Shown here: one piece after another, positions 1 through 64,000 of the stretch | Numbering within the stretch: position 1 is the stretch's first letter | Layout: each line of letters starts with the position of its first letter | Assembly (NCBI RefSeq): GCF_000236565.1 | Contig: NZ_AHAM01000149.1 | Coordinates: forward strand, 1 to 64,000 | Direction: 5' to 3' | Length of the DNA: 64,000 nucleotides | DNA from: Mesorhizobium alhagi CCNWXJ12-2 | GTDB taxonomy: Bacteria > Pseudomonadota > Alphaproteobacteria > Rhizobiales > Rhizobiaceae | Translations under genes and position numbers: made by a program | The notes under the pieces: generated by a model | What the model was told of the DNA's origin: nothing | What the model saw: the letters and a program-made list of their open reading frames with translations, nothing else | Database searches by the model: none

Positions 1-1359
1 TACACATCCCTATGCGACAAACTCGTCGACATCACGCCGGAGCTCGATTACGTGCCGCAGCTAGCCACCGAGTGGACCTGGTCGGACGACGGGCTTGAGC
101 TGACGATGAAATTGCGCGAGGGCGCGACCTTTCATGACGGAACGCCGTTCAACGCCGAAGCGGTCGTCGCCAACATCGAACGCTCGCAGAACCTGCCGGA
201 ATCGCGTCGCAAGAGCGAGCTGGCTTCGGTCGCCGGCATCGAGGCAACGAGCGAATTCGAGGTCAAGTTCAAACTGTCTGCGCCGGATGCGACGTTGCTT
301 GCCCAGCTTTCCGACCGCGCCGGCATGATGGAATCGCCCAAGGCCCAGAAAGAGATGGGCCTCGACTTCGCCAATAATCCGGTCTGTTCCGGTCCGTACA
401 AATTCGTCGAACGCATCCAGCAGGACCGTATAGTGCTGGAGAAATTCGCCGAGCACTGGAACGCCGACCAATTCCAATTCGAGAAGGTGACGTTCCTGCC
501 GATCCCCGACACTACAGTACGGCTCGCCAACCTGCAGGCGGGCGACATCGATATGCTGGAACGGCTAGCGCCGACCGATGCCGCGGCCGTCAAGGCTGAC
601 AGCAACCTGATCTACGAACAGATCGTCGGCCTCGGCTATCAGGGCATCACGGTCAACATCGGCAATGGCGCGCGCGCCGACAATCCGATGGGCAAAGAGG
701 CGAAACTGCGCCAGGCTTTGTCACTGGCGATCGACCGCAACGCCATCAACGAGGTCGTCTTCCAGGGCACCGCGTCGCCCGGCAATCAGCATGTACCGCC
801 GTCGAGCCCATGGTACGTACAGGCCCACCCTGTGCAGGAGCGAGACATCGAAGCGGCCAAGGCGCTGATGTCCGAGGCCGGTGTCGACCGGATCGAAGTC
901 GAGGTCCAGGTAGCCAACAATCCGGTCCAGGCGCAGCTCATGCAGGTCGTGCAGTCGATGGTGGCGGAAGCCGGCTTCGACGTCAGCCTGAAGGCGATGG
1001 AGTTTGCCAGCATGCTGTCCGAGCAGACCGCCGGGAATTATCAGCTCAGCCAGGTCGGCTGGTCGGGCCGCACCGATCCCGACGGCAACATCCACCAGTT
1101 CGTGACCTGCGAGGGCGGAATCAACGACTCCAAATACTGCAACGAGGCGGTCGACAAGCTCCTCAACGAGGCGCGTCAGACTAACGACGTCGCGGTGCGC
1201 AAGGAGAAATACGCCGCCGCTCAGGACATATTGAGCGAGGAACTGCCCATCATCTATCTCTACCATCCGAGCTGGATCTGGGCGCTGAGCAACAAGATCA
1301 AGGGTTTCGTCCCGTATCCGGACGGAATGATCCGCTTGGCGAAAGTGACGAAGGAGTAG
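1..1359 (+). CDS. ABC transporter substrate-binding protein, peptide family 5 (5' end missing)
   Basis: The reading frame is open from the first base, so the N-terminus and signal peptide lie upstream of the window; 452 residues are visible. The body is typical of the SBP_bac_5 family (DppA/OppA/GsiB-like): the region FHDGTPFNAEAVVANIERS near the start is the family signature, followed by the long two-lobed fold and a C-terminal stretch ending in KVTKE. It should bind a peptide-like or nickel-type ligand in the periplasm and hand it to the two permeases encoded just downstream. The ligand cannot be read from sequence. The gamma-glutamyltransferase-like gene in the same run makes a gamma-glutamyl peptide such as glutathione a reasonable guess, which is inference only. 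Confidence 0.93.
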   Translation, partial: YTSLCDKLVDITPELDYVPQLATEWTWSDDGLELTMKLREGATFHDGTPFNAEAVVANIERSQNLPESRRKSELASVAGIEATSEFEVKFKLSAPDATLLAQLSDRAGMMESPKAQKEMGLDFANNPVCSGPYKFVERIQQDRIVLEKFAEHWNADQFQFEKVTFLPIPDTTVRLANLQAGDIDMLERLAPTDAAAVKADSNLIYEQIVGLGYQGITVNIGNGARADNPMGKEAKLRQALSLAIDRNAINEVVFQGTASPGNQHVPPSSPWYVQAHPVQERDIEAAKALMSEAGVDRIEVEVQVANNPVQAQLMQVVQSMVAEAGFDVSLKAMEFASMLSEQTAGNYQLSQVGWSGRTDPDGNIHQFVTCEGGINDSKYCNEAVDKLLNEARQTNDVAVRKEKYAAAQDILSEELPIIYLYHPSWIWALSNKIKGFVPYPDGMIRLAKVTKE

Positions 1360-1428
1360 GCTCCCGCCGCCGGAGGCGCTGCCACGCGGCGCTTCCGGCA
1401 TAAATTCGCAGTCTCCGAGGACGCGCCA

Positions 1429-2376
1429 ATGCTCGCCTATATCGGTCGCCGAATCCTGGTCGCGATACCGACGTTGCTGATTGTGTCGGTCTTCGTTTTC
1501 GCGTTGCAGAAGCTACTGCCGGGCGATCCTGTGCTCGTTATGGCCGGCGAGGAGCGCAATCCCGAGACACTTGAATATCTTCGCGAGAAGTACCGGCTCA
1601 ATGATCCCGTGATCTTCCAGTATTTCTATTGGCTCGGCTCGGTGCTTCAGGGCGATCTCGGCCTGTCGCTGCGGACCAATCTGCCCGTGGCGACCTTGAT
1701 CGCCCAGAAGCTGCCGGTGACGATCCAGCTTGCCATAATGTCGATGATCTTCGCCGTCGCCATCGGCATTCCGATGGGCATCATGGCCGCAGTCAGGAAA
1801 GGCACGACGCTCGACTTCGTCGCCAACATCGTGGCGCTGTCCGGCCTCTCTATTCCGAATTTCTGGCTCGGCATAATGCTGATCCTGCTCGTCTCGGTGA
1901 ATCTCGGCTGGCTGCCGGCTTCAGGCTACGAGTCCCTGTTCGACGACCCCGTCCGTTCGCTGGAGACGATGATCATGCCCGCCTTCGTGCTCGGCACGGC
2001 GCTGGCCGCGACGCTGATGCGCCACACCCGCTCCGCGATGCTCGGCGTTTTGCAGGCGGACTATGTGCGCACGGCCCGTGCCAAGGGCATGTCCGAGCGC
2101 GTCGTGATCATGAAGCACACCTTCCGCAACGCGGTGCTGCCGATCGTGACCCTGAGCGCCCTGCTATTCGGTGAGTTGCTCGCCGGCGCGGTACTGACGG
2201 AGCAGATCTTCACGATTCCCGGCTTCGGCAAGCTGATCGTCGATGCGGTGTTCAACCGGGACTACGCGGTCGTCCAGGGCGTTGTGCTGTGCACCGCCGT
2301 CGGCTTCATTATCATGAACCTGATCGCCGACGTCCTCTATGTCGTCCTCAACCCGCGCATGAGGGGCGCGTTGTGA
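1429..2376 (+). CDS. ABC transporter permease, DppB/GsiC-like
   Basis: A 315-aa inner-membrane permease of the peptide/nickel importer class. The N-terminus IGRRILVAIPTLLIVSVFVF is a first membrane helix, GDLGLSLRTN is a family hallmark of the DppB branch, and the cytoplasmic coupling loop is visible at about residues 205-235 (YVRTARAKGMSERVVIMKHT then LP). A GAGG-like site (CGAGGA) precedes the ATG. It begins 69 bp after the binding protein and its stop overlaps the start of the next permease by 4 bp (GTGA), so the two subunits are translationally coupled and should form the heterodimeric channel. Confidence 0.94.
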   Translation: MLAYIGRRILVAIPTLLIVSVFVFALQKLLPGDPVLVMAGEERNPETLEYLREKYRLNDPVIFQYFYWLGSVLQGDLGLSLRTNLPVATLIAQKLPVTIQLAIMSMIFAVAIGIPMGIMAAVRKGTTLDFVANIVALSGLSIPNFWLGIMLILLVSVNLGWLPASGYESLFDDPVRSLETMIMPAFVLGTALAATLMRHTRSAMLGVLQADYVRTARAKGMSERVVIMKHTFRNAVLPIVTLSALLFGELLAGAVLTEQIFTIPGFGKLIVDAVFNRDYAVVQGVVLCTAVGFIIMNLIADVLYVVLNPRMRGAL

Positions 2377-3245
2377 CCGTCATCACCGATACGGACGCCG
2401 GCCAGATTGCGGCGCTGGAAAGCCGCGCCTGGAAGAAGCTCAAGGCGAACAAGGGCGCGCTGGTCGGCGGTGGCATCGTGTTGTTCTTCATCGCACTAGC
2501 GCTGCTGGCGCCGCTGCTGCCCATAGCCGATCCCAATGCCACCGATTGGAGCGCCATTCGCAAGGCGCCGTCGGCGGTGCATTGGCTCGGCACCGACGAA
2601 ATCGGGCGCGACGTGCTTTCGCGCATGATCTGGGGCGCACAGGCATCGCTGCTTGCCGGCGTGGTGTCGGTGCTTATCGCTGTGGCGATCGGAGTACCTT
2701 TCGGCCTCGTCTCCGGCTATTTCGGCGGCTGGACCGACCAGGTCATTTCGCGCATGACCGACGCTCTGCTAGCCATGCCGTTCCTGATCCTGGCGATTGC
2801 GCTGGCGGCGTTCCTGGGCCCCAGCCTCACCAACGCGATGATCGCCATCGGCCTTTCGGCGATGCCGATCTTTATCCGACTAACGCGAGGTCAGGTGCTG
2901 GCCGTCAAAACCGAAGACTTTGTCGAGGGCGCCCGCGCCATCGGCCTCGATCACTTCCGCATAATAACACGTTACATCCTGCCCAACGTGTTTCCGCCGA
3001 TCCTGGTGCAAGCGACGCTGACCGTGGCGACGGCGATCATCGCCGAGGCGAGCCTCTCCTTCCTCGGGCTGGGCCAGCAGCCCCCGGCGCCGAGTTGGGG
3101 CTCAATGCTAAATGTCGCCAAGAATTTCCTGAGTCAGGCGCCTTGGATGGCGCTCTGGCCCGGGATCGCAATCTTCCTGGTCGTCATTGGTTTCAACTTA
3201 ACGGGCGACGGGCTGCGCGACGCGCTCGACCCGCGCGAAAGCTAA
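2373..3245 (+). CDS. ABC transporter permease, DppC/GsiD-like
   Basis: A 290-aa second permease of the same importer. I place the start at the GTG that overlaps the upstream stop (GTGA), giving MTVITDTDAGQIAAL; an upstream in-frame ATG exists but lies inside the preceding gene and encodes arginine-rich shadow sequence. The family pattern HWLGTDEIGRDVLSRMIWGA and the coupling loop DFVEGARAIGLDHFRIITRY are clear. No ATPase of this system lies downstream, so its ATP-binding subunits are probably encoded before the window. Confidence 0.93.
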   Translation: MTVITDTDAGQIAALESRAWKKLKANKGALVGGGIVLFFIALALLAPLLPIADPNATDWSAIRKAPSAVHWLGTDEIGRDVLSRMIWGAQASLLAGVVSVLIAVAIGVPFGLVSGYFGGWTDQVISRMTDALLAMPFLILAIALAAFLGPSLTNAMIAIGLSAMPIFIRLTRGQVLAVKTEDFVEGARAIGLDHFRIITRYILPNVFPPILVQATLTVATAIIAEASLSFLGLGQQPPAPSWGSMLNVAKNFLSQAPWMALWPGIAIFLVVIGFNLTGDGLRDALDPRES

Positions 3246-3263
3246 CATAGAGGATTCTGCTAA

Positions 3264-5051
3264 ATGCCAAGTTTTACCACCCGGCCGGAGATATTGGGCA
3301 CATTCGGCGTGGTCGCCTCGACGCACTGGATAGCTTCCTCAGTCGGAATGAGCATGTTGGAGAAGGGCGGCAACGCCTTCGACGCGGCGGTGGCGACAGG
3401 CTTCACGCTGCAGGTAGTAGAGCCGCATCTGAACGGGCCGGGTGGCGACTTGCCCGCGATCCTCTATTCGAAGGCGAAGGACCGCGTCGAGGTGATTTGC
3501 GCACAGGGGCCGGCCCCCGCCGCAGCCACCATCGAACGCTACAGGAGCGAAGGCCTCGAGATGATTCCGGGCAATGGACTGCTGGCCACCGTCATCCCCG
3601 GCTCCTTCGATGGCTGGATGCTGATGCTGCGCGACTATGGCCGGATGAGGTTGCGCGACGTGCTGGAGCCGGCGATCCATTATTGCGAAAAGGGGCACCC
3701 CGTGCTGCCGCGCGTGGCGGCCACGATCGCCGAACTGAAAGATTTCTTCCAGGCGGAGTGGCCGAGTTCCTACGAGACTTGGCTGCCTGCAGGCCGCGCG
3801 CCCGAGCCGCATGCCAATGTGCGCAATCCCGTACTTGCCCAGACCTGGCGGCGCATTCTCGCCGAAGCGGAGACCAAGACCGACCGCGAGGAGCAGATCG
3901 AGGCGGCGCGGCGCGCCTTCTACAAGGGTTTCGTCGCCGAGCGCATCGAAGAATTCGTCTCCGGGAATGCGGTGATGGACGCCAGCGGTGAGCGCCACAA
4001 AGGCGTGCTTTCGGCGCAGGATCTGGCGGGCTGGCAGGCGACGCTCGAGGAGCCGTCGACGTTGCATTACCACGGCTACACATTGGCCAAGACGGGGCCG
4101 TGGGGGCAAGGTCCCGTTCTGCTGCAGTCGCTGGCTATCCTGAAGGAGGTCGACATTGGCGCGATGGACCCGAACGGCCCTGATTTCGTCCATCACGTCG
4201 TTGAGGCGATGAAACTCTCTTACGCCGACCGCGAAGTCTATTACGGCGATCCGGCCTTCATAGAGGTTCCGCTCGATCGGTTGCTGTCCGACTCCTACAA
4301 TCACGAACGGCGCGCGCTGATCGGTCAGCAGGCCAGCCGCGAGTTGCGCCCCGGAACCGTGACCGGCTTCGAGCAGCAGCGCGCCGCGACGCTGAGCCTC
4401 CTCGACAGGCTGAGCTCGGCGGGCGATGCCGTCTACGAGCCGACGATGGCACACCTGTCGGAGCGGCGTGGCGACACCGTCCACATCGACGTCATCGATG
4501 CCGAAGGCAACATGATATCGGTGACCCCGTCAGGCGGCTGGCTACAGTCCTCTCCAACGATCCCCGGCCTCGGCTTCTGCCTCAATTCGCGCGCCCAGAT
4601 GTTCTGGCTGGAAGAGGGGCTGCCCGCATCGCTCGCTCCGGGCAAGCGCCCGCGCACCACGCTTTCGCCGTCCTTGGCGTTGCACGAAGGTCGGCCGGCG
4701 ATGGCCTTCGGGACACCCGGCGGCGACCAGCAGGACCAGTGGCAGCTCGCCTTCTTCCTGCGCCATGTCCATCACGGACTGAACCTTCAAGAGGCGATCG
4801 ACTTGCCGCTGTTCCATACCACTCATTTCCCGAGTTCCTTCTATCCCCGTTCGCGCCAGCCCGGACACATCATGGTCGAAGAGACCATCGGTCACGAGAC
4901 GCTCGCCGAACTCAGGGCGCGCGGCCACGAGATCACGGAAGCTGAGGCCTGGTCAGTCGGACGGCTCACCGCCGCGCGGCGCGACGCGGACGGGCTGATG
5001 CGCGCCGCTGCCACTCCGCGTCTCATGCAGGCATATGCCGTCGGCAGGTAG
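3264..5051 (+). CDS. gamma-glutamyltransferase family protein (Ntn-hydrolase)
   Basis: A 595-aa protein of the gamma-glutamyltranspeptidase family. The N-terminal part (GGNAFDAAVATG, then NGPGGD at about 57-62) matches the large-subunit region. The autoprocessing and catalytic threonine is retained as T405 in GDTVHIDVIDAEGN, aligned with the TTH of E. coli Ggt. SSPTIPGLGFCLNSRAQMF and TPGGDQQDQW are further family blocks. There is no signal peptide, unlike periplasmic Ggt, so a cytoplasmic enzyme acting on imported gamma-glutamyl or other amide substrates is likely. It starts 18 bp after the permease with AGAGGA upstream and reads as the last gene of the importer operon. Some members of this family are acylases or amidohydrolases, so the exact reaction is open. 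Confidence 0.85.
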   Translation: MPSFTTRPEILGTFGVVASTHWIASSVGMSMLEKGGNAFDAAVATGFTLQVVEPHLNGPGGDLPAILYSKAKDRVEVICAQGPAPAAATIERYRSEGLEMIPGNGLLATVIPGSFDGWMLMLRDYGRMRLRDVLEPAIHYCEKGHPVLPRVAATIAELKDFFQAEWPSSYETWLPAGRAPEPHANVRNPVLAQTWRRILAEAETKTDREEQIEAARRAFYKGFVAERIEEFVSGNAVMDASGERHKGVLSAQDLAGWQATLEEPSTLHYHGYTLAKTGPWGQGPVLLQSLAILKEVDIGAMDPNGPDFVHHVVEAMKLSYADREVYYGDPAFIEVPLDRLLSDSYNHERRALIGQQASRELRPGTVTGFEQQRAATLSLLDRLSSAGDAVYEPTMAHLSERRGDTVHIDVIDAEGNMISVTPSGGWLQSSPTIPGLGFCLNSRAQMFWLEEGLPASLAPGKRPRTTLSPSLALHEGRPAMAFGTPGGDQQDQWQLAFFLRHVHHGLNLQEAIDLPLFHTTHFPSSFYPRSRQPGHIMVEETIGHETLAELRARGHEITEAEAWSVGRLTAARRDADGLMRAAATPRLMQAYAVGR

Positions 5052-5243
5052 AGGTGACATTTTCGGTTGCCGCAAAGACGAGGAGACCGGCTTCTTCGCT
5101 GCGGGCGCGCCGAACTTCTTCGCAGCGGTGGAGATTGCCGCCCGCTCCGACGTACGCCGTAGCCCTGCCGATTGAGCCATGACAGAAGACACTAACCCGA
5201 AGGAAACGCTCAGATAATTGCCGCAAATGCGGTTATCGGCGGT
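5052..5243. other. intergenic, convergent ends of the transferase and MarR genes
   Basis: About 190 bp between two stop codons. Short antisense frames here are compositional shadows. I see no clear terminator with a T-tract. Confidence 0.4.
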
Positions 5244-5747
5244 CTACGCGTCGTTCCCGGCATACCCGGTGACGCCGTCCTGACCGTCAGATCTCGAAAG
5301 GAGGTTCAATTCGGAGCGCAGATGCTTCGGGTCGGACAGCGCCGTTTCGATCGCCGCATGGAGACGCCGCCAGATCGGCGCCGCCTCGGCCAGAACCGCC
5401 CGGCCGGCTGGCGTCAGCCGCAGCAGTCGGGCGCGCCTGTCCGTCGGATCGGGCGCCGTATCGACGAAGCCGCGACGCTCCAGCGGCTTGAGATTGGCAG
5501 TCAAGGTCGTCCTGTCCATCGCCAGCAGCGCCGCCACGCTGCCGAGGTTCGGCGGTTTCGGCCGATTGAGCGACATGAGGAGAGAGAACTGCCCGCTGGT
5601 GATGCCGGCGGGCTTCAGCGCGACATCGAAACGGCGTGCGAGCGCACGTGCCGCCCTCTGCGTATGCAGGCACAGGCAGGTGTCACGCACCAGAAGGGTG
5701 GTTTCGAAGGCAAGGTTGGCAGGAGCGTGCATCTGAAAGGTTGACAT
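5244..5747 (-). CDS. MarR family transcriptional regulator
   Basis: A 167-aa winged-helix regulator. The recognition region LAMDRTTLTANLKPLERRG and the wing DPTDRRARLLRLTPAGRAVL are characteristic of MarR proteins. It is divergent from the VOC-domain gene and a perfect palindrome lies 16 bp before its start codon, so autoregulation and control of the neighbour are likely. MarR proteins usually respond to small phenolics or oxidants; the ligand here is unknown. Confidence 0.88.
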   Translation of the reverse strand: MSTFQMHAPANLAFETTLLVRDTCLCLHTQRAARALARRFDVALKPAGITSGQFSLLMSLNRPKPPNLGSVAALLAMDRTTLTANLKPLERRGFVDTAPDPTDRRARLLRLTPAGRAVLAEAAPIWRRLHAAIETALSDPKHLRSELNLLSRSDGQDGVTGYAGNDA

Positions 5748-5762
5748 CCATAGACTCTTTAC

Positions 5763-5774
5763 GTTGATATCAAC
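5763..5774. promoter_or_regulatory. candidate MarR operator, perfect 12-bp palindrome
   Basis: GTTGATATCAAC is a perfect inverted repeat in the 131-bp divergent region between the MarR gene and the VOC gene. AT-rich palindromes with a TTGATATCAA-like core are typical of MarR-family sites. Assignment rests on position and symmetry only. Confidence 0.6.
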
Positions 5775-5878
5775 ATAGACAAGGAAGGGTCAAGCGCTTC
5801 GCCTGGGTCACCGGCCGCTTCGGCGTGGCAGCTCAATCTCTCCTGACGCGTCGCAGCACCAATCAAAAGGAGACGACC

Positions 5879-6325
5879 ATGAAGATCGTGACCAGCCTGA
5901 GCTTCCAGGGCCAATGCCGCGAGGCATTCGAGTTCTACGCCAAGGTCCTGGGCGGAGAGATCACCGCCGCCATGCCCTATGGCGATGCGCCCCCCGGCAT
6001 GCCGATCACCGATGAGAAGTACAAGACCTGGCTGATGCACTGCTGGCTCGATGTTGGGGATCAGGCGCTGATGGGCGCCGACATGGACGTCGGATGGGCG
6101 CCCAACATCGACAAACCCAAGAACGGCTTCGACGTCACCCTGCACACCGAGGACAAGGCCGAAGCCCAACGCTGGTTCGATCAATTGTCCGAAGGCGGAA
6201 AGGCTGTCATGCCATTCGGCGAGACCTTCTGGTCGCCCGGCTTCGGCTCCCTGATCGACAGATTCGGCGTCCCGTGGATGGTCAACGTCATTCCATCGGC
6301 TGACTGGAAACCGTCGCAGGGCTGA
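5879..6325 (+). CDS. VOC superfamily protein, PhnB/glyoxalase-like
   Basis: A 148-aa protein with the PhnB-like VOC pattern: MKIVTSLSFQGQCREAFEFY, YAKVLGGEI, then DKAEAQRWFDQLSEGG and a C-terminal FGSLIDRFGVPWMVN. These small proteins bind metal or small molecules; many have unknown reactions. AAAGGAGACGACC precedes the chosen ATG, whereas the frame extends upstream only by artefact. It is divergent from the MarR gene and is the likely regulatory target of that protein. Confidence 0.82.
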   Translation: MKIVTSLSFQGQCREAFEFYAKVLGGEITAAMPYGDAPPGMPITDEKYKTWLMHCWLDVGDQALMGADMDVGWAPNIDKPKNGFDVTLHTEDKAEAQRWFDQLSEGGKAVMPFGETFWSPGFGSLIDRFGVPWMVNVIPSADWKPSQG

Positions 6326-6347
6326 TCCCATGCCCAAGAAGCACCGG

Positions 6348-6406
6348 TAGAAGAATGCAGCCGGATGTCGGCACCGGCGGCGCCGGTGCCGACATGCACT
6401 CTTCTA
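6348..6406. repeat. long imperfect inverted repeat with a 14-bp perfect core
   Basis: The core arms 6365-6378 (ATGTCGGCACCGGC) and 6382-6395 pair perfectly around a 3-nt loop. Outer arms 6348-6358 (TAGAAGAATGC) and 6396-6406 pair with one mismatch after a 6-nt bulge on the left. It starts 23 bp after the VOC stop codon. It could terminate the VOC transcript, although no T-run follows, or be a copy of a dispersed palindromic element. Confidence 0.75.
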
Positions 6407-6753
6407 CGCTTCGGCTGCGCGAGCGGGTGTCCGCCATCTTGTTGGCGTTCCAGCGCTATCCGAAGCTGACGTCGAGCTAGGGTTGGAGTCGACCGATGGG
6501 ATGGGACCTGGCCCCCAAAGAGTTTGCTCAATACTGGAGTAGGCTTGACCGGATTCACGTCGCGCTCTGGAACTGGGGCAATGCGGCCCCGGCCCGCCTG
6601 ATTCTGATCGACGACGAGAACCGCCTGTGCCGACGCAACACGGGAGATTGCCCTTATTGGGCCATGGCTTCGCGTAGGGGGATGCGGCTTTTTCAGGATT
6701 CGCAACCGGGTCGCCGTCGTCAACTCAAATTTGATGGGTTGGAAATGGCGGCC
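6407..6753. other. region without a convincing gene (one weak small frame)
   Basis: The only forward frame of note runs 6496-6762 (88 aa, beginning MGWDLAPKEFAQYW) behind a plausible GGAG site, but it matches no family I know, overlaps the end of arsH by 9 bp on the other strand, and has ordinary background composition. I do not call it a gene. Confidence 0.4.
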
Positions 6754-7485
6754 TCACTGTGAGCGCTGGCCGACCCGTCTGGAGACTTCCTCCGCACTTT
6801 CCACGCGCTCGGAATAGCGGTCCGTCAGGTAGTCCGTCCGGTCGCGCAGCAGCAGGGTGAACTTCGTGAGCTCTTCCATTACGTCGACGATGCGGTTGTA
6901 ATAGGACGACGGCTTCATCCGCCCGGCCTCGTCGAACTCGTTGAACGCCTTGGCGACCGAGCTCTGGTTGGGGATCGTGAACATTCGCATCCAGCGGCCG
7001 AGGACCCGAAGTTGGTTCACGGCGTTGAAGCTTTGGGAGCCGCCGCAAACCTGCATGACCGCCAGCGTGCGGCCTTGGGTGGGGCGGACGCCTCCGAGCG
7101 ACAGCGGCAGCCAATCGATCTGGGCCTTCATAATGCCCGTCATGGAGCCGTGGCGCTCTGGCGAGCACCAGACCTGTCCCTCCGACCACAACGACAGATC
7201 GCGCAGTTCCTTGACCTTGGGATGATCGGCCGACGTCGAATCCGGAAGCGGCAGTCCGGAAGGGTTGAAGATCCGCACTTCGGCACCCAGCCGGCGAAGA
7301 ATTCGCGCCGCTTCCTCGGTCGCCAGCCTCGAATAGGAGCGTTCCCGCAGGGAGCCGTAGAGCATCAGGATTCGTGGCGGGTGTGCGGTGTGCGGCGCGT
7401 CGAAGAGCGCAACCGTGTCAACGGGCCGGAACTGATCCTCGACGAGGTTCGGGAAGGTGTCGATGGGACGTGCGGCGTCGGTCAT
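6754..7485 (-). CDS. arsH: ArsH, NADPH-dependent FMN reductase / organoarsenical oxidase
   Basis: A 243-aa flavodoxin-like protein. [20 protein letters not shown] is the FMN phosphate-binding loop and [20 protein letters not shown] is the conserved ArsH block. I start at [11 protein letters not shown], which has GGAG seven bases upstream, rather than 14 codons earlier. ArsH oxidises trivalent methylated or aromatic arsenicals and reduces flavin or quinones with NADPH in the cytoplasm. It is the last gene of a minus-strand ars operon, 115 bp after arsC, the same order as the well-known Sinorhizobium arrangement arsR-aqpS-arsC-arsH. Confidence 0.95.
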
Positions 7486-7600
7486 TGGCGAACTCCAGGA
7501 CTCGTGGCACGCGAAGCCACTCGGCATAATTTCGATATACTTGGAAATATAGATGGCACCAAGCTCACGTCAATCCTGCTTCGAACAAATCGAAATAGTG

Positions 7601-8023
7601 TCAGCGCACGCGCTCGCCCGAAGAGTCGATCACGACCTCGCCATCGTCTTTGGTGAAAGGACCGATGTCCGGATTGGGCAGGATGTCGAGGACAGCTTCC
7701 GACGGCCGGCACAGCCTCGTGCCCTTGGGCGTGACGACGATCGGCCTGTTGATGAGGATCGGGTGCGCCAGCATGAAATCGATCAACTCGTCGTCGCTCC
7801 ATTTCGGGTCGCCGAGCCCGAGTTCGGCATAGGGCGTGCCCTTTTCTCGCAGCAGCTGGCGCGGGGTGATGCCCATCGCCGCGATGAGCTCGACCAGCTT
7901 CTCACGCGAAGGCGGCGTCTTCAGATATTCGATCACCTCCGGTTCCTCGCCGGACTGGCGGATCATGGCGAGCGTGTTGCGCGACGTTCCGCATTCCGGG
8001 TTGTGATAGATCGTCACTGTCAT
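7601..8023 (-). CDS. arsC: arsenate reductase, glutaredoxin-dependent ArsC
   Basis: A 140-aa thioredoxin-fold reductase of the E. coli plasmid R773 type. The catalytic cysteine is C11 in HNPECGTSRN, and the arginine-containing block LINRPIVVTPKGTRLCRP holds the arsenate-binding residues. It reduces arsenate to arsenite using glutathione and glutaredoxin. Its ATG overlaps the stop of the aquaporin gene by 4 bp (ATGA), so translation is coupled to the channel that releases its product. Confidence 0.95.
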   Translation of the reverse strand: MTVTIYHNPECGTSRNTLAMIRQSGEEPEVIEYLKTPPSREKLVELIAAMGITPRQLLREKGTPYAELGLGDPKWSDDELIDFMLAHPILINRPIVVTPKGTRLCRPSEAVLDILPNPDIGPFTKDDGEVVIDSSGERVR

Positions 8024-8715
8024 TCCGCAGGCCTTGTCTGTCGGACGGGTTTCGGTTCGGCAAGCATCCAGCTGGCCAGCGCGAGCGCCAGAACCGCGCC
8101 GAGAAGTTCGGCAAGGACAAACCCCGGCACGTCGATCGGGCGAATGCCCGCGAATGTGTCAGAGAAGGCGCGGGCGATGGCGACCGCAGGGTTGGCGAAG
8201 GAGGTTGAGGCCGTGAACCAATAAGCGGCGGTGATATAGAGGCCGACCAACCAGGGGATCGCCTCGGAGCGGAAGCGCAGGCCTGCCAGAATGGTGAAGA
8301 CGAGGCCGAATGCCGCTACCCCTTCCGCCAGCCACTGCGCGCCGCCGCTTCGCACCGTGATCGAGGCCTGCCAGATCGGCAGTTCGAACATAGCGTTCGC
8401 GAGCAGCGCGCCAGCGATGCCGCCCGCCACTTGTGCCGCGCAGTAGGCAAGCGCCATGCCGGTGGCAATTTCCCGTCGAAGGGAAAAGACCAGCGTGACA
8501 GCAGGATTGAAATGCGCACCAGAAAGTGGACCAAGGATAGTAATCAGCACCACCAAAATCGCGCCGGTCGGCAGTGTGTTGCCGAGCAGCGCGAGCGCCA
8601 CATCGTCCGTCAGCCGATCCGCCATAATGCCGGAGCCGATGACCGTTGCTACGAGGATGCCCGTGCCCAGCGCCTCAGCCGTAAGACGGCGCGGCAGATC
8701 TACAACCACACTCAC
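8020..8715 (-). CDS. aqpS: aquaglyceroporin of the MIP family, AqpS-like arsenite channel
   Basis: A 231-aa six-helix channel with both half-helix signatures: NPA in AHFNPAVTL (first half) and NPA in SFANPAVAIARAF (second half). In Sinorhizobium, AqpS in the same operon position lets As(III) made by ArsC flow out down its gradient, taking the place of the ArsB or Acr3 pump. No such pump is present here either. The GTG start overlaps the preceding stop (GTGA) and its stop overlaps arsC. Confidence 0.94.
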   Translation of the reverse strand: MSVVVDLPRRLTAEALGTGILVATVIGSGIMADRLTDDVALALLGNTLPTGAILVVLITILGPLSGAHFNPAVTLVFSLRREIATGMALAYCAAQVAGGIAGALLANAMFELPIWQASITVRSGGAQWLAEGVAAFGLVFTILAGLRFRSEAIPWLVGLYITAAYWFTASTSFANPAVAIARAFSDTFAGIRPIDVPGFVLAELLGAVLALALASWMLAEPKPVRQTRPAE

Positions 8716-9221
8716 CCCGCCTCCGGAAGGTTGTGGCCAATCTCATCCAGCCGTCGTTGCAGCGCGAGCTTGTCGATTGAAGCCATCGGGAGGCTGGTAA
8801 AGATCGAAATGCGGCTGTTGAGCATCCGGTAGGCATCGGCGAATGCGAGGTGCTTCTCGGCCTCGCTACCCTCGACGGCCGCGGGGTCAGGAATGCCCCA
8901 GTGCGCCGTCATCGGCTGCCCCGGCCAGACCGGACAGGATTCTTTCGCCGCGTTGTCGCACACGGTAAAGATGAAATTCAACTCGGGCGCGCCCGGCGCT
9001 GCAAACTCCTCCCAGCTTTTAGAGCGTGCGAAGGAGGTATCTAAATTGAGGCTCTCGAGCAGCTGCAGCGCGTAAGGGTGCACCTCACCCTTCGGCTGCG
9101 ATCCAGCTGAGAACGCCTGGAACCGGCCCTGGCCGACCCGGTTCAGTATTGCCTCGGCAAGAATCGATCGCGCCGAGTTGCCCGTGCACAGGAACAACAC
9201 GTTGAAAGGTTGATCGCTCAT
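8712..9221 (-). CDS. low-molecular-weight phosphatase-type arsenate reductase
   Basis: A 169-aa protein of the LMW protein-tyrosine-phosphatase fold. The phosphate-binding loop CTGNSARS fits CX5R near the N-terminus, and the acid loop WGIPDPAAVEG follows at about 110-120. This fold covers thioredoxin- or mycothiol-type arsenate reductases and phosphatases; ars-operon context favours arsenate reduction. The start MSDQPFNVLFLC has AAGGAG seven bases upstream and lies 13 bp after arsR. A second arsenate reductase of unrelated fold is two genes downstream. Confidence 0.88.
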   Translation of the reverse strand: MSDQPFNVLFLCTGNSARSILAEAILNRVGQGRFQAFSAGSQPKGEVHPYALQLLESLNLDTSFARSKSWEEFAAPGAPELNFIFTVCDNAAKESCPVWPGQPMTAHWGIPDPAAVEGSEAEKHLAFADAYRMLNSRISIFTSLPMASIDKLALQRRLDEIGHNLPEAG

Positions 9222-9234
9222 CGGCAGACTCCTT

Positions 9235-9567
9235 CTAGCATTCGCATGTGATGGCATCGATGACGGGACGGCACAGCTCCGGCGAGCCGTTGCAGCAGTC
9301 TTCCATGAGGTAGGCGAGCAAGTCGCGGAAGCCGGTCATGTCGGCGACGTAGCGCACGACGCGCCCGTCCCGCTCGGCACGGACCAGGCCTGCGTGATGG
9401 AGGATTTTCAGATGAGCGGAAGTAGTATTCTGGACTGCCCCCAGCCGCGATGCGATCTCCCCTGCAGGCACGCCCTGCGCGCCCGCCTTGACGAGAAGCC
9501 GGAAGATGTCGAGGCGGGTTTCCTGCCCAAGCGATGCCAGGGCGGCCAATGCGAGCTTCTTATCCAT
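9235..9567 (-). CDS. arsR: ArsR family arsenite-responsive repressor
   Basis: A 110-aa winged-helix repressor and first gene of the ars operon. The DNA-recognition helix is NTTSAHLKILHHAGL. It lacks the ELCVCDL cysteines of the R773 repressor; instead C91, C92 and C99 (DCCNGSPELC) near the C-terminus resemble the three-cysteine As(III) site of the Acidithiobacillus ferrooxidans ArsR. C108 and C110 (CEC at the end) add further thiols. Arsenite binding should release the promoter. Confidence 0.92.
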   Translation of the reverse strand: MDKKLALAALASLGQETRLDIFRLLVKAGAQGVPAGEIASRLGAVQNTTSAHLKILHHAGLVRAERDGRVVRYVADMTGFRDLLAYLMEDCCNGSPELCRPVIDAITCEC

Positions 9568-9587
9568 ATATCCACAATAACCGATAT
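9568..9587. promoter_or_regulatory. possible ArsR operator next to the arsR start
   Basis: ATATC at 9568-9572 and GATAT at 9583-9587 form a small dyad directly upstream of the arsR start codon, where an autorepressor would be expected to bind. The dyad is short and the call is tentative. Confidence 0.3.
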
Positions 9588-9733
9588 TCGAGACGGTATT
9601 ATGACAACGGGATCAGCGGCTCGAATGCCCCGATGCCCCAGTGCATCCCCCTACTACTCAGCAAGGGGCAGAACCGCAAAGCGGCCTGATCCATTCGTGC
9701 AGCAGTCTATTGCACAAGCCCGGGCACCCAGGG

Positions 9734-10735
9734 CTAATCCGCTCGCAGACCGTTCTCATCAAAAATGTGCAGGTTCTCCTCGTCATAGGCGAGCATCACC
9801 TCCTCACCCGTTTCCAATCCCTGCTGGCCGGGCAGGACGGCAAGCAGCCGATGACCGTCGGCGTCGCCGTGCACGACGGTCTCCGACCCGAGTTGCTCGA
9901 TCAGCATGACCTTCGCTTTCAGCGTCGATTCGCCATCGTCCGCGCGCCGCAGATGCTGTGGTCTGATGCCGATGGTCGCGCCGGCGCTGCCCGGGAAAAC
10001 AGCTGCTGGCAGAAAATTCATGCGTGGCGCGCCGATGAAGCCGGCGACAAACAGGTTGGCCGGCTTGTTGTAGAGATCGAGCGGCGTCCCCACCTGCTCG
10101 ATGCGCCCGGCGCGCAGCACCACGATGCGGTCCGCCAGCGTCATCGCCTCGATCTGGTCATGCGTGACATAGATCATCGTCGCCGACAGCCGCTCGTGCA
10201 GCGCCGCGAGCTCCGCCCGCGTCGAGATGCGTAGTTCCGCATCGAGATTGGAAAGCGGCTCGTCGAGCAGGAAGGCGGTCGGGTTGCGCACGATCGCCCG
10301 CCCGATCGCCACGCGCTGCCGCTGCCCACCCGAAAGCTGCCCCGGCCGCCGGTCGAGATAGGGTTCGATCTCGAGCATCCGGGCTGCTTCGGCGATCCGC
10401 TGCTCGATTTCCGGCTTTGGCATTCGCGCGTTCTCAAGCCCGAAGGCGAGGTTCTGGCGCACACTCATATGGGGGTAGAGCGCATAGGATTGGAACACCA
10501 TGGCCAGCCCGCGGTCGGCAGCCGCCACCCTGGTCACATCCTGGCCGTTGATCGCAATCTTTCCACGGGTCGGCCGGTCAAGCCCTGCGATCAGCCGCAG
10601 CAGCGTGGACTTCCCGCAGCCGGAAGGCCCGACGAACACGATCAGCTCGCCGTCCTGGATGTCCAGATTGATGTCGTGCAGGACCTTGACCTGTCCGTAG
10701 GCCCTGGAGACATCCGTGAGTGTTATACGGCTCAT
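9734..10735 (-). CDS. sugar ABC transporter ATP-binding protein, UgpC/MalK type
   Basis: A 333-aa ATPase beginning MSRITLTDVSRAYGQ. Walker A is GPSGCGKST (about 37-45), the signature is LSGGQRQRVAIGRA, Walker B is FLLDEPLSNLDAE, followed by the switch histidine in VTHDQIEAMT. The C-terminal third is the OB-fold (TOBE) domain of the MalK group (IGIRPQHLRRAD). It is the last gene of the uronate operon, 8 bp after the second permease, and powers that importer. Codons upstream of this ATG in the same frame are shadow sequence inside the permease gene. Confidence 0.94.
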   Translation of the reverse strand: MSRITLTDVSRAYGQVKVLHDINLDIQDGELIVFVGPSGCGKSTLLRLIAGLDRPTRGKIAINGQDVTRVAAADRGLAMVFQSYALYPHMSVRQNLAFGLENARMPKPEIEQRIAEAARMLEIEPYLDRRPGQLSGGQRQRVAIGRAIVRNPTAFLLDEPLSNLDAELRISTRAELAALHERLSATMIYVTHDQIEAMTLADRIVVLRAGRIEQVGTPLDLYNKPANLFVAGFIGAPRMNFLPAAVFPGSAGATIGIRPQHLRRADDGESTLKAKVMLIEQLGSETVVHGDADGHRLLAVLPGQQGLETGEEVMLAYDEENLHIFDENGLRAD

Positions 10736-10743
10736 GAACGCTC

Positions 10744-11796
10744 CTATTTCAAACCGGCGCCGGCGATGCCGGTAGTGATGAAGCGCTGCAGGAAGACGAA
10801 GACCAGCACCACCGGGATCATCGTCACCACCGTCATGGCGAGGAGGAAATGCCACTGGATGTTGGTTTCGCCGGCGTAGGTGTTGAGCGCGATCTGCAGT
10901 GTGAAGAGTTCCCGGCGCGTCAGCACGATCAGCGGCCAGAGAAAGTCATTCCAGCGCCAGACTACCGAGAAGATCGCGAGCACCGCGAGCGCCGGAGCCG
11001 TCAGCGGCAGGATGATGCGCCAGTAGATCTGCCACTCCGACGCCTTGTCCATGCGCGCCGCGTCGATCAGCTCGTCGGGGATGGTGAGCATGTACTGCCG
11101 CAACATGAACACACCAGTCGGTGTGGCGACCGTCGGCAGGATCACACCCCAGAGCGAATTGGACAGCCCCATGGCCGTAATGGCCGAATAGAGCGGCACC
11201 AGGATGACCGACAGCGGCACCATCAGTGTCGCGATGATGATTAGCATTACGAATGAGCGGCCCCGGAAATTGTATTTCGAAAGGGCGAAGGCGGCCATCG
11301 AGTTCGTCAGCAGTGTGATGATGGTCGCCATCACCGTCACGAAGACGGAATTCCTCAGGTAGCGGAAAAAATCGAAGGACAGGAATGGCTGAACGTAGTT
11401 CGTGACGGCGAAAGCCACCTCGCGCACCGGTTTGCGATCCTGGATATTAACGCGGACGGTCTCGCCGGGAACCGCAGGATCCACCATCTGGGCGACCGTT
11501 CCGACGCGCCGCACCTCGGCCAGCACCTTGGTCGAGCCGTCCGGCTGGGTAACCTCGTAGAGCGGCAGCGGTTTTTCGTGGCCCTCGACTGTCGCCGCGG
11601 CGGTGACATAGGGCAAAATGGTGGGCGGGAACTCCGCCAGTGCCGCCGGCGACTTGAAGGAAGAGTTCACGAGCCAGATCGCCGGGCCGAACATCATCAC
11701 GAAGCCGCCGATTAGCCAGAACCAGGTGAACGCGTCCGTCCAGTGCCAGCCGCGACCGCCTCGCCTGCGGAAGATGAACTCGGTGACGCGGCTCAT
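10744..11796 (-). CDS. sugar ABC transporter permease, MalG-like with an enlarged periplasmic loop
   Basis: A 350-aa permease starting MSRVTEFIFRRRGG; the ATG overlaps the stop of the first permease (ATGA). The coupling loop is ELIDAARMDKASEWQIYWRI followed by LP. Between the first helix (about 27-45) and the second there is a roughly 95-residue soluble segment containing YEVTQPDGSTKVLAEVRR, so the protein is about 60-70 residues longer than the usual 280-aa MalG-type subunit. The insertion should face the periplasm and may contact the binding protein. A frame extending to 12474 is an artefact over the neighbouring gene. Confidence 0.92.
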   Translation of the reverse strand: MSRVTEFIFRRRGGRGWHWTDAFTWFWLIGGFVMMFGPAIWLVNSSFKSPAALAEFPPTILPYVTAAATVEGHEKPLPLYEVTQPDGSTKVLAEVRRVGTVAQMVDPAVPGETVRVNIQDRKPVREVAFAVTNYVQPFLSFDFFRYLRNSVFVTVMATIITLLTNSMAAFALSKYNFRGRSFVMLIIIATLMVPLSVILVPLYSAITAMGLSNSLWGVILPTVATPTGVFMLRQYMLTIPDELIDAARMDKASEWQIYWRIILPLTAPALAVLAIFSVVWRWNDFLWPLIVLTRRELFTLQIALNTYAGETNIQWHFLLAMTVVTMIPVVLVFVFLQRFITTGIAGAGLK

Positions 11797-12818
11797 CTCT
11801 TGCCTCGCATCTCGTTGCGCCGCGCGATTCCGAGCTGGAAGAGCGTCAGCACGATCAGCACCGCCCCCATGAGGATCGACGCGGCGGAGGCCAGGCCCGG
11901 ATTGCGCAGGAATGATGCGAAGCCGACCTCGTAGATGTACTGCGTCAGGTAGAGCGTCGCCGTGCCGGGTCCGCCGCCGGTGAGCACGTAGACCTCGTCG
12001 AATATCTGCACCGCACGGATGAGCACAAGCACCAGCACGACGAGCAGGTTGGGCGCGAGCAGCGGCAGCGTGATGCGCCAGAAGACGCGTGCCGGCCGTG
12101 TGCCGTCCATTTCGGCCGCCTCGTAAAGATCCTTCGGGATCGCCTGCAGTCCGGCGAGCAGGATCAGCGCATAGAAGCCGACATGCGCCCAGATAGAGAC
12201 CCCAACGGCGGCGGCGAAGGCCCAATTGCGCTCTACTAGCCAGTTCACCGGGGTCAGGCCGAGCTCGTAGAGCCCGAAGTTCAGCAGCCCCTGTCTTTGC
12301 AGGATCCAGCGCCAGACCAGGCCTACAACGACCGGCGAAAGCAGCACTGGAAAGAAGAAAACCGCGCGCCAGAAACTGCGCGCCTTGAGGTCGCGGTTGA
12401 GCACCAAGGCGGTGACAAGCGCGACAACGACCATGAAGACCACCTGCACGACGACGAAGCCGGCGGTATTCCAAACGGCAGTCCAGAACAGATCGTCGGT
12501 GCAGCTTTTCGGGTCGACATAGCTGCGGCAGTCGAACAGGCGTTGGTACTGAGCCGCGCCCACAAAGGTGCGGTCGGTGAGAAACAGCGCCGTTCCGCCG
12601 GTCATCGAATAGATGATGTTGATGACTAGCGGGAAGAGCACGAAGATGCCGAACACGGCCATGTTCGGCAGCAGAAAGAAGGCGGCCATGCCGTTGGTGC
12701 CGCCGACGCGCTGGAGCGCCGAAAGCGGCGGGTCGAGCAGGCGCGCCACGAGGGCGACCGGCGCCATCAGGATGGCGCCGGCGCCGCTGAGCACGCGGCG
12801 TGGGCTGGAAACCGTCAC
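11793..12818 (-). CDS. sugar ABC transporter permease, MalF/UgpA-like
   Basis: A 341-aa permease with about six to seven helices; the coupling loop is LYEAAEMDGTRPARVFWRI followed by LP. I choose the GTG at 12818 (MTVSSPRRVLSG) because GAAGGGGGG lies just before it and it falls 25 bp after the binding-protein stop. The alternative ATG at 12899 would overlap the binding protein by 56 bp with an arginine-rich, unlikely N-terminus. A long loop with two cysteines (DCRSYVDPKSC) between early helices probably lies in the periplasm and could hold a disulfide. Confidence 0.9.
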   Translation of the reverse strand: MTVSSPRRVLSGAGAILMAPVALVARLLDPPLSALQRVGGTNGMAAFFLLPNMAVFGIFVLFPLVINIIYSMTGGTALFLTDRTFVGAAQYQRLFDCRSYVDPKSCTDDLFWTAVWNTAGFVVVQVVFMVVVALVTALVLNRDLKARSFWRAVFFFPVLLSPVVVGLVWRWILQRQGLLNFGLYELGLTPVNWLVERNWAFAAAVGVSIWAHVGFYALILLAGLQAIPKDLYEAAEMDGTRPARVFWRITLPLLAPNLLVVLVLVLIRAVQIFDEVYVLTGGGPGTATLYLTQYIYEVGFASFLRNPGLASAASILMGAVLIVLTLFQLGIARRNEMRGKR

Positions 12819-12843
12819 GAGCCCCCCTTCCGCACGCGGCCGC

Positions 12844-14109
12844 TCACTGCGCTGCTTCGACTTGAGCCTTGATGTCCTCGTCGATGCGGACGAACGCATC
12901 GTCGATCGACAACTCGCCGGCCATCACCTGGCTGATGCGGGTCACCAGCACGCCGTAAATCGGCGTCGCCCACTTCCAGGCCGGCAGGGCGTTCGCGTTC
13001 GGATGCACCTGGCCGGTCGCCTTGACGAACACGTCGAGTGCACCCTTCACATTGGCATCGTCCGTCTTGAAGTCGAGCGCGCCGGCCGCGACACTCTTGT
13101 GGGCAGGCAAGAACAGGGTGCGCTCGGTGAACTCCTTAACCACCGCCTCGCTGGCCAGGTAGTCCATCACCTTGCCTACCTCTTCCGGGTTCTGCGTGTA
13201 TTTGATTCCCACGAGCGCAGCGCCGCCGGGCAGGCCGGTACAGGCCTCGGTGCCGCAGGGCGAGCCAGTCGCCACCCAGTCGAAGGCGTCGCCGATCTTG
13301 CTCGACAGCGCTGCGATCTGCCAACTTCCCGAATAGTAATAGGCGACCTGGGCATTGATGAAATCATCGATGCCCGCCCGGTAGGTCGTGCCCGCCGCGG
13401 AGACCCAGGTCTCCTTGTTCATGCGGCCGGTTTCTGTCCATTCGACCAGCTTGCGAGCAAAGGTCTTGACGCCTTCGTCGATCGGCGCCGGCATGCGATC
13501 CGGTCCGATATAGTTGCCGCCATAGGAGACGATCGGCGCCGAGATGCGGTGACCGGAGCGATCGATAGCGATCGCCGCGTTCAGTTGCTGGCTCTCCTGA
13601 ACTTTTCCAGCCGCCTCGACCCACTCGTCCCAGGTGGCGTCCGCGCCGGGGATTTCTACGCCCGCCTGTTCGAACAACGTCTTGTTGGCAAAGCCGCCGG
13701 TTAGCGTCAGCTGGGTCATGAAGCCCGGAATGATCTTGGAACCGTCCGGACGCATCCAGTCGAATTGATCGCCGAAATTGGCCTGCCAATAGGCGGGATC
13801 GGCGATATGCGGGGTCAGATCGAGCCAATGGTCCGCCAGCGTCTTCAGATTGGTGACACGGGCGATGTCCGGCCCGCGTCCGGCTTCGAGCTCGACCGGA
13901 AGCTGCTCTTGCACGACCTTGTAGCCGACATCGTCGAGGATGACGTTGATGCCGGGGTTTTCCTTCATGAAGCGGTCGAGCAGGTCCTTGATGACCTCGC
14001 CCTCGACGCCGTCCGAGTACCACATCACGCGCACATCGCCGGCGATCGCCGCGGTCGATGACATCAGCCCCACAGCCAGGGCCACAAGCAGTGTCTTCGT
14101 CTTCTTCAT
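12844..14109 (-). CDS. extracellular sugar-binding protein of the uronate ABC importer
   Basis: A 421-aa family 1 solute-binding protein. MKKTKTLLVALAVGLMSS followed by TAAIA-GD is a clear Sec signal peptide with AxA cleavage. The mature part (VRVMWYSDGVEGEVIKD, later GSWQIAALSS) is typical of the ABC class that binds oligosaccharides. GGAGGAGA precedes the ATG. Position between the catabolic enzymes and two permeases shows that it selects the substrate of this operon, predicted to be an unsaturated or pectin-derived uronate oligosaccharide. Confidence 0.92.
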   Translation of the reverse strand: MKKTKTLLVALAVGLMSSTAAIAGDVRVMWYSDGVEGEVIKDLLDRFMKENPGINVILDDVGYKVVQEQLPVELEAGRGPDIARVTNLKTLADHWLDLTPHIADPAYWQANFGDQFDWMRPDGSKIIPGFMTQLTLTGGFANKTLFEQAGVEIPGADATWDEWVEAAGKVQESQQLNAAIAIDRSGHRISAPIVSYGGNYIGPDRMPAPIDEGVKTFARKLVEWTETGRMNKETWVSAAGTTYRAGIDDFINAQVAYYYSGSWQIAALSSKIGDAFDWVATGSPCGTEACTGLPGGAALVGIKYTQNPEEVGKVMDYLASEAVVKEFTERTLFLPAHKSVAAGALDFKTDDANVKGALDVFVKATGQVHPNANALPAWKWATPIYGVLVTRISQVMAGELSIDDAFVRIDEDIKAQVEAAQ

Positions 14110-14173
14110 TGCAGTCTCCTCCGTTGCGCGGCTCCCGATCCGCTTGGTTGTATGCTCCCGCCGGCGCTACCGG

Positions 14174-16699
14174 CTATCTCCTCCTCAGCGGACCGCACGG
14201 CAGGATGACCGCCTCGCCCGCGACCGTCCATAGGGTGGGATCGACAATGCGGTCCTCTGCCTCAATGCGTCCGTCTGCGTGGAAAACCACCTCGCCGTAT
14301 TCCGGATCGTCGATCGACAGTCCGTCGCCCTCCCCGCGTCTGACGTCCAGATTCGCAAATAACGAGGCGAAAGCCTCGAGCGGTCCCTGGATATCAGCCT
14401 GTCCAAGTCTGACGATCCAGACCGCCTTATGGCCTGGCGCCCGTAATTCGTTGCCGGCGGTCGGACCCCGCTCGACCGGTTCGAAATCCCTGTCCGCCTT
14501 CAGCAGCAAAAGCCCGCCTGCGCTTTGCGCGAAAGCGCGGTTTCCGTCGATCCGCGACTTCATGAACGCACTCTGCGGAAACCAGGCATGCGTGAAGTCC
14601 GGCTGCTCGGCCGCGCAATCGAAGATGACAACTGCGAGCCCGCGATATTGGTGCACGCGCGGCAGCGTGCCGGAACCGCCCCAGTAGGACGGTCTGCCGT
14701 AACCCGAATGGATGACCTCGCCGGGATGGTTGATCCACACCTGTGCGTCCGGATCGTCGCCCAGGCGTAAATGCAGCACCGTTTCCTGATAGCCCCACTC
14801 GTTCCAGCGGTAGGCGGCCGCACTACCCATCGCGTAGTCGCGCGTCTTATAGTGATAGAGCTTCGCGATCCGGTTCTGGCCCTGCGCAAAACACCATTCC
14901 TGCCCTCCTTCGCGCCGGAAGGAAGCAATCTCGGCCTGCGACGAGGGCAATTCCAGCCCGTGGTCGCGAAGGCAAAGGGCAAGCTGCGGCAGCGCGTGGA
15001 AGCGCTTGCCATAGAAACCTTTACCCCAGACGAGCCGCGCCACACCCGACAGTTCGAGCGAACGCGCCGGCCGCAGCGTATGCTCATACGACCGTCCCTG
15101 TGCGCCAGTCAGCACGCCGTGGTGCGCCGAGCGGGCGACGATATCGAGCAGCCGGACGATCGCCGCACCGGCCCGGATGCGGACATCCGCGTCCGGCGCC
15201 AGCGCGAAGAGCGCGGTGAGGCCCTTGAGATCAATCGGGAAATACGGCGCGGAGTTGAACTCGGCCATTTCCCATTCCTCGAAATGGTCGAGCCAGGCGC
15301 GCACGCGAGCAAGGCCGGCGGCTGAATGCTCGCTCCCGAGGCGTCCCGAGCGCACGAATCGCTCCTGCGGGAACATGTGGCCAGCGAGGTAGGCGGCCGT
15401 ATGAAACAGCAGCGCGTGGTTCTCTGAAAAATACCACTGCACATCGTTGCCGGGCTCGTCCATCCAGTAGCGGTAGTTCAGGATGGCGGCATCGATGCGC
15501 TCGCGCACCTCCGCCCCTATTGCGTCGACAAAACGGCGCCGGCACCAGAGCAGCGGCACGAGGATGAAATCGGCGCAGTCGTGGCAGTCCTCGATCGCCG
15601 GCAACGCGCCAAGGATCATCGCGTTCGTTTCCGGTCCGCCGCGCCCGGTCGCGAGCTGCGCCAGCGCCCGCACCGTATCGCTCTCGGCGTGGTTGGAAAT
15701 CTCGTCCAACGCTTCCGTAATGCGCTGTTCCAGCGTCGCCGGAGCCAGACCCTGCCGGTCGGCGTGGCATATTTCGACGCCGAACACGCGCGAAGCGGTG
15801 AAGCTCGACGCGGTGAGTGACACCTTGAAATGTCTGAAATCGGCCGGCAGTTGCTCCGTCGCGGCGATTGGCAACCGGGTCTCGCCAATTTCGAGCCGCC
15901 TCCTGAACGAGACCGGCTCCTCGATCGACATGAAGTCGCCTTCGACCTCGATCGCGACATCGACCGCGACCGGCAGCTGGGAATGAGTGACGAGCGCGAC
16001 CTCGCCGCCCGAATAGGCCGGCTTTTCGAAATGCATGGCTTCCAGCGCGGTTTCGATCGCTGCGGCCAGACCGCCCGGCGCGCTCGCCGGCAGCGCCTGC
16101 TCGGCCGCCGGGCCCGAGAGGTAGTCGAGTTGGAAATAATAGCGCACGTCCCGCTCGGCCAGATCGTCGAACCAGATGCGGATGTCGTTTGTGCCCGCGA
16201 CGAGTTCGGCATCGAACTCCTGCGCCGTTTCCAGATTGCGTCCATACGGCGCCATCCAGCCGATCTCGGCGCCGTTGATGAACAGCACCGCACCGCCGCA
16301 GGCGCGCAACTTCAGGCGCGCGGAACCTGCGGCTTTCGCCACGATCACCGTTCGCGCCCATGTCCCGAGCACCGTCGGGCGGAACCAGAAGCCTGAGAGA
16401 TCGACGCGCGGTGAGCCGAAGGGCAGCCAGACGCGTTCCGGCTCGAACGCGCCTTGCGGCGCCGGCCGCTTGCCGCGCCGCTCGGCGGCGAACCAGGTGC
16501 GGCAGGGATATTCGTGCGGAATGAAGTTCTTGTGCTTGGTCAGGAAGAAGAAGGGGTCCATTTCCCCCTTCATCGGTTGGTCTGGAACGTCGTAGCGATG
16601 CTCCGACGTCGCACCCAGTCCCCAGTAGACCACCTGCCTGCCCGCCTCCAGCGGTCGCCGCAGCGCAAAATCGGCCTCGATGAGCCCTGCCGCGCTCAT
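14174..16699 (-). CDS. unrecognised 841-aa three-part protein of the uronate operon, possible polysaccharide lyase or hydrolase
   Basis: No signal peptide, so cytoplasmic. Residues about 110-200 look like a carbohydrate-binding jelly-roll (AVLFINGAEIGWM, LVAGTNDIRIWFDD). The middle part (about 310-620) is helix-rich with WYFSENHALLFHTAAYLAG, SYEHTLRPARSLELSG and WGKGFYGKR, resembling the alpha/alpha toroid of polysaccharide lyases. The last third (HLRLGDDPDAQVWINHPGE and onward) looks like the beta-sandwich that closes such lyases. These are impressions from composition and pattern, not a family match. Its ATG overlaps the kduI stop (ATGA), and its neighbours make and use unsaturated uronates, so a role in cleaving the imported oligosaccharide is the natural inference; PL26- or PL27-type lyases are candidates to test. 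Confidence 0.8.
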   Translation of the reverse strand: MSAAGLIEADFALRRPLEAGRQVVYWGLGATSEHRYDVPDQPMKGEMDPFFFLTKHKNFIPHEYPCRTWFAAERRGKRPAPQGAFEPERVWLPFGSPRVDLSGFWFRPTVLGTWARTVIVAKAAGSARLKLRACGGAVLFINGAEIGWMAPYGRNLETAQEFDAELVAGTNDIRIWFDDLAERDVRYYFQLDYLSGPAAEQALPASAPGGLAAAIETALEAMHFEKPAYSGGEVALVTHSQLPVAVDVAIEVEGDFMSIEEPVSFRRRLEIGETRLPIAATEQLPADFRHFKVSLTASSFTASRVFGVEICHADRQGLAPATLEQRITEALDEISNHAESDTVRALAQLATGRGGPETNAMILGALPAIEDCHDCADFILVPLLWCRRRFVDAIGAEVRERIDAAILNYRYWMDEPGNDVQWYFSENHALLFHTAAYLAGHMFPQERFVRSGRLGSEHSAAGLARVRAWLDHFEEWEMAEFNSAPYFPIDLKGLTALFALAPDADVRIRAGAAIVRLLDIVARSAHHGVLTGAQGRSYEHTLRPARSLELSGVARLVWGKGFYGKRFHALPQLALCLRDHGLELPSSQAEIASFRREGGQEWCFAQGQNRIAKLYHYKTRDYAMGSAAAYRWNEWGYQETVLHLRLGDDPDAQVWINHPGEVIHSGYGRPSYWGGSGTLPRVHQYRGLAVVIFDCAAEQPDFTHAWFPQSAFMKSRIDGNRAFAQSAGGLLLLKADRDFEPVERGPTAGNELRAPGHKAVWIVRLGQADIQGPLEAFASLFANLDVRRGEGDGLSIDDPEYGEVVFHADGRIEAEDRIVDPTLWTVAGEAVILPCGPLRRR

Positions 16700-17532
16700 C
16701 GCAGGCTCTCCAGGGGCACGGGCGACACGTCGTTGTAGGCCTGGTTCTCGCCGGTCATGCCCCAGACGAAGGCATATGGGCCGGTGCCGCTGCCCATATG
16801 GATCGACCAGGCCGGCGAGATGACGCAGTCGCCGTTGGCGACCATCAGATGGCGCGTGTTTTCCGGCCGGCCCATCAGGTGGACCACCCGATCCTCGGCT
16901 GCCAGGTCGAAATAGAGATACGCCTCCATCCGCCGCTCATGCAGGTGCGGCGGCATGGTATTCCAGACGCTGCCGGGCGCGAAATCGGTGATGCCCATCA
17001 GGAGCAGGCAGGACGGCGTGACCTCGGGATGGATGTACATGCGCAGCGTCCGCCTGTTGGCGCGCCGCTCCTCGCCGAGATCGAGCGGCTTCGATTCCGC
17101 CCGGCTGATCAGCCGGTGCGGAATGTCCGCGCCTGCCGGCACAGAGTTCATGTAGAACCGGGCGGGCTCGGCCGCATCGTCGCTGGCGAGCGTTATCTCC
17201 TTCGCTCCACGCCCGACATAGAGGATGTCGCGATTGGCGAGCGCGAAGCTTTTCCCGTCAACGATGATCGTTCCGCCACCGCCGAGATTGGCGATGCCCA
17301 TCTCCCGCGCGGTGAACAAATGCGGCGTGCCGACATCTGCCCCGTCGCCGAAGGCGAGCGGCTTGTCTGTCGGGACCGCCCCGCCGACGATCAAGCGGTC
17401 GACATGCGTGTAAGCGAACTCGATCCGGCCCGGCCGGAACAGATTTTCGACCAGGAACTCCGACCGTAGCCGCTCCGTGCCGTAGCTATCGATATCGCCA
17501 GGCCCGGCGCCGTAGACAACACGCATTGTCAT
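16696..17532 (-). CDS. kduI: 5-keto-4-deoxyuronate isomerase
   Basis: 278 residues, the same length as E. coli KduI. The metal site is evident in MPPHLHERRMEAYLYFDL (His-x-His and Glu) with the last histidine in SPAWSIHMGSG. The C-terminus FVWGMTGENQAYND is also a family block. KduI converts 5-keto-4-deoxyuronate, the spontaneous form of unsaturated uronic acid released from pectin fragments, to 2,5-diketo-3-deoxygluconate. The start MTMRVVYGAGPGD overlaps the GH105 stop by 4 bp and its stop overlaps the 841-aa gene, so all three are tightly coupled. KduD, KdgK and KdgA are not in the window. Confidence 0.97.
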   Translation of the reverse strand: MTMRVVYGAGPGDIDSYGTERLRSEFLVENLFRPGRIEFAYTHVDRLIVGGAVPTDKPLAFGDGADVGTPHLFTAREMGIANLGGGGTIIVDGKSFALANRDILYVGRGAKEITLASDDAAEPARFYMNSVPAGADIPHRLISRAESKPLDLGEERRANRRTLRMYIHPEVTPSCLLLMGITDFAPGSVWNTMPPHLHERRMEAYLYFDLAAEDRVVHLMGRPENTRHLMVANGDCVISPAWSIHMGSGTGPYAFVWGMTGENQAYNDVSPVPLESLR

Positions 17533-18629
17533 GCCGCCTTCTCCGCGCCTTCGGCGTGGATCATGCCCTCGGTGAGGCACAGGATCGCCAGCGCCTGCCC
17601 GTAGCCGGTCGGCTGGAGCGGAATGTCGCGATAGTGCTGCAGGTCGTGGCCCATGCGCGTGCCATAGGAGACGTTGCCGAGCACGCCGTCGGCATCGATG
17701 TTGGCCATCACCGCTTCCAGCGCCTTCAGCCCCGCCGCGCGGCATCCTTTCGGTCCCACGCCGATGCGTGCCGCCTTGAGCAGCCCGTAGCCGAAGCCCG
17801 CGGTCGCCGACATTTCTTCGTAGGAAGTCGGGTCATCGAGCAGCGTGCGCCATGCCCCCGAAGGTGTCTGCAGCTCGAGCAGCGCCTCGATCTGCGCCTC
17901 CAGCACGCCGAGCAGATAGGCCTCCACCGGCTTGCCGATGCCGCCGATCTCGACGAGGTCGAGTATGCCGACCGTGATCCAGGCGTTTCCCCGCGCCCAC
18001 AAGGCGCGGGCGAAATTGTGCCGGCCGGCAAAGGTCCAGCCGTGGAACCACAGCCCCGAATGCGGGCCGGCGAGATAGCGCGCATGCACGAGAAACTGCC
18101 GCACCGCCTCGTCGACATAGTTCTGATTGCCGGCGGCGCGCCCGTAGGCGGCGAGAAACAGGCCCGCCATGAACAGCGTGTCGTCCCACAACTCGTCGTC
18201 GTTGATCTTGTCGGAGACGTTGTGCTGGAAGCCGCCCTCCGGCGTGCGAGGCATCTCGCGCATCAGCCTGTCGGCCCAGTCGGCCAGCGGCTTTTCCCAA
18301 CGCGGATCGCGCGTTTCACTCCACAGCAACGATAGCGCCAGCATCGGGGCGGTCGTGTTGATGTTCATCGGCGGCAGGCCGGCGGCTAGGTGGCGGGAAT
18401 ACCAGTCGTCGACCGTCTTCTTCAGCGCTTCGTCGCCGGTGTGCTGCCACAGCCGCACCAGCCCGTACAGCCCGACGCCTTGCGGCCATTCCCACGAATC
18501 GAAGCTGATATAGTCGCCCGCCGTACCGTCGAGATTTGGCTCGTCGAAGCGTCCATCATGGCGCAGCCGCGTAAAGCCATTGACCAGTAGCTCGAGCTGC
18601 GAACGCATCTGTGCTGCCGATGGCGCCAT
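17529..18629 (-). CDS. GH105 unsaturated rhamnogalacturonyl / glucuronyl hydrolase
   Basis: A 366-aa (alpha/alpha)6-barrel hydrolase of the YteR/GH105 type. NDDELWDDTLFMAGLF carries the catalytic aspartate (D149/D150), and WARGNAWITVGILDLVE is the conserved substrate-side motif. These enzymes hydrate the double bond of a non-reducing-end unsaturated uronic acid, freeing the sugar and giving 5-keto-4-deoxyuronate, the substrate of the next gene. GGAGGAGTT sits immediately before the ATG. No signal peptide, so it acts on imported disaccharides. First gene of the operon, divergent from the LacI regulator. Confidence 0.93.
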   Translation of the reverse strand: MAPSAAQMRSQLELLVNGFTRLRHDGRFDEPNLDGTAGDYISFDSWEWPQGVGLYGLVRLWQHTGDEALKKTVDDWYSRHLAAGLPPMNINTTAPMLALSLLWSETRDPRWEKPLADWADRLMREMPRTPEGGFQHNVSDKINDDELWDDTLFMAGLFLAAYGRAAGNQNYVDEAVRQFLVHARYLAGPHSGLWFHGWTFAGRHNFARALWARGNAWITVGILDLVEIGGIGKPVEAYLLGVLEAQIEALLELQTPSGAWRTLLDDPTSYEEMSATAGFGYGLLKAARIGVGPKGCRAAGLKALEAVMANIDADGVLGNVSYGTRMGHDLQHYRDIPLQPTGYGQALAILCLTEGMIHAEGAEKAA

Positions 18630-18683
18630 AACTCCTCCCAAAAGCCTGCGATGCCCGACCGGAAAGTTCCACAACGGTTTTTC

Positions 18684-18691
18684 TTGCGCAA
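18684..18691. promoter_or_regulatory. candidate LacI-family operator TTGCGCAA
   Basis: An 8-bp palindrome with a central CG, as in LacI/PurR-family sites, lies in the 110-bp divergent region between the GH105 operon and the LacI gene, 55 bp before the first and 49 bp before the second start codon. Binding of the neighbouring regulator is inferred. Confidence 0.4.
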
Positions 18692-18739
18692 TCTGAAAAT
18701 TTTTTGCACCTTGCAGTCCTCTTCGGGAGAACAGGCGCG

Positions 18740-19774
18740 ATGCTGAATAGCGGAAAGCGCGGTAGGCCGAGCCGTCGGGTGCGGCTGGAGGATATCGCGG
18801 CGCGCTGCCGGGTTTCGATCAGCACCGCCTCGCGCGCGCTTGCCGGTGGCAAGGGCGTGCGCGCCGACCTGCGCGAAAAGATCATCGAGACGGCCAAGAG
18901 CCTCAACTACAAGATCCCCACTTCGATTGCCGGCCGTAAGGTCTACCTTGCTGCCAGTAGCGCGGCGATGATCGACCACCTGCGCAGTCAGTTCACCTCC
19001 TATGTGCTCGAAGGGCTGAACGAGCGCGCCCGCACGCTCGGCGTAGAGCTCGTCACGCGTGCGATCGCCAGAGCAGACGAGGAGGTTGCGCTGCTCGAAG
19101 AAGCCGAAGCGGACGAAAGCGTCGCCGGGTGCCTGTTCCTCACGCTCGACGACGAGACCGTGCTCACGCTCACCAGCGGCTTCGGCAAGCCGATCGTGCT
19201 CGTCAATGGAGACGATCCGGCGATGCGACACTCCTCGGTAACGCCCTGCAACCGCTCCGCCGCGCGGCTCGCGGCCGAGCATCTGCTCGACCTCGGCCAC
19301 AAGCGCATTCTCTTCCTCATGCGCCGCGGTCGCCGCACCATCGAGCGTCGCTTCGAAGGCTGGCAGGACGCCCTGAAGGCGCGCGGCATCAACCCCGCTG
19401 CCGCAATCGAGGTGGAGGACTGGCTGCCCGAGCTTGCGGCGGAAGCGGTGGCGAGCCGCATCGCAACCCGCGGGCTCGATTTTACCGCCGTGCTTGCCGC
19501 TGGCGACAGTCTCGCCGTCGGCGCCATGATGGGCATCGAACGCGCGGGCTACCATGTCCCTGCCGACGTGTCTGTGATGGGCATGGACGACCTGCCGCAG
19601 GCGGCTTTCCAGAATCCGCCGCTCACCACCATGCACATTCCTATGCGCGAGATCGGAGCAGCCTCGCTCGACCTTTTGCTCGACGACCTCGGCGGCATGG
19701 ACCTGCCGCCCCGCCGCGTCGAGCTCGCCTGTCACATTGTAGAACGACAGTCGACCGGGCCGGCCCGCGCCTGA
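18740..19774 (+). CDS. LacI family transcriptional regulator of the uronate operon
   Basis: A 344-aa regulator. The N-terminal helix-turn-helix is RLEDIAARCRVSISTASRAL with the hinge region just after; the rest is the periplasmic-binding-protein-like sensor (ILFLMRRGRRTIERRFEGW, PADVSVMGMDDLPQA). I start at MLNSGKRGRPSRR behind GGGAG; the frame extends 12 codons upstream without a ribosome site. Divergence from the GH105-kduI-transport operon suggests it represses that operon until an unsaturated uronate or its keto product binds. Confidence 0.93.
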   Translation: MLNSGKRGRPSRRVRLEDIAARCRVSISTASRALAGGKGVRADLREKIIETAKSLNYKIPTSIAGRKVYLAASSAAMIDHLRSQFTSYVLEGLNERARTLGVELVTRAIARADEEVALLEEAEADESVAGCLFLTLDDETVLTLTSGFGKPIVLVNGDDPAMRHSSVTPCNRSAARLAAEHLLDLGHKRILFLMRRGRRTIERRFEGWQDALKARGINPAAAIEVEDWLPELAAEAVASRIATRGLDFTAVLAAGDSLAVGAMMGIERAGYHVPADVSVMGMDDLPQAAFQNPPLTTMHIPMREIGAASLDLLLDDLGGMDLPPRRVELACHIVERQSTGPARA

Positions 19775-19788
19775 TCGAGGTTCGGCGC

Positions 19789-20334
19789 TCACGTCTCCAG
19801 CCGGTCGGGCCGAGAAAACCCGTCAAAGCGGCCATATTCGCCGCGCGCGAAAAGCAGCGGCTCCCCGTCGCGCAGAGTCGCCGCCGTCACCTGCCCTAGC
19901 ATGATCAGATGGTCGCCGCCGTCATGCGCAGCCACCCGGCTGCATTCGAAGCGCGACAGGCACTCCGCGAGCAGCGGCACGCCGGCCTCGTTTTCGCCGA
20001 AGGCAAGCCCTGCAAACGCATCGCCCGACCGTGCGAAGCGCCGGCCGAGGTCGAGCTGCTCGGCGCCGAGCACGTGGACGGCGAAGTTCTCGCAATCGGC
20101 GAACGCGTCGAAGCGCTTGGAATGGCGGCCGATCGACCAGAGCACGATGGGCGGATCGAGCGAGACGGACGCGAAGCTGTTGGCGGTGATGCCTACCGGC
20201 CCGGCTTGTGTGACGGTGGTGATGATGGTGACGCCGGTGGCAAATCGGCCTAGCGCGTCACGGAACTCGCGCTTCCTTTCCGGACCGGGGACGAAGCTTT
20301 TCATAGGCATGGCGCGATCGGCAAAGTGGTACAT
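19789..20334 (-). CDS. flavin reductase (NADH:FMN oxidoreductase component)
   Basis: A 181-aa protein of the HpaC/DIM6-NTAB flavin-reductase domain family: FRDALGRFATGVTIITT, then GITANSFASVSLDPPIVLWSI are the FMN-binding blocks. It should supply reduced FMN to the flavin-dependent monooxygenase encoded 64 bp upstream on the same strand. The start MYHFADRAMPMKS is supported by GGAG eight bases upstream; later methionines (20310, 20304) are possible. It converges with the LacI gene with only 14 bp between stops. Confidence 0.9.
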   Translation of the reverse strand: MYHFADRAMPMKSFVPGPERKREFRDALGRFATGVTIITTVTQAGPVGITANSFASVSLDPPIVLWSIGRHSKRFDAFADCENFAVHVLGAEQLDLGRRFARSGDAFAGLAFGENEAGVPLLAECLSRFECSRVAAHDGGDHLIMLGQVTAATLRDGEPLLFARGEYGRFDGFSRPDRLET

Positions 20335-20398
20335 CAGGCTGTCTCCTGTCCAGGCATGGCAACACGGAACTCGATGTGGCCAGCCCGACCCCGTTGCA

Positions 20399-21556
20399 TC
20401 AGCGACGCTCCCCTGTGCCGAGGGGTGTCGCCGGGGTGCTGGCGGGCACCCTGCCATATACATGCGGAAGCGAGCAGGTTTTCAGCTCCGGCAGCACGCG
20501 CTTGCCGAAGGAAAGGCATTCGTCGATATGCGGATAGCCGGAGAAGATGAAGGCGCGGATGCCCATCTTCTTGTATTCCTCGATCTTGGAAAGGACCTGG
20601 TCGGCCGAGCCCACGATTGCGGCCCCGCAACCCGAGCGCGCGCGGCCGACGCCGGTCCACAGATGCCGCTCGACATAGCCTTCCTCGTCGGCGAGGTCGC
20701 GGTTCTTCGCCTGGTGCGCCACGCCGAGGGAAGTGGAATCGAGCGCCCGCTCGCGGATCGCCCTGCCCTTCTCGTCGTCGAGTTTCGACACGAGTTCGCG
20801 GGCATATTCGCGCGCCTCTGCTTCGGTGTCGCGCACGATCATGTGCACGCGCAGTCCGTAGTCGAGCGTGCGTCCATGGGCGGCGGCGCGCTCGTTGACG
20901 TCGCGCATGCGCTGCGCCAGCATTTCCTTGGTCTCCGGCCACATCAGGTAGACGTCGCATTGCGCGCCGCAGAGCTCCAGCGCGTCCGGCGAGTAGCCGC
21001 CGAAATAGAGCAGCGGTCCGCCGTTCTGCTGGTAGGGTTTCGCCGGATCGGCCGACACTTTCTTGAACTGGTAAATCTCGCCCTGGTGGTCGATCTCGTC
21101 CCGCGTCCAGGCCTGGCGCAGGATCTCCACCACCTCGTGCGAGCGGCGGTAGCGGAACGTACTGTCCGCGGTCTCGCCCGGAAAGTCGGAAGAGATGATG
21201 TTGATCGTCAACCGGCCCTTCAGCATGTGGTCGAGTGTGGCCACAGTGCGCGCCAGCATGATCGGCTGCATCTCACCGCAGCGAACCGCCGCCAGCAGGT
21301 TGATCTTCGAAGTGATCGGCGCACAGCCCGCCACGAAGGACAGCGTGTCCTGCCCCACCTGATAGGAGGACGGGCACAGGACGTTGCGGAAGCCCATCTC
21401 CTCCGCCGTCTTTACGATGTCGGAACAGTGCTCCCAGCTCGAGCGCAGGCTGCCGTCAGGCACACCGAGATAGCGGAAATCGTCGGAGCAGAGCGCAGAG
21501 AACCACGCGACTTCGGCTGCGTCCAGATCGGCGGACGTAATAGGCACGACCGTCAT
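20399..21556 (-). CDS. LLM-class FMN-dependent monooxygenase, SsuD (alkanesulfonate monooxygenase)-like
   Basis: A 385-aa bacterial-luciferase-fold enzyme, close to the 381 aa of E. coli SsuD. Shared blocks include PPLYFGG-type [24 protein letters not shown]-type [24 protein letters not shown]-type [19 protein letters not shown] and LSGYPHLEE-type [11 protein letters not shown]. Such two-component enzymes use FMNH2 and O2 to cleave C-S bonds of sulfonates, or oxidise sulfones and other substrates. GAGG lies six bases before the chosen ATG. Substrate is not readable; there is no sulfonate ABC importer beside it. Divergent from a GntR regulator. Confidence 0.9.
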
Positions 21557-21620
21557 GCTTGACCTCATGCTGCAGCGGTTGGAGGCGGCTGCACTTTTCG
21601 CTTGAATAACATCTGCGTTG

Positions 21621-21643
21621 GTGTAGATCAATAGTGTATCAAT
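21621..21643. promoter_or_regulatory. candidate GntR operator, paired GTGTA(GA)TCAAT repeats
   Basis: GTGTAGATCAAT (21621-21632) and GTGTATCAAT (21634-21643) form two near-identical direct repeats in the 106-bp divergent region between the monooxygenase and the GntR gene. The role as an operator is inferred from position. Confidence 0.3.
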
Positions 21644-21662
21644 TTTCCTTCGTGCCAGGACC

Positions 21663-22364
21663 GTGACAGCCCGCTATTCGCTTCCCATGCATCAGCAGAT
21701 CAGCGAAATGCTGATCCGTGAGATCGCGGCCGGCCGCATGATAGATGGCGAGAAGCTGCCGCCGGAGCGCGAGATGGCAACCAGCCTCAGTATCGCGGTG
21801 GGCACGTTGCGCAAGGCGCTCGCAGACCTCGACCGCAAGGGCCTGCTGGAGCGCATCCAGGGCTCCGGCAATTACGTCCGCGCGAAGCCGAACGTCGACA
21901 GCATCTACTCCATGTTCCGGCTGGAGCTCATCGAGGGCGGTGGACTGCCGACAGCGCGGGTGCTCTCGGTCGACCGGCTGCCGAAGACCGCCGACATGCC
22001 GCAATTCGGATCGAACGCCGAAGGCCACCGCATCCGCCGGCTGCGCAGCCTCGGCGGCAAGCCGGCGGCCATTGAGGAGATATGGCTCGACGGCTCCTAT
22101 GCGAACATTATCGCCCCGGAGGATCTGTCGGACTCGCTCTATCTTTACTATCGCAAGGCGCTTGGTTTCTGGATCGCCCGCGCGGAGGATCGCGTCAGCG
22201 TCGGCGAGGTGCCCGGCTGGGCGCCGCGCGAATTCGGCCGGCCGGCCGGTGCGGCCGCCGGCTTCATCGAGCGCATCGGCTGGACGCAGGACGGGACGAG
22301 TGCGGAGTTCTCCCGCACCTGGTTTGATCACACGATCGCGCGCTACGTCGCGCGGCTAAGATAG
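21663..22364 (+). CDS. GntR family regulator with UTRA ligand domain
   Basis: A 233-aa regulator starting at GTG. The winged helix has [32 protein letters not shown], a textbook GntR recognition helix, and the C-terminal 150 residues are the UTRA/HutC sensing fold ([19 protein letters not shown]). It sits between the divergent monooxygenase pair and the dehydrogenase 8 bp downstream, and probably controls both. Confidence 0.9.
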
Positions 22365-22372
22365 GGACCCGC

Positions 22373-23497
22373 ATGAACAAGCCCGTTATGTATGGCGTCA
22401 TCGGCTGCGGCATGATGGGCCAGGAGCATCTGAGAAACATCGCATTGCTGCCCGATGCCGGCGTTGCGGCGATCTTCGAGCCCGACCCCGAGATGCGCAG
22501 AATCGCCGGAACCCTCGCGCCGGGGGCCGCTCTTGTCGACGCCGCCGCCGAGGTCATATCGCATCCGGCCATCGACTGCCTGCTGATAGCCAGCCCCAAT
22601 CATTGTCATTTCGAACAGTTGCGCGAGGTCGCCGCAACGCGCGCCCTCCCGGTCCTGGTCGAAAAGCCGCTTTTCATCGACGCCGCCGAGGCCAGCGCGG
22701 TGAAAGCCTTCGCGCAAACCTATCCGGCGCCGATTTGGGTGGCGATGGAGTATCGCTACATGCCGCCAGTGGCCCGCTTCATCCGCGAGGCGCAGGCGGT
22801 GACCGGCGGCATCCGAATGCTGACCATCCGCGAGCACCGCTATCCCTTCCTCGACAAGATCGGCGCCTGGAACCGCTTCAACCGGACTTCCGGCGGCACT
22901 TTCGTGGAAAAATGCTGCCATTTCTTCGATCTGATGCGGCTCATTTTGAAGTCGGAGCCGGTGCGCGTCATGGCCTCGGCGGGCCAGGCGGTGAACCATC
23001 TCCACGAAAACTATGGCGGAGAGACTCCCGACATCTGGGACAACGGCTATGTGCTGGTCGATTTCGCCAGCGGTGCGCGCGCCATGCTGGAGCTCTGCAT
23101 GTTCGCCGATGGCAGCCGCTACCAGGAGGAAATCATTGCAGTCGGGGAAAAGGGCAAGATCGAATGCCTTGTTCCCGGGCCGAGCCGCTTCTGGCCGGAG
23201 AACCTGGGGCCGCTGCCCACGCCGCAACTGATCGCCACCCCGCGCCGGCCCGAAAGCCCTTACACCATCGAGCTGCCGGTCGATCCAACCCTGCTTGCCG
23301 CCGGCGATCACAACGGCTCGACCTTTTTCCAGCACAAGCGTTTCTGCGCGGCCATACGCGGAGAGGGCCCGATCGAGGTCACGGCCGACGATGGCTGGCG
23401 GGCCGTGGTCATGGGTATGGCGGCACAGCGCTCCGCACACGAGGGAATGGCCATCGCCGAGCCGCTGGCGCTCGGATGTGATTCACTGCCCCGTTGA
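22373..23497 (+). CDS. Gfo/Idh/MocA family NAD(P)-dependent oxidoreductase
   Basis: A 374-aa dehydrogenase. The Rossmann motif GVIGCGMMGQEH opens the protein, LVEKPLF is the conserved EKP lysine loop (about 100-106), and GGTFVEKCCHFFDLMRL carries the catalytic histidine region. Family members oxidise or reduce hydroxyl groups of sugars and inositols. It forms an operon with the GntR gene and may process the aldehyde or sugar made by the divergent monooxygenase; that link is inference. Confidence 0.9.
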   Translation: MNKPVMYGVIGCGMMGQEHLRNIALLPDAGVAAIFEPDPEMRRIAGTLAPGAALVDAAAEVISHPAIDCLLIASPNHCHFEQLREVAATRALPVLVEKPLFIDAAEASAVKAFAQTYPAPIWVAMEYRYMPPVARFIREAQAVTGGIRMLTIREHRYPFLDKIGAWNRFNRTSGGTFVEKCCHFFDLMRLILKSEPVRVMASAGQAVNHLHENYGGETPDIWDNGYVLVDFASGARAMLELCMFADGSRYQEEIIAVGEKGKIECLVPGPSRFWPENLGPLPTPQLIATPRRPESPYTIELPVDPTLLAAGDHNGSTFFQHKRFCAAIRGEGPIEVTADDGWRAVVMGMAAQRSAHEGMAIAEPLALGCDSLPR

Positions 23498-23704
23498 TTG
23501 ACTGCCGTAAATGCGCTCAAGGGGGTCAATTCTTCCGGTTCCCGAACAGGAAGGTTGCGCCATGAGCGGCTGTTCCTTTTGTAATTTTGAAGGTCAGGAT
23601 TGACCGGAAAAGCGGTCACACAATCTTCTGGGCACTGTCAGCTGGGCGGACGGCTATGGCTCCGCCTGCGTTAGTCCGGCATTTTCGACTTTTCGCAGAT
23701 GCCA

Positions 23705-24373
23705 TCAGGATTTTAGAATTAGCAGATCCAAGTATTCGCCCACTGCTGCCAGCAATGACGCTCGGCTCGCTACGTTCAGCTTGGAATATATGCTATTCAG
23801 GTGAATCTTGGCGGTGCCTTCTGCTATCCCGAGGCTTCGTGCGATCTCCTTGTTGGACAGGCCGCGGCTAGCCAGCGCCACGATCTCCCGCTCCCGATGC
23901 GTGAGCAGCCGGAATAGATCGCAGGCCCGATTGCGTCGTTCGGTCTCCCGGTCAATGGCTACTGCGACCGTATATGAGGGGAGCCATCGCCGGCCAGAGG
24001 CCACTTCGCGCAGGCAATCCACGAGCGTGTCGGGTGCGGCATTTTTCATAACGAGACCATCAACGCCGCCGAATACGGCACTCACGATATCCGCGTCCCC
24101 GATGTCGGCTGTCAGAAGCACGACGCGCGTCGGCAGACCGGCCGCTTTGGTTTCCATCAATATGTCGAGCCCGCTCATCTCTGGCATGTTCTGGTCCACG
24201 ACAGCGATGGCAGGTCTGTATTTTCGGATCTGCTCAAACGCGGTGAGTCCATCGGTGCAAGTGGCAAGGACCTCCAGGTTCGGATCGCCTCGTATCAAAT
24301 CCGACAAGCCGCGCAGAATAAGTGGATGATCATCGGCGACTAATATTGTCGTAGGCGTGGGGCAGAGGCTCAT
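23705..24373 (-). CDS. NarL/FixJ (LuxR-type) response regulator
   Basis: A 222-aa protein. Receiver domain: acidic pair D14/D15 (VADDHP), phospho-acceptor D60 (AVVDQNMPE), Thr in LLTADIGD and Lys in LVMKNAA. The C-terminal LuxR helix-turn-helix is LTHREREIVALASRGLSNKEIA through IYSKLNVASRASL. The ATG overlaps the stop of the sensor kinase by 4 bp, so the pair is co-translated. Likely output includes the divergent secreted-protein and type I secretion genes. Confidence 0.94.
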   Translation of the reverse strand: MSLCPTPTTILVADDHPLILRGLSDLIRGDPNLEVLATCTDGLTAFEQIRKYRPAIAVVDQNMPEMSGLDILMETKAAGLPTRVVLLTADIGDADIVSAVFGGVDGLVMKNAAPDTLVDCLREVASGRRWLPSYTVAVAIDRETERRNRACDLFRLLTHREREIVALASRGLSNKEIARSLGIAEGTAKIHLNSIYSKLNVASRASLLAAVGEYLDLLILKS

Positions 24374-26115
24374 TTGAGCGGGACCGTTAAATTGATGTCC
24401 AGACCGTCCGGCGAGCTGAAGAAATTCATCACCGCGCCAAGGTCTCTGGCTCTGCGCCTTAGGGAAGCAGAACCGAGGTTTTGCCCGAACACGATTTCGT
24501 GGGGAGCGGCGCCGGACCACCCGGGAAGGCCGCTGCCATTGTCCCGCAGGGCGACGGACAACGCCTTTTCAGACGCAACCACGTCTAGTTGAAATCTCGT
24601 TGCTCCCCCATGCCGAACCCCGTTGGCAACTGCCTCGGCTATGAACAGCGACAGGCCCTCGGCGGTTTCCCTCCTGGCGAGGAGGCCGGCCGGATATACA
24701 GACTGCGATATCTTGCAGTTCCACTGCGCCTCCATTTCTTTCAACACTTTCGCCACGGTGGCTTCGACAAGCGCGTCCACTGCATGTCGGCGGTCGTCGC
24801 CGCGAGCTTCGGAGACGAAATGGCGAAGCCGGTTCTGCTGTTCCGCTATCGAGTTCCTGATCTCGACGACTTGGCGGCTTTCGGTCAGGGAAAGTCCCTG
24901 CTCCAGGGCTTTCAGCTGCAGCCCGATCGCCGCCAAGGATTGCAGCAGGCTGTCGTGAATATCCCTTGCAAGCTTGCTCCTGCCTTCCCGCACCGCCGCC
25001 TCCACCAGCTTCGCCCTGAGATAGTGATGCTCTATCTCCGCGCCGATCCGGAGCGCCGCGATGGCGGCCAACGGCAACAGATCGTCCCCGAGATGCCTTT
25101 CTCCGACAAGAAAGAGCCAACCGCTGTGGGACGCGCCGTCGAAGGGAGCCATGGCCGAATGCAATATCTCGTGGTCGGTCAGGATCTGGTTCGGAATCTC
25201 GTTATGGACGCCGACCCGGGGGGCTGCACGCACGCGCGATTTGACCTTGCCGGGAGCAGGGTCGACCGCTTCGGCGTCAACCGCATCTTCCATGGAATAT
25301 CGGGTGGAGCCGCCCACGAACTCCGCGATATACCGATGCGGTTCATAGTGATCCTCCCAGACGACCAGAACACGCGGGACATTGGTCGTTTCAGACAGGT
25401 GGGCGAATATCGGATCAAGGTCCGGAAACCGCTCGTCCGTAGTGGTTCCAGCAGGCCACGCCGCCAACCGCGCATAGCGGAGGCGCTCTCGCTCCAGGAT
25501 CGCCACAAAATACAGGAAAAGGACGCCCGCCACGATGAGATAGGCACTGCGCAGAATGGTCCTGGTTGTGTCCTCGCCGTGCTCGATATCCGCTGTCGCA
25601 GCAAGAACACCGTAGATGACCACGATCAGGATCGCGGTCGCAATCACACCATGCCAGCTCCACCGCAGGGTCGCCGAGAAAAGAGCGAAAGTGAAGAACA
25701 CGAAGAACGGGCTGGTCGGCCCTTCCGTCAAGTAAATGAGGACGCTGAAAACGGCGATGTCCACCGCGTGGACCACTAACGCAGCAATCCCGCCAGGCGA
25801 AACCCGCATTGTCTGCAGCGCCAGCGCACCGGCATAGAGCACATAGGCGGTCAGAAAGTAATAGGCGAGTTCGCTGCTTCGAGCCGGCTGTGACGGGTCG
25901 GCATAGATCGCCAAAAGTGCGAACACGGAGAGCGCAAAGCGCGAAATGGCCACCATCTGCCACGGCCGGACATCGCGAAACCGGTTGCCCACATGGACAA
26001 TGGCTCGCGCCGTCCCGAGCCGGAGAATCCGTCCCTCTCGCCGATCGTATGTCAGCTGCCCTGCTCCCACTACCCGGCAAGAGCATAGCGCGTTTCGACG
26101 ACGGGTTAGAAGCAT
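24370..26115 (-). CDS. NarX/DesK-type sensor histidine kinase
   Basis: A membrane sensor of up to 581 aa. About five to six hydrophobic segments lie between residues 55 and 210 (for example SPFFVFFTFALFSATL), followed by a GAF-like cytoplasmic region and the HisKA_3 dimer helix KLARDIHDSLLQSLAAIGLQ with phospho-acceptor H387. The ATPase region has IAEAVANGVRHGG (N box) and DNGSGLPG (G1 box). The exact start is uncertain: the ATG at 26115 is the furthest upstream, and an internal start nearer the first helix is possible. Partner of the adjacent response regulator. Confidence 0.88.
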   Translation of the reverse strand: MLLTRRRNALCSCRVVGAGQLTYDRREGRILRLGTARAIVHVGNRFRDVRPWQMVAISRFALSVFALLAIYADPSQPARSSELAYYFLTAYVLYAGALALQTMRVSPGGIAALVVHAVDIAVFSVLIYLTEGPTSPFFVFFTFALFSATLRWSWHGVIATAILIVVIYGVLAATADIEHGEDTTRTILRSAYLIVAGVLFLYFVAILERERLRYARLAAWPAGTTTDERFPDLDPIFAHLSETTNVPRVLVVWEDHYEPHRYIAEFVGGSTRYSMEDAVDAEAVDPAPGKVKSRVRAAPRVGVHNEIPNQILTDHEILHSAMAPFDGASHSGWLFLVGERHLGDDLLPLAAIAALRIGAEIEHHYLRAKLVEAAVREGRSKLARDIHDSLLQSLAAIGLQLKALEQGLSLTESRQVVEIRNSIAEQQNRLRHFVSEARGDDRRHAVDALVEATVAKVLKEMEAQWNCKISQSVYPAGLLARRETAEGLSLFIAEAVANGVRHGGATRFQLDVVASEKALSVALRDNGSGLPGWSGAAPHEIVFGQNLGSASLRRRARDLGAVMNFFSSPDGLDINLTVPLK

Positions 26116-26279
26116 TTCCTAATATTTGGTTAAGAATACTGGCGCATGGGGCGTTTTTACCTGGAGCGAAAGCGCTGGAACGGTCGCAGAAACCTGCAAG
26201 TCCCAAAAACAGTGGCTTCACAGTCCCACGCCGCTCGGGCTCGCCCGCTGGTTCCCGTAGTTAAGGTAAACAAAGGATG

Positions 26280-26295
26280 TATATCCTCGGATATA
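26280..26295. promoter_or_regulatory. candidate operator, dyad TATATCC-TC-GGATATA
   Basis: A perfect 7+2+7 inverted repeat in the 293-bp gap between the divergent two-component genes and the secreted-protein gene. It lies 113 bp before the latter. NarL-type regulators bind dyads of this size, so the adjacent response regulator is a fair candidate ligand, by position only. A second small hairpin (GCTCGC/GCGAGC, 26302-26319) follows. Confidence 0.4.
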
Positions 26296-26408
26296 TAGAC
26301 GGCTCGCTGCATTGCGAGCATGGATATGGCAAGCAGCCATCATGGTTTGTTTTGTGCTGCGGGGATCGAGCCTTGATGGCTCACAAATGGGGTAGGGAGT
26401 AAATTCAA

Positions 26409-27293
26409 ATGGCCACTGTTCTAATCAGTACAATGGAAGACGCTGCGTCCGGCGTGAAGTTCGAAATATACGCAGAAGAGGTGGGCGGGCAGGTCGTATT
26501 TACGATCAAGCACATCACTGGAAACGCCGACATCCAGGGTTTCTTCGTGGACCTTGGTAACGACGGCGGAGCCATCACGTCTGTCGGATCGAAGTCAAAC
26601 AACATGAACGGCTCGTCCAACGATGGAACGAAACTGGACGGTTGGGACTATGGTACGGCGTTGGGTACAGTTGGTGGCAGCGATGCCAACTATACAACCC
26701 CAAACACGGAAAAGTCCTTCACGATAGCTGGAATAACGTCCCTCGCTCAGTTAGACGGAGCCCAACTGGGCATCCGTGCGACCAGCACCGGAGCTGACGG
26801 CCAAGGCAGCCTGAAGCTCGCCGACGTCGTGGAACTGCCGCCCCCGCCGCCGCCAATCGATCATTTCCCGCCGCGGACCCAGGATATCTCCCATGTCGAT
26901 TTCTATATGGACAAGGATGGCGACGGTGACGTCGACGTCTATGTCCGGGTAAACACGTCGGCTGCTGTCAATGATGATCTGGATACTTGGTACCAAACGG
27001 CGCTGAACTTCATCAAGAGCGCCGATCTGACGGGGGATGGCGTCGGCAACGATTTGCAGAACGCCGTGCTTCTGGGCGTCGCCATCAAGGGTGGAAGCCA
27101 AGAAGCGAAAGTGTTCTACGAACTGGATGGCAATCCCAATGACGTCGATCCCTTGCCAACTCATGGGATCCTCGTGGACAACCCGGTTGGTTTCGGCGGC
27201 CACGGTCTTGGGGCGTACAACGCGGTGATCTCCTACGATGGAACAACGTTCCAGGTAGGCACGGCCTGGTCGGGTCAGGATTACCTCGGCTGA
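26409..27293 (+). CDS. probable type I-secreted protein, 294 aa, unknown family
   Basis: No N-terminal signal peptide. The protein is acidic, Gly/Asp/Thr-rich and very low in cysteine, as exported proteins often are. Residues 1-143 form one beta-rich domain (GFFVDLGNDGGAI), PPPPPP at 144-149 is a linker, and the second domain contains DKDGDGDVDVY (about 168-178), an EF-hand or dockerin-like calcium loop. Classic GGxGxDxUx repeats are absent. It is followed by an ABC protein and an HlyD-type adaptor that lack another obvious substrate, so export through them is inferred. Function unknown. Confidence 0.8.
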   Translation: MATVLISTMEDAASGVKFEIYAEEVGGQVVFTIKHITGNADIQGFFVDLGNDGGAITSVGSKSNNMNGSSNDGTKLDGWDYGTALGTVGGSDANYTTPNTEKSFTIAGITSLAQLDGAQLGIRATSTGADGQGSLKLADVVELPPPPPPIDHFPPRTQDISHVDFYMDKDGDGDVDVYVRVNTSAAVNDDLDTWYQTALNFIKSADLTGDGVGNDLQNAVLLGVAIKGGSQEAKVFYELDGNPNDVDPLPTHGILVDNPVGFGGHGLGAYNAVISYDGTTFQVGTAWSGQDYLG

Positions 27294-27331
27294 TACGCCA
27301 GCGTCCGCTAATGCGGATAGCTCGCGCGCAT

Positions 27332-27367
27332 AGAGAACCCCGGCAGCAGGTGCCGCCGGGGTTCTCT
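27332..27367 (+). terminator. strong intercistronic hairpin, probable attenuating terminator
   Basis: 13-bp arms AGAGAACCCCGGC (27332-27344) and its complement (27355-27367) around a 10-nt loop, 38 bp after the secreted-protein stop. No T-run follows, so partial termination or 3'-end protection is more likely than full termination. This would give more transcript for the secreted protein than for its exporter. Confidence 0.7.
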
Positions 27368-27572
27368 GCCTCAAGAGCGGCGATCGAAGGCCTCGAGGCT
27401 ACGCAGCCCTCCGGGTCGGTAAGCGTGGTTCCCGCGCTGGCTAACCTCGGTTTGACTTGCACTGCCCGGTCGCCGACTTGAAGTCTGTAGTAATACCGGC
27501 TTTTGAGTCGTCGGCGGCAGTCAAGCTAGCAAATTCAAGTTAGTAGTTTAGTTTGCGTACGCTGAGGTAGTT

Positions 27573-29339
27573 GTGGCAGAAAAGATAAAATCAGATGAAA
27601 TCCAGCGCGTCTTCGACGCCTGTCTCAGCTATTTCTTGACGGCTGGACTGTTCAGCTTCGGCATGAACCTGCTCTATCTCGCTGCGCCGCTCTACATGCT
27701 GCAGGTCTACGACCGCGTGGTCTCCTCCGGCAGCCTGACCACGCTTGTGATGCTTACGGTCGTGCTGCTCATGGCCTTGGCCGCGCTCGCAGCACTGGAT
27801 ATAGTGCGTGGCAGGGTGCTTGCCCGCGCTGGACTCCGCCTCGACGGCCTGCTCGCGGGGCGCGTGGTCGCTGCCACGCTTGAGCGCGCCAATGGCGCCA
27901 GCAGCCAACCCTTGCGCGATTTCGACACCTTCCGTCAGTTCATGAGCGGCTCCGGCATCAGCGCCATCTTCGACCTTCCCTGGGCGCCGGTCTATATTCT
28001 TGTCCTCTATGTGCTGCATCCGATGCTCGGACTTTTTGCGCTGGCTTCGGCCGTCATCCTTGGACTGATGGCGCTGCTCAACGAATGGCTGGTGCGGCAA
28101 CCGCAGAAGGATGCCAATGCGGCCGCCGCCCGCAATTACAGTTTTACCGAGATGAGCCTGCGCAACGCAGAGGTCGTGCAGGCGATGGGTATGAGCAGCG
28201 GGCTGCTCAAGCGCTGGAGCCGCGATCGAAACAGGTACCTCACCCGGTATTTGGAGGCTAGTGACCGCGCCGGGGCGATGATCAGCCTGATCAAGTTCCT
28301 GCGCATGGCGATGCAATCGCTGATCCTCGGCGTCGGCGCCTATCTGGTCATCGAGCACATGGCGACGGCGGGAATCATGTTCGCCGCAATGCTTTTGCTG
28401 GGGCGCGCTCTGCAGCCGGTGGAACAGGTGGTCGGCAACTGGCGCAATCTCGTCTCGGCGCGCGCCGCCTGGCTGCGCGTTCGCGACCTTCTGGCCGCGA
28501 ACCCTCTCAGGGAGAGGCCACTCTCCCTGCCGCAGCCGCTGGGATGTCTTTCGGTCGAGGGGTTGACTTGCGCTACGCCAGGTAGCCTGAAACCTATCCT
28601 GCTCAATGTTAGCTTCCGCCTGGAGCCGGGCGAAATCGTAGGCGTCATCGGCCCATCGGGCGCCGGCAAGTCGACCCTGGCGCGCCAACTCGTCGGCGTG
28701 CAGCGGCCGACGGCGGGCGTGGTGAGGCTCGACAGCGCCGACGTCGCGCGATGGCCGCGCGAACTGCTCGGTCGCCATGTCGGATATCTGCCGCAGGACA
28801 TTGAAATCTTTGCCGACACGATCGCCGCCAATATCGGCCGCTTCCAGGACAATGTCGATGCGGAGATCATTCTGGCCGCGCAAATGGCCGGCGTGCACGA
28901 CAAGATCCTGCGACTGCCAGACGGCTACGACACCCAGGTCGGGGACGGCGGCGCGGTGCTCTCGGGCGGCGTGCGCCAACGGATCGCTTTGGCCCGGGCT
29001 GTTTTCGGCAATCCAAGCCTGGTGGTGCTCGACGAGCCCAATTCCAATCTCGATGCCGAGGGCGAGAACGCCTTGGCCGAGTGCCTGGGCCGTTTGAAGG
29101 ATCAGGGCGTCACGGTTGTGGTGATCTCACACCGCATGGCCACTTTCGGCACGGTCGACAAGATATTGGCCCTCAAAGACGGAGCGGTCCTCGCCTTCGG
29201 ACCGCGCGACGAGGTCGTCGCCACCCTCACCCGCCCCGTGCCGGCCAAAGCCAGCCATGCCGAAGCCGTCAAGCAGCGGGCGCTAGCAGCCGTTTCGGGA
29301 GACGAAATCAGGACTACGGACGATGCTGCGACCACCTGA
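27573..29339 (+). CDS. type I secretion ABC transporter (PrtD/HlyB-type permease-ATPase)
   Basis: A 588-aa half-transporter starting with GTG behind GAGG. The N-terminal transmembrane domain begins FDACLSYFLTAGLFSFGMNL; there is no C39-like peptidase domain, as in PrtD. ATPase domain: Walker A GPSGAGKST at about 361, signature LSGGVRQRIALARAVF at about 464, Walker B LVVLDEPNSNLD at about 482. It would energise export from cytoplasm to outside together with the adaptor downstream and a TolC protein encoded elsewhere. Confidence 0.95.
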   Translation: MAEKIKSDEIQRVFDACLSYFLTAGLFSFGMNLLYLAAPLYMLQVYDRVVSSGSLTTLVMLTVVLLMALAALAALDIVRGRVLARAGLRLDGLLAGRVVAATLERANGASSQPLRDFDTFRQFMSGSGISAIFDLPWAPVYILVLYVLHPMLGLFALASAVILGLMALLNEWLVRQPQKDANAAAARNYSFTEMSLRNAEVVQAMGMSSGLLKRWSRDRNRYLTRYLEASDRAGAMISLIKFLRMAMQSLILGVGAYLVIEHMATAGIMFAAMLLLGRALQPVEQVVGNWRNLVSARAAWLRVRDLLAANPLRERPLSLPQPLGCLSVEGLTCATPGSLKPILLNVSFRLEPGEIVGVIGPSGAGKSTLARQLVGVQRPTAGVVRLDSADVARWPRELLGRHVGYLPQDIEIFADTIAANIGRFQDNVDAEIILAAQMAGVHDKILRLPDGYDTQVGDGGAVLSGGVRQRIALARAVFGNPSLVVLDEPNSNLDAEGENALAECLGRLKDQGVTVVVISHRMATFGTVDKILALKDGAVLAFGPRDEVVATLTRPVPAKASHAEAVKQRALAAVSGDEIRTTDDAATT

Positions 29340-31059
29340 TCGAACGCTCGCCCCCTCCTCGAGGGTCTTAAGGATCTTCGGCCTGGTGCTGCTGGCGGCG
29401 CCGGCATTGTGGGCTTCTTATCAGATCGGCAAACACGGCAAAGGAACCGCCGCGGAACTCGTCAGTTGGCTCCCGCTCGAGCCAATCACCGCCCTGCGCG
29501 ATTCTCTTCTGGCGCGGGCTCAGGTGCTGCCTTCCAACGAGACGGTCGAGTGGTTGTTGGCCGCCCCTTCCGATGCCCTCGAAAGCTGGCGCTGGTTGGG
29601 CGACGTGGTACAAGCCATTCCGGTCTGGCTTCTGGTCTGTCTGACTGGCCTCCTTCTCCTCGTCCTTGCCAGTCTATACCGCCAGCGCCGGCGGCGGGGC
29701 GTCACCGAACTTCCGAGGGAATATTCGGGTGCCCGAGCCCTTGCCGTCAATGATGAAGGCCATGCGGCGATGCCACCGAGTGACTCGGCGCGCGGCGCTG
29801 TTTTCGCCGGCTGGATCACCTTGCTTCTCTTTTTCGGTGGCTTTGGCACGTGGGCGGCGACGGCGCCGCTGAACGGAGCCGTCGTCGGCGAAGCGGTCGT
29901 CAAGGTGGAAGGCAACCGCAAGAGCGTGCAGCATCTCGAAGGCGGCATCGTCAGGGAGATCAGGGTGCGTGAAGGCGATCTGGTCGAGGCCGGCGATGTT
30001 CTAGTCGTTCTCGACGACAGCCGAACACGCGCCGAACATGACGTGCTCTCGCAGCAATATGCGGTGCTGCGCGCCACTGAGGCACGCCTGTACGCCGAAT
30101 TCAGCCGCAGCCCGCATATAGACTTCCCGCCCGACCTCCTCGTTCGCACTGAGCCGTACGTCGACGCGGCCATGGAAGGGCAGCGGCAGGAATTCGAAAG
30201 CCGCAGGCAGGCGATTGGTGGGCAGGAGCTTATGCTCAAGCAGCGCGCGGCCCAGTTGCAGGAACAGATTGTCGGGCATAAGGCCCGGCTGGAGGCGCAG
30301 CAAAAGCAACTGACTTCCGTCCGGGACGAGACGGAGAGCCTCGCCGACCTGCTCAAGAAGGGGCTCGTCACCAAGCCGAGAATTCTGCAGCTCGACCGGG
30401 CGGCGGCAAGTCTCGAGGGAGAAATAGCGAGCACTGCAGCAGCAATCGCTTCAGGCCGGGAGGCATTGGGAGAGCTCTCCGAACAGATCACCCAGCTTCA
30501 GAAGGAGCAGTCCATGAAAGTGACTGCCGCTTTGCACGACGTGCAATCACGGCTTCTGGACGTGGAGCCGCGCCTGCGCAACGCGGATAATGCGCTCGAG
30601 CGAAACGCGATCCGCTCCCCCTATTCGGGCAAGATCGTCGACCAAAGCTTCTTCTCGGTCAACGGCGTCATTCAGCCAGGCGAGCGCATCCTGGACATCG
30701 TGCCGCACGCAACCTCGCTGGTTGTCGAAGCGCGGGTCAGGGTCGAGGATATTTCCGAGGTGAGGCCCGGAATGCCGGCCGAGATTCATTTCACGTCCTA
30801 CAAGCAACGCATCACGCCGACCATCAACGGAACCGTGGTTGAGGTTTCCGCCGACCGCCTGACGGACGAGCGTCAAGGGTTCGCCTATTACAACGCTATG
30901 GTCGCGGTGGATACCGGGGAATTGGCGGCCAGCCCAGAGATCCAGCTTTATCCCGGGATGCCAGCGACGGTGATGATAACAACCCAGGAGCGCACCGCGC
31001 TCGACTATCTGCTCGGCCCGCTCACGGCTTCGTTCAACGGCGCGTTTCGGCAGAGATGA
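29323..31059 (+). CDS. type I secretion membrane fusion protein, HlyD family, with N-terminal extension
   Basis: A 578-aa adaptor; usual members are about 430-480 aa. The canonical part starts near 155 with a membrane helix (GWITLLLFFGGFGTWAA), then the lipoyl-like half EGNRKSVQHLEGGIVREIRV, a coiled coil (about 240-430) and the return beta domain (IRSPYSGKIVDQSFFSVNG). The first 150 residues add two more hydrophobic helices (about 17-36 and 98-119) and a linker, features I do not know from standard HlyD/PrtE proteins. It overlaps the ABC gene by 17 bp. Confidence 0.93.
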   Translation: MLRPPDRTLAPSSRVLRIFGLVLLAAPALWASYQIGKHGKGTAAELVSWLPLEPITALRDSLLARAQVLPSNETVEWLLAAPSDALESWRWLGDVVQAIPVWLLVCLTGLLLLVLASLYRQRRRRGVTELPREYSGARALAVNDEGHAAMPPSDSARGAVFAGWITLLLFFGGFGTWAATAPLNGAVVGEAVVKVEGNRKSVQHLEGGIVREIRVREGDLVEAGDVLVVLDDSRTRAEHDVLSQQYAVLRATEARLYAEFSRSPHIDFPPDLLVRTEPYVDAAMEGQRQEFESRRQAIGGQELMLKQRAAQLQEQIVGHKARLEAQQKQLTSVRDETESLADLLKKGLVTKPRILQLDRAAASLEGEIASTAAAIASGREALGELSEQITQLQKEQSMKVTAALHDVQSRLLDVEPRLRNADNALERNAIRSPYSGKIVDQSFFSVNGVIQPGERILDIVPHATSLVVEARVRVEDISEVRPGMPAEIHFTSYKQRITPTINGTVVEVSADRLTDERQGFAYYNAMVAVDTGELAASPEIQLYPGMPATVMITTQERTALDYLLGPLTASFNGAFRQR

Positions 31060-31236
31060 TCAGGCGTGGATAGTCAGACCTGACGGTCCTCGCCCTTACC
31101 TTTCCGCCCTTGTCATGTGGGAAGCGTGGCGTCCGCGATGGCGCATCGACAATCGTGCTCAGAATTTCTGAATCCGGGACGCAAGCTGACACTCGGTCGC
31201 TTGAATCTTCACGGCATCATGGAACTACCGCTCGAA
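31060..31236. other. convergent intergenic region between secretion adaptor and curlin gene
   Basis: 177 bp between two stop codons. No T-tract terminator or further gene is visible. Confidence 0.4.
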
Positions 31237-31653
31237 CTACCAGCCCATCTGAAAGCTCGCGCCGGCGCGGCCATAACCGTTCTGCACCACATGGCCGTCG
31301 GTGTTACGGCCGAATTGGAACAGGCCGTAGGCGTTTCCGTTGCCGTTCTGCTGGAGCGTGCCGCGGTGGCCACTGCCTTCCTGATGCACGACACCGAAGT
31401 TGCCGCGGCCGTCCTGACCGATGCCGGCGGAATTGTTGCGGCCACGCTGGCGGATGCTCGCGCCGCCCTTGATAGCGTTGTAGAACGAGTACAGTTGAAG
31501 GCCGGTACGCAGCGCGCGCCCGGAATCGGCGCTGCTGGGTGCGATATGCACGCTCAACGAGCCACCGGCAGCGGCGGGAGCTGAAAGCGCGCTCAGCCCG
31601 ACGATCGCCGCCACGAGACCGGCGGCGAGTTTTTTGATGGGCTTGCGGGTCAT
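31237..31653 (-). CDS. curlin repeat protein (CsgA/CsgB-like amyloid subunit), second copy
   Basis: A 138-aa secreted protein starting MTRKPIKKLAAGLVAAIVG with GGAG seven bases upstream; an AxA-type signal cleavage follows (APAAA-GG). After a short unique stretch come three 22-residue curlin units of the pattern QxGxxN....QxGxG, seen as ASIRQRGRNNSAGIGQDGRG, VVHQEGSGHRGTLQQNGNG and LFQFGRNTDGHVVQNGYG. Such repeats stack into the amyloid beta-helix of curli fibres. It lies downstream of the csgH gene but has its own promoter region. Confidence 0.9.
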   Translation of the reverse strand: MTRKPIKKLAAGLVAAIVGLSALSAPAAAGGSLSVHIAPSSADSGRALRTGLQLYSFYNAIKGGASIRQRGRNNSAGIGQDGRGNFGVVHQEGSGHRGTLQQNGNGNAYGLFQFGRNTDGHVVQNGYGRAGASFQMGW

Positions 31654-31727
31654 CGGTGTTCTCCTTCTTGGTGTCTCGGATACAGCCGGTCTCTCCCGGC
31701 CGTTGGAGTGGATCATGAACCAGGCGG

Positions 31728-31739
31728 GCTGAACCGGCC
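31728..31739 (-). promoter_or_regulatory. shared 12-bp motif upstream of curlin gene 2
   Basis: GGCCGGTTCAGC (minus strand), 75 bp before the curlin start. The identical 12-mer occurs 78 bp before the other curlin gene (32833-32844). Same sequence, same orientation and near-equal spacing suggest a common promoter element or activator site. Confidence 0.55.
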
Positions 31740-31803
31740 CGGAACGGCGCGTTCAGATTTCGTTTAGAAACGAGGGCCGATTGCAGCGGCGGAGCAGGCG
31801 GAA

Positions 31804-31837
31804 CGAAAAAGGCGCCCGGATCAGGGCGCCTTTTTCG
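31804..31837 (-). terminator. rho-independent terminator of the curlin-csgH operon
   Basis: A perfect 14-bp inverted repeat (CGAAAAAGGCGCCC and complement) with a 6-nt loop and T5 on the minus strand, 20 bp after the csgH stop codon. The A/T flanks make it potentially bidirectional. Confidence 0.88.
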
Positions 31838-31856
31838 AAGGTCAGAGCTTAGACGG

Positions 31857-32249
31857 TCAAATCCGGCCGCCGATCAGCTCTTCGCAGATGACGGTCGAGC
31901 CGGCGCCGCTGACCTCGAGATGGGCGTCGTAGGTTCCGCCGCTGTCCAGCATGACTTGGCCGAGCGTGGCCGGCGCGTCCGGCGTTGCGTAGAATGCGCC
32001 GGCCTGGTTGATGCGCACGCTTCCCGCGCCGCCGCCGCCGTCCACGGACAGTCGGTAGCTTCCCTCGACCGCATCGGTCGCGTGAACGATGCCCTCGATC
32101 GTCGTCATACCGTCTGCCGCACCGGCGCGGAACTCACAGGCGAGCAGGCCGTCGGCGGACGCGGCCTGGCCTGCAAGCGCGGCGGCTACGCCGAGCACGG
32201 CGATGAGCGGCATGACGCCGAGGGCTCTATGGATGACTCGCTTCGACAT
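31857..32249 (-). CDS. csgH: curli assembly protein CsgH (CsgC-like amyloid chaperone)
   Basis: A 130-aa secreted protein. MSKRVIHRALGVMPLIAVLG is a signal peptide; the mature part is an all-beta domain with one cysteine near each end (LLACEFRAG and TVICEEL), matching the CsgC/CsgH fold known in Rhizobiales. CsgH inhibits premature polymerisation of curlin in the periplasm. GGAG lies six bases before the ATG; the gene is 71 bp downstream of curlin gene 1 and is followed by a strong terminator. Confidence 0.82.
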   Translation of the reverse strand: MSKRVIHRALGVMPLIAVLGVAAALAGQAASADGLLACEFRAGAADGMTTIEGIVHATDAVEGSYRLSVDGGGGAGSVRINQAGAFYATPDAPATLGQVMLDSGGTYDAHLEVSGAGSTVICEELIGGRI

Positions 32250-32320
32250 GATGATCTCCTCTGAGCATTGGGCCGGCCGGGCTTTGGAAATCCCGGCCGG
32301 CATGCGATCCGGGCTGCTGG

Positions 32321-32755
32321 TCAGCGGCAGGTCTGAACGATCGCTGCGACGTTGCCGCGGCCGGACTGCGACGTTGCCGCGTCGCAGCCATGGCCGACCT
32401 GAACGCCGGCCGCGATGTTGCCGTTGCCGTCCTGGACCATGATGCTGTTGTGGCTGGAGCCGAACTGGCCGATGCCGGCGGCGTTGTTGCGGCCGCGCTG
32501 TTCGGCCTGGCCGCGGTTGCGCCGCCCTTCCTGGCCAACTGCGGCGACGTTGCCCCGGCCGCGCTGCTTGGCGATGGCGCTGTTGCGGGCGCCGTTCTGG
32601 TATATGCCGATCTCGTTGCGGCGGCCGTCCTGGGATCCGCCGACCGAATGCGACCAGCCGTGCTGCTCGATCCAGATGCTGTTGGCCATGGCGGGCATGG
32701 AGGTGAAGCCGATGATCGCGGCAACGGCGCTGGTGATGATGAGCTTGGGAGTCAT
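32321..32755 (-). CDS. curlin repeat protein (CsgA/CsgB-like amyloid subunit), first copy
   Basis: A 144-aa secreted protein starting MTPKLIITSAVAAIIG behind AGGAGGAG. After cleavage near AMA-NS, five full 22-residue curlin units follow (IEQHGWSHSVGGSQDGRR, IYQNGARNSAIAKQRGRG, VGQEGRRNRGQAEQRGRN, IGQFGSSHNSIMVQDGNG, VQVGHGCDAATSQSGRG) and a sixth, partial one. Two cysteines near the end (HGCDAA and QTCR) are unusual for curlins. Operon with csgH. CsgG, CsgE and CsgF are not in the window. Confidence 0.92.
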   Translation of the reverse strand: MTPKLIITSAVAAIIGFTSMPAMANSIWIEQHGWSHSVGGSQDGRRNEIGIYQNGARNSAIAKQRGRGNVAAVGQEGRRNRGQAEQRGRNNAAGIGQFGSSHNSIMVQDGNGNIAAGVQVGHGCDAATSQSGRGNVAAIVQTCR

Positions 32756-33265
32756 TTGCTCCTCCTGGGTTTGCAGTGGGTTCATTTCCGCTTGAGAACG
32801 ACCCGACCCTGACAGAGACCGTCGGAACCTTCGCTGAACCGGCCATTCAGGGAGGGTTCACCCTTTGCTGATGCAAGCCACAACGGCTGCATGGGGATTG
32901 CAGACTGTCAGCTTTCGACCATCGAGGCGCGGAAGCGACGGAGGCAGAAGCCCCTGCGTTACAGGGGTCCCTTTTGGACGCCGAAACACATGCCGGAGCC
33001 TCGGTGCCGAAAGGACTCGTTGACGATCGCGAAGGCGAATTGGCGGCCTCTCAACGCGCTATCGTGGAAGAGATTGGAACAAGGATTCGCGGTCGCTTCG
33101 AGCGAATTGGCAAGGACAAGCAGCGTGGCGGAAAGATCATCATCGCCTAGTCGGTGGAGGCGTATGCTCGTAACCGCGTCGTCCAGCCGGCTCGATCGCC
33201 AGACGGCCAATACGAAGAAATCACTGTCATACGGCTGAACGGAATTGGGCTCGCGGCGCCACGAC
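32756..33265. other. 510-bp intergenic region with a degenerate reading frame and possible IS21-like end
   Basis: The left part holds the curlin promoter region. On the plus strand one frame stays open from about 32881 to 33285 apart from a single TAG at 33148-33150 (for example GLVDDREGELAASQRAIVEE before it and QPARSPDGQYEEITVIRL after it). A GTG at 33004 with GGAG upstream could start a 48-aa frame. Third-position GC is not raised, so coding is doubtful. GGGGTCCCTTTTGGACGCCG at 32964 onward resembles ends of IS21-family elements from memory. I recognise no gene. Confidence 0.35.
32833..32844 (-). promoter_or_regulatory. shared 12-bp motif upstream of curlin gene 1
   Basis: GGCCGGTTCAGC on the minus strand, 78 bp before the first curlin start codon and identical to the site 75 bp before the second curlin gene. 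Confidence 0.55.
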
Positions 33266-33973
33266 CTAGTTGCCGCTGATACGTTGGAACACGGTAAATG
33301 TCTGCATTATGTGCGAGCGCATGGCGTCTTCTGCTCGACGCCCGTCACGCGCCTGAATCGCATTGATGATCTCGCGGTGGTCTTGCTGGTTCAGCCGGCG
33401 CTCCTCGTCCGTTGTCAGCTTCGCGATGTGCTTGTTGAAGTAGAACTGGCCTACCCTGAAAATATCGTCAGCGAGACGCGTGTTTCGCGCAGCGGCGATG
33501 ATCGCATCGTGGAACCGGCGGTTGGCCTCGACACGGTAGGCAGGCGTGAGATCGGCGGTGCGGTCGCGCTCGTCCTGGATGGCGACAATCGCTGCGATCT
33601 CCGCGTCTGTCGCCCGGGTTGCGGCCAGCCGCGCCGCATAGCCCTCAAGTGCGGCGCGAACCTCGGAGCGCTCGCGAATTTCCTCCAGGCTATATTCACG
33701 AACCGCCCAGCCGCGCTTGCGGGGCGTGATGAGCTGATCAGCCGCCAGGCGCTGAAGACTCTCGCGTATGGGCGTGCGGGAAACCTGTAGCGCCTGCGCC
33801 AGATCCGCCTCGATCAGCGGCTCGTTCGGGCGAATCTCCCCTTCCACAATGGCGCGTCGGAGCCGTTTGTATACCTCCGACGCGGCGCCTTGGCTGCGGC
33901 GGGCGCTTTCCTGCGCCGTCGACAGGCGTAGTTCGACGTCGGGCAGAGTATCTTTTGATTTTGTTCGTACCAT
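33266..33973 (-). CDS. GntR family regulator with FCD domain
   Basis: A 235-aa regulator of the FadR/FCD branch. The winged helix contains PLIEADLAQALQVSRTPIRESLQRL, the diagnostic GntR helix. The all-helical FCD domain carries metal-binding histidines in NRRFHDAIIAAARN, QQDHREIINAI and MRSHIMQTF. It is divergent from the fumarylacetoacetase-TRAP operon and probably represses it until an acidic metabolite binds. A TTGTTCG/CGAACAA dyad overlaps its start codon. Confidence 0.92.
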   Translation of the reverse strand: MVRTKSKDTLPDVELRLSTAQESARRSQGAASEVYKRLRRAIVEGEIRPNEPLIEADLAQALQVSRTPIRESLQRLAADQLITPRKRGWAVREYSLEEIRERSEVRAALEGYAARLAATRATDAEIAAIVAIQDERDRTADLTPAYRVEANRRFHDAIIAAARNTRLADDIFRVGQFYFNKHIAKLTTDEERRLNQQDHREIINAIQARDGRRAEDAMRSHIMQTFTVFQRISGN

Positions 33974-33983
33974 TTTCGAACAA
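33961..33983. promoter_or_regulatory. candidate GntR operator, dyad TTGTTCG-N9-CGAACAA
   Basis: A perfect 7-bp inverted repeat spaced by 9 bp spans the start codon of the GntR gene. Position suggests autorepression; the spacer is longer than that of classical FadR-type sites. Confidence 0.4.
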
Positions 33984-34027
33984 TAGCGCAGTGGTCACAG
34001 GAACGGAAGATATCGGCATACTTGACC

Positions 34028-34047
34028 GCATGCAAGTTCGCATGCAA
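34028..34047. promoter_or_regulatory. tandem GCATGCAA repeats spaced 12 bp apart
   Basis: GCATGCAA at 34028-34035 and again at 34040-34047, in the divergent region before the fumarylacetoacetase operon. Each copy contains a GCATGC palindrome. It could be the site by which the GntR regulator controls the operon. Confidence 0.4.
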
Positions 34048-34073
34048 AGTACGGACATGGGAGGAATCTGACG

Positions 34074-34133
34074 ATGGCAGTTTGCCGAAGCCGCAAATTC
34101 CGATCTGGGGCCTTTCCGGCGAGCTTGCCATGA
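34074..34133 (+). CDS. possible 19-aa leader peptide coupled to fumarylacetoacetase
   Basis: An ATG preceded by GGGAGGA opens a 19-codon frame (MAVCRSRKFRSGAFPASLP) whose TGA overlaps the fumarylacetoacetase ATG as ATGA. The downstream gene itself has only a weak ribosome site, so translation may depend on this leader. The peptide is basic and resembles nothing I know. It may instead be chance. Confidence 0.4.
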   Translation: MAVCRSRKFRSGAFPASLP

Positions 34134-35473
34134 CTGGAATCGATCACACGCATAACCCCGAATTGCGAAGCTGGGTCGCTTCGGCCAATGGGCACGCGGA
34201 TTTCCCGATACAGAACCTGCCGTTCGGCGTATTCACCCCTCCTAACGAGCCTCCACGCGGCGGGGTCGCCATCGGCGACGAAATATTTGATCTTGTGCAG
34301 GCGGTTCGCGCCGGCCTCTTCGATGAGGAGACCGAGGCCGTGGCAGTTTGTGCCGCCGCGCCGTCCCTCAACGCATTTCTCCAGCTTGGAGCAGGACCGC
34401 GCCGCGCCTTGCGCGCACGGTTATCGGCGCTGCTGTCCGAAGAAAATGCCACGCTCGGCGGCCGCAGCGGCCTTCTGCACCGGGCTGCCGATTGCGTCTT
34501 GGGCCTGCCGGCCCAGATCGGCGACTACACGGATTTTTATGTCGGCATCCACCATGCGAGGCAGGTAGGCAAGCTGTTCCGGCCCGACAATCCACTATTG
34601 CCGAACTACAAATACGTTCCAATCGCCTATCACGGCAGAGCGTCCTCGATCGTCTCCTCTGGAACGCCTGTTCGCCGTCCCTTCGGACAATCCAAGCCTG
34701 CGGACAAGGAGCCGAAATTCGCGCCCACCGCACGGCTTGATTATGAGCTTGAGCTGGGGGTCTGGATCGGCACTGGCAACGGGCCTGGAGACCCGATCGG
34801 CATTGACAGGGCAAGCGAGCACATCGCCGGCTTCTGCCTGCTCAATGATTGGTCGGCGCGCGATATCCAGGCATGGGAATATCAGCCGCTCGGTCCGTTC
34901 CTCGCGAAGAATTTCGCGACGACCATCTCGAACTGGATCGTCACGCCCGAGGCGCTCGCCCCATTTCGAATTCCACAGCCGGAGCGACCCGCCGGAGATC
35001 CGGCGCCCCTGCCCTATCTGTTCAACGCCGAGGATCAACGGTGCGGCGGGATGGCCATCGAACTGGAAGTGCTGCTGACGACGACAAAGATGAGAGAGGA
35101 CGGGCTGCCCCCACATAAGCTCGGCCTGTCGAATACGCGCAACATGTACTGGACGGTGGCGCAGATGGTCGCCCATCACACGAGCAACGGCTGCAATCTT
35201 CGGGCGGGCGATTTAATGGGGTCCGGCACAATCTCCGGGCCGGCCAATGACCAGCGCGGAAGTCTGCTCGAAGCCACGGAGGGAGGCCGTGATCCGATTC
35301 GTCTACCTACAGGCGAAGAACGGACATTCCTGCTTGACGGCGACGAAATTCTGCTGCGCGCCCGCGCCGTCAAGAGCGGATTTGCAAGCATCGGCTTTGG
35401 CGAATGCCGCGGCGTAATCGTCGACGCCCCCACAATGCCTGGAAATGATGTCCAATGGAGAAATGTCAGATGA
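34130..35473 (+). CDS. fahA: fumarylacetoacetase (FAH)
   Basis: A 447-aa enzyme. The N-terminal SH3-like part has RSWVASANGHADFPIQNLPF, the usual FAH opening. The active site is visible: DFYVGIHHARQVGKLF (Asp, Tyr and catalytic His), YELELGVWIG (metal glutamates), LLNDWSARDIQAWEYQPLG and FLAKNF. It hydrolyses fumarylacetoacetate to fumarate and acetoacetate, normally in homogentisate and tyrosine breakdown. Here no homogentisate dioxygenase is nearby; it heads an operon with DoxX and a TRAP importer, so it may serve an imported aromatic or keto acid. I reject a TTG start at 34022 because the extra residues are not FAH-like. Confidence 0.93.
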   Translation: MTGIDHTHNPELRSWVASANGHADFPIQNLPFGVFTPPNEPPRGGVAIGDEIFDLVQAVRAGLFDEETEAVAVCAAAPSLNAFLQLGAGPRRALRARLSALLSEENATLGGRSGLLHRAADCVLGLPAQIGDYTDFYVGIHHARQVGKLFRPDNPLLPNYKYVPIAYHGRASSIVSSGTPVRRPFGQSKPADKEPKFAPTARLDYELELGVWIGTGNGPGDPIGIDRASEHIAGFCLLNDWSARDIQAWEYQPLGPFLAKNFATTISNWIVTPEALAPFRIPQPERPAGDPAPLPYLFNAEDQRCGGMAIELEVLLTTTKMREDGLPPHKLGLSNTRNMYWTVAQMVAHHTSNGCNLRAGDLMGSGTISGPANDQRGSLLEATEGGRDPIRLPTGEERTFLLDGDEILLRARAVKSGFASIGFGECRGVIVDAPTMPGNDVQWRNVR

Positions 35474-35856
35474 TGAGCAGCAATAATGGATGGGTGCTTC
35501 TGATAGGGCGCACCCTTCTCGCAGCCATATTTCTGTGGTCCGGCTTCGGAAAGGTCATGGCCTATGCGGGAACCACCGGCTACATGGAAAATTTCGGCGT
35601 CCCGGGCGCAATTCTTCCGGCGGCAATTGCGTTGGAGCTGGTCGGCGGTCTCTTGCTTCTCATTGGCTGGCGCACGCGCGAGGTGGCACTTATACTGGCG
35701 GCATTCTGCGTCGTGTCAGCCTTGATATTTCACACCGACTTCGCGGACCGCAACCAGATGATCCACTTCATGAAGAACCTGTCAATGGCGGGAGGCTTCC
35801 TGGCGCTCTTCGTTGCAGGCGCCGGCGCAATTTCGGCTGACGCGCGCAGAGCTTAA
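35470..35856 (+). CDS. DoxX family membrane protein
   Basis: A 128-aa four-helix inner-membrane protein. GRTLLAAIFLWSGFGKVMAY and ALELVGGLLLLIGWRTREVA are the DoxX signatures. The ATG overlaps the fahA stop as ATGATG. DoxX proteins are linked to redox and thiol homeostasis or to respiratory quinol oxidation, but the role in this operon is unknown. Confidence 0.88.
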   Translation: MMSSNNGWVLLIGRTLLAAIFLWSGFGKVMAYAGTTGYMENFGVPGAILPAAIALELVGGLLLLIGWRTREVALILAAFCVVSALIFHTDFADRNQMIHFMKNLSMAGGFLALFVAGAGAISADARRA

Positions 35857-35926
35857 ATATTCGACCGGCTTTTCGCCGCGACATCCGGGCGGAACACATA
35901 GGACACGCATTCCAAAGGGAGGAATC

Positions 35927-36982
35927 ATGGAACTGACACGTCGCAAATTCATGACGTATTCGGCCGTCGCCATGGCGGCTCCAGCTGTACTCCGCGTGAG
36001 TGGGGCGCGAGCGCAGGAGGCTACCGTGCTGCGACTGCATCACTATCTGCCGCCGGCCGCCAACTTCCCTTCGCTCGTGCTCGCGCCCTGGGCGAAAAAG
36101 ATCGAGGAAGAGAGCGGGCAGAAGCTGAAGGTCGAACTGTTTCCCGCCCTGCAACTGGGCGGAAAGCTGCCGCAGCTTTACGATCAGGCCAAGCATGGTG
36201 TGGTCGACATCGTCTGGACTCTGCCGGGAGCAACGCCTGGCCGTTTCCCGTCGATCGAGCCTTTCGAACTGCCGTTCGTGGCGGGCGCGAAAGGCATTCA
36301 AAATGCGCTCGCCTGCCAGGAATTTGCAGACAAACATCTCACCAAGGAAACCGCCGACGTGAAGCTGCTTTCCTGCTGGGCGCACGATGCCGGAGTTATT
36401 CACACCAACGCCGCCATCTCGTCCATGGACGACCTCAAGGGCCTGAAGTTGCGCAGCCCAACGCGCCTCGCGGGCGAGGCCCTTGCGGCGCTTGGCGCCA
36501 CGCCTGTCGGCATGCCGCTGCCGCAAGTGCCCGAAGCGCTGGCGCAAAAGGCGATCGACGGCTGCGTTATTCCATGGGAGGTTGTTCCGAGCCTCAAGAT
36601 CGACCAGCTGACCAGGATACACACCCAGATCCCCGGCTCGCCCACCCTCTACACGGCCACCTTTTTCCTGGCAATGAACCTCAATCGCTACAACGGTTTA
36701 CCCGACGATCTGAAAGCAGTCATTGACAACAATTCCGGCAAGAGCTTTGCCGCCTTGGCTGGCAAGATGTGGGACGATGTCGGCGCGGATGTGCTCTCCA
36801 AGATCCAGTCCGATGGCTCGAGCCAAGTCGCAACCATTTCGGAAGACGAAAAGAAGAAGTGGATCGATGCCACCAAGCCGGCCCAGGACAAATGGGTCGA
36901 GGAAATGAAGGCAAAGGGCATTGACGGCGCAGCGCTTGTCGATGAAGTGCGCACGCTTGTGGCCAAACACGCCAATGGTTGA
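35927..36982 (+). CDS. TRAP transporter substrate-binding protein, DctP family
   Basis: A 351-aa periplasmic binding protein. MELTRRKFMTYSAVAMAAPA is a twin-arginine type signal ending near ARA-QE. DLKGLKLRSPTRLAGEALAALG contains the arginine that anchors a substrate carboxylate in DctP proteins, and PLPQVPEALAQKAIDG is another family block. GGGAGGA precedes the ATG. It should capture an organic acid for the DctQM permease encoded next. Confidence 0.94.
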   Translation: MELTRRKFMTYSAVAMAAPAVLRVSGARAQEATVLRLHHYLPPAANFPSLVLAPWAKKIEEESGQKLKVELFPALQLGGKLPQLYDQAKHGVVDIVWTLPGATPGRFPSIEPFELPFVAGAKGIQNALACQEFADKHLTKETADVKLLSCWAHDAGVIHTNAAISSMDDLKGLKLRSPTRLAGEALAALGATPVGMPLPQVPEALAQKAIDGCVIPWEVVPSLKIDQLTRIHTQIPGSPTLYTATFFLAMNLNRYNGLPDDLKAVIDNNSGKSFAALAGKMWDDVGADVLSKIQSDGSSQVATISEDEKKKWIDATKPAQDKWVEEMKAKGIDGAALVDEVRTLVAKHANG

Positions 36983-37045
36983 CGCTTGACCCCACGGGGC
37001 GGCTCCGTGGCAGGCCCGCCCGTTCAAATCCGAAGGAGGCAGGCG

Positions 37046-37546
37046 ATGAATGAATCTGGAAGCGGCCGCCGGATAGAGCGGCTGCTTTGGCGGTTTGCCG
37101 GCGCGCTGGCCATAGCCGGGGGCATCGTGACACTTTCTTCCGCGGTGCTGGTGACGCTGAGCGTGATTGGCCGCTGGCAGTTCAACGCGACGGTGCCCGC
37201 CGACTACGAACTGGTAGAGATCAGCGTTGCCGTCTCGGTTTTCGCCTATCTGTCTTACGCTCAGCTTCGGAACGGCCACATCATGGTCGATACCTTCACC
37301 AGCCGTCTGCCACGGGCCGTCAACGCGGCGATTGACGCCCTCTGGAGCCTTGTGCTCGCGGCGTTTCTCGGTTTTTTCACTTGGGGGCTTGTCAGCGGGG
37401 GCATTGAAGCGCGCGACGCCAGCGAGACCCTTGTGCAGCTCACTTGGCCAATTTGGCCCGTCTATATGGTCTGCGCGGTGCTCTGCGGCTTCGCCTGCCT
37501 GATGGCGCTCGCCACCGCCTTTCTTCGCCTGGGTCGACCCCAATGA
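37046..37546 (+). CDS. TRAP transporter small permease, DctQ family
   Basis: A 166-aa protein with four membrane helices; VIGRWQFNATVPADYELVEI and AQLRNGHIMVDTF are DctQ hallmarks. The start MNESGSGRRIERL follows GGAGG; the frame extends upstream without support. Its stop overlaps the large subunit start by 4 bp. Confidence 0.92.
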   Translation: MNESGSGRRIERLLWRFAGALAIAGGIVTLSSAVLVTLSVIGRWQFNATVPADYELVEISVAVSVFAYLSYAQLRNGHIMVDTFTSRLPRAVNAAIDALWSLVLAAFLGFFTWGLVSGGIEARDASETLVQLTWPIWPVYMVCAVLCGFACLMALATAFLRLGRPQ

Positions 37547-38988
37547 GCGGCTTCGCCATTGCCTGCTGGGGTTTCGTCGCCATGTTGGCGCTGATCACGC
37601 TGCGCATGCCGATCGCGCTGTCCATGCTGGTCGTGGGCGCGGCCGGTTATGCCTGGCTGTCCAGCCCCAGCGCCCTTTTCTACTACCTTCAGACGAACAG
37701 CTATCACCAGTTTGCCAGCTACACGCTGTCGGTCATCCCCCTCTTTATTATGATGGGCGCCTTGGCAGAACGCTCCGGCATGGCCGCGACGCTATTCAAG
37801 GCCGCCGAGCGCCGTGCCGCGGGCTTCCGTGGCGGGTTGCCGATGGCGGTAATCCTGGCCTGCACGGCGTTCGGCGCGATCTGCGGTTCGTCGGTGGCAA
37901 CGACCGCGACTTTCGGGCGTGCTGCGCTGCCCGAGATGCGCCGCGCCAAGGTGGATGCGGGCTTTGCCACGGGCACGATTGCCGCCGGCGGCTCGCTCGG
38001 CATCCTCATTCCTCCGTCGGTCATCCTGGTCGTCTATGCCATCACGGCCGAACAGAACATCGCGAAGCTGTTCCAGGCGGCGCTGGTCCCGGGGCTTTTG
38101 GCGGCTGTGTTCTATTGCATCGCCATCGCCATCGTGGTCCACCGCCGGCCCGAACTCGCTCCGCCGGTGGTTTCCAACGAGGTATTCGCGCCGACACTGC
38201 CGGCGGCCTGGACCGCACCGGCTGGCGCCGCGGTTATCGTTGCGGCCCTGGTGTTGTACTTTTTGGGTTGGGCGACCATCGCCGGCGCAATTCTCATGGC
38301 TCTGATCGGTCTGCTCCTCATATTCGCCGACCCGGAAATCCTGCCCGCGGCGGGAATCGCGATCACCGTAGTCGGCGGCATCTATGGCGGCATCTTCACA
38401 CCGACCGAGGGCGCTGCCGTCGGCGTCGTGATCATGCTGATCCAGGGATTGCTGCAGCGACGTCTCGGTCGGGTGAAGATCGTCGAAGCCTTGCGGCAAA
38501 CCGCGGAGACGACGGCCATGATTTTCCTCGTCCTTCTGGGGGCGGAAGTGTTTGGCGCGTTCCTCGCCCTGTCGCAGATGCCAACAACACTCGCCCAGAT
38601 GATTGCCGGATCGGGCCTGTCTGCCTGGCTGATACTGAGCCTGATGTTGCTGAGCTATATTGTGCTCGGCGCGATCATGGATGAACTCGCGATGATCCTG
38701 CTCACCTTGCCGATCTTTATCCCAATCGTCCTGTCGCTCGACTTTGGAATGGGCGCGGAGGATGTGGCAATCTGGTTCGGCATGCTGATCCTTGTGGTGG
38801 TGGCCATCGGGCTCACCGCCCCGCCGATCGGGCTCAACGTTTTCGTCATCAACAAGATCGCGTCGGACGTACCGCTGACCCAGACCTATCGCGGCGTACT
38901 GCCCTTCATAGCCGCCGACATCGTCCGGCTTGTCGTTGTGACTGCCTTCCCCGTCCTCTCATTCTGGCTGGTTCATGCGCTAAACTGA
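37543..38988 (+). CDS. TRAP transporter large permease, DctM family
   Basis: A 481-aa subunit with about 12 helices. Family motifs: SVIPLFIMMGALAERSGMA, GAICGSSVATTATFG, GGSLGILIPPSVILVVYAI and EGAAVGVVIMLI. It carries substrate with sodium symport in the DctQM complex. Start MSGFAIACWGF overlaps the dctQ stop (ATGA). Last gene of the fahA operon. Confidence 0.94.
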   Translation: MSGFAIACWGFVAMLALITLRMPIALSMLVVGAAGYAWLSSPSALFYYLQTNSYHQFASYTLSVIPLFIMMGALAERSGMAATLFKAAERRAAGFRGGLPMAVILACTAFGAICGSSVATTATFGRAALPEMRRAKVDAGFATGTIAAGGSLGILIPPSVILVVYAITAEQNIAKLFQAALVPGLLAAVFYCIAIAIVVHRRPELAPPVVSNEVFAPTLPAAWTAPAGAAVIVAALVLYFLGWATIAGAILMALIGLLLIFADPEILPAAGIAITVVGGIYGGIFTPTEGAAVGVVIMLIQGLLQRRLGRVKIVEALRQTAETTAMIFLVLLGAEVFGAFLALSQMPTTLAQMIAGSGLSAWLILSLMLLSYIVLGAIMDELAMILLTLPIFIPIVLSLDFGMGAEDVAIWFGMLILVVVAIGLTAPPIGLNVFVINKIASDVPLTQTYRGVLPFIAADIVRLVVVTAFPVLSFWLVHALN

Positions 38989-39362
38989 TCCAGCCGCTGG
39001 TCGACGGTATCTGGCCCGCGGACATTTCAATTGCCGCGTTTGGCGCGCTCTGGAGCGCTGCCTTTTGTTGCTACGCCACGCTGAATAACTCTCCGCCTGG
39101 CTCGACGGTGGCCCCGGCGACTACCACGACGAACAGCCGTGACCGATCCTCGGCCCTCCATCGAAAGCCAGATCGCACTGCTGGACCAGATCGGGCAGTA
39201 TCCGAACGGACGGTCGAAATCCGAGGATGTCCATACGACCAAAGTCCTTGGTCTTTTCGGCGGCCGAACGCCCCAAGCTCGCGGCACCTTGCGCCTGAAC
39301 GGACTATGGGGAGCGCGACTCACGCCAAGGGTAGACAGCGAGGCGAGGCTGCGCTGCAGCCG
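38989..39362. other. 374-bp convergent gap without a recognised gene
   Basis: A GTG-started frame (39139-39447, with SIESQIALLDQIGQYPNGRS) runs into the DUF2235 gene on the opposite strand and then becomes arginine-rich; I do not call it. No T-tract terminator was found after dctM. Confidence 0.35.
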
Positions 39363-39384
39363 CCGTCGCCTCATGAGGCGACGG
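39363..39384. terminator. 22-bp perfect palindrome containing the DUF2235 stop codon
   Basis: CCGTCGCCTCATGAGGCGACGG is its own reverse complement. The TGA stop of the DUF2235 gene lies at its centre (39371-39373, minus strand). It would fold as a tight hairpin in RNA from either strand. There is no T-run, so it may be a factor-dependent terminator, a stability element or a protein site. Confidence 0.6.
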
Positions 39385-40762
39385 AAGCTTTGTAATGATG
39401 CTTCACCAGCTCATGGTCCCGCAAGGCTTCGGGCCGGTAAGGCTTAAGTATGTTGTACTGCAGCACTTCGGGCAGCTCGAAGCGGTCGATAACGGATTGG
39501 TGCAACGCCGCATCGGGACGAATCTTGCGGACCCGAGTTCGGGTGTGCCTGTAGATGCCGGTCCTTTTCTCGTCATGCTGCGGGCCGGCTGCATCGGGGA
39601 AAAGGCTCAACCAGGCCTGGTCGTGGATCAGTCCGACGGCCGCCGCGGCGTCCAGCATCCATTTGAGCGCCGTGTCCGAAAGGCGTGAATCGTTTTCCGA
39701 ATAGCTGCCCCCGACATCGGAATGGTTCCCGGCGAACCAGACCTGCTCAAATCTCTTGAGACCGTTGTCATCAGCTCCCTCGTCGCCCATCCACCGAACC
39801 GGGTTGAATTCGGCACGGTTCTCGTCGATCGAGATCGCGTGTCGGGCATAGGGGACTCGCGACGACAGCCTGAAATCGTGAAATCTCATGCGGAATTCGG
39901 TCCAGTGCCTGGTCTGGCGGGCGCTGTAGCCCGGCAAGGGGCCGGGAGCCTTCAGGTGTTCGCCTGCGTACCATATCGCGGCGAGGACAATGGCAAGGCC
40001 GCCCAGAACTCCCGTCCACCAAAGAAACGAGAAGGCAAAGAACGACAGTACCCAGGCCGCAGCCATGAGGATGGCGGCCAGCAAGGCCATAAGCATGCCG
40101 AGCGCCTGCGGATTGGCCAGCGAAGCGATAGTGTCGAACACCCCGATGAAATATGGAACGGTGTTCGACATATCGCCGTCGCCCGATCCGTACTTCCCCC
40201 TGAATTGCGCGGCCAGCAGGTCCCGCTGTTCCAGGCGCATCAGCTGTTCGGGAGTGGCTTTGTCCCGATATCTTGAACTTGTGAACTGGTAGACGTCCTT
40301 CACCGCCTCCTTTGCGATACGGATGGTCGAGTTTTCATCGCGCAGGAGCGGCGTACCGTCCGGCATTCGGGTCGGCACCCCGCAATAGGTGAGTACCCCG
40401 CCTAGCGCCCTGACCGTATACGCCCCGCGGCTGAACCCGAACAGGAAGATCCTGTCTCCCGGCCTCCACATCCTTATGATGGCCGCGTAGCACTGGATCA
40501 TGTTCAAGGTCAGACCGAGCCCGGTTGCCTGGCTGACGAGGTTGTGGAGACGGCGGAACAGCTTGAGGAAGACATTGCCTTCGATGGGTTCGGTGCCGAC
40601 GCCGGGGTCGTAGAAGGCCAGCTGTTCAGCGGGATTGACCGAATACTCTGGCCCGCATCGGGTCGCCCGGTAGAGCTTGTAGATGTTGCTCCGGTTCTCG
40701 TCGAAAAAGATTCCGCCGCGCTGTCCCGTTCCGTCCGCGAAAACAACAATGTTTCTTGGCAT
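39371..40762 (-). CDS. DUF2235 alpha/beta-hydrolase with two membrane helices (Tle1-like lipase fold)
   Basis: 463 aa. The start IVVFADGTGQRGG is the DUF2235 signature, with the nucleophile elbow FLFGFSRGAYTVR (S112), the acid in FIGVFDTIASL (D210) and the histidine in WFAGNHSDVGGSY (H347), the catalytic triad of Tle1-type phospholipases. Two hydrophobic helices at about 219-265 lie between acid and histidine and would tether it to a membrane. GAGGATGCG precedes the ATG. Last of four same-strand genes of the proposed lysis cassette, 90 bp after the holin-muralytic fusion. No VgrG, PAAR or immunity gene is seen beside it. Confidence 0.9.
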   Translation of the reverse strand: MPRNIVVFADGTGQRGGIFFDENRSNIYKLYRATRCGPEYSVNPAEQLAFYDPGVGTEPIEGNVFLKLFRRLHNLVSQATGLGLTLNMIQCYAAIIRMWRPGDRIFLFGFSRGAYTVRALGGVLTYCGVPTRMPDGTPLLRDENSTIRIAKEAVKDVYQFTSSRYRDKATPEQLMRLEQRDLLAAQFRGKYGSGDGDMSNTVPYFIGVFDTIASLANPQALGMLMALLAAILMAAAWVLSFFAFSFLWWTGVLGGLAIVLAAIWYAGEHLKAPGPLPGYSARQTRHWTEFRMRFHDFRLSSRVPYARHAISIDENRAEFNPVRWMGDEGADDNGLKRFEQVWFAGNHSDVGGSYSENDSRLSDTALKWMLDAAAAVGLIHDQAWLSLFPDAAGPQHDEKRTGIYRHTRTRVRKIRPDAALHQSVIDRFELPEVLQYNILKPYRPEALRDHELVKHHYKASVAS

Positions 40763-40852
40763 CGCATCCTCGCCGAGCAGCCCTACGGCTGGCGTTCCAA
40801 TCCTCGATATCTTCAGGCTGGAACGCCAGCCTCCCGAATCCGGCGCGATTGA

Positions 40853-42943
40853 CTATTCCATTTCGCCGGGCCGGATGATCCTGGCCACTTCGAAGTGCAT
40901 ACCGTCCGGCCGCTTGTTGAAATGGCCGCCCCAGGCGAATCCGAACCGGCTTGCTATGGGAACCAATTCTCGCACACAGCCTTTCGCTCCAATCTCCGCC
41001 GGCTCCCGGCCGAGCGGATTGAACTGAGCGTTGATGTCGAAGGCCGTTCCAAACGCATGATTGCTCAGGGTTCTCGTGCTTCCCCGGATAAAGCGCGGCA
41101 CAAATGAGCCGTCAAAGGTCAGGATGCGGTCCAGAAGCCCCTCTTTCTCCCACTGCAGCCACATTGCGATCAGTTGATCGGCAGCCAATTTGTGGAATTC
41201 GAACTCAAGCGGACCGTTCCGGCCAAGGACGGACTTAACCGGGATGCTGACCTTGGCGATGTTCTTCTCCGGCCAATCGTTTGTGATCCGAATGTTTTCT
41301 TTGTTTCCCGGCTTCGGATCGGCAACAAACGTGAAGGTACCAAAAAGTCTTTGACGTTCCGCAGTGCCAACGAGCGGAGAAAGGTTGGAGCGCGGTGCAG
41401 AGCCGGCCAGTTCCACATTGGGGCTCCGACCGCCCATCGCGGACGCAAAACTGGGCACGGCCGGGTCGGTCGCCCAACCATCTTCCATCGCCACGACCAT
41501 GCAATCCGAGAACCAGGCTACGAACTTGTCTATGTGCTTGCCAGTCCCGCGAGGATGGCAAACAAGCTTCCACCGATTGGCGTCTGCTTCGTCACGACGC
41601 AGCGATCCGGCGTTGTATGCGGCTGCAACCAGAGGAGGATCGAACCATGTCGAGCCTCTCTGCTGGGCGATGTAGGCCGTTCCTGCTTCGATAGAGGTCC
41701 GGGGGTCGAGCAAGTCGTCGCTGCGCAAATTCTTTCTTCCGGTAGCGCTGCGGGCCGTGGCCACGAGTGTCTGCATCAAGCCGACGCTCTCGTCATTGAT
41801 CTTCGGTTCCGGCCGTCGTGCATTTGAATCGCCCGAACTCTCGGTCGCGATTGTGGCGACGATCAACTCCACGGGAACGCCGTATTGCTTTGCAGCCGCA
41901 GCGCAAAGCGCTCCATAACGCTGCCAGATGGTTCGAACGGTCGTAGGCTTCCCGGGCGTTCCCTGGGCCGGCGCTCCATCGATCGAGACACCCCTCGGTG
42001 AAAGCGCCCAGCTTACGCCGTCAGGAAAATGGCGGTGAGGCTTCAACAGACCCGGGAGAAGTTCGTCCAACAGGCCAGGAGCAGCCGGCTTGACGGGATC
42101 TCCGGCCGGTTCGCTGTCAGGCTCTTTCTCCGGAATGACCGGCTTTGAAGGCGGTGGTAGATCAACGGTGGAGGAGCGCCGAACGACAACGTCCGTCGCC
42201 CTGTCGAGGACTTCCGAGGCCTGAGCGGACTGTCTGGTCTGAATTTGGGCGACGAGCTCATCCTTCGAACGAGAACCCTGGGAGGACCCGAGCCAGAAGC
42301 TCATGACTGTCGCAAATGCTGCCGTCAGCGTTCCAACACAGATATTTATTATCTGAAGAACAAAATCACTGCGTATCGGAGCAGCCGTTGAAAATTGAGC
42401 TTCGGTTAAATTGGCAAGCCCCATACCGGCGGGAACTACAGGCAGCGAGGTCAATTCAAGACTGTTTTTGTTGAATATGAACAGGCCCAGTACGACAAAG
42501 AAGCCGACCGTCACTATCATGGAAAGGGTTGGGGCAACCCACGCCACAGGCGATTGCCCAGAACTCAGGTCTCTTTGCAGAATTCGCGCTCCGCTGCGGT
42601 CCTCCCCGTCGACCCGACGGCTGTCGAGCTCCGTTTGACGCCTTTGCCCCTCGAACTCGGCGCGAACCTTTAGATCCGCGAGCGCGGCTTCGCGCTGGCG
42701 CTGCTCGTCGTCGAGCCGAACTTTGGTCTCCTCGAGGGCGATCTGCGCCAGTTTCTCGCGCAGGCTCTCCGCAGTCTGCGGGTTTTGGGTCAACTGCTGT
42801 TGTGCCTGGACGGGATCTTTGGTCTTGACGGAATCGGTCACCGCTCTGGTGACGCGATCTGCTACCGTCCCGGCGCGATCACCTGCGATTGCCTTTATTA
42901 TTTCAGGAAACAGAGTTGCAGCAATTGCGATAAGGGGGCTCAT
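40853..42943 (-). CDS. three-module envelope-lysis protein: holin-like membrane domain, lytic transglycosylase, M15-type peptidase
   Basis: 696 aa. Residues 1-110 (LFPEIIKAIAGDRAGTVADR, LREKLAQIALEETKV) resemble the GTA-type three-TM holin family, followed by helices at about 133-157 and 194-218. After a proline-rich linker (260-300), residues 340-470 form a lysozyme-like SLT domain with catalytic E368 (ATIATESSGD), GLMQ at 388-391 and AAAYNAGS at 440-447. Residues 600-690 form an M15/VanY-like zinc peptidase with ligands H629 and D636 (SNHAFGTAFDIN) and H683 (DGMHFEV). One polypeptide therefore combines membrane insertion with glycan- and peptide-cleaving activities. GAGGAAG precedes the ATG. 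The holin assignment is the least certain part. Confidence 0.85.
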   Translation of the reverse strand: MSPLIAIAATLFPEIIKAIAGDRAGTVADRVTRAVTDSVKTKDPVQAQQQLTQNPQTAESLREKLAQIALEETKVRLDDEQRQREAALADLKVRAEFEGQRRQTELDSRRVDGEDRSGARILQRDLSSGQSPVAWVAPTLSMIVTVGFFVVLGLFIFNKNSLELTSLPVVPAGMGLANLTEAQFSTAAPIRSDFVLQIINICVGTLTAAFATVMSFWLGSSQGSRSKDELVAQIQTRQSAQASEVLDRATDVVVRRSSTVDLPPPSKPVIPEKEPDSEPAGDPVKPAAPGLLDELLPGLLKPHRHFPDGVSWALSPRGVSIDGAPAQGTPGKPTTVRTIWQRYGALCAAAAKQYGVPVELIVATIATESSGDSNARRPEPKINDESVGLMQTLVATARSATGRKNLRSDDLLDPRTSIEAGTAYIAQQRGSTWFDPPLVAAAYNAGSLRRDEADANRWKLVCHPRGTGKHIDKFVAWFSDCMVVAMEDGWATDPAVPSFASAMGGRSPNVELAGSAPRSNLSPLVGTAERQRLFGTFTFVADPKPGNKENIRITNDWPEKNIAKVSIPVKSVLGRNGPLEFEFHKLAADQLIAMWLQWEKEGLLDRILTFDGSFVPRFIRGSTRTLSNHAFGTAFDINAQFNPLGREPAEIGAKGCVRELVPIASRFGFAWGGHFNKRPDGMHFEVARIIRPGEME

Positions 42944-43027
42944 GGCTCTTCCTCGCAGAAAATTGGGTTGCGATTGCCGAGGTGCTGGCCCCAGCCAGAC
43001 CTCGGGGCTGTTGACGCACGCTTCGGC

Positions 43028-44620
43028 TCACTCGCCGGCTGGAGTAGCCGGAGCCAGCGGAGCATTCACAGGAGCTACTGTGGCCGCCCTTGCATGAGTT
43101 CGAGGCGGATCCCGTCGCGCAGGCGGCTGCGCACGGTTGGACGATATTTCGGCCTGGCGCTTGCAGAGGGCCGCACACGCGAACGCCGTCGATGCTGCCG
43201 ATACGTTGATGATGATCATCAGCGCGGCCAGGTCTACGCCGTTGGTGCCGAAAGACAGTCGCAACTGATGCTGCACTTGTGCCGCTGCATAAAAAAGCGC
43301 TGCCAAGGCCACCCCTACCGCCAGGATCAGGATCGTGGATATGGTTTTCCACCACATCCGCTCCATGCCGTCGTCCATATAGCGCAGCAGCATGAAGCAG
43401 ACGAACAGCGCTATGAAAGAGTGTAGCAGGTAGATGGGCAGGCTGAGCTTAACCAAGGCCATGAATTCTGTGGTTTTTCCAGGCCCGTAGGCTCCGTATT
43501 GAAAGAACGCCTGGCAAGTGTCGAAAAGGACGGTGCCGATCAGGACGAACGCGAACAGGCCCGCATAGCGGCTAAAAAGGGCTGTCGTTCCTTCGAAGCG
43601 CTGAGATTCGTCGAGCTTGGCGATTTGTCTTCGGCCAAAAGCGCTCACCCATGTCCCCAAGGCAATGCCGGTGGCCAGAAAGATCGGCCCGGCCTGCGAT
43701 ATGAGGTACTGGCCCGAGAACTCGAGATTGTTTGGCCAGAAGTCAGGTACGGCGCCCAGGAACTGCGCTGCCAGACCGTCAAACGCCGGAATGAGGTTCC
43801 ACAGGAATGTCATTCCGACAAGAAACAGAATGCCGCCCGCAAGGAAGGCCTTCGGCCAGCCGGAATTCGGAAGCATGGAAACGCGAAGGTCGTCGGCCAG
43901 GCGCGAAAGCGACGCCACGCCGCTTTCCCGCACGGTCGCGACAGCCGCCACGTCAACGAGCTGTCGCGTGAGAATCTTCAGTTCCCGCCGTGTCGCCTTG
44001 TGAAGCTCGGGTTCGTCATCGAGCTTCAGCCGCGCGAGATGAGTCGCGTAGAGTTCCGCGTCGGCATAGGCGTCGATCCGTCCCACCCATGCGTCGCTTC
44101 TCAACACCTCAACCTCCTTGGCCAATTTCTCGGCGTTCGGGCTGCGCGTGAATATCTGATTGGCGAAAAAGCTGGACGCTCTCAAGACTCTGGTTGGGAT
44201 GCCCATCCAGGCATGGAACAAATTCCGCTGCACATTCCCGATGTTGGAGAGCATCGGAATGCTCTGCTGCGCAAGGCCCATGTATACGGCAACAATGTAA
44301 AGAGGATAATTGATCGTATCGACGAATTTTTTAAGTTCATCGCTCGGAGTTGCTCCGGATATTTGGGCCCAACCGGATAGAATCGTGGGAGAAATTTTGC
44401 ACAGGATAAAATAGATGACGAATGTCGCGGCGAGGAAAGCCGCGAGCGTGGCGGAATAGGTCAGCCGCCCGGCAAAGTCGATCGCCCGCAAATTTGGAAT
44501 GAGGGCGGAGCGGGCGGCGAAATCCTGATCTGGCGATCTGAGCTCGTTGAACTTTGCGAACTGATAGGCGCCGAGCAGAGCAGCGCCGGCCCAGAACTCG
44601 GTAGAGTGAAGCAGGTCCAT
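43028..44620 (-). CDS. polytopic membrane protein of unknown family
   Basis: 530 aa, starting MDLLHSTEFWAGAALL behind GAGGGGG. Hydrophobic segments suggest eight or nine helices: two or three before residue 120, a soluble region of about 120 residues (140-250, with YADAELYATHLARLKLDDEP), then six helices including FLAGGILFLVGMTFLW and SRYAGLFAFVLIGTVLF. The C-terminal 55 residues are soluble and Pro/Ala/Arg-rich. No family is recognised. It sits 20 bp after the small secreted peptide and 84 bp before the holin-muralytic fusion, all on one strand. Confidence 0.85.
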   Translation of the reverse strand: MDLLHSTEFWAGAALLGAYQFAKFNELRSPDQDFAARSALIPNLRAIDFAGRLTYSATLAAFLAATFVIYFILCKISPTILSGWAQISGATPSDELKKFVDTINYPLYIVAVYMGLAQQSIPMLSNIGNVQRNLFHAWMGIPTRVLRASSFFANQIFTRSPNAEKLAKEVEVLRSDAWVGRIDAYADAELYATHLARLKLDDEPELHKATRRELKILTRQLVDVAAVATVRESGVASLSRLADDLRVSMLPNSGWPKAFLAGGILFLVGMTFLWNLIPAFDGLAAQFLGAVPDFWPNNLEFSGQYLISQAGPIFLATGIALGTWVSAFGRRQIAKLDESQRFEGTTALFSRYAGLFAFVLIGTVLFDTCQAFFQYGAYGPGKTTEFMALVKLSLPIYLLHSFIALFVCFMLLRYMDDGMERMWWKTISTILILAVGVALAALFYAAAQVQHQLRLSFGTNGVDLAALMIIINVSAASTAFACAALCKRQAEISSNRAQPPARRDPPRTHARAATVAPVNAPLAPATPAGE

Positions 44621-44640
44621 GGCATTTTCCCCCTCGCTCC

Positions 44641-44763
44641 CTAAGGACAAACGCCGTTCGGGCACTGCTGTGCATACGCTTCGGGTATTGCCTCAAGAAG
44701 GGTTACCGAGCCGATCAGCGCGGATAGGAATCCAAAAACCAGAAGAGCTTTGAACAGTTTCAT
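44641..44763 (-). CDS. 40-aa secreted peptide precursor with two cysteines
   Basis: MKLFKALLVFGFLSALIG opens a clear signal peptide (basic start, hydrophobic core to residue 23) with an AYA site at 29-31. Cleavage there would leave nine residues, QQCPNGVCP, with C34 and C39 placed to close a small disulfide loop around a Pro-Asn-Gly turn. GGGAGG lies five bases before the ATG, and the stop is 20 bp before the 530-aa membrane protein. There is no lipobox. Too short for most gene finders; translation is inferred from the ribosome site, signal-peptide logic and operon position. Confidence 0.72.
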   Translation of the reverse strand: MKLFKALLVFGFLSALIGSVTLLEAIPEAYAQQCPNGVCP

Positions 44764-44903
44764 GCTGGCCTCCCGTGAAGGTGCACATGGCCTCGCTACC
44801 TGAAGTAACGAGAATGCGAGGGTTCGGGAGCGGAAAAATTACTATGCCCGAGCTCGGCGCATGCCGAACATGTACGACCACAGTCTCCGATAGTCTGTGA
44901 TAT

Positions 44904-45305
44904 TTGCCACACATGTTAGCCCGTCCAGTACATAAGCTGCCTAGAAGCCGGTTCGTTGTCATCGGCGGCATGCGACGCCGACGGTCGGGCGGGGCTCGCG
45001 AGGACCAGGAGCCGATCGAGATCGGCATCGGTCTGCATTACGGCGAGGTGGTCGTCGGCAACGTCGGCCATGCCCAGCGCCTCGAGTTCACGGTGCAGGG
45101 CGATGCAGTCAACATAGCCAGCCGGCTCGAACGCCTGACCCGCCATACCGGCACAAGGCTGATGCTCGGCGACGAACTGGTTCGAGCCGTGCAATCACGC
45201 GGCCATGAGCTGACCACCATCATCCAAGGTCTCCGGCCCAAGCGGACGCGCACGGTACGCGGAAGGCAACGGTCAGTCGCGATCTGGTCTGAAGGAGACA
45301 GATGA
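44904..45305 (+). pseudogene. C-terminal remnant of a class III adenylate/guanylate cyclase
   Basis: From about 45010 the frame reads [40 protein letters not shown] and [20 protein letters not shown], which is the second half of a class III cyclase catalytic domain through its normal C-terminus. The metal-binding first half and any sensor domain are missing; the upstream residues are arginine-rich and unlike a cyclase. With no start region and lost metal aspartates it should be inactive. Confidence 0.8.
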
Positions 45306-45522
45306 CGGCCTCATCGCGCATAAAAAGGCTCATCAGCGACGGGAGACTCCCAAATCAGGGTTCCACGGAGAAAAATCTCCGCGGCTGGGAACATCGGCCT
45401 GCGGCCATTGTTGGGACGCGAGGGCTGGGTCCCGCCTGTAGCGGCGACCTCCACTCCATCCGATCCTCCCCCGGTTCGCATGCTCTGTCGCGGATGAATC
45501 CCGCTCTAGCAAGGAGCCAGAC
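45306..45522. other. upstream region of the aldehyde oxidoreductase operon
   Basis: A small hairpin CGGAGA-AAAA-TCTCCG lies at 45366-45381. No gene is recognised. The promoter of the following operon should be here. Confidence 0.35.
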
Positions 45523-46137
45523 ATGACCAGTTATGATGTGACGAGGCGAGAGCTGCTGGCAGGCACCGCGGTGGCTGGCGTCGCTCTTGCGGGAGTAAAT
45601 CTCATGCCTGAATTCACGTCGCTGGCGGCGGCGCAAGATGCGGCGCCGGCAGCGGCTCCGCTCGATATCGTGCTGCGTGTCAACGGAACCGAGCAAAGGC
45701 TGACCCTCGACCCGCGAACGACGCTGCTCGATGCGTTGCGCGAGCACCTGCACCTCACTGGCTCGAAGAAGGGCTGCGGCCTTGGACAGTGCGGCGCGTG
45801 CACGGTGCTGATGGACGGCAAACGCGTGAAATCGTGCCTCTCGCTTGCTGCCCTAGCGGAGGGGCGTGAGATTACGACGATCGAGGGGCTGGCCCAGAGC
45901 GAAGAGCTTCACCCGCTGCAGGCGGCTTTCATCGAGCGCGATGCATTCCAGTGCGGCTATTGCACGCCCGGGCAGATCATGGCCGGCGTCGCCTGCATCG
46001 CCGAGGGCCATGCCGGCTCGCCGCAGGAAATCCGGCAATGGATGAGCGGCAATCTGTGTCGCTGCGGCGCGTATGACCATATCGTCGCGGCCATCCAGGA
46101 TGCGGCGGCCGTGTCCAGCTCGGTGGGAGGAGGCTGA
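45523..46137 (+). CDS. paoA: aldehyde oxidoreductase, 2Fe-2S subunit (PaoA/YagT-like)
   Basis: A 204-aa subunit with a twin-arginine signal (VTRRELLAGTAVAGVALAG). All eight cluster cysteines are present: GCGLGQCGACTVLMDG plus KSC for the first cluster, and QCGYCTPGQ with NLCRCGAY for the second. It passes electrons from the molybdenum subunit to FAD. The signal predicts folded export of the complex to the periplasm, as for E. coli PaoABC. First gene of a three-gene operon. Confidence 0.94.
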   Translation: MTSYDVTRRELLAGTAVAGVALAGVNLMPEFTSLAAAQDAAPAAAPLDIVLRVNGTEQRLTLDPRTTLLDALREHLHLTGSKKGCGLGQCGACTVLMDGKRVKSCLSLAALAEGREITTIEGLAQSEELHPLQAAFIERDAFQCGYCTPGQIMAGVACIAEGHAGSPQEIRQWMSGNLCRCGAYDHIVAAIQDAAAVSSSVGGG

Positions 46138-46140
46138 GTC

Positions 46141-47136
46141 ATGCATCCGTTTATCCTCGAACGTCCGCGCGATCTCGAAGCCGCCCTGGCCTTACGCGCC
46201 CAAGCCGGGCGAAACGACGCGCCTGTCGAATATATCGCCGGCGGCACCGATATGGTGCAGCTTCTGCAGGAGTATGCCCGCCGGCCCGAGCGGCTGGTCA
46301 GTCTTGCCGGCCTCCTGGACAACCGCATCGAAGTCGGCCCGCAGGGTCTCAGGCTTGGCGGCGGAGCCACGATGGCGGAGGTGGCGGCTCACCCTGGCGT
46401 GATCGAACAGTTCCCCGTCATTTCCGAGGCGCTCCTTGAGTCGGCGAGCCCGCAGGTCCGTAATCAAGCGACCATGGGCGGCAACCTCCTGCAGCGCACG
46501 CGGTGTCCGTATTTTCGCGACGTCGGCTACGAGGCTTGCAACAAGCGCGCACCGGGCTCCGGCTGCGCTGCTATCGGCGGCGAAAACCGTTGGCATGCCG
46601 TGCTCGGCACGAGCGATAACTGCATTGCCGCCCATCCCTCCGACCTGGCGGTGGCGCTGGTGGCGCTGGACGCCGAAGTGGAGATTCGCGGCGTCGGCGG
46701 GCAACGGACTGTGCCGCTCGCCGATCTCCACCGTCTCCCCGGGGACACGCCGCATTTCGAAACAATCCTTGAACCGGGCGAAGTGATCACCGCAATCACG
46801 GTTCCGGCAAATCCGGCGGCGCGGCGCTCGCACTACCTCAAGGTGCGTGATCGTGCCTCGTTTGAGTTCGCGGTGGTCTCGGCGGCGGGGGCAATCGAGA
46901 TGGACGGCAGCCGCATCCGCCAAGCGCGCGTCGCCCTCGGCGGCGTCGGCACGAAGCCTTGGCGTGTCCCGCAGGTCGAAGCGGCGCTGGCGGGCGCCAG
47001 TCTCGATTCGACGGCGCTCCAGCAGGCGGCGGCGCTTGCCGCCGAGGGTGCACAGGGACGTGGCCACAACGATTTCAAGATCGAACTGATGCAGCGCGCC
47101 ATCGTCCGCGCTGTCGAAACCGCGGCTCGCGCATGA
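46141..47136 (+). CDS. paoB: aldehyde oxidoreductase, FAD/4Fe-4S subunit (PaoB/YagS-like)
   Basis: A 331-aa FAD-binding subunit of the xanthine dehydrogenase family. YIAGGTDMVQLL is the flavin loop; RTRCPYFRDVGYEACNKRAP and GSGCAAI place cysteines for the additional 4Fe-4S cluster that marks PaoB-type subunits. It begins 3 bp after paoA and overlaps paoC by 4 bp. Confidence 0.93.
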   Translation: MHPFILERPRDLEAALALRAQAGRNDAPVEYIAGGTDMVQLLQEYARRPERLVSLAGLLDNRIEVGPQGLRLGGGATMAEVAAHPGVIEQFPVISEALLESASPQVRNQATMGGNLLQRTRCPYFRDVGYEACNKRAPGSGCAAIGGENRWHAVLGTSDNCIAAHPSDLAVALVALDAEVEIRGVGGQRTVPLADLHRLPGDTPHFETILEPGEVITAITVPANPAARRSHYLKVRDRASFEFAVVSAAGAIEMDGSRIRQARVALGGVGTKPWRVPQVEAALAGASLDSTALQQAAALAAEGAQGRGHNDFKIELMQRAIVRAVETAARA

Positions 47137-49268
47137 CCACCGCCATCATCGGAAAGCCTCTCAGCCGCGTCGATGGGCGACAGAAGGTGACGGGCCAGGC
47201 GACCTATGCGGCCGAGTTCGATCAACCAAACCAGGCCTATGCAGCGGTCGTACGTAGCACGGTCGCAGCCGGCCGCATCGCCTCGATCGAAACGGCGGAA
47301 TCAGAGCAGGCGCCGGGCATCATCGCCGTCCTCACCCATCACAATGCGCCCAAGCTGGCCTACGCTCCGCACAAGGGATTTACAGACCCAGTGGTCGGTG
47401 AGCGTCTGCACGTACTCCAGGACGACCGGGTGAACCATCAAGGCCAGCCAGTCGCACTCGTGGTCGCCGACACTCTCGAGCAGGCCGGCCACGCAGCGAC
47501 GCTGGTACGGGTCACCTACGCGCCCGAAACCGGAACCACCGATGTTACCCGGGTCGAGCCGGTACTGCCCACGCAACAGAAGACCGACCAAGGCTCGACC
47601 CAGCCGCCCGAGACGCGGCGCGGCGACCATGAAAAAGCGCTGGCCGGCGCCGAAGTGAATGTCGATGAGACCTATGTGATCCCGCGCGAGAACCACAACC
47701 CGATCGAGATGCACGCCACCATCGCGGCTTGGGAGGGCGACCACCTGACGCTGTGGGACAAGTCGCAGTGGGTGCATGGCGTGGCCGATGAGATCGGCGC
47801 CGTGTTCGGCATTCCGGCCGAGAACATCCATGTCGTCTCGCCATTTGTCGGCGGCGCCTTTGGTTCGGCGCTGCGCACCTGGCCGCACGTCACCCTGGCG
47901 GCGCTCGGCGCGCGCGCAGCCGGCCGGCCGGTAAAGCTGATGCTGTCCCGGCGTGAAATGTATTACGGCGTCGGCTATCGCCCGCACACGGTCCAGCGGG
48001 TGGCGCTCGGCGCCTCGCGCGATGGCCGCCTCACGGCCATCCTGCACGATGGATACGAGGAGACGTCCAACTACGAGGAATTCTCCGAGGCGCTCCTGAG
48101 TGCAAGCCAGTTTCTCCATTCCTGCCCGAACGTCTTTACGCGCCATCGTATCGCGCCCATGAACGTGCACACTCCGACCTATATGCGCGCGCCAGGTGAG
48201 GCGAGCGGCGTGTTCGCCCTCGAAGCCGCCATGGACGAGCTGGCCGTGGCGTTGAACATCGACCCGGTCGAACTCCGGCTGCGCAACGAGCCGGAGCAGG
48301 ACGAGTTCAAAAATCTGCCTTTCTCGAGCCGCTCGACCAGAGAATGCTATCGGCTCGCCGCCGGGCGCTTCGGCTGGGACCGGCGCAGCCCCGAACCGCG
48401 CTCCATGCGGGACGGCCGGTTGCTGATTGGCTGGGGTATGGCGACCGCTACCTATCCGATGAATTTCGCGCCCGCATCCGCCATGGCGCGCCTGTTGCCG
48501 GATGGCACCGCCGAGGTGGCGAGTGCCGCAAGCGACATGGGTCCGGGTACCTGGACATCGATGACGCAGGTGGCAGCCGAGGCTCTCGGTTTGCCCATTG
48601 AGCAGGTTAAGTTCAGCCTCGGCGATAGCCGGCTGCCGAAGACGCCTCCGCATGGCGGCTCGATGACAATGGCGAGCGTCGGCAGCGCCGTGCAGGCAGC
48701 CTGCCGCAAAGCGAGGGAGGATGCGCTTGCCCGCGGGGGAGCAAACGACCTCGCGGCAGCGATGCGCCGTATTGGCCAGGCGGTCGAGGCTACGGCGGAC
48801 TCGGCGCCAGGTGATGCGAGCAAGCGCTTTTCCATGCACTCGTTCGGCGCCGTGTTCACGGAAGTGGCAGTCGATCCGGATCTCGGCGAGACACGCGTGC
48901 GCCGCATCGTCGGCGCTTATGGAGCCGGACGCATCGTCAACCCGAAGACCGCCCGCAGCCAGTGTGTCGGCGGCATGATCGGCGGCATCGGCATGGCGCT
49001 CATGGAGCATTCGATAGTAGACGCCCGCAACGGGCGGGTTCCGAACGCCAACTTCGCCGAATACGCGGTTCCGGTGCATGCCGACGCGCCGCCGGTGATG
49101 GACGTGATCTTCGCCGAGGAGCACGACCCTCACGTGAACCCCCTCGGCGTGAAGGGCCTCGGCGAGATCGCCATGGTCGGCGTCGCCCCGGCAATCACGA
49201 ACGCAATCTTCCACGCCACCGGAAAACGCATCCGCGAGTTGCCCGTCACGCCGGACAAGCTGCTCTAA
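47133..49268 (+). CDS. paoC: aldehyde oxidoreductase, molybdenum cofactor subunit (PaoC/YagR-like)
   Basis: A 711-aa catalytic subunit of the xanthine oxidase family. PFVGGAFGSALRTWPH and RAPGEASGVFALEAAMDELA are cofactor-binding blocks, and KGLGEIAMVGVAPAI near the C-terminus contains the catalytic glutamate. It oxidises aldehydes, probably aromatic, to acids. Start MTTAIIGKPLSRVDG overlaps paoB (ATGA). The usual maturation factor PaoD is not adjacent. Confidence 0.94.
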   Translation: MTTAIIGKPLSRVDGRQKVTGQATYAAEFDQPNQAYAAVVRSTVAAGRIASIETAESEQAPGIIAVLTHHNAPKLAYAPHKGFTDPVVGERLHVLQDDRVNHQGQPVALVVADTLEQAGHAATLVRVTYAPETGTTDVTRVEPVLPTQQKTDQGSTQPPETRRGDHEKALAGAEVNVDETYVIPRENHNPIEMHATIAAWEGDHLTLWDKSQWVHGVADEIGAVFGIPAENIHVVSPFVGGAFGSALRTWPHVTLAALGARAAGRPVKLMLSRREMYYGVGYRPHTVQRVALGASRDGRLTAILHDGYEETSNYEEFSEALLSASQFLHSCPNVFTRHRIAPMNVHTPTYMRAPGEASGVFALEAAMDELAVALNIDPVELRLRNEPEQDEFKNLPFSSRSTRECYRLAAGRFGWDRRSPEPRSMRDGRLLIGWGMATATYPMNFAPASAMARLLPDGTAEVASAASDMGPGTWTSMTQVAAEALGLPIEQVKFSLGDSRLPKTPPHGGSMTMASVGSAVQAACRKAREDALARGGANDLAAAMRRIGQAVEATADSAPGDASKRFSMHSFGAVFTEVAVDPDLGETRVRRIVGAYGAGRIVNPKTARSQCVGGMIGGIGMALMEHSIVDARNGRVPNANFAEYAVPVHADAPPVMDVIFAEEHDPHVNPLGVKGLGEIAMVGVAPAITNAIFHATGKRIRELPVTPDKLL

Positions 49269-49729
49269 AGGAGCGCGGCACGTCGCATCAGGAGCACGCC
49301 CCGCCCCCGAATGTGGGGGCAATCGTTTCTCTCCACCCGGTAGCGTGGATCTCGCCCCGGCGATCGCAAAGAGCTGCGTCTTAAGGGTCACGCATGAATC
49401 GGGGACGCGCGCCTGCCCGGCATCGGCGAAGTGTGGAAGCCTTGAAAGAATGCTGGTTTAGGTTCGGGCAGGATGGGCTGGCGGTTGGCTACAAATTGCC
49501 CGGCTGTGACCGAGCGTCGATCAGATGCGAGCTGGTCCATTTGCCCGCTTTCTCGGACTGGTTTCCTGTTATTCGGCCAACTGCGATCGGATGCGGTCAA
49601 AAACGCATAAAAAGCCACAGCTGATCGTTGACAAGCCTGTTGCCGCAGCGTGAGAGTGACGGCGGGAACAAAGAACAGCCGGACGACGGAACCGGCGGGA
49701 TCACTCGCCCGAGCAGCAGGAGGTTTCAG
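49269..49729. other. 461-bp gap with a weak hairpin and no recognised gene
   Basis: GCCCCC/GGGGGC (49303-49320) 35 bp after paoC may act as a weak terminator, with only three T after a short spacer. A 76-aa frame at 49394-49624 matches nothing known and lacks a good ribosome site. Confidence 0.4.
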
Positions 49730-50695
49730 ATGCGTTCACCCATGCCCGGTCTACGCTACGCCACGGCGGCGTTATTATTATCAGCTGGTATCTGTGCCGC
49801 CCCTGCCCTCGCGCAGGAGTCCAGCGATCCCATCAAGCTGACGCTGCACGACTGGACGGGCCAGCTGATCACCACGGAGTTGATGGGGGAAGTCCTGAAG
49901 AAGGCAGGCTACAGCGTCGAATACGTGCAAGCCGACTATCTCGCGCAATTTGCCGGTCTGGAAACCGGGGACCTTCACGTAGCCATGGAGATGTGGGAGA
50001 CAACCGGCCGCGACGCCATGGATGCTTCCACTGCCACCGGCAAGACGGAAGTGTTCGGGCCGACCGGCATGAAGGCCAAGGAAGAGTGGTGGTACCCAGC
50101 TTACATGAAGGAGAAATGCCCAGGCCTGCCGAACTGGGAGGCTCTGAAGGACGAGGCCTGCGCAGAGGCGTTCTCCACGGCCGAAACCGCTCCGAAAGGA
50201 CGCTATCTGGGCGGACCGGTCACCTGGGGCGGCTTCGACGACGAACGGGTCGAGGCGCTGAACCTGCCATTCGAGGTCATCCATGCCGGCACGGACGCCG
50301 CGCTCTTTGCAGAACTCGAGAGCGCCTACCAGCGGCAGGCGCCGATCCTGCTCTGGATCTACGCACCGCATTGGGCGCCGGCGAAGTACGAGGGCGAGTG
50401 GGTCGAATTCCCCGAATTTACGAAGGAATGCTACACGGACCCCGCCTGGGGCAGCAATCCCGACGCGCTCTACGACTGCGGCAAGCCCTTCGGCGAGATC
50501 TGGAAAGTCGGCTGGGTCGGCGTCAAGGACAAGTGGCCAGGCGCCTACAAGGCGGTCAGGGCCTTCACCGTCGATAATAGTGAAATGGGTAAGATGATCA
50601 CTCAGGTCGACCTGGAGGGAAAGTCGGTCAGTGAGGTCGTGCAGGCCTGGATGGCCGAGAACGAGGCGCGCTGGTCGGAGTGGATCAAGAAGTAG
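49730..50695 (+). CDS. glycine betaine/proline-type ABC transporter binding protein (OpuAC domain)
   Basis: A 321-aa periplasmic protein with signal peptide LRYATAALLLSAGICAAPA-LA. The OpuAC/ProX fold shows in KLTLHDWTGQLITTELMGEV, DLHVAMEMWETTGRD and tryptophan-rich WWYPAYMKEK, WIYAPHWAP; aromatic boxes bind the quaternary amine. GGAGG precedes MRSPMPG. Cysteines (KCPG, EACAEA, KECYT, YDCG) may form disulfides. First gene of the importer operon. Confidence 0.92.
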   Translation: MRSPMPGLRYATAALLLSAGICAAPALAQESSDPIKLTLHDWTGQLITTELMGEVLKKAGYSVEYVQADYLAQFAGLETGDLHVAMEMWETTGRDAMDASTATGKTEVFGPTGMKAKEEWWYPAYMKEKCPGLPNWEALKDEACAEAFSTAETAPKGRYLGGPVTWGGFDDERVEALNLPFEVIHAGTDAALFAELESAYQRQAPILLWIYAPHWAPAKYEGEWVEFPEFTKECYTDPAWGSNPDALYDCGKPFGEIWKVGWVGVKDKWPGAYKAVRAFTVDNSEMGKMITQVDLEGKSVSEVVQAWMAENEARWSEWIKK

Positions 50696-50739
50696 ACCTC
50701 TCGATCAACAACTCACCCGCTTGCTGCTCTGAGACAGGA

Positions 50740-51756
50740 ATGAGTTTGCCGCAGCCGAAACTCATTTGCCGGAACGTCTGGAAGTTGTTCGGCTCGGGAG
50801 CGCAGGAGTTCATGGCCTCGCATCCCGCGCCGACCCTCGAAGAGCTGTCCGCGGCGGGCCTCGTCGGCGCCGTGCGGGACGTCAATCTCGACGTCCGCGC
50901 CGGCGAGATATTCGTCATCATGGGTCTGTCCGGATCCGGCAAGTCGACGCTGGTCCGCTGTCTTTCACGCCTGATCGAGCCCACCTCGGGCGAAATCCTT
51001 TTCAATGGGGAGAACCTGCTCGCGGCGAGCGAAGCGCGCATGATCGAGATCCGCCGCCACCAGATGGGCATGGTCTTCCAGAACTTCGCGCTCCTGCCGC
51101 ACATGACAGTGGTGGCGAATGTCGCGTTCCCGCTGGAGGTCCAAGGCATCGACCGTACCTCGCGCGAAGCGCGCGCACGCCAGATGATCGAACTCGTCGG
51201 ACTTTCGGGCAAGGAGGACTTCTTCCCCCGCCAGCTTTCGGGCGGCCAGCAGCAGCGAGTAGGGATCGCGCGCTCGCTCGCGGTGGAGCCGGAGCTTTGG
51301 TTCCTGGACGAGCCGTTCTCGGCGCTGGACCCCCTGATCCGTCGCGAGATGCAGGACGAGTTCATCCGCCTGCAATCCGTGCTCAAAAAGACGATCGTCT
51401 TCATCACTCACGATTTCGACGAAGCGATCCGGCTGGCCGACCGTATCGCCATCATGAAGGACGGCGCCGTCGTCCAGTCGGGCACTCCGGACGAACTGGT
51501 GCTCAGCCCCGCGACGGACTACGTCGCCGAGTTCACACGGAACGTGTCGAAGGCGAAGGTCGTCAAGGTCGCTTCGCTCATGAAACCGGCGGGTGCCGGG
51601 CTGAACGGCATCGCCATCAATGCGAAAGCCACGGTCGCCGAGGCCGCGCCACTGTTCGCCGAGGGGAATGATGTCCTGCGCGTCCAGGATGACGCAGGAA
51701 AAACGGCGGGGGCGCTGTACCGTTCGGATGTGGTCGACATGATGATGCGAGGCTGA
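50740..51756 (+). CDS. glycine betaine-type ABC transporter ATP-binding protein (ProV/OpuAA-like)
   Basis: A 338-aa ATPase. Walker A GLSGSGKST, signature LSGGQQQRVGIARSLA, Walker B LWFLDEPFSALDPL. The N-terminal insert typical of ProV (NVWKLFGSGAQEFM) is present, and a short regulatory tail (NAKATVAEAAPLFAEGND), resembling half of a CBS pair, follows the ATPase. The start MSLPQPKLICRN lies 44 bp after the binding protein. Confidence 0.93.
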   Translation: MSLPQPKLICRNVWKLFGSGAQEFMASHPAPTLEELSAAGLVGAVRDVNLDVRAGEIFVIMGLSGSGKSTLVRCLSRLIEPTSGEILFNGENLLAASEARMIEIRRHQMGMVFQNFALLPHMTVVANVAFPLEVQGIDRTSREARARQMIELVGLSGKEDFFPRQLSGGQQQRVGIARSLAVEPELWFLDEPFSALDPLIRREMQDEFIRLQSVLKKTIVFITHDFDEAIRLADRIAIMKDGAVVQSGTPDELVLSPATDYVAEFTRNVSKAKVVKVASLMKPAGAGLNGIAINAKATVAEAAPLFAEGNDVLRVQDDAGKTAGALYRSDVVDMMMRG

Positions 51757-51759
51757 GGC

Positions 51760-53793
51760 ATGGCCTCTCCGGCCCCGACGATCGGCGCGGGATCCTCCCG
51801 CCTCCGCCGGATGGGCCTCGCAACAGGCACGGGAACGCTGGTGGCGTGGGTGGTTGCACTCCTTGCCTTCGGGATCGTCTGGCAGACGGCAGAACTCTAT
51901 GCGTCTTGGGCGCAGGAGTATCCGAAGACGTGGATGGTGCCAGCCGCTCGCTGGGTCAGCGCCTTCATGAAGTGGCTCGTCAACGAAGCGAGCTTCGGTC
52001 TGTTCACCTTCACCGACCTGACCCGCTTCCTCGCCGCGCTTGTGGATACGCCGTACACAGCGGCCCGCAGCCTGCTGTCGAGCGGCCTGCTGTCCGGAAG
52101 GGGGTCGAGCGCTACGCAGGTGCTCCCGCCGCTGTCCTGGATCGCAGTTGTGGGCGTCGTATCGCTTCTTGGGCTTTATGCGGGAGGTGTGAAGCTGGCG
52201 CTGCTGGCCGGCGGATGCTTCCTGTTGCTGGCGGTCTTCGGGCAGTGGGACAGCGCCATGGTGACGCTCGCCTCGATCCTGGTCGCCGTGCCGATAGGCG
52301 TCATGGGAGGCCTGCTCATCGGAATCGCCGCCTATCGGTGGCCGCGCTTCGAGGAAGCCATCACGCCGCTGCTGGACCTAATGCAGACCATTCCAGTCTT
52401 CGCCTACCTGGTCCCTATCCTTGTGCTGTTCGGCTTCGGGCCGACCGCCGCGGTGATCGCCACGCTGATTTATGCCATGCCGCCGATGGTGCGCATCACC
52501 ACGCTCTCGCTCCGCGGTGTCGCCCAGGAGATCATCGACCTCGGTCGCATGATCGGCTGCACACGCCGGCAGATGACATGGCGGGTGCTGGTGCCTTCCG
52601 CGCGAGAAAGCCTGATGGTAGGCGTCAACCAGGTGATCATGTTGTCGCTCAACATGGTCATCATCGCCTCCATGATCGGCGCCGGCGGCCTCGGCTTCGA
52701 TGTGCTCGCTGCGCTCCGCCGCCTGCAGATCGGCGCAGGGCTCGAGGCAGGGCTGGCGATCGTGGCGCTGGCTGTGGCGCTTGATCGGCTCAGCCAGGGT
52801 TTTGCGCGGAAGCTTAGCCAGCGCAGCCCCGCCTCGGAGCAAAGGGGTTTGGTGGCGCGTCATCCCTTCACCCTGGCCGCTCTGGTTCTCATACTGGCGA
52901 CGGGGCTTGTGGGCTTGGCCGTTCCCGCCGTGCAGGCCTATCCGCCAGCCCTGGAGATCTCGACCGGGACGTTCTGGGAAGAGGGCGTCAAATGGATCAA
53001 CATCAACTTCTTCGACACGCTCGAGGCGCTGAAGAACGCCGTGCTTCTCAACATGCTCGTTCCCTTCAAGCGTTTCCTCGGCGAGCTTCCATGGCTGGGT
53101 GTGGTCGGCCTCCTCGCCTTTTTAGGATGGCGCCTCGGCGGGTGGCGGCTCGCGATGCTGGCCGGAGTCCTGTCGGCCCTGATCGCCGCCACGGGGCAGT
53201 GGGAGAAGGCGATGATCACCGTCTATCTCTGCGGCGTCTCCGCGGTTGCGGCCGCCTTGATCGGCATCCCGATCGGCATCGCGGCTGCCGAGAGGGATCG
53301 GCTGTGGCGATGGGTGCAGGTCGTCAGCGACACGCTGCAGACGCTGCCGTCATTCGTCTACCTGATGCCGGCCGTCATGCTGTTCCGGGTCGGCGATTTC
53401 ACGGCGATGATTGCGGTGGTCGCCTATTCGCTCGTTCCGGCGGTCCGCTACACGGCGCTGGGCCTGCAGAAGGTGGACGCCGGCCTTATCGAGGCCGGTC
53501 GCGCAATGGGTTGCACGCGCTGGCAGCTGCTGACGAAGATCAAGCTCAAGCTGGCCTTGCCCGAGATCCTGCTCGGCATCAACCAGACGATCATGTTCGC
53601 GCTCTCCATGCTGGTCATCACCGCGCTGGTCGGCACGCGCGACCTGGGACAGGAGGTCTACATCGCGCTGACCAAGGCGGACACCGGACGCGGCATCGTT
53701 GCGGGGCTTGCGGTCGCGTTCATTGCCATCATCGCCGATCGGCTGATCTCGGCGGGGGCGATGCGGGCGAAGCGCAGGATGGGGCTGGTGTGA
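51760..53793 (+). CDS. double-length glycine betaine-type ABC permease (two fused ProW domains)
   Basis: 677 aa holding two complete permease domains. Each has its own coupling loop: EIIDLGRMIGCTRRQMTWRV (first) and GLIEAGRAMGCTRWQLLTKI (second), and each is preceded by the same TLQT(I/L)P-type entry, MQTIPVFAYLVPIL and LQTLPSFVYLMPAV. A single chain can therefore provide both halves of the membrane pore that is usually a homodimer of ProW. It starts 3 bp after the ATPase. Confidence 0.93.
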   Translation: MASPAPTIGAGSSRLRRMGLATGTGTLVAWVVALLAFGIVWQTAELYASWAQEYPKTWMVPAARWVSAFMKWLVNEASFGLFTFTDLTRFLAALVDTPYTAARSLLSSGLLSGRGSSATQVLPPLSWIAVVGVVSLLGLYAGGVKLALLAGGCFLLLAVFGQWDSAMVTLASILVAVPIGVMGGLLIGIAAYRWPRFEEAITPLLDLMQTIPVFAYLVPILVLFGFGPTAAVIATLIYAMPPMVRITTLSLRGVAQEIIDLGRMIGCTRRQMTWRVLVPSARESLMVGVNQVIMLSLNMVIIASMIGAGGLGFDVLAALRRLQIGAGLEAGLAIVALAVALDRLSQGFARKLSQRSPASEQRGLVARHPFTLAALVLILATGLVGLAVPAVQAYPPALEISTGTFWEEGVKWININFFDTLEALKNAVLLNMLVPFKRFLGELPWLGVVGLLAFLGWRLGGWRLAMLAGVLSALIAATGQWEKAMITVYLCGVSAVAAALIGIPIGIAAAERDRLWRWVQVVSDTLQTLPSFVYLMPAVMLFRVGDFTAMIAVVAYSLVPAVRYTALGLQKVDAGLIEAGRAMGCTRWQLLTKIKLKLALPEILLGINQTIMFALSMLVITALVGTRDLGQEVYIALTKADTGRGIVAGLAVAFIAIIADRLISAGAMRAKRRMGLV

Positions 53794-53845
53794 TGCCCCT
53801 CCGGATTTCCGCACGCCGCTGCAGGCGGTCGCTGTCAGCGCAGCC

Positions 53846-54478
53846 TCATAGAACCTGCAGCACCAGGCCCCTGCTCGGAATGGTGCCCGTCTCGCCGGGC
53901 ATGGATACGTAGGGCTCGGTTTCCTCGAGGCGGGCGACCACGAGAGCGCTTTCAAGCTCGGCGACCCGCGCTGCAAAACCCTCTTCCCAGATCGTGTTCT
54001 TCACCGTGAGCACCAGCACTCCGCCGGGGCGGCAAATGCGGATCAGCTCATCCATTCCCTCCGCCCCCACGTGGCCTGACGTGAAGACGCCGGCTGAAAC
54101 GATGCCGGCGAACCGATCGTCGGCGAAAGGCAACGCGCCGCCCAGCGCCAGATGGTGGAGGGCGTCGTAGCATCCCTTGCGGGCGGCCTGCGCCAGCATT
54201 CCCTCTGAAATGTCGAGTGCTTCCACACGGGGATAGCCGACGATCTTCAGCCACTCGCCGATCAATCCGGTACCGGCGCCGGCGTCGAGGATGGGCGATG
54301 CGCCACGAGGGAGGTGGCGGGTAAGAAGGGCGAGGCAGATGGTTGGGTGACGATAGCCTGCCGTAGCCATGTCGGACTCGTAGGTCTCCGCCCAGCGGTC
54401 GTAGAGCGCGGCAACTTCCTTTGGCCGCTTGGCTTCATACACAGCCGCCAAAGCGCTGTCGTTACGTCCCTCTCCCAT
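53846..54478 (-). CDS. class I SAM-dependent methyltransferase
   Basis: A 210-aa enzyme with the SAM-binding motif ILDAGAGTGLIGEWL, the acidic end of strand 2 in VEALDISEGMLAQA and motif post-III RPGGVLVLTVKN. LYDRWAETYESDM at the start is common to Williams-Beuren-type small-molecule methyltransferases. GGGAG lies ten bases before the ATG. Convergent with the betaine permease and divergent from the choline-kinase-like gene. Substrate unknown. Confidence 0.9.
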   Translation of the reverse strand: MGEGRNDSALAAVYEAKRPKEVAALYDRWAETYESDMATAGYRHPTICLALLTRHLPRGASPILDAGAGTGLIGEWLKIVGYPRVEALDISEGMLAQAARKGCYDALHHLALGGALPFADDRFAGIVSAGVFTSGHVGAEGMDELIRICRPGGVLVLTVKNTIWEEGFAARVAELESALVVARLEETEPYVSMPGETGTIPSRGLVLQVL

Positions 54479-54570
54479 GCCGCGGCTTCTCCCTGCTCAA
54501 TGCTCCGGCACCATAGCCAAACAGGTGAAAATGTGGAACCGTTCGGGTGATGTTGATCGAAGGGGATGCC

Positions 54571-55479
54571 ATGCTCGACAAGCCCGAACTACGCGCGGCG
54601 CTCGAGGCCGTTCCGTTCCTGAGAGGATATGACGGGCCTGTCGAACGGCTGGGCGGGCTCACAAACCTGGTCTTTCGGGTCGGCGACCACTGCCTGCGCA
54701 TTCCAGGCAAAGGCACGGAAGAATATATCAACCGGGCAAACGAGAAGATAGCCGCGAGCGAGGCGGCAAGGGCCGGCGTCAGCCCCGAGGTGCTGCATTT
54801 CGACGACCGGAGCGGTGTCATGGTCACGCGGTTCCTGCCCGCGGTCAAGACTATGACGCCGGAAACGTTCAGGTCGGTCGAGGGCGCACCGGGGCGTGCC
54901 GGAATGGCGTTCCGGAAGCTCCACACCTCCGGAGCGGTATTTCCGTTTCGGTTCGAGCTCTTCACAATGATCGACGGCTATCTTGGCATTCTGTCCAGCA
55001 AGGATGTCGCGCTGCCGGCGGGCTACCATGACGTGGTCCGCGAGGCGCAGAGCGTGCGCAGCGCGCTCGCAACTCACCCTGCGCCACTCACTGCCTGCCA
55101 TTGCGACCCGCTGTGCGAGAATTTCCTCGACACCGGCGAGCGTATGTGGATCGTCGACTGGGAATACTCCGGGATGAACGACCCGATGTGGGATCTCGGC
55201 GACCTCTCGGTAGAAGCCGGCTTCGATGCTGCCCAGGATGAGGAAATGATCCTTGCCTATTTCGGCGGCGAACCGAGCGCCTCGGAGTTCGGCCGCATCG
55301 TCATTTACAAGGCCCTGTGCGATCTCCTGTGGACGCTCTGGGGACTCATCCAGCTCGCGAATGGCAATCCGGCCGATGATTTCCGCGCCTATGCCGACAC
55401 CCGCTTCGCACGATGCAAGGCGCTGATGGAGAAGCCGGACTTTGCCCGGCACATCGAGGCCATCAGACAGGACCGCTGA
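54571..55479 (+). CDS. choline/ethanolamine kinase family phosphotransferase
   Basis: A 302-aa protein of the LicA/choline-kinase fold. The Brenner loop is CHCDPLCENFL (catalytic Asp and Asn) and the metal site is WIVDWEYSGMNDPMWDLGDL. The glycine-rich start GGLTNLVFRVGDHCLRIPG binds ATP. I prefer the ATG at 54571 behind GAAGGGG to GTG/ATG at 54547/54550. Its place near a quaternary-amine importer suggests phosphorylation of choline or a related amino alcohol. Confidence 0.88.
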   Translation: MLDKPELRAALEAVPFLRGYDGPVERLGGLTNLVFRVGDHCLRIPGKGTEEYINRANEKIAASEAARAGVSPEVLHFDDRSGVMVTRFLPAVKTMTPETFRSVEGAPGRAGMAFRKLHTSGAVFPFRFELFTMIDGYLGILSSKDVALPAGYHDVVREAQSVRSALATHPAPLTACHCDPLCENFLDTGERMWIVDWEYSGMNDPMWDLGDLSVEAGFDAAQDEEMILAYFGGEPSASEFGRIVIYKALCDLLWTLWGLIQLANGNPADDFRAYADTRFARCKALMEKPDFARHIEAIRQDR

Positions 55480-55773
55480 CGAGGCGCAGTGCCGCTTACG
55501 GCATAGCTATACCTGTCCAGGTGGCAAGCGCCTGCGACCTCGAAACCGGAACTTCACCGTCCCCCGTTCCAATGTCGATCAAGGCGGCTTCATTCGGTAT
55601 CGTGCGCGCCAGCAGAGCAACCACCCCGGCTGGCCATCGACCGCGACAACAAGGGCGGCGACACCCAGGGCGTTAGATGTCGTAGATGAGGCGCGAAGCG
55701 GAAGTCATCGAGCTACGTCTCCGGCACGGTGTGAAGCAGTAGCGGACAGTCGATGGGTTGTGGCGTATGCGAC
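55480..55773. other. 294-bp gap without a recognised gene
   Basis: Only background frames are present; no convincing terminator or RNA structure was found. Confidence 0.35.
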
Positions 55774-56136
55774 TCAGGCGGAGGGCTTGGGCGTAGGGTC
55801 GGTGAGGAAGGGCATGATGTCCACGCCGTCTCCTGGAAAGACAGAGAAATGCGGGTGGTTCTCGAAGAGGCGGGCGGCGGCTTCGATGGACTGGGCCTCA
55901 ACGATGATGTAGCCGCAGAAGGGGTTCACGGCGTCGGCGACGCCGTCCTTGGTCACGCGCGTCGTCTTGCCGACCATGCCGCCACGATCGGGGAACGATG
56001 CGGCATTCCTCTCCTCCCAGTCCGCCCACTGCTTCAAACCGACGGTGTCGATCGCGTCCTGCTCCGGCTTGGGCAGGCTGCGAAAGCGGGCAAGGTCTTC
56101 GGGTTTCATGGTGTAGACGGCGAGAAAGCGGGGCAT
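55774..56136 (-). CDS. YCII-like/dimeric alpha-beta barrel small protein
   Basis: A 120-aa protein: MPRFLAVYTMKPEDLARF opens the fold and YIIVEAQSIEAAARLFENHP is the characteristic second beta-alpha unit. Such proteins form dimeric ferredoxin-like barrels with mostly unknown roles. Single-gene unit. The tail beyond FPGDGVDIMPFL is short and proline-rich. Confidence 0.75.
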   Translation of the reverse strand: MPRFLAVYTMKPEDLARFRSLPKPEQDAIDTVGLKQWADWEERNAASFPDRGGMVGKTTRVTKDGVADAVNPFCGYIIVEAQSIEAAARLFENHPHFSVFPGDGVDIMPFLTDPTPKPSA

Positions 56137-56511
56137 GCGGCGCGCTCTTCGTGCTGGCAGAATGGCATTCGAGCCTAGACTCCCTACTGGCCGAAGTCAC
56201 TCCGCTTCGCCCCCTGTAAGTGTCCGCCGCCCATCTGCATCAGATCGGGAAATCCGCTTGCGCAAAGCGGCCTCAAAGGCCTCACACCCTATGAGTTCAT
56301 CTGCAAGGCATAGGCCTCTCAGCCAGAACGCTTCACACTCAATCCGCTCCAAGCAAGCCGTTCGATTGCTGGCGGGACGTCGGCATTTGGAAGCCGGACA
56401 GCCAGAATGTGTCGGCATCGAATTCAGGCGCCGGAACTGACCGCGAAAGTGTCGCGAGCTATTTAGAGTCTACGAGCAGGCAGGTGAAAATACCAACTGG
56501 AACGAGTGATT
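56137..56511. other. intergenic region holding a transposase remnant
   Basis: 375 bp with no intact gene. The middle contains the IS481-type fragment described separately; the rest shows no recognisable feature. Confidence 0.5.
56269..56352 (+). pseudogene. C-terminal fragment of an IS481-type transposase, interrupted by TAG
   Basis: One frame reads GLKGLTPYEFICKA, stop, ASQPERFTLNPLQ. This matches the conserved IS481 integrase tail LKGLTPYE(F/Y)IC-K-W--EPERF--NP, with the usual tryptophan codon turned into amber at 56311-56313. The rest of the transposase and its ends are gone. Evidence of past insertion between the YCII-like gene and the downstream ABC operon. Confidence 0.75.
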
Positions 56512-57597
56512 TTAGGCTTGGAGCACCGAAAGATGGAGGGCGTCCCAGCTCACCCAGAGGCGATCGTCCTGGATACGGCCCGCATCCTCAGGATCGAGAT
56601 ATGCCTTGAGCAGCGCGCCCTCGCCGCCAACGCGAATATCGACGGAAGTGCGGCTGCCCTTGAAGAGCCGGTTTACGATCCGGCCCTCGATCGCATTCTT
56701 GTCAGACGGCTTTTGCGGATGGCAGAGCACGTTCTCCAGACGCAGTGACGCCGTCACTTCAGAGCCGTCGGCGGGCCGGTGTCCGTGCGCGGCGCCGCGA
56801 ACATCGATGCCGTTCCAGTCGATCAGGACGGAGCCGTTTTCCATGCCGCGCACGGTCCCGCCAATCAGGTTGGTATCGCCGATGAATTCGGCGACGAAGC
56901 GGCTCTGCGGGCGAAAATAGAGATCTTCGGGCGTACCGTCCTGCTCGACCTTGCCGCGGTTCATGACGATGATCCGGTCGGACATGGTCAGCGCCTCCTC
57001 CTGGTCGTGGGTGACGAAGACGAAGGTCTTTCCGGTGCGCTTCTGGATGTCCTTGAGCTCAACCTGGACCTGCCCCCGGAGCTTGGCGTCGAGTGCGCCG
57101 AGCGGCTCGTCGAGCAGCAGGAGTTTCGGATCGGGCGCAAGCGCCCGCGCCAGAGCCACGCGCTGGCGCTGGCCGCCGGAAAGCTGATCCGGCGTGCGGT
57201 CGCGAAAACCTCCGAGCTGAAGAAAATCCAGCAATTCCCCGGTACGGTCGTCAATGTCGGCCTTGGTCTTGCCCTTGAGTTCCAGGCCGAAGGCAATGTT
57301 TTGGCCGACGGTCATGTGCGGGAAGAGCGCGTAGTCCTGAAACACCATATTGACGTTGCGCCGGTTCGGCGGCAGGCGGGTGACATCTGCGCCGTCGAGG
57401 ATGACGCGGCCTTCAGTCGGCATCTCGAACCCGCCAAGCACGCGAAGCGTCGTTGTCTTGCCGCAGCCCGACGGGCCCAGGAACGTCACGAATTCGCCGG
57501 CCCTGATTTTGAGGTCCAGATGGTCGACCGCTGCCACATTGCCGAATCTTTTCGTCATGTTGTCGATGTGGACGATGGTTTGCGCGTCGTTGCTCAT
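56512..57597 (-). CDS. spermidine/putrescine-type ABC transporter ATP-binding protein (PotA-like)
   Basis: A 361-aa ATPase starting MSNDAQTIVHIDNMTKRFG. Walker A GPSGCGKTT, signature LSGGQRQRVALARAL, Walker B LLLLDEPLGALDAK, then FVTHDQEEALTMSD. The C-terminal TOBE_2 region (SLRLENVLCHP, KAYLDPEDAGRI) is typical of the PotA group. The ATG overlaps the second permease stop. Last gene of the eight-gene operon. Confidence 0.93.
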   Translation of the reverse strand: MSNDAQTIVHIDNMTKRFGNVAAVDHLDLKIRAGEFVTFLGPSGCGKTTTLRVLGGFEMPTEGRVILDGADVTRLPPNRRNVNMVFQDYALFPHMTVGQNIAFGLELKGKTKADIDDRTGELLDFLQLGGFRDRTPDQLSGGQRQRVALARALAPDPKLLLLDEPLGALDAKLRGQVQVELKDIQKRTGKTFVFVTHDQEEALTMSDRIIVMNRGKVEQDGTPEDLYFRPQSRFVAEFIGDTNLIGGTVRGMENGSVLIDWNGIDVRGAAHGHRPADGSEVTASLRLENVLCHPQKPSDKNAIEGRIVNRLFKGSRTSVDIRVGGEGALLKAYLDPEDAGRIQDDRLWVSWDALHLSVLQA

Positions 57598-58385
57598 ACC
57601 GAGGTTCCCTTGTTCATCCGACGCATCGAGCGCTCCGCCCAAATGCCCAGAATGGCCGTGATGACAAGCACGACGGTCGAAATGGCGTTGATTTCCGGCG
57701 ACATGCCCGAGCGCAACTTGGCGAAGATCAGCACCGGAAGGGTCGGCTGATAGCTGCCGAGGAAGAAGGAGCGGACGAAATCATCGAAGCTCAGCAGCAT
57801 GCAGAAGACGCCGGCCCCGATCAGCGCCGGCTTGAGGTAGGGCAGCGTGACGCGCGAAAACGCGACGAACTGGTCAGCGCCGAGATCGCGGGCCGCTTCG
57901 ATATGGCTTTGCGGCAACGTGGCCAGTCTCGCCATCACCACGAGCGCGACAAAGGGCACGTTGTGGATGGTGTGACCGAGGATGATCGCTGCCATGCCGG
58001 TGTCAAGCTGCAGGAACTGAATGTAGATACGCAGCGAAATGGCGGAGATGATGCCTGGAATGACGGCCGGCATGCAGGCTAGGGCAAAGACGATGAGCTT
58101 GCCGCGGAACTTGTGTGGGCCGAGGAATGCGGCGATCCAGGTGCCGATGACCAGAGAAAGGAGTGTCGTCGAAAGCGCGATCGCCATCGTATAGCCGAAG
58201 GCGCCCAGCACCTCGTCGCTGCGGAAGATTTCCGAATACCAGTCGAGCGTCCAGCCACGGATCGGAAAGCCGATGAATTTGGAATCCTTGAAGCCCATGG
58301 TAACCATCAGCACCAGCGGCACGAACAGATAGACGACGAACGCCCAATAGATCACCGACATCAGGATGCGGGTGTTTCTGGTCAT
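57594..58385 (-). CDS. ABC transporter permease, PotC-like
   Basis: A 263-aa permease starting MTRNTRILMSVIYWAFVVYL. The coupling loop is SHIEAARDLGADQFVAFSRV followed by LP, and HNVPFVALVVMARLA is a PotC-branch block. Both ends overlap neighbours by 4 bp. A frame extending to 58667 is shadow sequence. Confidence 0.93.
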   Translation of the reverse strand: MTRNTRILMSVIYWAFVVYLFVPLVLMVTMGFKDSKFIGFPIRGWTLDWYSEIFRSDEVLGAFGYTMAIALSTTLLSLVIGTWIAAFLGPHKFRGKLIVFALACMPAVIPGIISAISLRIYIQFLQLDTGMAAIILGHTIHNVPFVALVVMARLATLPQSHIEAARDLGADQFVAFSRVTLPYLKPALIGAGVFCMLLSFDDFVRSFFLGSYQPTLPVLIFAKLRSGMSPEINAISTVVLVITAILGIWAERSMRRMNKGTSV

Positions 58386-59368
58386 TGCATCAATCCCTTG
58401 CCGCTGCGGCCCATCAGCTTGAGAAAGAGCCCGGCGATAACCAGCGCGCTGATCAGCATGATCGTGGAGAAGGCCGCGCCCGTCGGCCACTGGTCGCCGG
58501 CAACGTGGAAGAAGCCGGCAATGGTTTCGGCAAAGACGGTCGTGCTCGGCCCGCCAAGCAGCACAGGCGCGGCGTAGTAGCCAGTCGAAATCAAGAAGAC
58601 CAGCGTGCAGCCGGAAGCGATGCCTTCCTTGGAGAGCGGCAGCGTGACCCTTCTGAAGCGCGTCCACGCCCCGGCGCCGAGGTCAGCCGCGGCCTCCAGA
58701 TAGGTGTTGGGGATTTTTTCCAGCGCCGAATAGAGCGGCAGCAGCATGTAGAGCGCGGTCAGATAGACGATGCCGACGCCGAGCGAGAAGCTGGTATACA
58801 TGAACGGGATCGGCCGTTCGATCAGTCCCAGCGACTTCAGGATGAGGTTCACAGCACCATTGTTGCCGAGCAGGATCATGATCGCGTAGGTGCGCACGAT
58901 TTCTCCGACCCAGAACGGGATCAGGAGCAGAAGCAGGAACAGCAATTGGCTGCTGCGCTTCACATGCTTGGCCAGGAAATAGGCGACCGGATAGGTGATG
59001 ATCAGCGTCGCGACCGTGAATACGACGGAGTAGGCCAGCGTCCGGAAATAGGGAACGATGAAGATGCGTTCGGCGAAGAAATTGTTCCAGTTGCGCAACG
59101 TAAGCTGCGGTTGGTAGCCGGCCGTCGGTGGGTAGGAATCGAGAAAGCTGATCCTGACCATCTGCAGGATGGGGCCGATATTGGCGAACAGGATCCAGAA
59201 GATTGGAAGGCTTGCCAGAAGGAGGAATTGCCTGCGCTGGCTTTTGAACAGGAAGCCGGTGACGGAGCCGTAGGCGCCGTTGGTCATCACCGCGCCCCAG
59301 AAGCTGCGCCGCATCGAACGCGGGACCGCGTCTCGCCCGCCGGCGCGCTGCGTATCAGTCTGTGTCAT
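58382..59368 (-). CDS. ABC transporter permease, PotB-like
   Basis: A 328-aa permease. The coupling loop is TYLEAAADLGAGAWTRFRRV followed by LP; PFWVGEIVRTYAIMILLGNNG is the PotB signature. I prefer the ATG at 59368 (MTQTDTQRAGG), which has GGGA at a workable distance, over 59377, where the site would touch the start codon. Confidence 0.92.
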   Translation of the reverse strand: MTQTDTQRAGGRDAVPRSMRRSFWGAVMTNGAYGSVTGFLFKSQRRQFLLLASLPIFWILFANIGPILQMVRISFLDSYPPTAGYQPQLTLRNWNNFFAERIFIVPYFRTLAYSVVFTVATLIITYPVAYFLAKHVKRSSQLLFLLLLLIPFWVGEIVRTYAIMILLGNNGAVNLILKSLGLIERPIPFMYTSFSLGVGIVYLTALYMLLPLYSALEKIPNTYLEAAADLGAGAWTRFRRVTLPLSKEGIASGCTLVFLISTGYYAAPVLLGGPSTTVFAETIAGFFHVAGDQWPTGAAFSTIMLISALVIAGLFLKLMGRSGKGLMQ

Positions 59369-59428
59369 CGCAAACATTCCCGTCCGCCCCCGGCTGCTGG
59401 CTGCCGGAAGCTAACTTCAAGCGAGACC

Positions 59429-59448
59429 GGCCATGCACGTGCATGGCC
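59429..59448. terminator. 20-bp perfect palindrome between binding protein and permease genes
   Basis: GGCCATGCACGTGCATGGCC is fully self-complementary and lies in the 128-bp gap after the binding-protein stop. No T-run follows. Such intercistronic hairpins often protect or partly terminate the message so that the binding protein is made in excess over the permeases. Confidence 0.6.
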
Positions 59449-59496
59449 AATCGGGAGACAGTCGGCCGGACGCCGGGCCAGGCCGACGAAGTTCGA

Positions 59497-60606
59497 TCAC
59501 GCGGCCTTGATCTCTTCGACCGCCGGGTCGACGAGCTTGTATTTCATGTCGTTCGCTTCGGCGCGGAAGAATTGCAAGCCCGCCAGTTCTACTTCCGTGA
59601 AGGAGGATGCCTTCTTTTCCAGATCGGTCAGATGCTGCTCGGCGCCGTTGATGGTCGAGATGAAGCCGGAGGTCCGTGTCATGTTAGCGCCGATTTCGGG
59701 CCGGGCCAGCAACGCGTCGAGCAGCGTATAGGCGTTGTCGGCGTTCGGCGCGTTCGCCGGAATGTTGAAGGTGTAGACAAAGCCGTAGGAGCCTTCCTTC
59801 GGGATCGTCATGGCGACCGGCAGGCCGTCCATGATGAGCTTCGAGATCGGGCCGTTCCAGGCATGCGCCAGAACGACGTCCTGATTAACGAACATCTGCT
59901 GGATCTCGGCGCCGGAATCGTAGAATTTGCGCACCATCGACTTGTTCGCGATCATGAAGTCGCGGGTTTCCTTGACGATCTCGGCAGCCTTTTCAGGATT
60001 GTCGATGTATTCGATCATGTTGCCGTCATAGCCCTTGTAGAGCATCATGACGGACATCATGTCCTGGATTATGTAGGCCGTCTGGCCTTCATACTTCTTG
60101 TCGAACATGACATCCCAGCTCTTGGCTTCCTCGGGCGTCACGATCTCGGTGTTGTATGCCAGAACCTCCGCGCCCGAGAGGATCGGCGCACCCCATTTCT
60201 GGTCCTTGATGATGGCCCAGTCGCTTTCCGAGAACACCGGGTTGATGTTGCCCCAGTTCTTCAGCCGGCCTGTATCCATCGGCGCAAGCAGGCCCGCATC
60301 GATGAATTGGAGGAAGCGGTGGCCCGCGACGGTGACGATATCGACCGTCGGGTTGGGCTGCTCGGCCGTCAACAGGTTGAACTGTTTGCCCTGGTCGTCC
60401 ACCAGGCGTTCCTGGACCTGGATGCCGGTCTCCTTCTGGAACTCTTCCTTGAACTCCTTCGGAAGAAAGTTCGCATAGGTCCAGACGTTGACGACGCCGG
60501 CGGCGCGGGCCGGCGTGCCGCGAAATATGGCAGGGGCCGCAAGCACGGCGGCGCCGGCTGCGCTCGTCTTGATGAATGCGCGTCTATTGGCGGTAATTCT
60601 TGTCAT
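59497..60606 (-). CDS. ABC transporter binding protein, PotD/spermidine-putrescine type
   Basis: A 369-aa family 1/PotD-like protein with a twin-arginine-type signal (TANRRAFIKTSAAGAAVLAA) cut near ARA-AG. The mature part starts VVNVWTYANFLPKEFKEEF; GQTAYIIQDMMSVMMLYKG and GSYGFVYTFNIPANAP are typical. GGGAG lies eight bases before MTRITANRR. The ligand could be a polyamine, an opine-like amino acid derivative or another cation; the neighbouring octopine-dehydrogenase-family gene favours an amino-acid derivative. Confidence 0.9.
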   Translation of the reverse strand: MTRITANRRAFIKTSAAGAAVLAAPAIFRGTPARAAGVVNVWTYANFLPKEFKEEFQKETGIQVQERLVDDQGKQFNLLTAEQPNPTVDIVTVAGHRFLQFIDAGLLAPMDTGRLKNWGNINPVFSESDWAIIKDQKWGAPILSGAEVLAYNTEIVTPEEAKSWDVMFDKKYEGQTAYIIQDMMSVMMLYKGYDGNMIEYIDNPEKAAEIVKETRDFMIANKSMVRKFYDSGAEIQQMFVNQDVVLAHAWNGPISKLIMDGLPVAMTIPKEGSYGFVYTFNIPANAPNADNAYTLLDALLARPEIGANMTRTSGFISTINGAEQHLTDLEKKASSFTEVELAGLQFFRAEANDMKYKLVDPAVEEIKAA

Positions 60607-60630
60607 TTCCGTTTCTCCCATTGCATCGAA

Positions 60631-61770
60631 TTATGTTTCCGCCGGCCGCCTGGCGGCAGCGGCGTATCCATCGCGCGACAGCATTTTCAGTTCGTCGAGC
60701 GACATCGAGTCCAGGTCGAGCGCGCCGAGAAGCTGGTTCTCGGAAAAGAAATCCCGCCCATACAAAGCCGAAAAGATCTCGATTCCGGCCCTGTGCAGTT
60801 TGGCTGGCCTGCCGGTCAGCGCCCCGAGCTTGACAGTGGCGAGCAGACCGTAAGGCACGTCCTCGGTCACGTAACGCGAATCCGCCGTAGCGGGGCCGAC
60901 GCCGCCGCGTCCCTCGCGGTGCATCTGCTGGTTCATGTTCGAAATATTGTCCACCGGCACATGGAAGGACAGATGGAAGTGCTCGAAAATCGTCCGCACC
61001 GACAGCCCCAGCACCTCGGCGATGGCCAGCCTCTCCCGGTCCAGGGCTTCGAGAAGCCGCCCTACGTTGGGGGTAACGTTGAGCCCCTGCCCCCAGCTTT
61101 CGCCGTGCTCCATGCGGGTCATGTTGCAGAGGGCAATACCGAGATGGTTCTGGGGGTTGAGGTTGCTGAGCGCGAGCGCCAGAAGTCCTTCGCGCTCCAC
61201 GAAGCGGTCGCCGAAAAGCTTTCGGCAGACCGCAAGGCCTTCGGCGCTGCGCGCGGCCGGCACGGTGCAGATGTCAACCTTGCTGCGCACCGTGTTGACG
61301 CTGGCCTCGACCGGGCTTGGCCGGCGTCCGGTCGTGACTGTCGTACCCCAGGCGACGATCGGGACGACGATGCCGCGCCTGGCCAGCAGCCTGGAAAGAT
61401 AAAGCGCGCCGAACGAGGCATGCGAACTGATGAGCACAACGTGATCGGACCGGATATGCGGCGCTACGGCATCCATCACGCTCTTGTGGCCATAGGCCGG
61501 CAAGGCGATCATCAGAACGTCCGTGCGCTCGGCAAGATCCTTCGCAGACGACGCCACGCCAGGCCGGAAGGTGCCCTCGACCGCACCTTTGGCGACCAGC
61601 TTCTCGCCGGCAGCCAGCCGCTTCGTCCCCTCGCCCGAAGGCGACCACAGGATCGGCCTATGGCCGGCGCTCTCGAGAAAAGCGGCAGCGCCGAACGCGA
61701 TGGCGCCCGCGCCGGCGATGCCGACCGCCACGCCCTTGTCGTTCACATCCATCTCGCTTGCGCCTGCCAT
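60631..61770 (-). CDS. NAD/NADP octopine/nopaline dehydrogenase family protein
   Basis: A 379-aa two-domain oxidoreductase. N-terminal Rossmann motif VGIAGAGAIAFGAAAFLESAG; the C-terminal helical domain has ALSNLNPQNHLGIALCNMTRMEHGE, the block that carries the catalytic histidine in octopine dehydrogenases, and VDNISNMNQQMHREGRGGVG. Such enzymes reductively condense, or oxidatively split, an amino acid and a keto acid. Starts at 61770 directly after the upstream stop or at 61752 (MDVNDKG). Ligand of the adjacent importer may be its substrate. Confidence 0.88.
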   Translation of the reverse strand: MAGASEMDVNDKGVAVGIAGAGAIAFGAAAFLESAGHRPILWSPSGEGTKRLAAGEKLVAKGAVEGTFRPGVASSAKDLAERTDVLMIALPAYGHKSVMDAVAPHIRSDHVVLISSHASFGALYLSRLLARRGIVVPIVAWGTTVTTGRRPSPVEASVNTVRSKVDICTVPAARSAEGLAVCRKLFGDRFVEREGLLALALSNLNPQNHLGIALCNMTRMEHGESWGQGLNVTPNVGRLLEALDRERLAIAEVLGLSVRTIFEHFHLSFHVPVDNISNMNQQMHREGRGGVGPATADSRYVTEDVPYGLLATVKLGALTGRPAKLHRAGIEIFSALYGRDFFSENQLLGALDLDSMSLDELKMLSRDGYAAAARRPAET

Positions 61771-62373
61771 CTATCGTCCGTTCCCGCTGTCGAATCCATC
61801 CTTCGCAATCGGATCGCCGAGCGTGTGCATCAGCCGGTTCGCCCAGCCGAACAGTGACGCCGACAGGATCAGGTCGAGGACTTCCTCTTCCGAAAGCCCG
61901 GCATCCCGCAGTCTCCGCATGTCTTCGGGGCGGGCTTCGCTCGGTGCGCGCGACAGCCTAGTCGCGAAGTTCAGTATTGCCGCCTGTCGCTCGTCCAGTT
62001 CGGCTTCCTCGCCATCGGCGAATATTTTCGCGATGACGGTCTCGTCCTTCGTCAGCTGGTTGTAGCGGCTGGCGTGGACGGCGGCGCAGTAGATGCAGCG
62101 GTTGACGATGGAGGCGCCGACCGCCCCGAGTTCGCGCTCCGCGCGCGAAAGCCCGCCGCGTCCGTACATGATGGCATTGAAGAGCGGTGATCTTACCTTG
62201 AGTGTCTCGACGTCGTTGGCGAGTACCAGAACATAGTCGGAAACCTTGGTGTTGGACGGCGTCACCTGCAACGCTTCGAGCTGCTCGGGCGTCGCCTCCG
62301 CGAGCTCGATCGGCTTCACCCTCGGCCGCCATTCGGGCACCTGCGTTGTAAACGCGTGCAAGGCTTCGCTCAT
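61771..62373 (-). CDS. peroxidase-related AhpD/carboxymuconolactone decarboxylase fold protein
   Basis: A 200-aa protein with the redox motif NRCIYCAAVHASRYNQ (CxxC followed by histidine), the AhpD active-site pattern, and DLILSASLFGWANRLMHTLG near the end. It may act as a thiol-dependent peroxidase in the cytoplasm. Its stop abuts the octopine-dehydrogenase-family ATG and its start overlaps the next CMD gene by 4 bp. Confidence 0.88.
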   Translation of the reverse strand: MSEALHAFTTQVPEWRPRVKPIELAEATPEQLEALQVTPSNTKVSDYVLVLANDVETLKVRSPLFNAIMYGRGGLSRAERELGAVGASIVNRCIYCAAVHASRYNQLTKDETVIAKIFADGEEAELDERQAAILNFATRLSRAPSEARPEDMRRLRDAGLSEEEVLDLILSASLFGWANRLMHTLGDPIAKDGFDSGNGR

Positions 62374-62870
62374 CCCTGCTCCCTCATCAACTTCAGACCG
62401 GCGATCAGCCTGATCTGGTAGGCCAGAAAGGCATTCAGTTCGGCGAGGCGCACGATATCGGCATCGCCGATGCCCGCCTGCTTCAGCGCATCGATGTCCC
62501 CCGGCCCGGCGTCCTTCGGCCTCGTCGATGCAAGGTCGGTGTAGGCGATCAGCGCGGCGATGCGACCGCTGCCCTTGAAGGCCGGATCGGCGATGCGTTC
62601 CACTTCGGCGGATGCGGATGCTTCGCGCATGAGCGCGTCGTAATGCTCGGCAAGAGCGGGATCGGCATTCAGCCTGGCTATGCGGCTTGCCAGCGCGGCC
62701 CGTTCGGCGTGCGACAAGCCGCCTGGATGCCTTGGCTTGAGCGCGGCGTCATGCGTGGCCTGGGTCATGGCGACAATCTCGGCGCGAGCGGCCAGCGCAT
62801 CATGGGCGGCCTCGCCCGGAAGCACGCCGGCCTGTCTGGTCACCACATCGTTTCCTGCAATCCCTGACAT
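62370..62870 (-). CDS. CMD-domain protein lacking the CxxC pair
   Basis: A 166-aa protein starting MSGIAGNDVVTRQAG. The helical pattern GLSHAERAALASRIARLNAD and IADPAFKGSGRIAALIAYTD, then LVRLAELNAFLAYQIRLIAG fits CMD-like proteins that pair with an AhpD-fold partner, but no cysteines are present, so it is unlikely to be redox-active alone. From memory, paired families of this kind are defined from Agrobacterium vitis; I cannot verify that here. Confidence 0.78.
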   Translation of the reverse strand: MSGIAGNDVVTRQAGVLPGEAAHDALAARAEIVAMTQATHDAALKPRHPGGLSHAERAALASRIARLNADPALAEHYDALMREASASAEVERIADPAFKGSGRIAALIAYTDLASTRPKDAGPGDIDALKQAGIGDADIVRLAELNAFLAYQIRLIAGLKLMREQG

Positions 62871-62878
62871 CTTCCCGT

Positions 62879-64000
62879 TCAGCCTCCTTTCCCTGCGGCC
62901 TGCAGAGCGCCGCCGTCGGCCGTTTCCTCGATTTTCGAGGCCGTCCATTCGTCGCCCAGGAGCTCGGGCTTGTCATAGTCGAGCATCCCCTGCCAATGGA
63001 TGGCGACGTCTTCGGCATAGAGCCTGGCCGCCAGCGAGCGAGCAAGCCATTGAGCGCCTTCGCTGATGCCAGGAATGTCGCCGCTGACCTTGCCAAGGCT
63101 GGCGGTCGCTCCGTAGTTGAAGCAGTGGATGTGCCTGAGCCACGGGGCCGCTCCCGGCGTCCTTTCCTGGAAGGCGAAATCCGCGTCTAGATAGGGAAAA
63201 TTCGCCAGCTCGCGGTTTTGCATATCTTCCGGCGGCGTGTAGCGATCCTTCCACAGAAGGATCTCGCCGGCATAGCCGGGCATCTCGGCGCGCGCGAGCG
63301 GATCGACGGTGAAGCCCGTGCCGAGGATGAGGAAATCGGTCGCCAGGCGGCTCCCGTCTTTCGTCTCGATCAAGAGTTCGCCGCCCGATCTCTCGACCCG
63401 TTCGATCGCCTTGCCGAAGTGGAAATAGGCGTTCCTGTAGCGGCTGACGCGCAGCGTCGACCCGCGCGGCGAGGGCGTCTGCGTGACGAAGGAATAGTGC
63501 ATGAAGCGCCACCGCCATTCGTCCGGCAATTCGGGGAAACCGCTGATGAAACCGAACGAACCGATGCCCATCATCTTGTTGACGGTCGGCATCTCCTTGC
63601 GTCGGATGAGATGACGGACCTCCGCCGCGCCCGCATCGAGCGCCTCGGCCGCATTGTCGACGGCGGAGGCCCCGACTCCCACCACCACGACGCGTCTGCC
63701 CTTGAGCGCGCCGAAATCGATGTCTTCGGACGAATGCGCCCAGCACGATTTCGGCAAGCCGGTGACAAAATTGGGAATGTTGGGGATGCCGGTTCCGTCC
63801 CGGCCGGTAGCCATGATCACCTTGCGGGCGAGGATCGACGCCTCCCTCGCGCCGCTGCCGGAAAGTGCCAGGCGCAGATATTCGCCTTCCGGCAGGATCG
63901 AGTCGACCTGCACTTCGTTCTCGACCGGAATGCCGAGCGCCTTGCGGTACCATCGGAGATAGTCCATCCACATCGGGCGTGGGATCTTGTCGAGCGCATT
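62879..64000 (-). CDS. FAD/NADPH-dependent flavin monooxygenase (N-terminus beyond window)
   Basis: The frame is open to the window edge (NALDKIPRP before MWMDYLRW), so the FAD-binding N-terminus is missing; 373 residues are visible. The NADPH site is VVVVGVGASAVDNAAEAL, WAHSSEDIDF resembles the FxGxxxHS-type linker, and DFLILGTGFTVDP is the ATG-containing motif of flavin-containing monooxygenases. It would hydroxylate an N- or S-centre or perform a Baeyer-Villiger reaction. Its stop is 8 bp before the CMD gene, so it belongs to the same operon. Confidence 0.88.
   Translation of the reverse strand, partial: NALDKIPRPMWMDYLRWYRKALGIPVENEVQVDSILPEGEYLRLALSGSGAREASILARKVIMATGRDGTGIPNIPNFVTGLPKSCWAHSSEDIDFGALKGRRVVVVGVGASAVDNAAEALDAGAAEVRHLIRRKEMPTVNKMMGIGSFGFISGFPELPDEWRWRFMHYSFVTQTPSPRGSTLRVSRYRNAYFHFGKAIERVERSGGELLIETKDGSRLATDFLILGTGFTVDPLARAEMPGYAGEILLWKDRYTPPEDMQNRELANFPYLDADFAFQERTPGAAPWLRHIHCFNYGATASLGKVSGDIPGISEGAQWLARSLAARLYAEDVAIHWQGMLDYDKPELLGDEWTASKIEETADGGALQAAGKGG

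Follow-up and report, generated by a model that had tools for sequence, protein, structure and literature searches.

A phage-type membrane module fused to exchangeable wall-cutting enzymes in Alphaproteobacteria, a putative one-piece lysis or wall-opening device

A described counterpart of the gene reported here is the natural holin-endolysin fusion of Clostridium sporogenes, which is reported, in the parts of the source used here (PMC9527704), from six genome sequences with one accession given; a flipping mechanism for TpeE-type holins was proposed by Brueser and Mehner-Breitfeld in the same parts (PMC9527704). Cells are also described as reusing a holin and a peptidoglycan hydrolase in type 10 secretion systems, for release without lysis in the sections of one paper drawn on here (PMC10109510) and for release with lysis according to another paper (PMC10847048). 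Among the literature matches listed, which covered few subscription papers and were used in part, we found one natural and one engineered holin-lysin fusion and none from Alphaproteobacteria. A natural holin-endolysin fusion is already in print once, from C. sporogenes, and what is new here is the alphaproteobacterial variant. Holins may move enzymes over the membrane either through large holes or by flipping locally, and the family described below offers direct test objects because a tethered enzyme cannot simply diffuse through its neighbour's hole.

We analysed a 64,000-nt stretch of the Mesorhizobium alhagi CCNWXJ12-2 genome (contig NZ_AHAM01000149.1, positions 1 to 64,000, referred to as the window), in which the gene P0001 encodes a holin-like N-terminal module, a lytic transglycosylase domain and a zinc peptidase domain in one chain (Table 1).

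Table 1. Features of the fusion locus, with positions counted in the window
Feature	Position	Strand	Basis or remark
Islet shared with M. camelthorni (G002)	39347..44975		86%, blastn
P0002, 463-aa Tle1-like/DUF2235 alpha/beta hydrolase, optional third gene	39371..40762	minus	PF09994, E 4.3e-62
Perfect 13-bp inverted repeat with 19-nt loop, between fusion and P0002	40787..40831		
Holin-like/SLT/M15 fusion gene (P0001)	40853..42943	minus	ATG start, 696 aa
M15 zinc peptidase domain, residues 621-686; H629, D636, D680, H683	40886..41083	minus	Pfam PF13539, invariance
SLT lytic transglycosylase domain, residues 348-454, E368	41582..41902	minus	Pfam PF01464, invariance
N-terminal module, phrog_1544 type, residues 1-233	42245..42943	minus	PHROGs profile, profile-profile comparison, hydropathy
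P0003, 530-aa polytopic membrane protein, partner candidate, upstream of fusion	43028..44620	minus	Six hydrophobic segments

Pfam searches placed SLT (PF01464; E 8.8e-18, 64.4 bits against a cut-off of 21.3) and Peptidase_M15_4 (PF13539; E 2.6e-15, 57.2 bits against a cut-off of 25) on the two enzymatic regions. E368, GLMQ at 388-391 and YNAG at 443-446, which we take to be the catalytic glutamate and the family motifs of SLT enzymes, were invariant in 6 of 6 aligned rows, as were H629, D636, D680 and H683, presumably the zinc ligands and active-site residues of the peptidase. With scores over the cut-off and these residues in place, the domains belong to the SLT lytic transglycosylases and the M15 zinc peptidases, and the searched catalytic motifs were intact in all eight unbroken SLT-M15 fusions. 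The preliminary description of this DNA, in which both domains were read in one chain with their catalytic residues retained, was correct on this point. Compared with two sister species, dN/dS was 0.12 and 0.11 for the whole fusion, 0.09 and 0.13 for the N-terminal module, 0.06 and 0.03 for the SLT domain and 0.13 and 0.09 for the M15 domain; because these values are low in all three parts, the fusion is a real gene and not a chance joining, and the window copy is under purifying selection that we call strong. P0003 was less constrained than the fusion (0.28 and 0.24 against the same species).

For the N-terminal module, a GTA-type holin had been suggested. This assignment was dropped, as GTA_holin_3TM (PF11351) had no match in the fusion at E <= 1, its one match across the whole genome lying elsewhere and below cut-off (E 0.035), and as the GTA locus of the genome is a collapsed remnant (see below). 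No Pfam or NCBIfam holin family occurred among the N-terminal matches at E <= 1, and the only other Pfam match there was the coil-type RUFY4, again below cut-off (E 0.0034). Of the two profile matches on which the earlier reading had been staked, the one to M15 was thus obtained, at residues 621-686, and the one to a Pfam holin family was not. The PHROGs family phrog_1544, which that database lists as of unknown function, matched residues 1-93 (E 1.6e-10 and 1.3e-11 in two profile searches); beyond these residues the membership rests on profile-profile comparison, in which the fused modules (alignment A3, nine rows) matched ten phage proteins over 162 columns (99.4%, E 3.5e-21), bearing out the earlier view of a holin-like membrane module. 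The same family covered nearly end to end a free 179-aa ORF of genome G818 (E 1.2e-23) and a free 173-aa ORF of G799 (E 1.4e-23), and two further fusions matched it through their N-terminal halves (E 4.2e-11 and 1.9e-15). Like the fused modules, the free relatives are without a Pfam holin match. The relatives at loci L008 and L009 belong to phrog_6637, and their similarity to a named holin family is weak (E 0.0095 for L009). A module end motif, GSS..S..K, recurs in the fusions, and its G, S and K recur in the phage forms.

The surroundings of the free module were then compared. In tblastn searches of phage records the G818 ORF matched 186 records and the G799 ORF 61; at least 50 phage rows among these matches were considered, and ten phage regions, picked for variety, were examined. 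In seven of the ten, the gene right next to the module carried a peptidoglycan hydrolase annotation, the partner being of M15 or hedgehog/DD-peptidase type in three (Vibrio 1.106, Vibrio 1.275 and Synechococcus MinM1) and a lysozyme, an endolysin, an amidase and a GH108 enzyme (the last in a note; Rhodoferax P26218) in one region each. In an eighth region the module protein was itself annotated as a holin, with an M15 gene four genes on; another had DUF5675 (Pfam) as the neighbour, and no hydrolase neighboured the module in the region examined of Salmonella phage Arash. Of 30 module relatives in IMG/VR (22 of them closely related matches to a single query), 20 overlapped a hydrolase-like ORF or had one within 50 nt and one more had a DUF5675-like ORF at that distance, while for nine no hydrolase-like ORF was found that close by comparison with 16 reference proteins, two of these nine loci showing a GH108-like ORF 2 kb away. 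In a prophage of G818 the free module lies downstream of a major head protein, between a phage lysozyme/endolysin and tail genes, and in G963 a module-like ORF follows an endolysin-type ORF (E 6e-6). The lysin types M15 and GH108 adjoin the module in phages and are fused to it in bacteria. When viral contigs were searched, the fused-module alignment gave no relatives and P0001 gave one free phage relative.

Taken together, the phrog_1544 profile, the profile-profile match and the hydrolase-adjacent phage relatives identify the N-terminus, at the level of sequence, as a membrane protein of phage lysis cassettes. Because its family adjoins peptidoglycan hydrolase genes in phages and in a prophage, the fusion would represent a fused phage lysis pair. 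From its place in these cassettes the module is a putative holin that would make holes in the inner membrane, a reading weakened by the PHROGs listing, the lack of a Pfam holin match and the fact that one of the 50 phage rows listed is annotated as a holin.

The fusion does not stand alone. Four loci coincide in their DNA with four genomes; with such duplicates removed, 21 fusions were counted in 20 alphaproteobacterial genomes, in six arrangements; the genomes are samples with few candidates scored in each, and the counts are not frequencies. Nine fusions carry SLT and M15 (one of them, in G059, broken), seven carry GH108, and two (G847a and G981, the latter without the GH108 glutamate motif) carry an SxGC-type domain and a PG-binding domain ahead of the module and GH108 behind it. 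The remaining arrangements occur once each, namely GH108 with a CHAP match below cut-off (G847b), M15 without SLT (G919), and SLT with PG-binding and SxGC domains in Rhizobium jaguaris, where the SxGC-type domain corresponds to phrog_3000 and the N-terminal module is the weakest of all (phrog_1544, E 1.3e-4). The N-terminus of G847a looked GH19-like by eye, and Pfam gave no match to it.

Genome-wide searches, proposed in the preliminary description, did recover the same fusion in relatives. A close search of genome contigs gave six loci with five full fusions. P0001 at E <= 1e-30 matched 5 of 121 relatives, its own genome included, these being three whole copies in the window genus, G059, whose frame is disrupted between SLT and M15, and G109, with SLT only. 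At the same threshold the fusion alignment A1 had matches in 8 of the 397 genomes sampled from the order, and these spanned the full length in its own genome only; at most two candidates were scored per genome in this search, which may have missed some. The module alignment A3 at E <= 1e-6 matched 7 of 385 genomes of the class, fused in two (its own genome and G818), and 13 of 295 in the family that includes Ancylobacter, the richest, fused in 12. Neither the window fusion nor a GH108 fusion was covered to 80% by any of 72,556 plasmids or 50,697 phage records; among plasmids, R. jaguaris came nearest to the window protein (52% of the query). A module tree built from 26 of 32 rows (six, L106 among them, were left out for an unmatched end motif) mostly groups the rows by lysin type, and it joins G847b (GH108 and CHAP) to G919 (M15), a supported exchange (100/98); its deep forks are weak, a long branch leads to the R. 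jaguaris row, and the tree does not separate a single fusion from repeated ones. Since the lysin is exchanged while the module is kept across the 21 fusions, it is the pairing of module and lysin that seems to be selected, suggesting that related bacteria may reuse the exit tools of viruses for their own ends.

Two neighbouring genes are candidate partners. P0003 matched no family above cut-off. In four of the 20 genomes (G000, G001, G002 and G847; HMM E 1.2e-68 for G847) a homologue adjoins the fusion on its upstream side, no P0003-like neighbour was found in 15 within the stretches compared, and the upstream side is hidden in G981, whose contig begins with the fusion. The membrane protein upstream of the R. 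jaguaris fusion was rejected as P0003-like, having no HMM match at E <= 1; blastp in a six-protein set gave E 0.003 and 1.6e-4. In Rhizobium T136 a P0003 homologue is divergent from a lysin of PG-binding/SxGC type that showed no module. P0002 has an intact GFSRG motif and a counterpart in L003/G002, and is thereby present in two of the three species sharing the islet; in G001 the shared stretch ends at the fusion and the islet is without P0002, and tblastn found no P0002-like gene in L004-L007, four Ancylobacter/Bradyrhizobium copies. Other lipid-cutting enzymes were seen near relatives, namely a divergent patatin near the G818 fusion (E 1.2e-8), a patatin near the T136 homologue of P0003 (E 1.6e-21) and a Lipase_3 after the lysozyme of the L008 holin-lysozyme pair (E 4.5e-21); counted without a control, these are a lead only.

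The preliminary description had placed helices at 133-157 and 194-218. Hydropathy agreed with both, giving hydrophobic segments at 139-157 and 195-213, and added a third at 3-21, barely over threshold; an AlphaFold prediction on alignment A1 yielded a poor model (pLDDT 41, pTM 0.25) that lends the topology no support. In all 20 fusions examined, which exclude G981, the loop of the hairpin has a net charge of zero or below, and lysine and arginine are more numerous before the hairpin than in the loop in 13 of these 20, equal in three and fewer in four, the lengths compared being unequal. On the strength of this weak positive-inside pattern and of the lysin domains found on both sides of the module (G847a and G981), a cytoplasmic position of both ends, and hence of the enzymes, is weakly favoured. 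Enzymes so placed would be stored harmlessly and would reach the wall only if the membrane were breached or the C-terminus flipped.

No exact LexA-type box (GTTC-N7-GTTC or GAAC-N7-GAAC) was present in the 350 bases upstream of 24 start sites, on which ground SOS control of the fusions was rejected; with one mismatch allowed, six of the 24 had such a box. Likewise, no EcfG or strict sigma-70 motif was found within 300 bases upstream of 26 start sites, and a promoter scan of window positions 38900-45600 gave one hit, against 1.7 in shuffles.

The reading we prefer, and hold with about evenly balanced confidence, is that the fusion may be a domesticated phage holin-endolysin pair acting as a one-piece lysis or wall-opening module. 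The N-terminal module would sit in the inner membrane as a helical hairpin, with SLT and M15 held harmless on the cytoplasmic face. Once enough copies had gathered, or on a trigger, the modules would open or flip the membrane and thereby carry their own tethered enzymes to the peptidoglycan, where, judging from family function, SLT would cut the glycan strands and M15 the stem peptides, hole and wall cut being coupled one to one. Either the producing cell, or a subset of cells, would then lyse, or the wall would open locally to release something, and P0003 would be the likeliest controller in the four genomes of 20 where it is present. Module homology, conservation, selection, the lack of phage genes among the scanned neighbours and lysin exchange support this reading, which keeps plausible the dedicated lysis or envelope-crossing device imagined at first. 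It is weakened by the small charge bias, the failure to find a trigger, the poor AlphaFold model and the disrupted frame of G059, and also by the site beside rpoD-dnaG in five genomes, which could equally suit a mild housekeeping role. More tentatively, we see as possible rather than probable that single-chain lysis machines exist as a combinatorial family in Alphaproteobacteria, in which the phage module would be a common chassis with different wall-cutting enzymes before or behind it, each chain would carry its own enzyme across the membrane, and in some a P0003-type membrane partner would control firing for programmed lysis or release. If the preferred reading is true, phage lysis tools persist in cells as stable genes in their own right, apart from prophages, tailocins and GTAs.

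The rpoD-dnaG site concerns the GH108 fusion in five genomes of genus g137, Ancylobacter genomes included, with one small or unrelated ORF in between in some of them (two of the DnaG and three of the RpoD assignments in these five genomes have Pfam support, the rest being made by eye). This position within one genus and the purifying selection on the fusion would fit a membrane-anchored wall-remodelling enzyme, in which the holin part would be a mere anchor for periplasmic enzymes serving growth, division or the passage of an envelope machine. Envelope machines such as T6SS use transglycosylases, and a T6SS sheath gene in the genome would also fit, but it lies on another contig than the fusion. 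Moreover, the weak charge pattern favours cytoplasmic ends, the presence is sparse (the 8 of 397 genomes of the order, and 12 of 295 with a fusion in the richest family), and the module end motif is kept, though needless for an anchor. We consider this explanation somewhat unlikely.

One-piece type 10 secretion, that is, a non-lethal wall opening through which a neighbouring enzyme such as the Tle1-like hydrolase exits, appears to us unlikely, even though holin and hydrolase are encoded together here, in one gene ('holin' by homology only), with a Tle1-like gene adjoining in the window and in L003. A holin, a hydrolase and a large enzyme in close proximity agree with the published description, as given in the sections used (PMC10109510), and the Serratia ChiX is such an endolysin, the natural fusion backing the flipping model, according to the portion cited (PMC9527704). 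The lipid-cutting enzymes near the G818 fusion, the T136 homologue and the L008 pair point the same way as a lead only; the genome carries four Tle1-like genes, so one neighbour proves little, and no P0002-like gene was found in the G001 islet or at the loci L004-L007.

We regard as quite improbable a suicide or conflict module, in which the fusion would be a lethal effector and P0003 its sensor or restrainer on a small mobile islet, perhaps directed against phages or rivals. In blastn comparisons of 19.9-kb stretches (E <= 1e-10), positions 40845-44921 were shared with G001 at 81%, in addition to the stretch shared with G002, and the flanks within these stretches did not match in either comparison; the islet of 4-5.6 kb has a different, unrelated site in each of three species of the genus. 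That distribution, and the pairing of P0003-like genes with lysin genes in G847 and, divergently, in T136, speak for such a module. However, PADLOC gave 0 families at E <= 1 for the fusion, P0002 and P0003, 15 of the 20 fusion genomes showed no P0003-like neighbour, and neither an integrase or transposase among the ORFs scanned around the islet nor any pair of repeats (13 nt or longer) shared by its two ends was detected; ARAGORN found no tRNA in the window.

The ten ORFs chosen around the fusion (29-47 kb of the window) encode HlyD, CsgH, GntR, a FAA hydrolase, three TRAP transporter parts, a cyclase fragment and two molybdopterin dehydrogenase-type parts, all cellular families, so that the earlier statement that no phage structural gene surrounds the fusion stands for these neighbours. 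The only Terminase_6N match of the genome (E <= 1e-5) lies on another contig, in an 863-aa frame that reads, in order, Terminase_6N, a GTA_TIM end (the one GTA_TIM match of the genome), Phage-tail_3 and Rcc01698_C; the GTA locus found is, by its sequence, a collapsed remnant, and a role of the fusion as GTA lysis gene was rejected on this ground and for want of a PF11351 match. A prophage leftover, or a lysis gene of the genome's GTA, is very improbable: all modules are of phage type, and the Rhodobacter GTA uses a holin-endolysin mechanism (PMC13236601, in the part cited), but the locus holding the only Terminase_6N match has collapsed, the ten neighbours include no phage gene, purifying selection is strong, and 0 of 50,697 phage records reach the 80% coverage.

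Read as a domesticated holin-endolysin pair, the fusion can be set against the known systems. The phrog_1544 proteins of phages have the same membrane module and the same kinds of partner enzyme, but in the phages examined the module is a separate gene of about 160-185 aa, whereas here it is fused, in bacterial genomes whose scanned neighbours are without phage genes. Type 10 systems, as far as the sections cited go (PMC10109510, PMC9527704), likewise have a holin and an endolysin reused by the cell, and in the window an enzyme gene adjoins the fusion; they differ in using two or more genes in place of one, and no P0002-like gene accompanies L004-L007 or the G001 islet. The engineered Hol46_Lys17 (PMC12817945, in the part used) also joins a holin to a lysozyme, as a man-made antibacterial and not a natural protein. 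The C. sporogenes TpeE-type fusion is likewise a holin translationally fused to an endolysin in a bacterial genome; in the portions of the source used (PMC9527704) TpeE has one transmembrane helix and the host is Gram-positive, whereas the family described here occurs in Gram-negative hosts, has a hairpin and many lysins, and includes chains with lysin domains ahead of the module (G847 and G981).

At locus L023 of genome G109, an Amidase_2+SLT protein is encoded ahead of a separate 168-aa ORF, which appeared holin-like by eye and returned no family matches. A two-component-like pair, likewise recognised by eye, comes after this ORF, and no phage structural gene was recognised on the 6.4-kb contig. 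An alphaproteobacterial MAG (L008) has a holin-like ORF, a phage lysozyme gene and a Lipase_3 gene in a row, and the Lipase_3 protein possesses a signal-like start as judged by eye. In genome G847, a holin module shares one chain with GH108 in a 1021-aa protein, for the first ~270 aa of which Pfam gave no family.

The lysin of the Rhizobium sp. T136 plasmid cluster is of the peptidoglycan (PG)-binding type, and the same cluster carries a gene for a protein resembling P0003, the 530-aa membrane protein encoded upstream of the window fusion. The metallopeptidase-like ORF of this cluster, for which Pfam found no family, and the MBL-fold-like ORF were both assigned by eye. A set of M15, S8 and MBL genes was observed at locus L033.

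In the window, the fusion is separated from the Tle1-like hydrolase gene by a perfect 13-bp inverted repeat with a 19-nt loop, which could be a terminator or an attenuator. Inspection by eye of the five dnaG-rpoD-linked fusions L097, L099, L100, L101 and L102 revealed a TTGACA-like hexamer at a similar upstream position, reading TTGACA in four and TTGACG in one; a strict sigma-70 pattern was unmatched upstream of these fusions. Next to the edge of the islet that contains the window fusion is a 133-aa fragment in which a guanylate cyclase domain is represented by its final portion alone; this fragment was matched nowhere in the stretches of two sister species.

The own genome also holds a collapsed GTA cluster as a single 863-aa open frame, in which a Terminase_6N start is followed by an in-frame GTA_TIM end, Phage-tail_3 and Rcc01698_C.

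Coordinates of the features described
Location	Coordinates	Feature
Window	40787-40831	Inverted repeat
Window	44904-45305 (+)	Cyclase fragment
L023 (G109)	10-2327	Amidase_2+SLT protein, then separate 168-aa ORF
L008 (MAG)	7950-9972	Holin-like ORF, phage lysozyme, Lipase_3 protein
L098 (G847)	8124-11189	SxGC-type domain, PG-binding domain, holin module, GH108
L068 (T136 plasmid)	4425-14028	Lysin, P0003-like, metallopeptidase-like, MBL-fold-like, patatin genes
L067 (own genome, contig C111)	5281-7872	GTA frame
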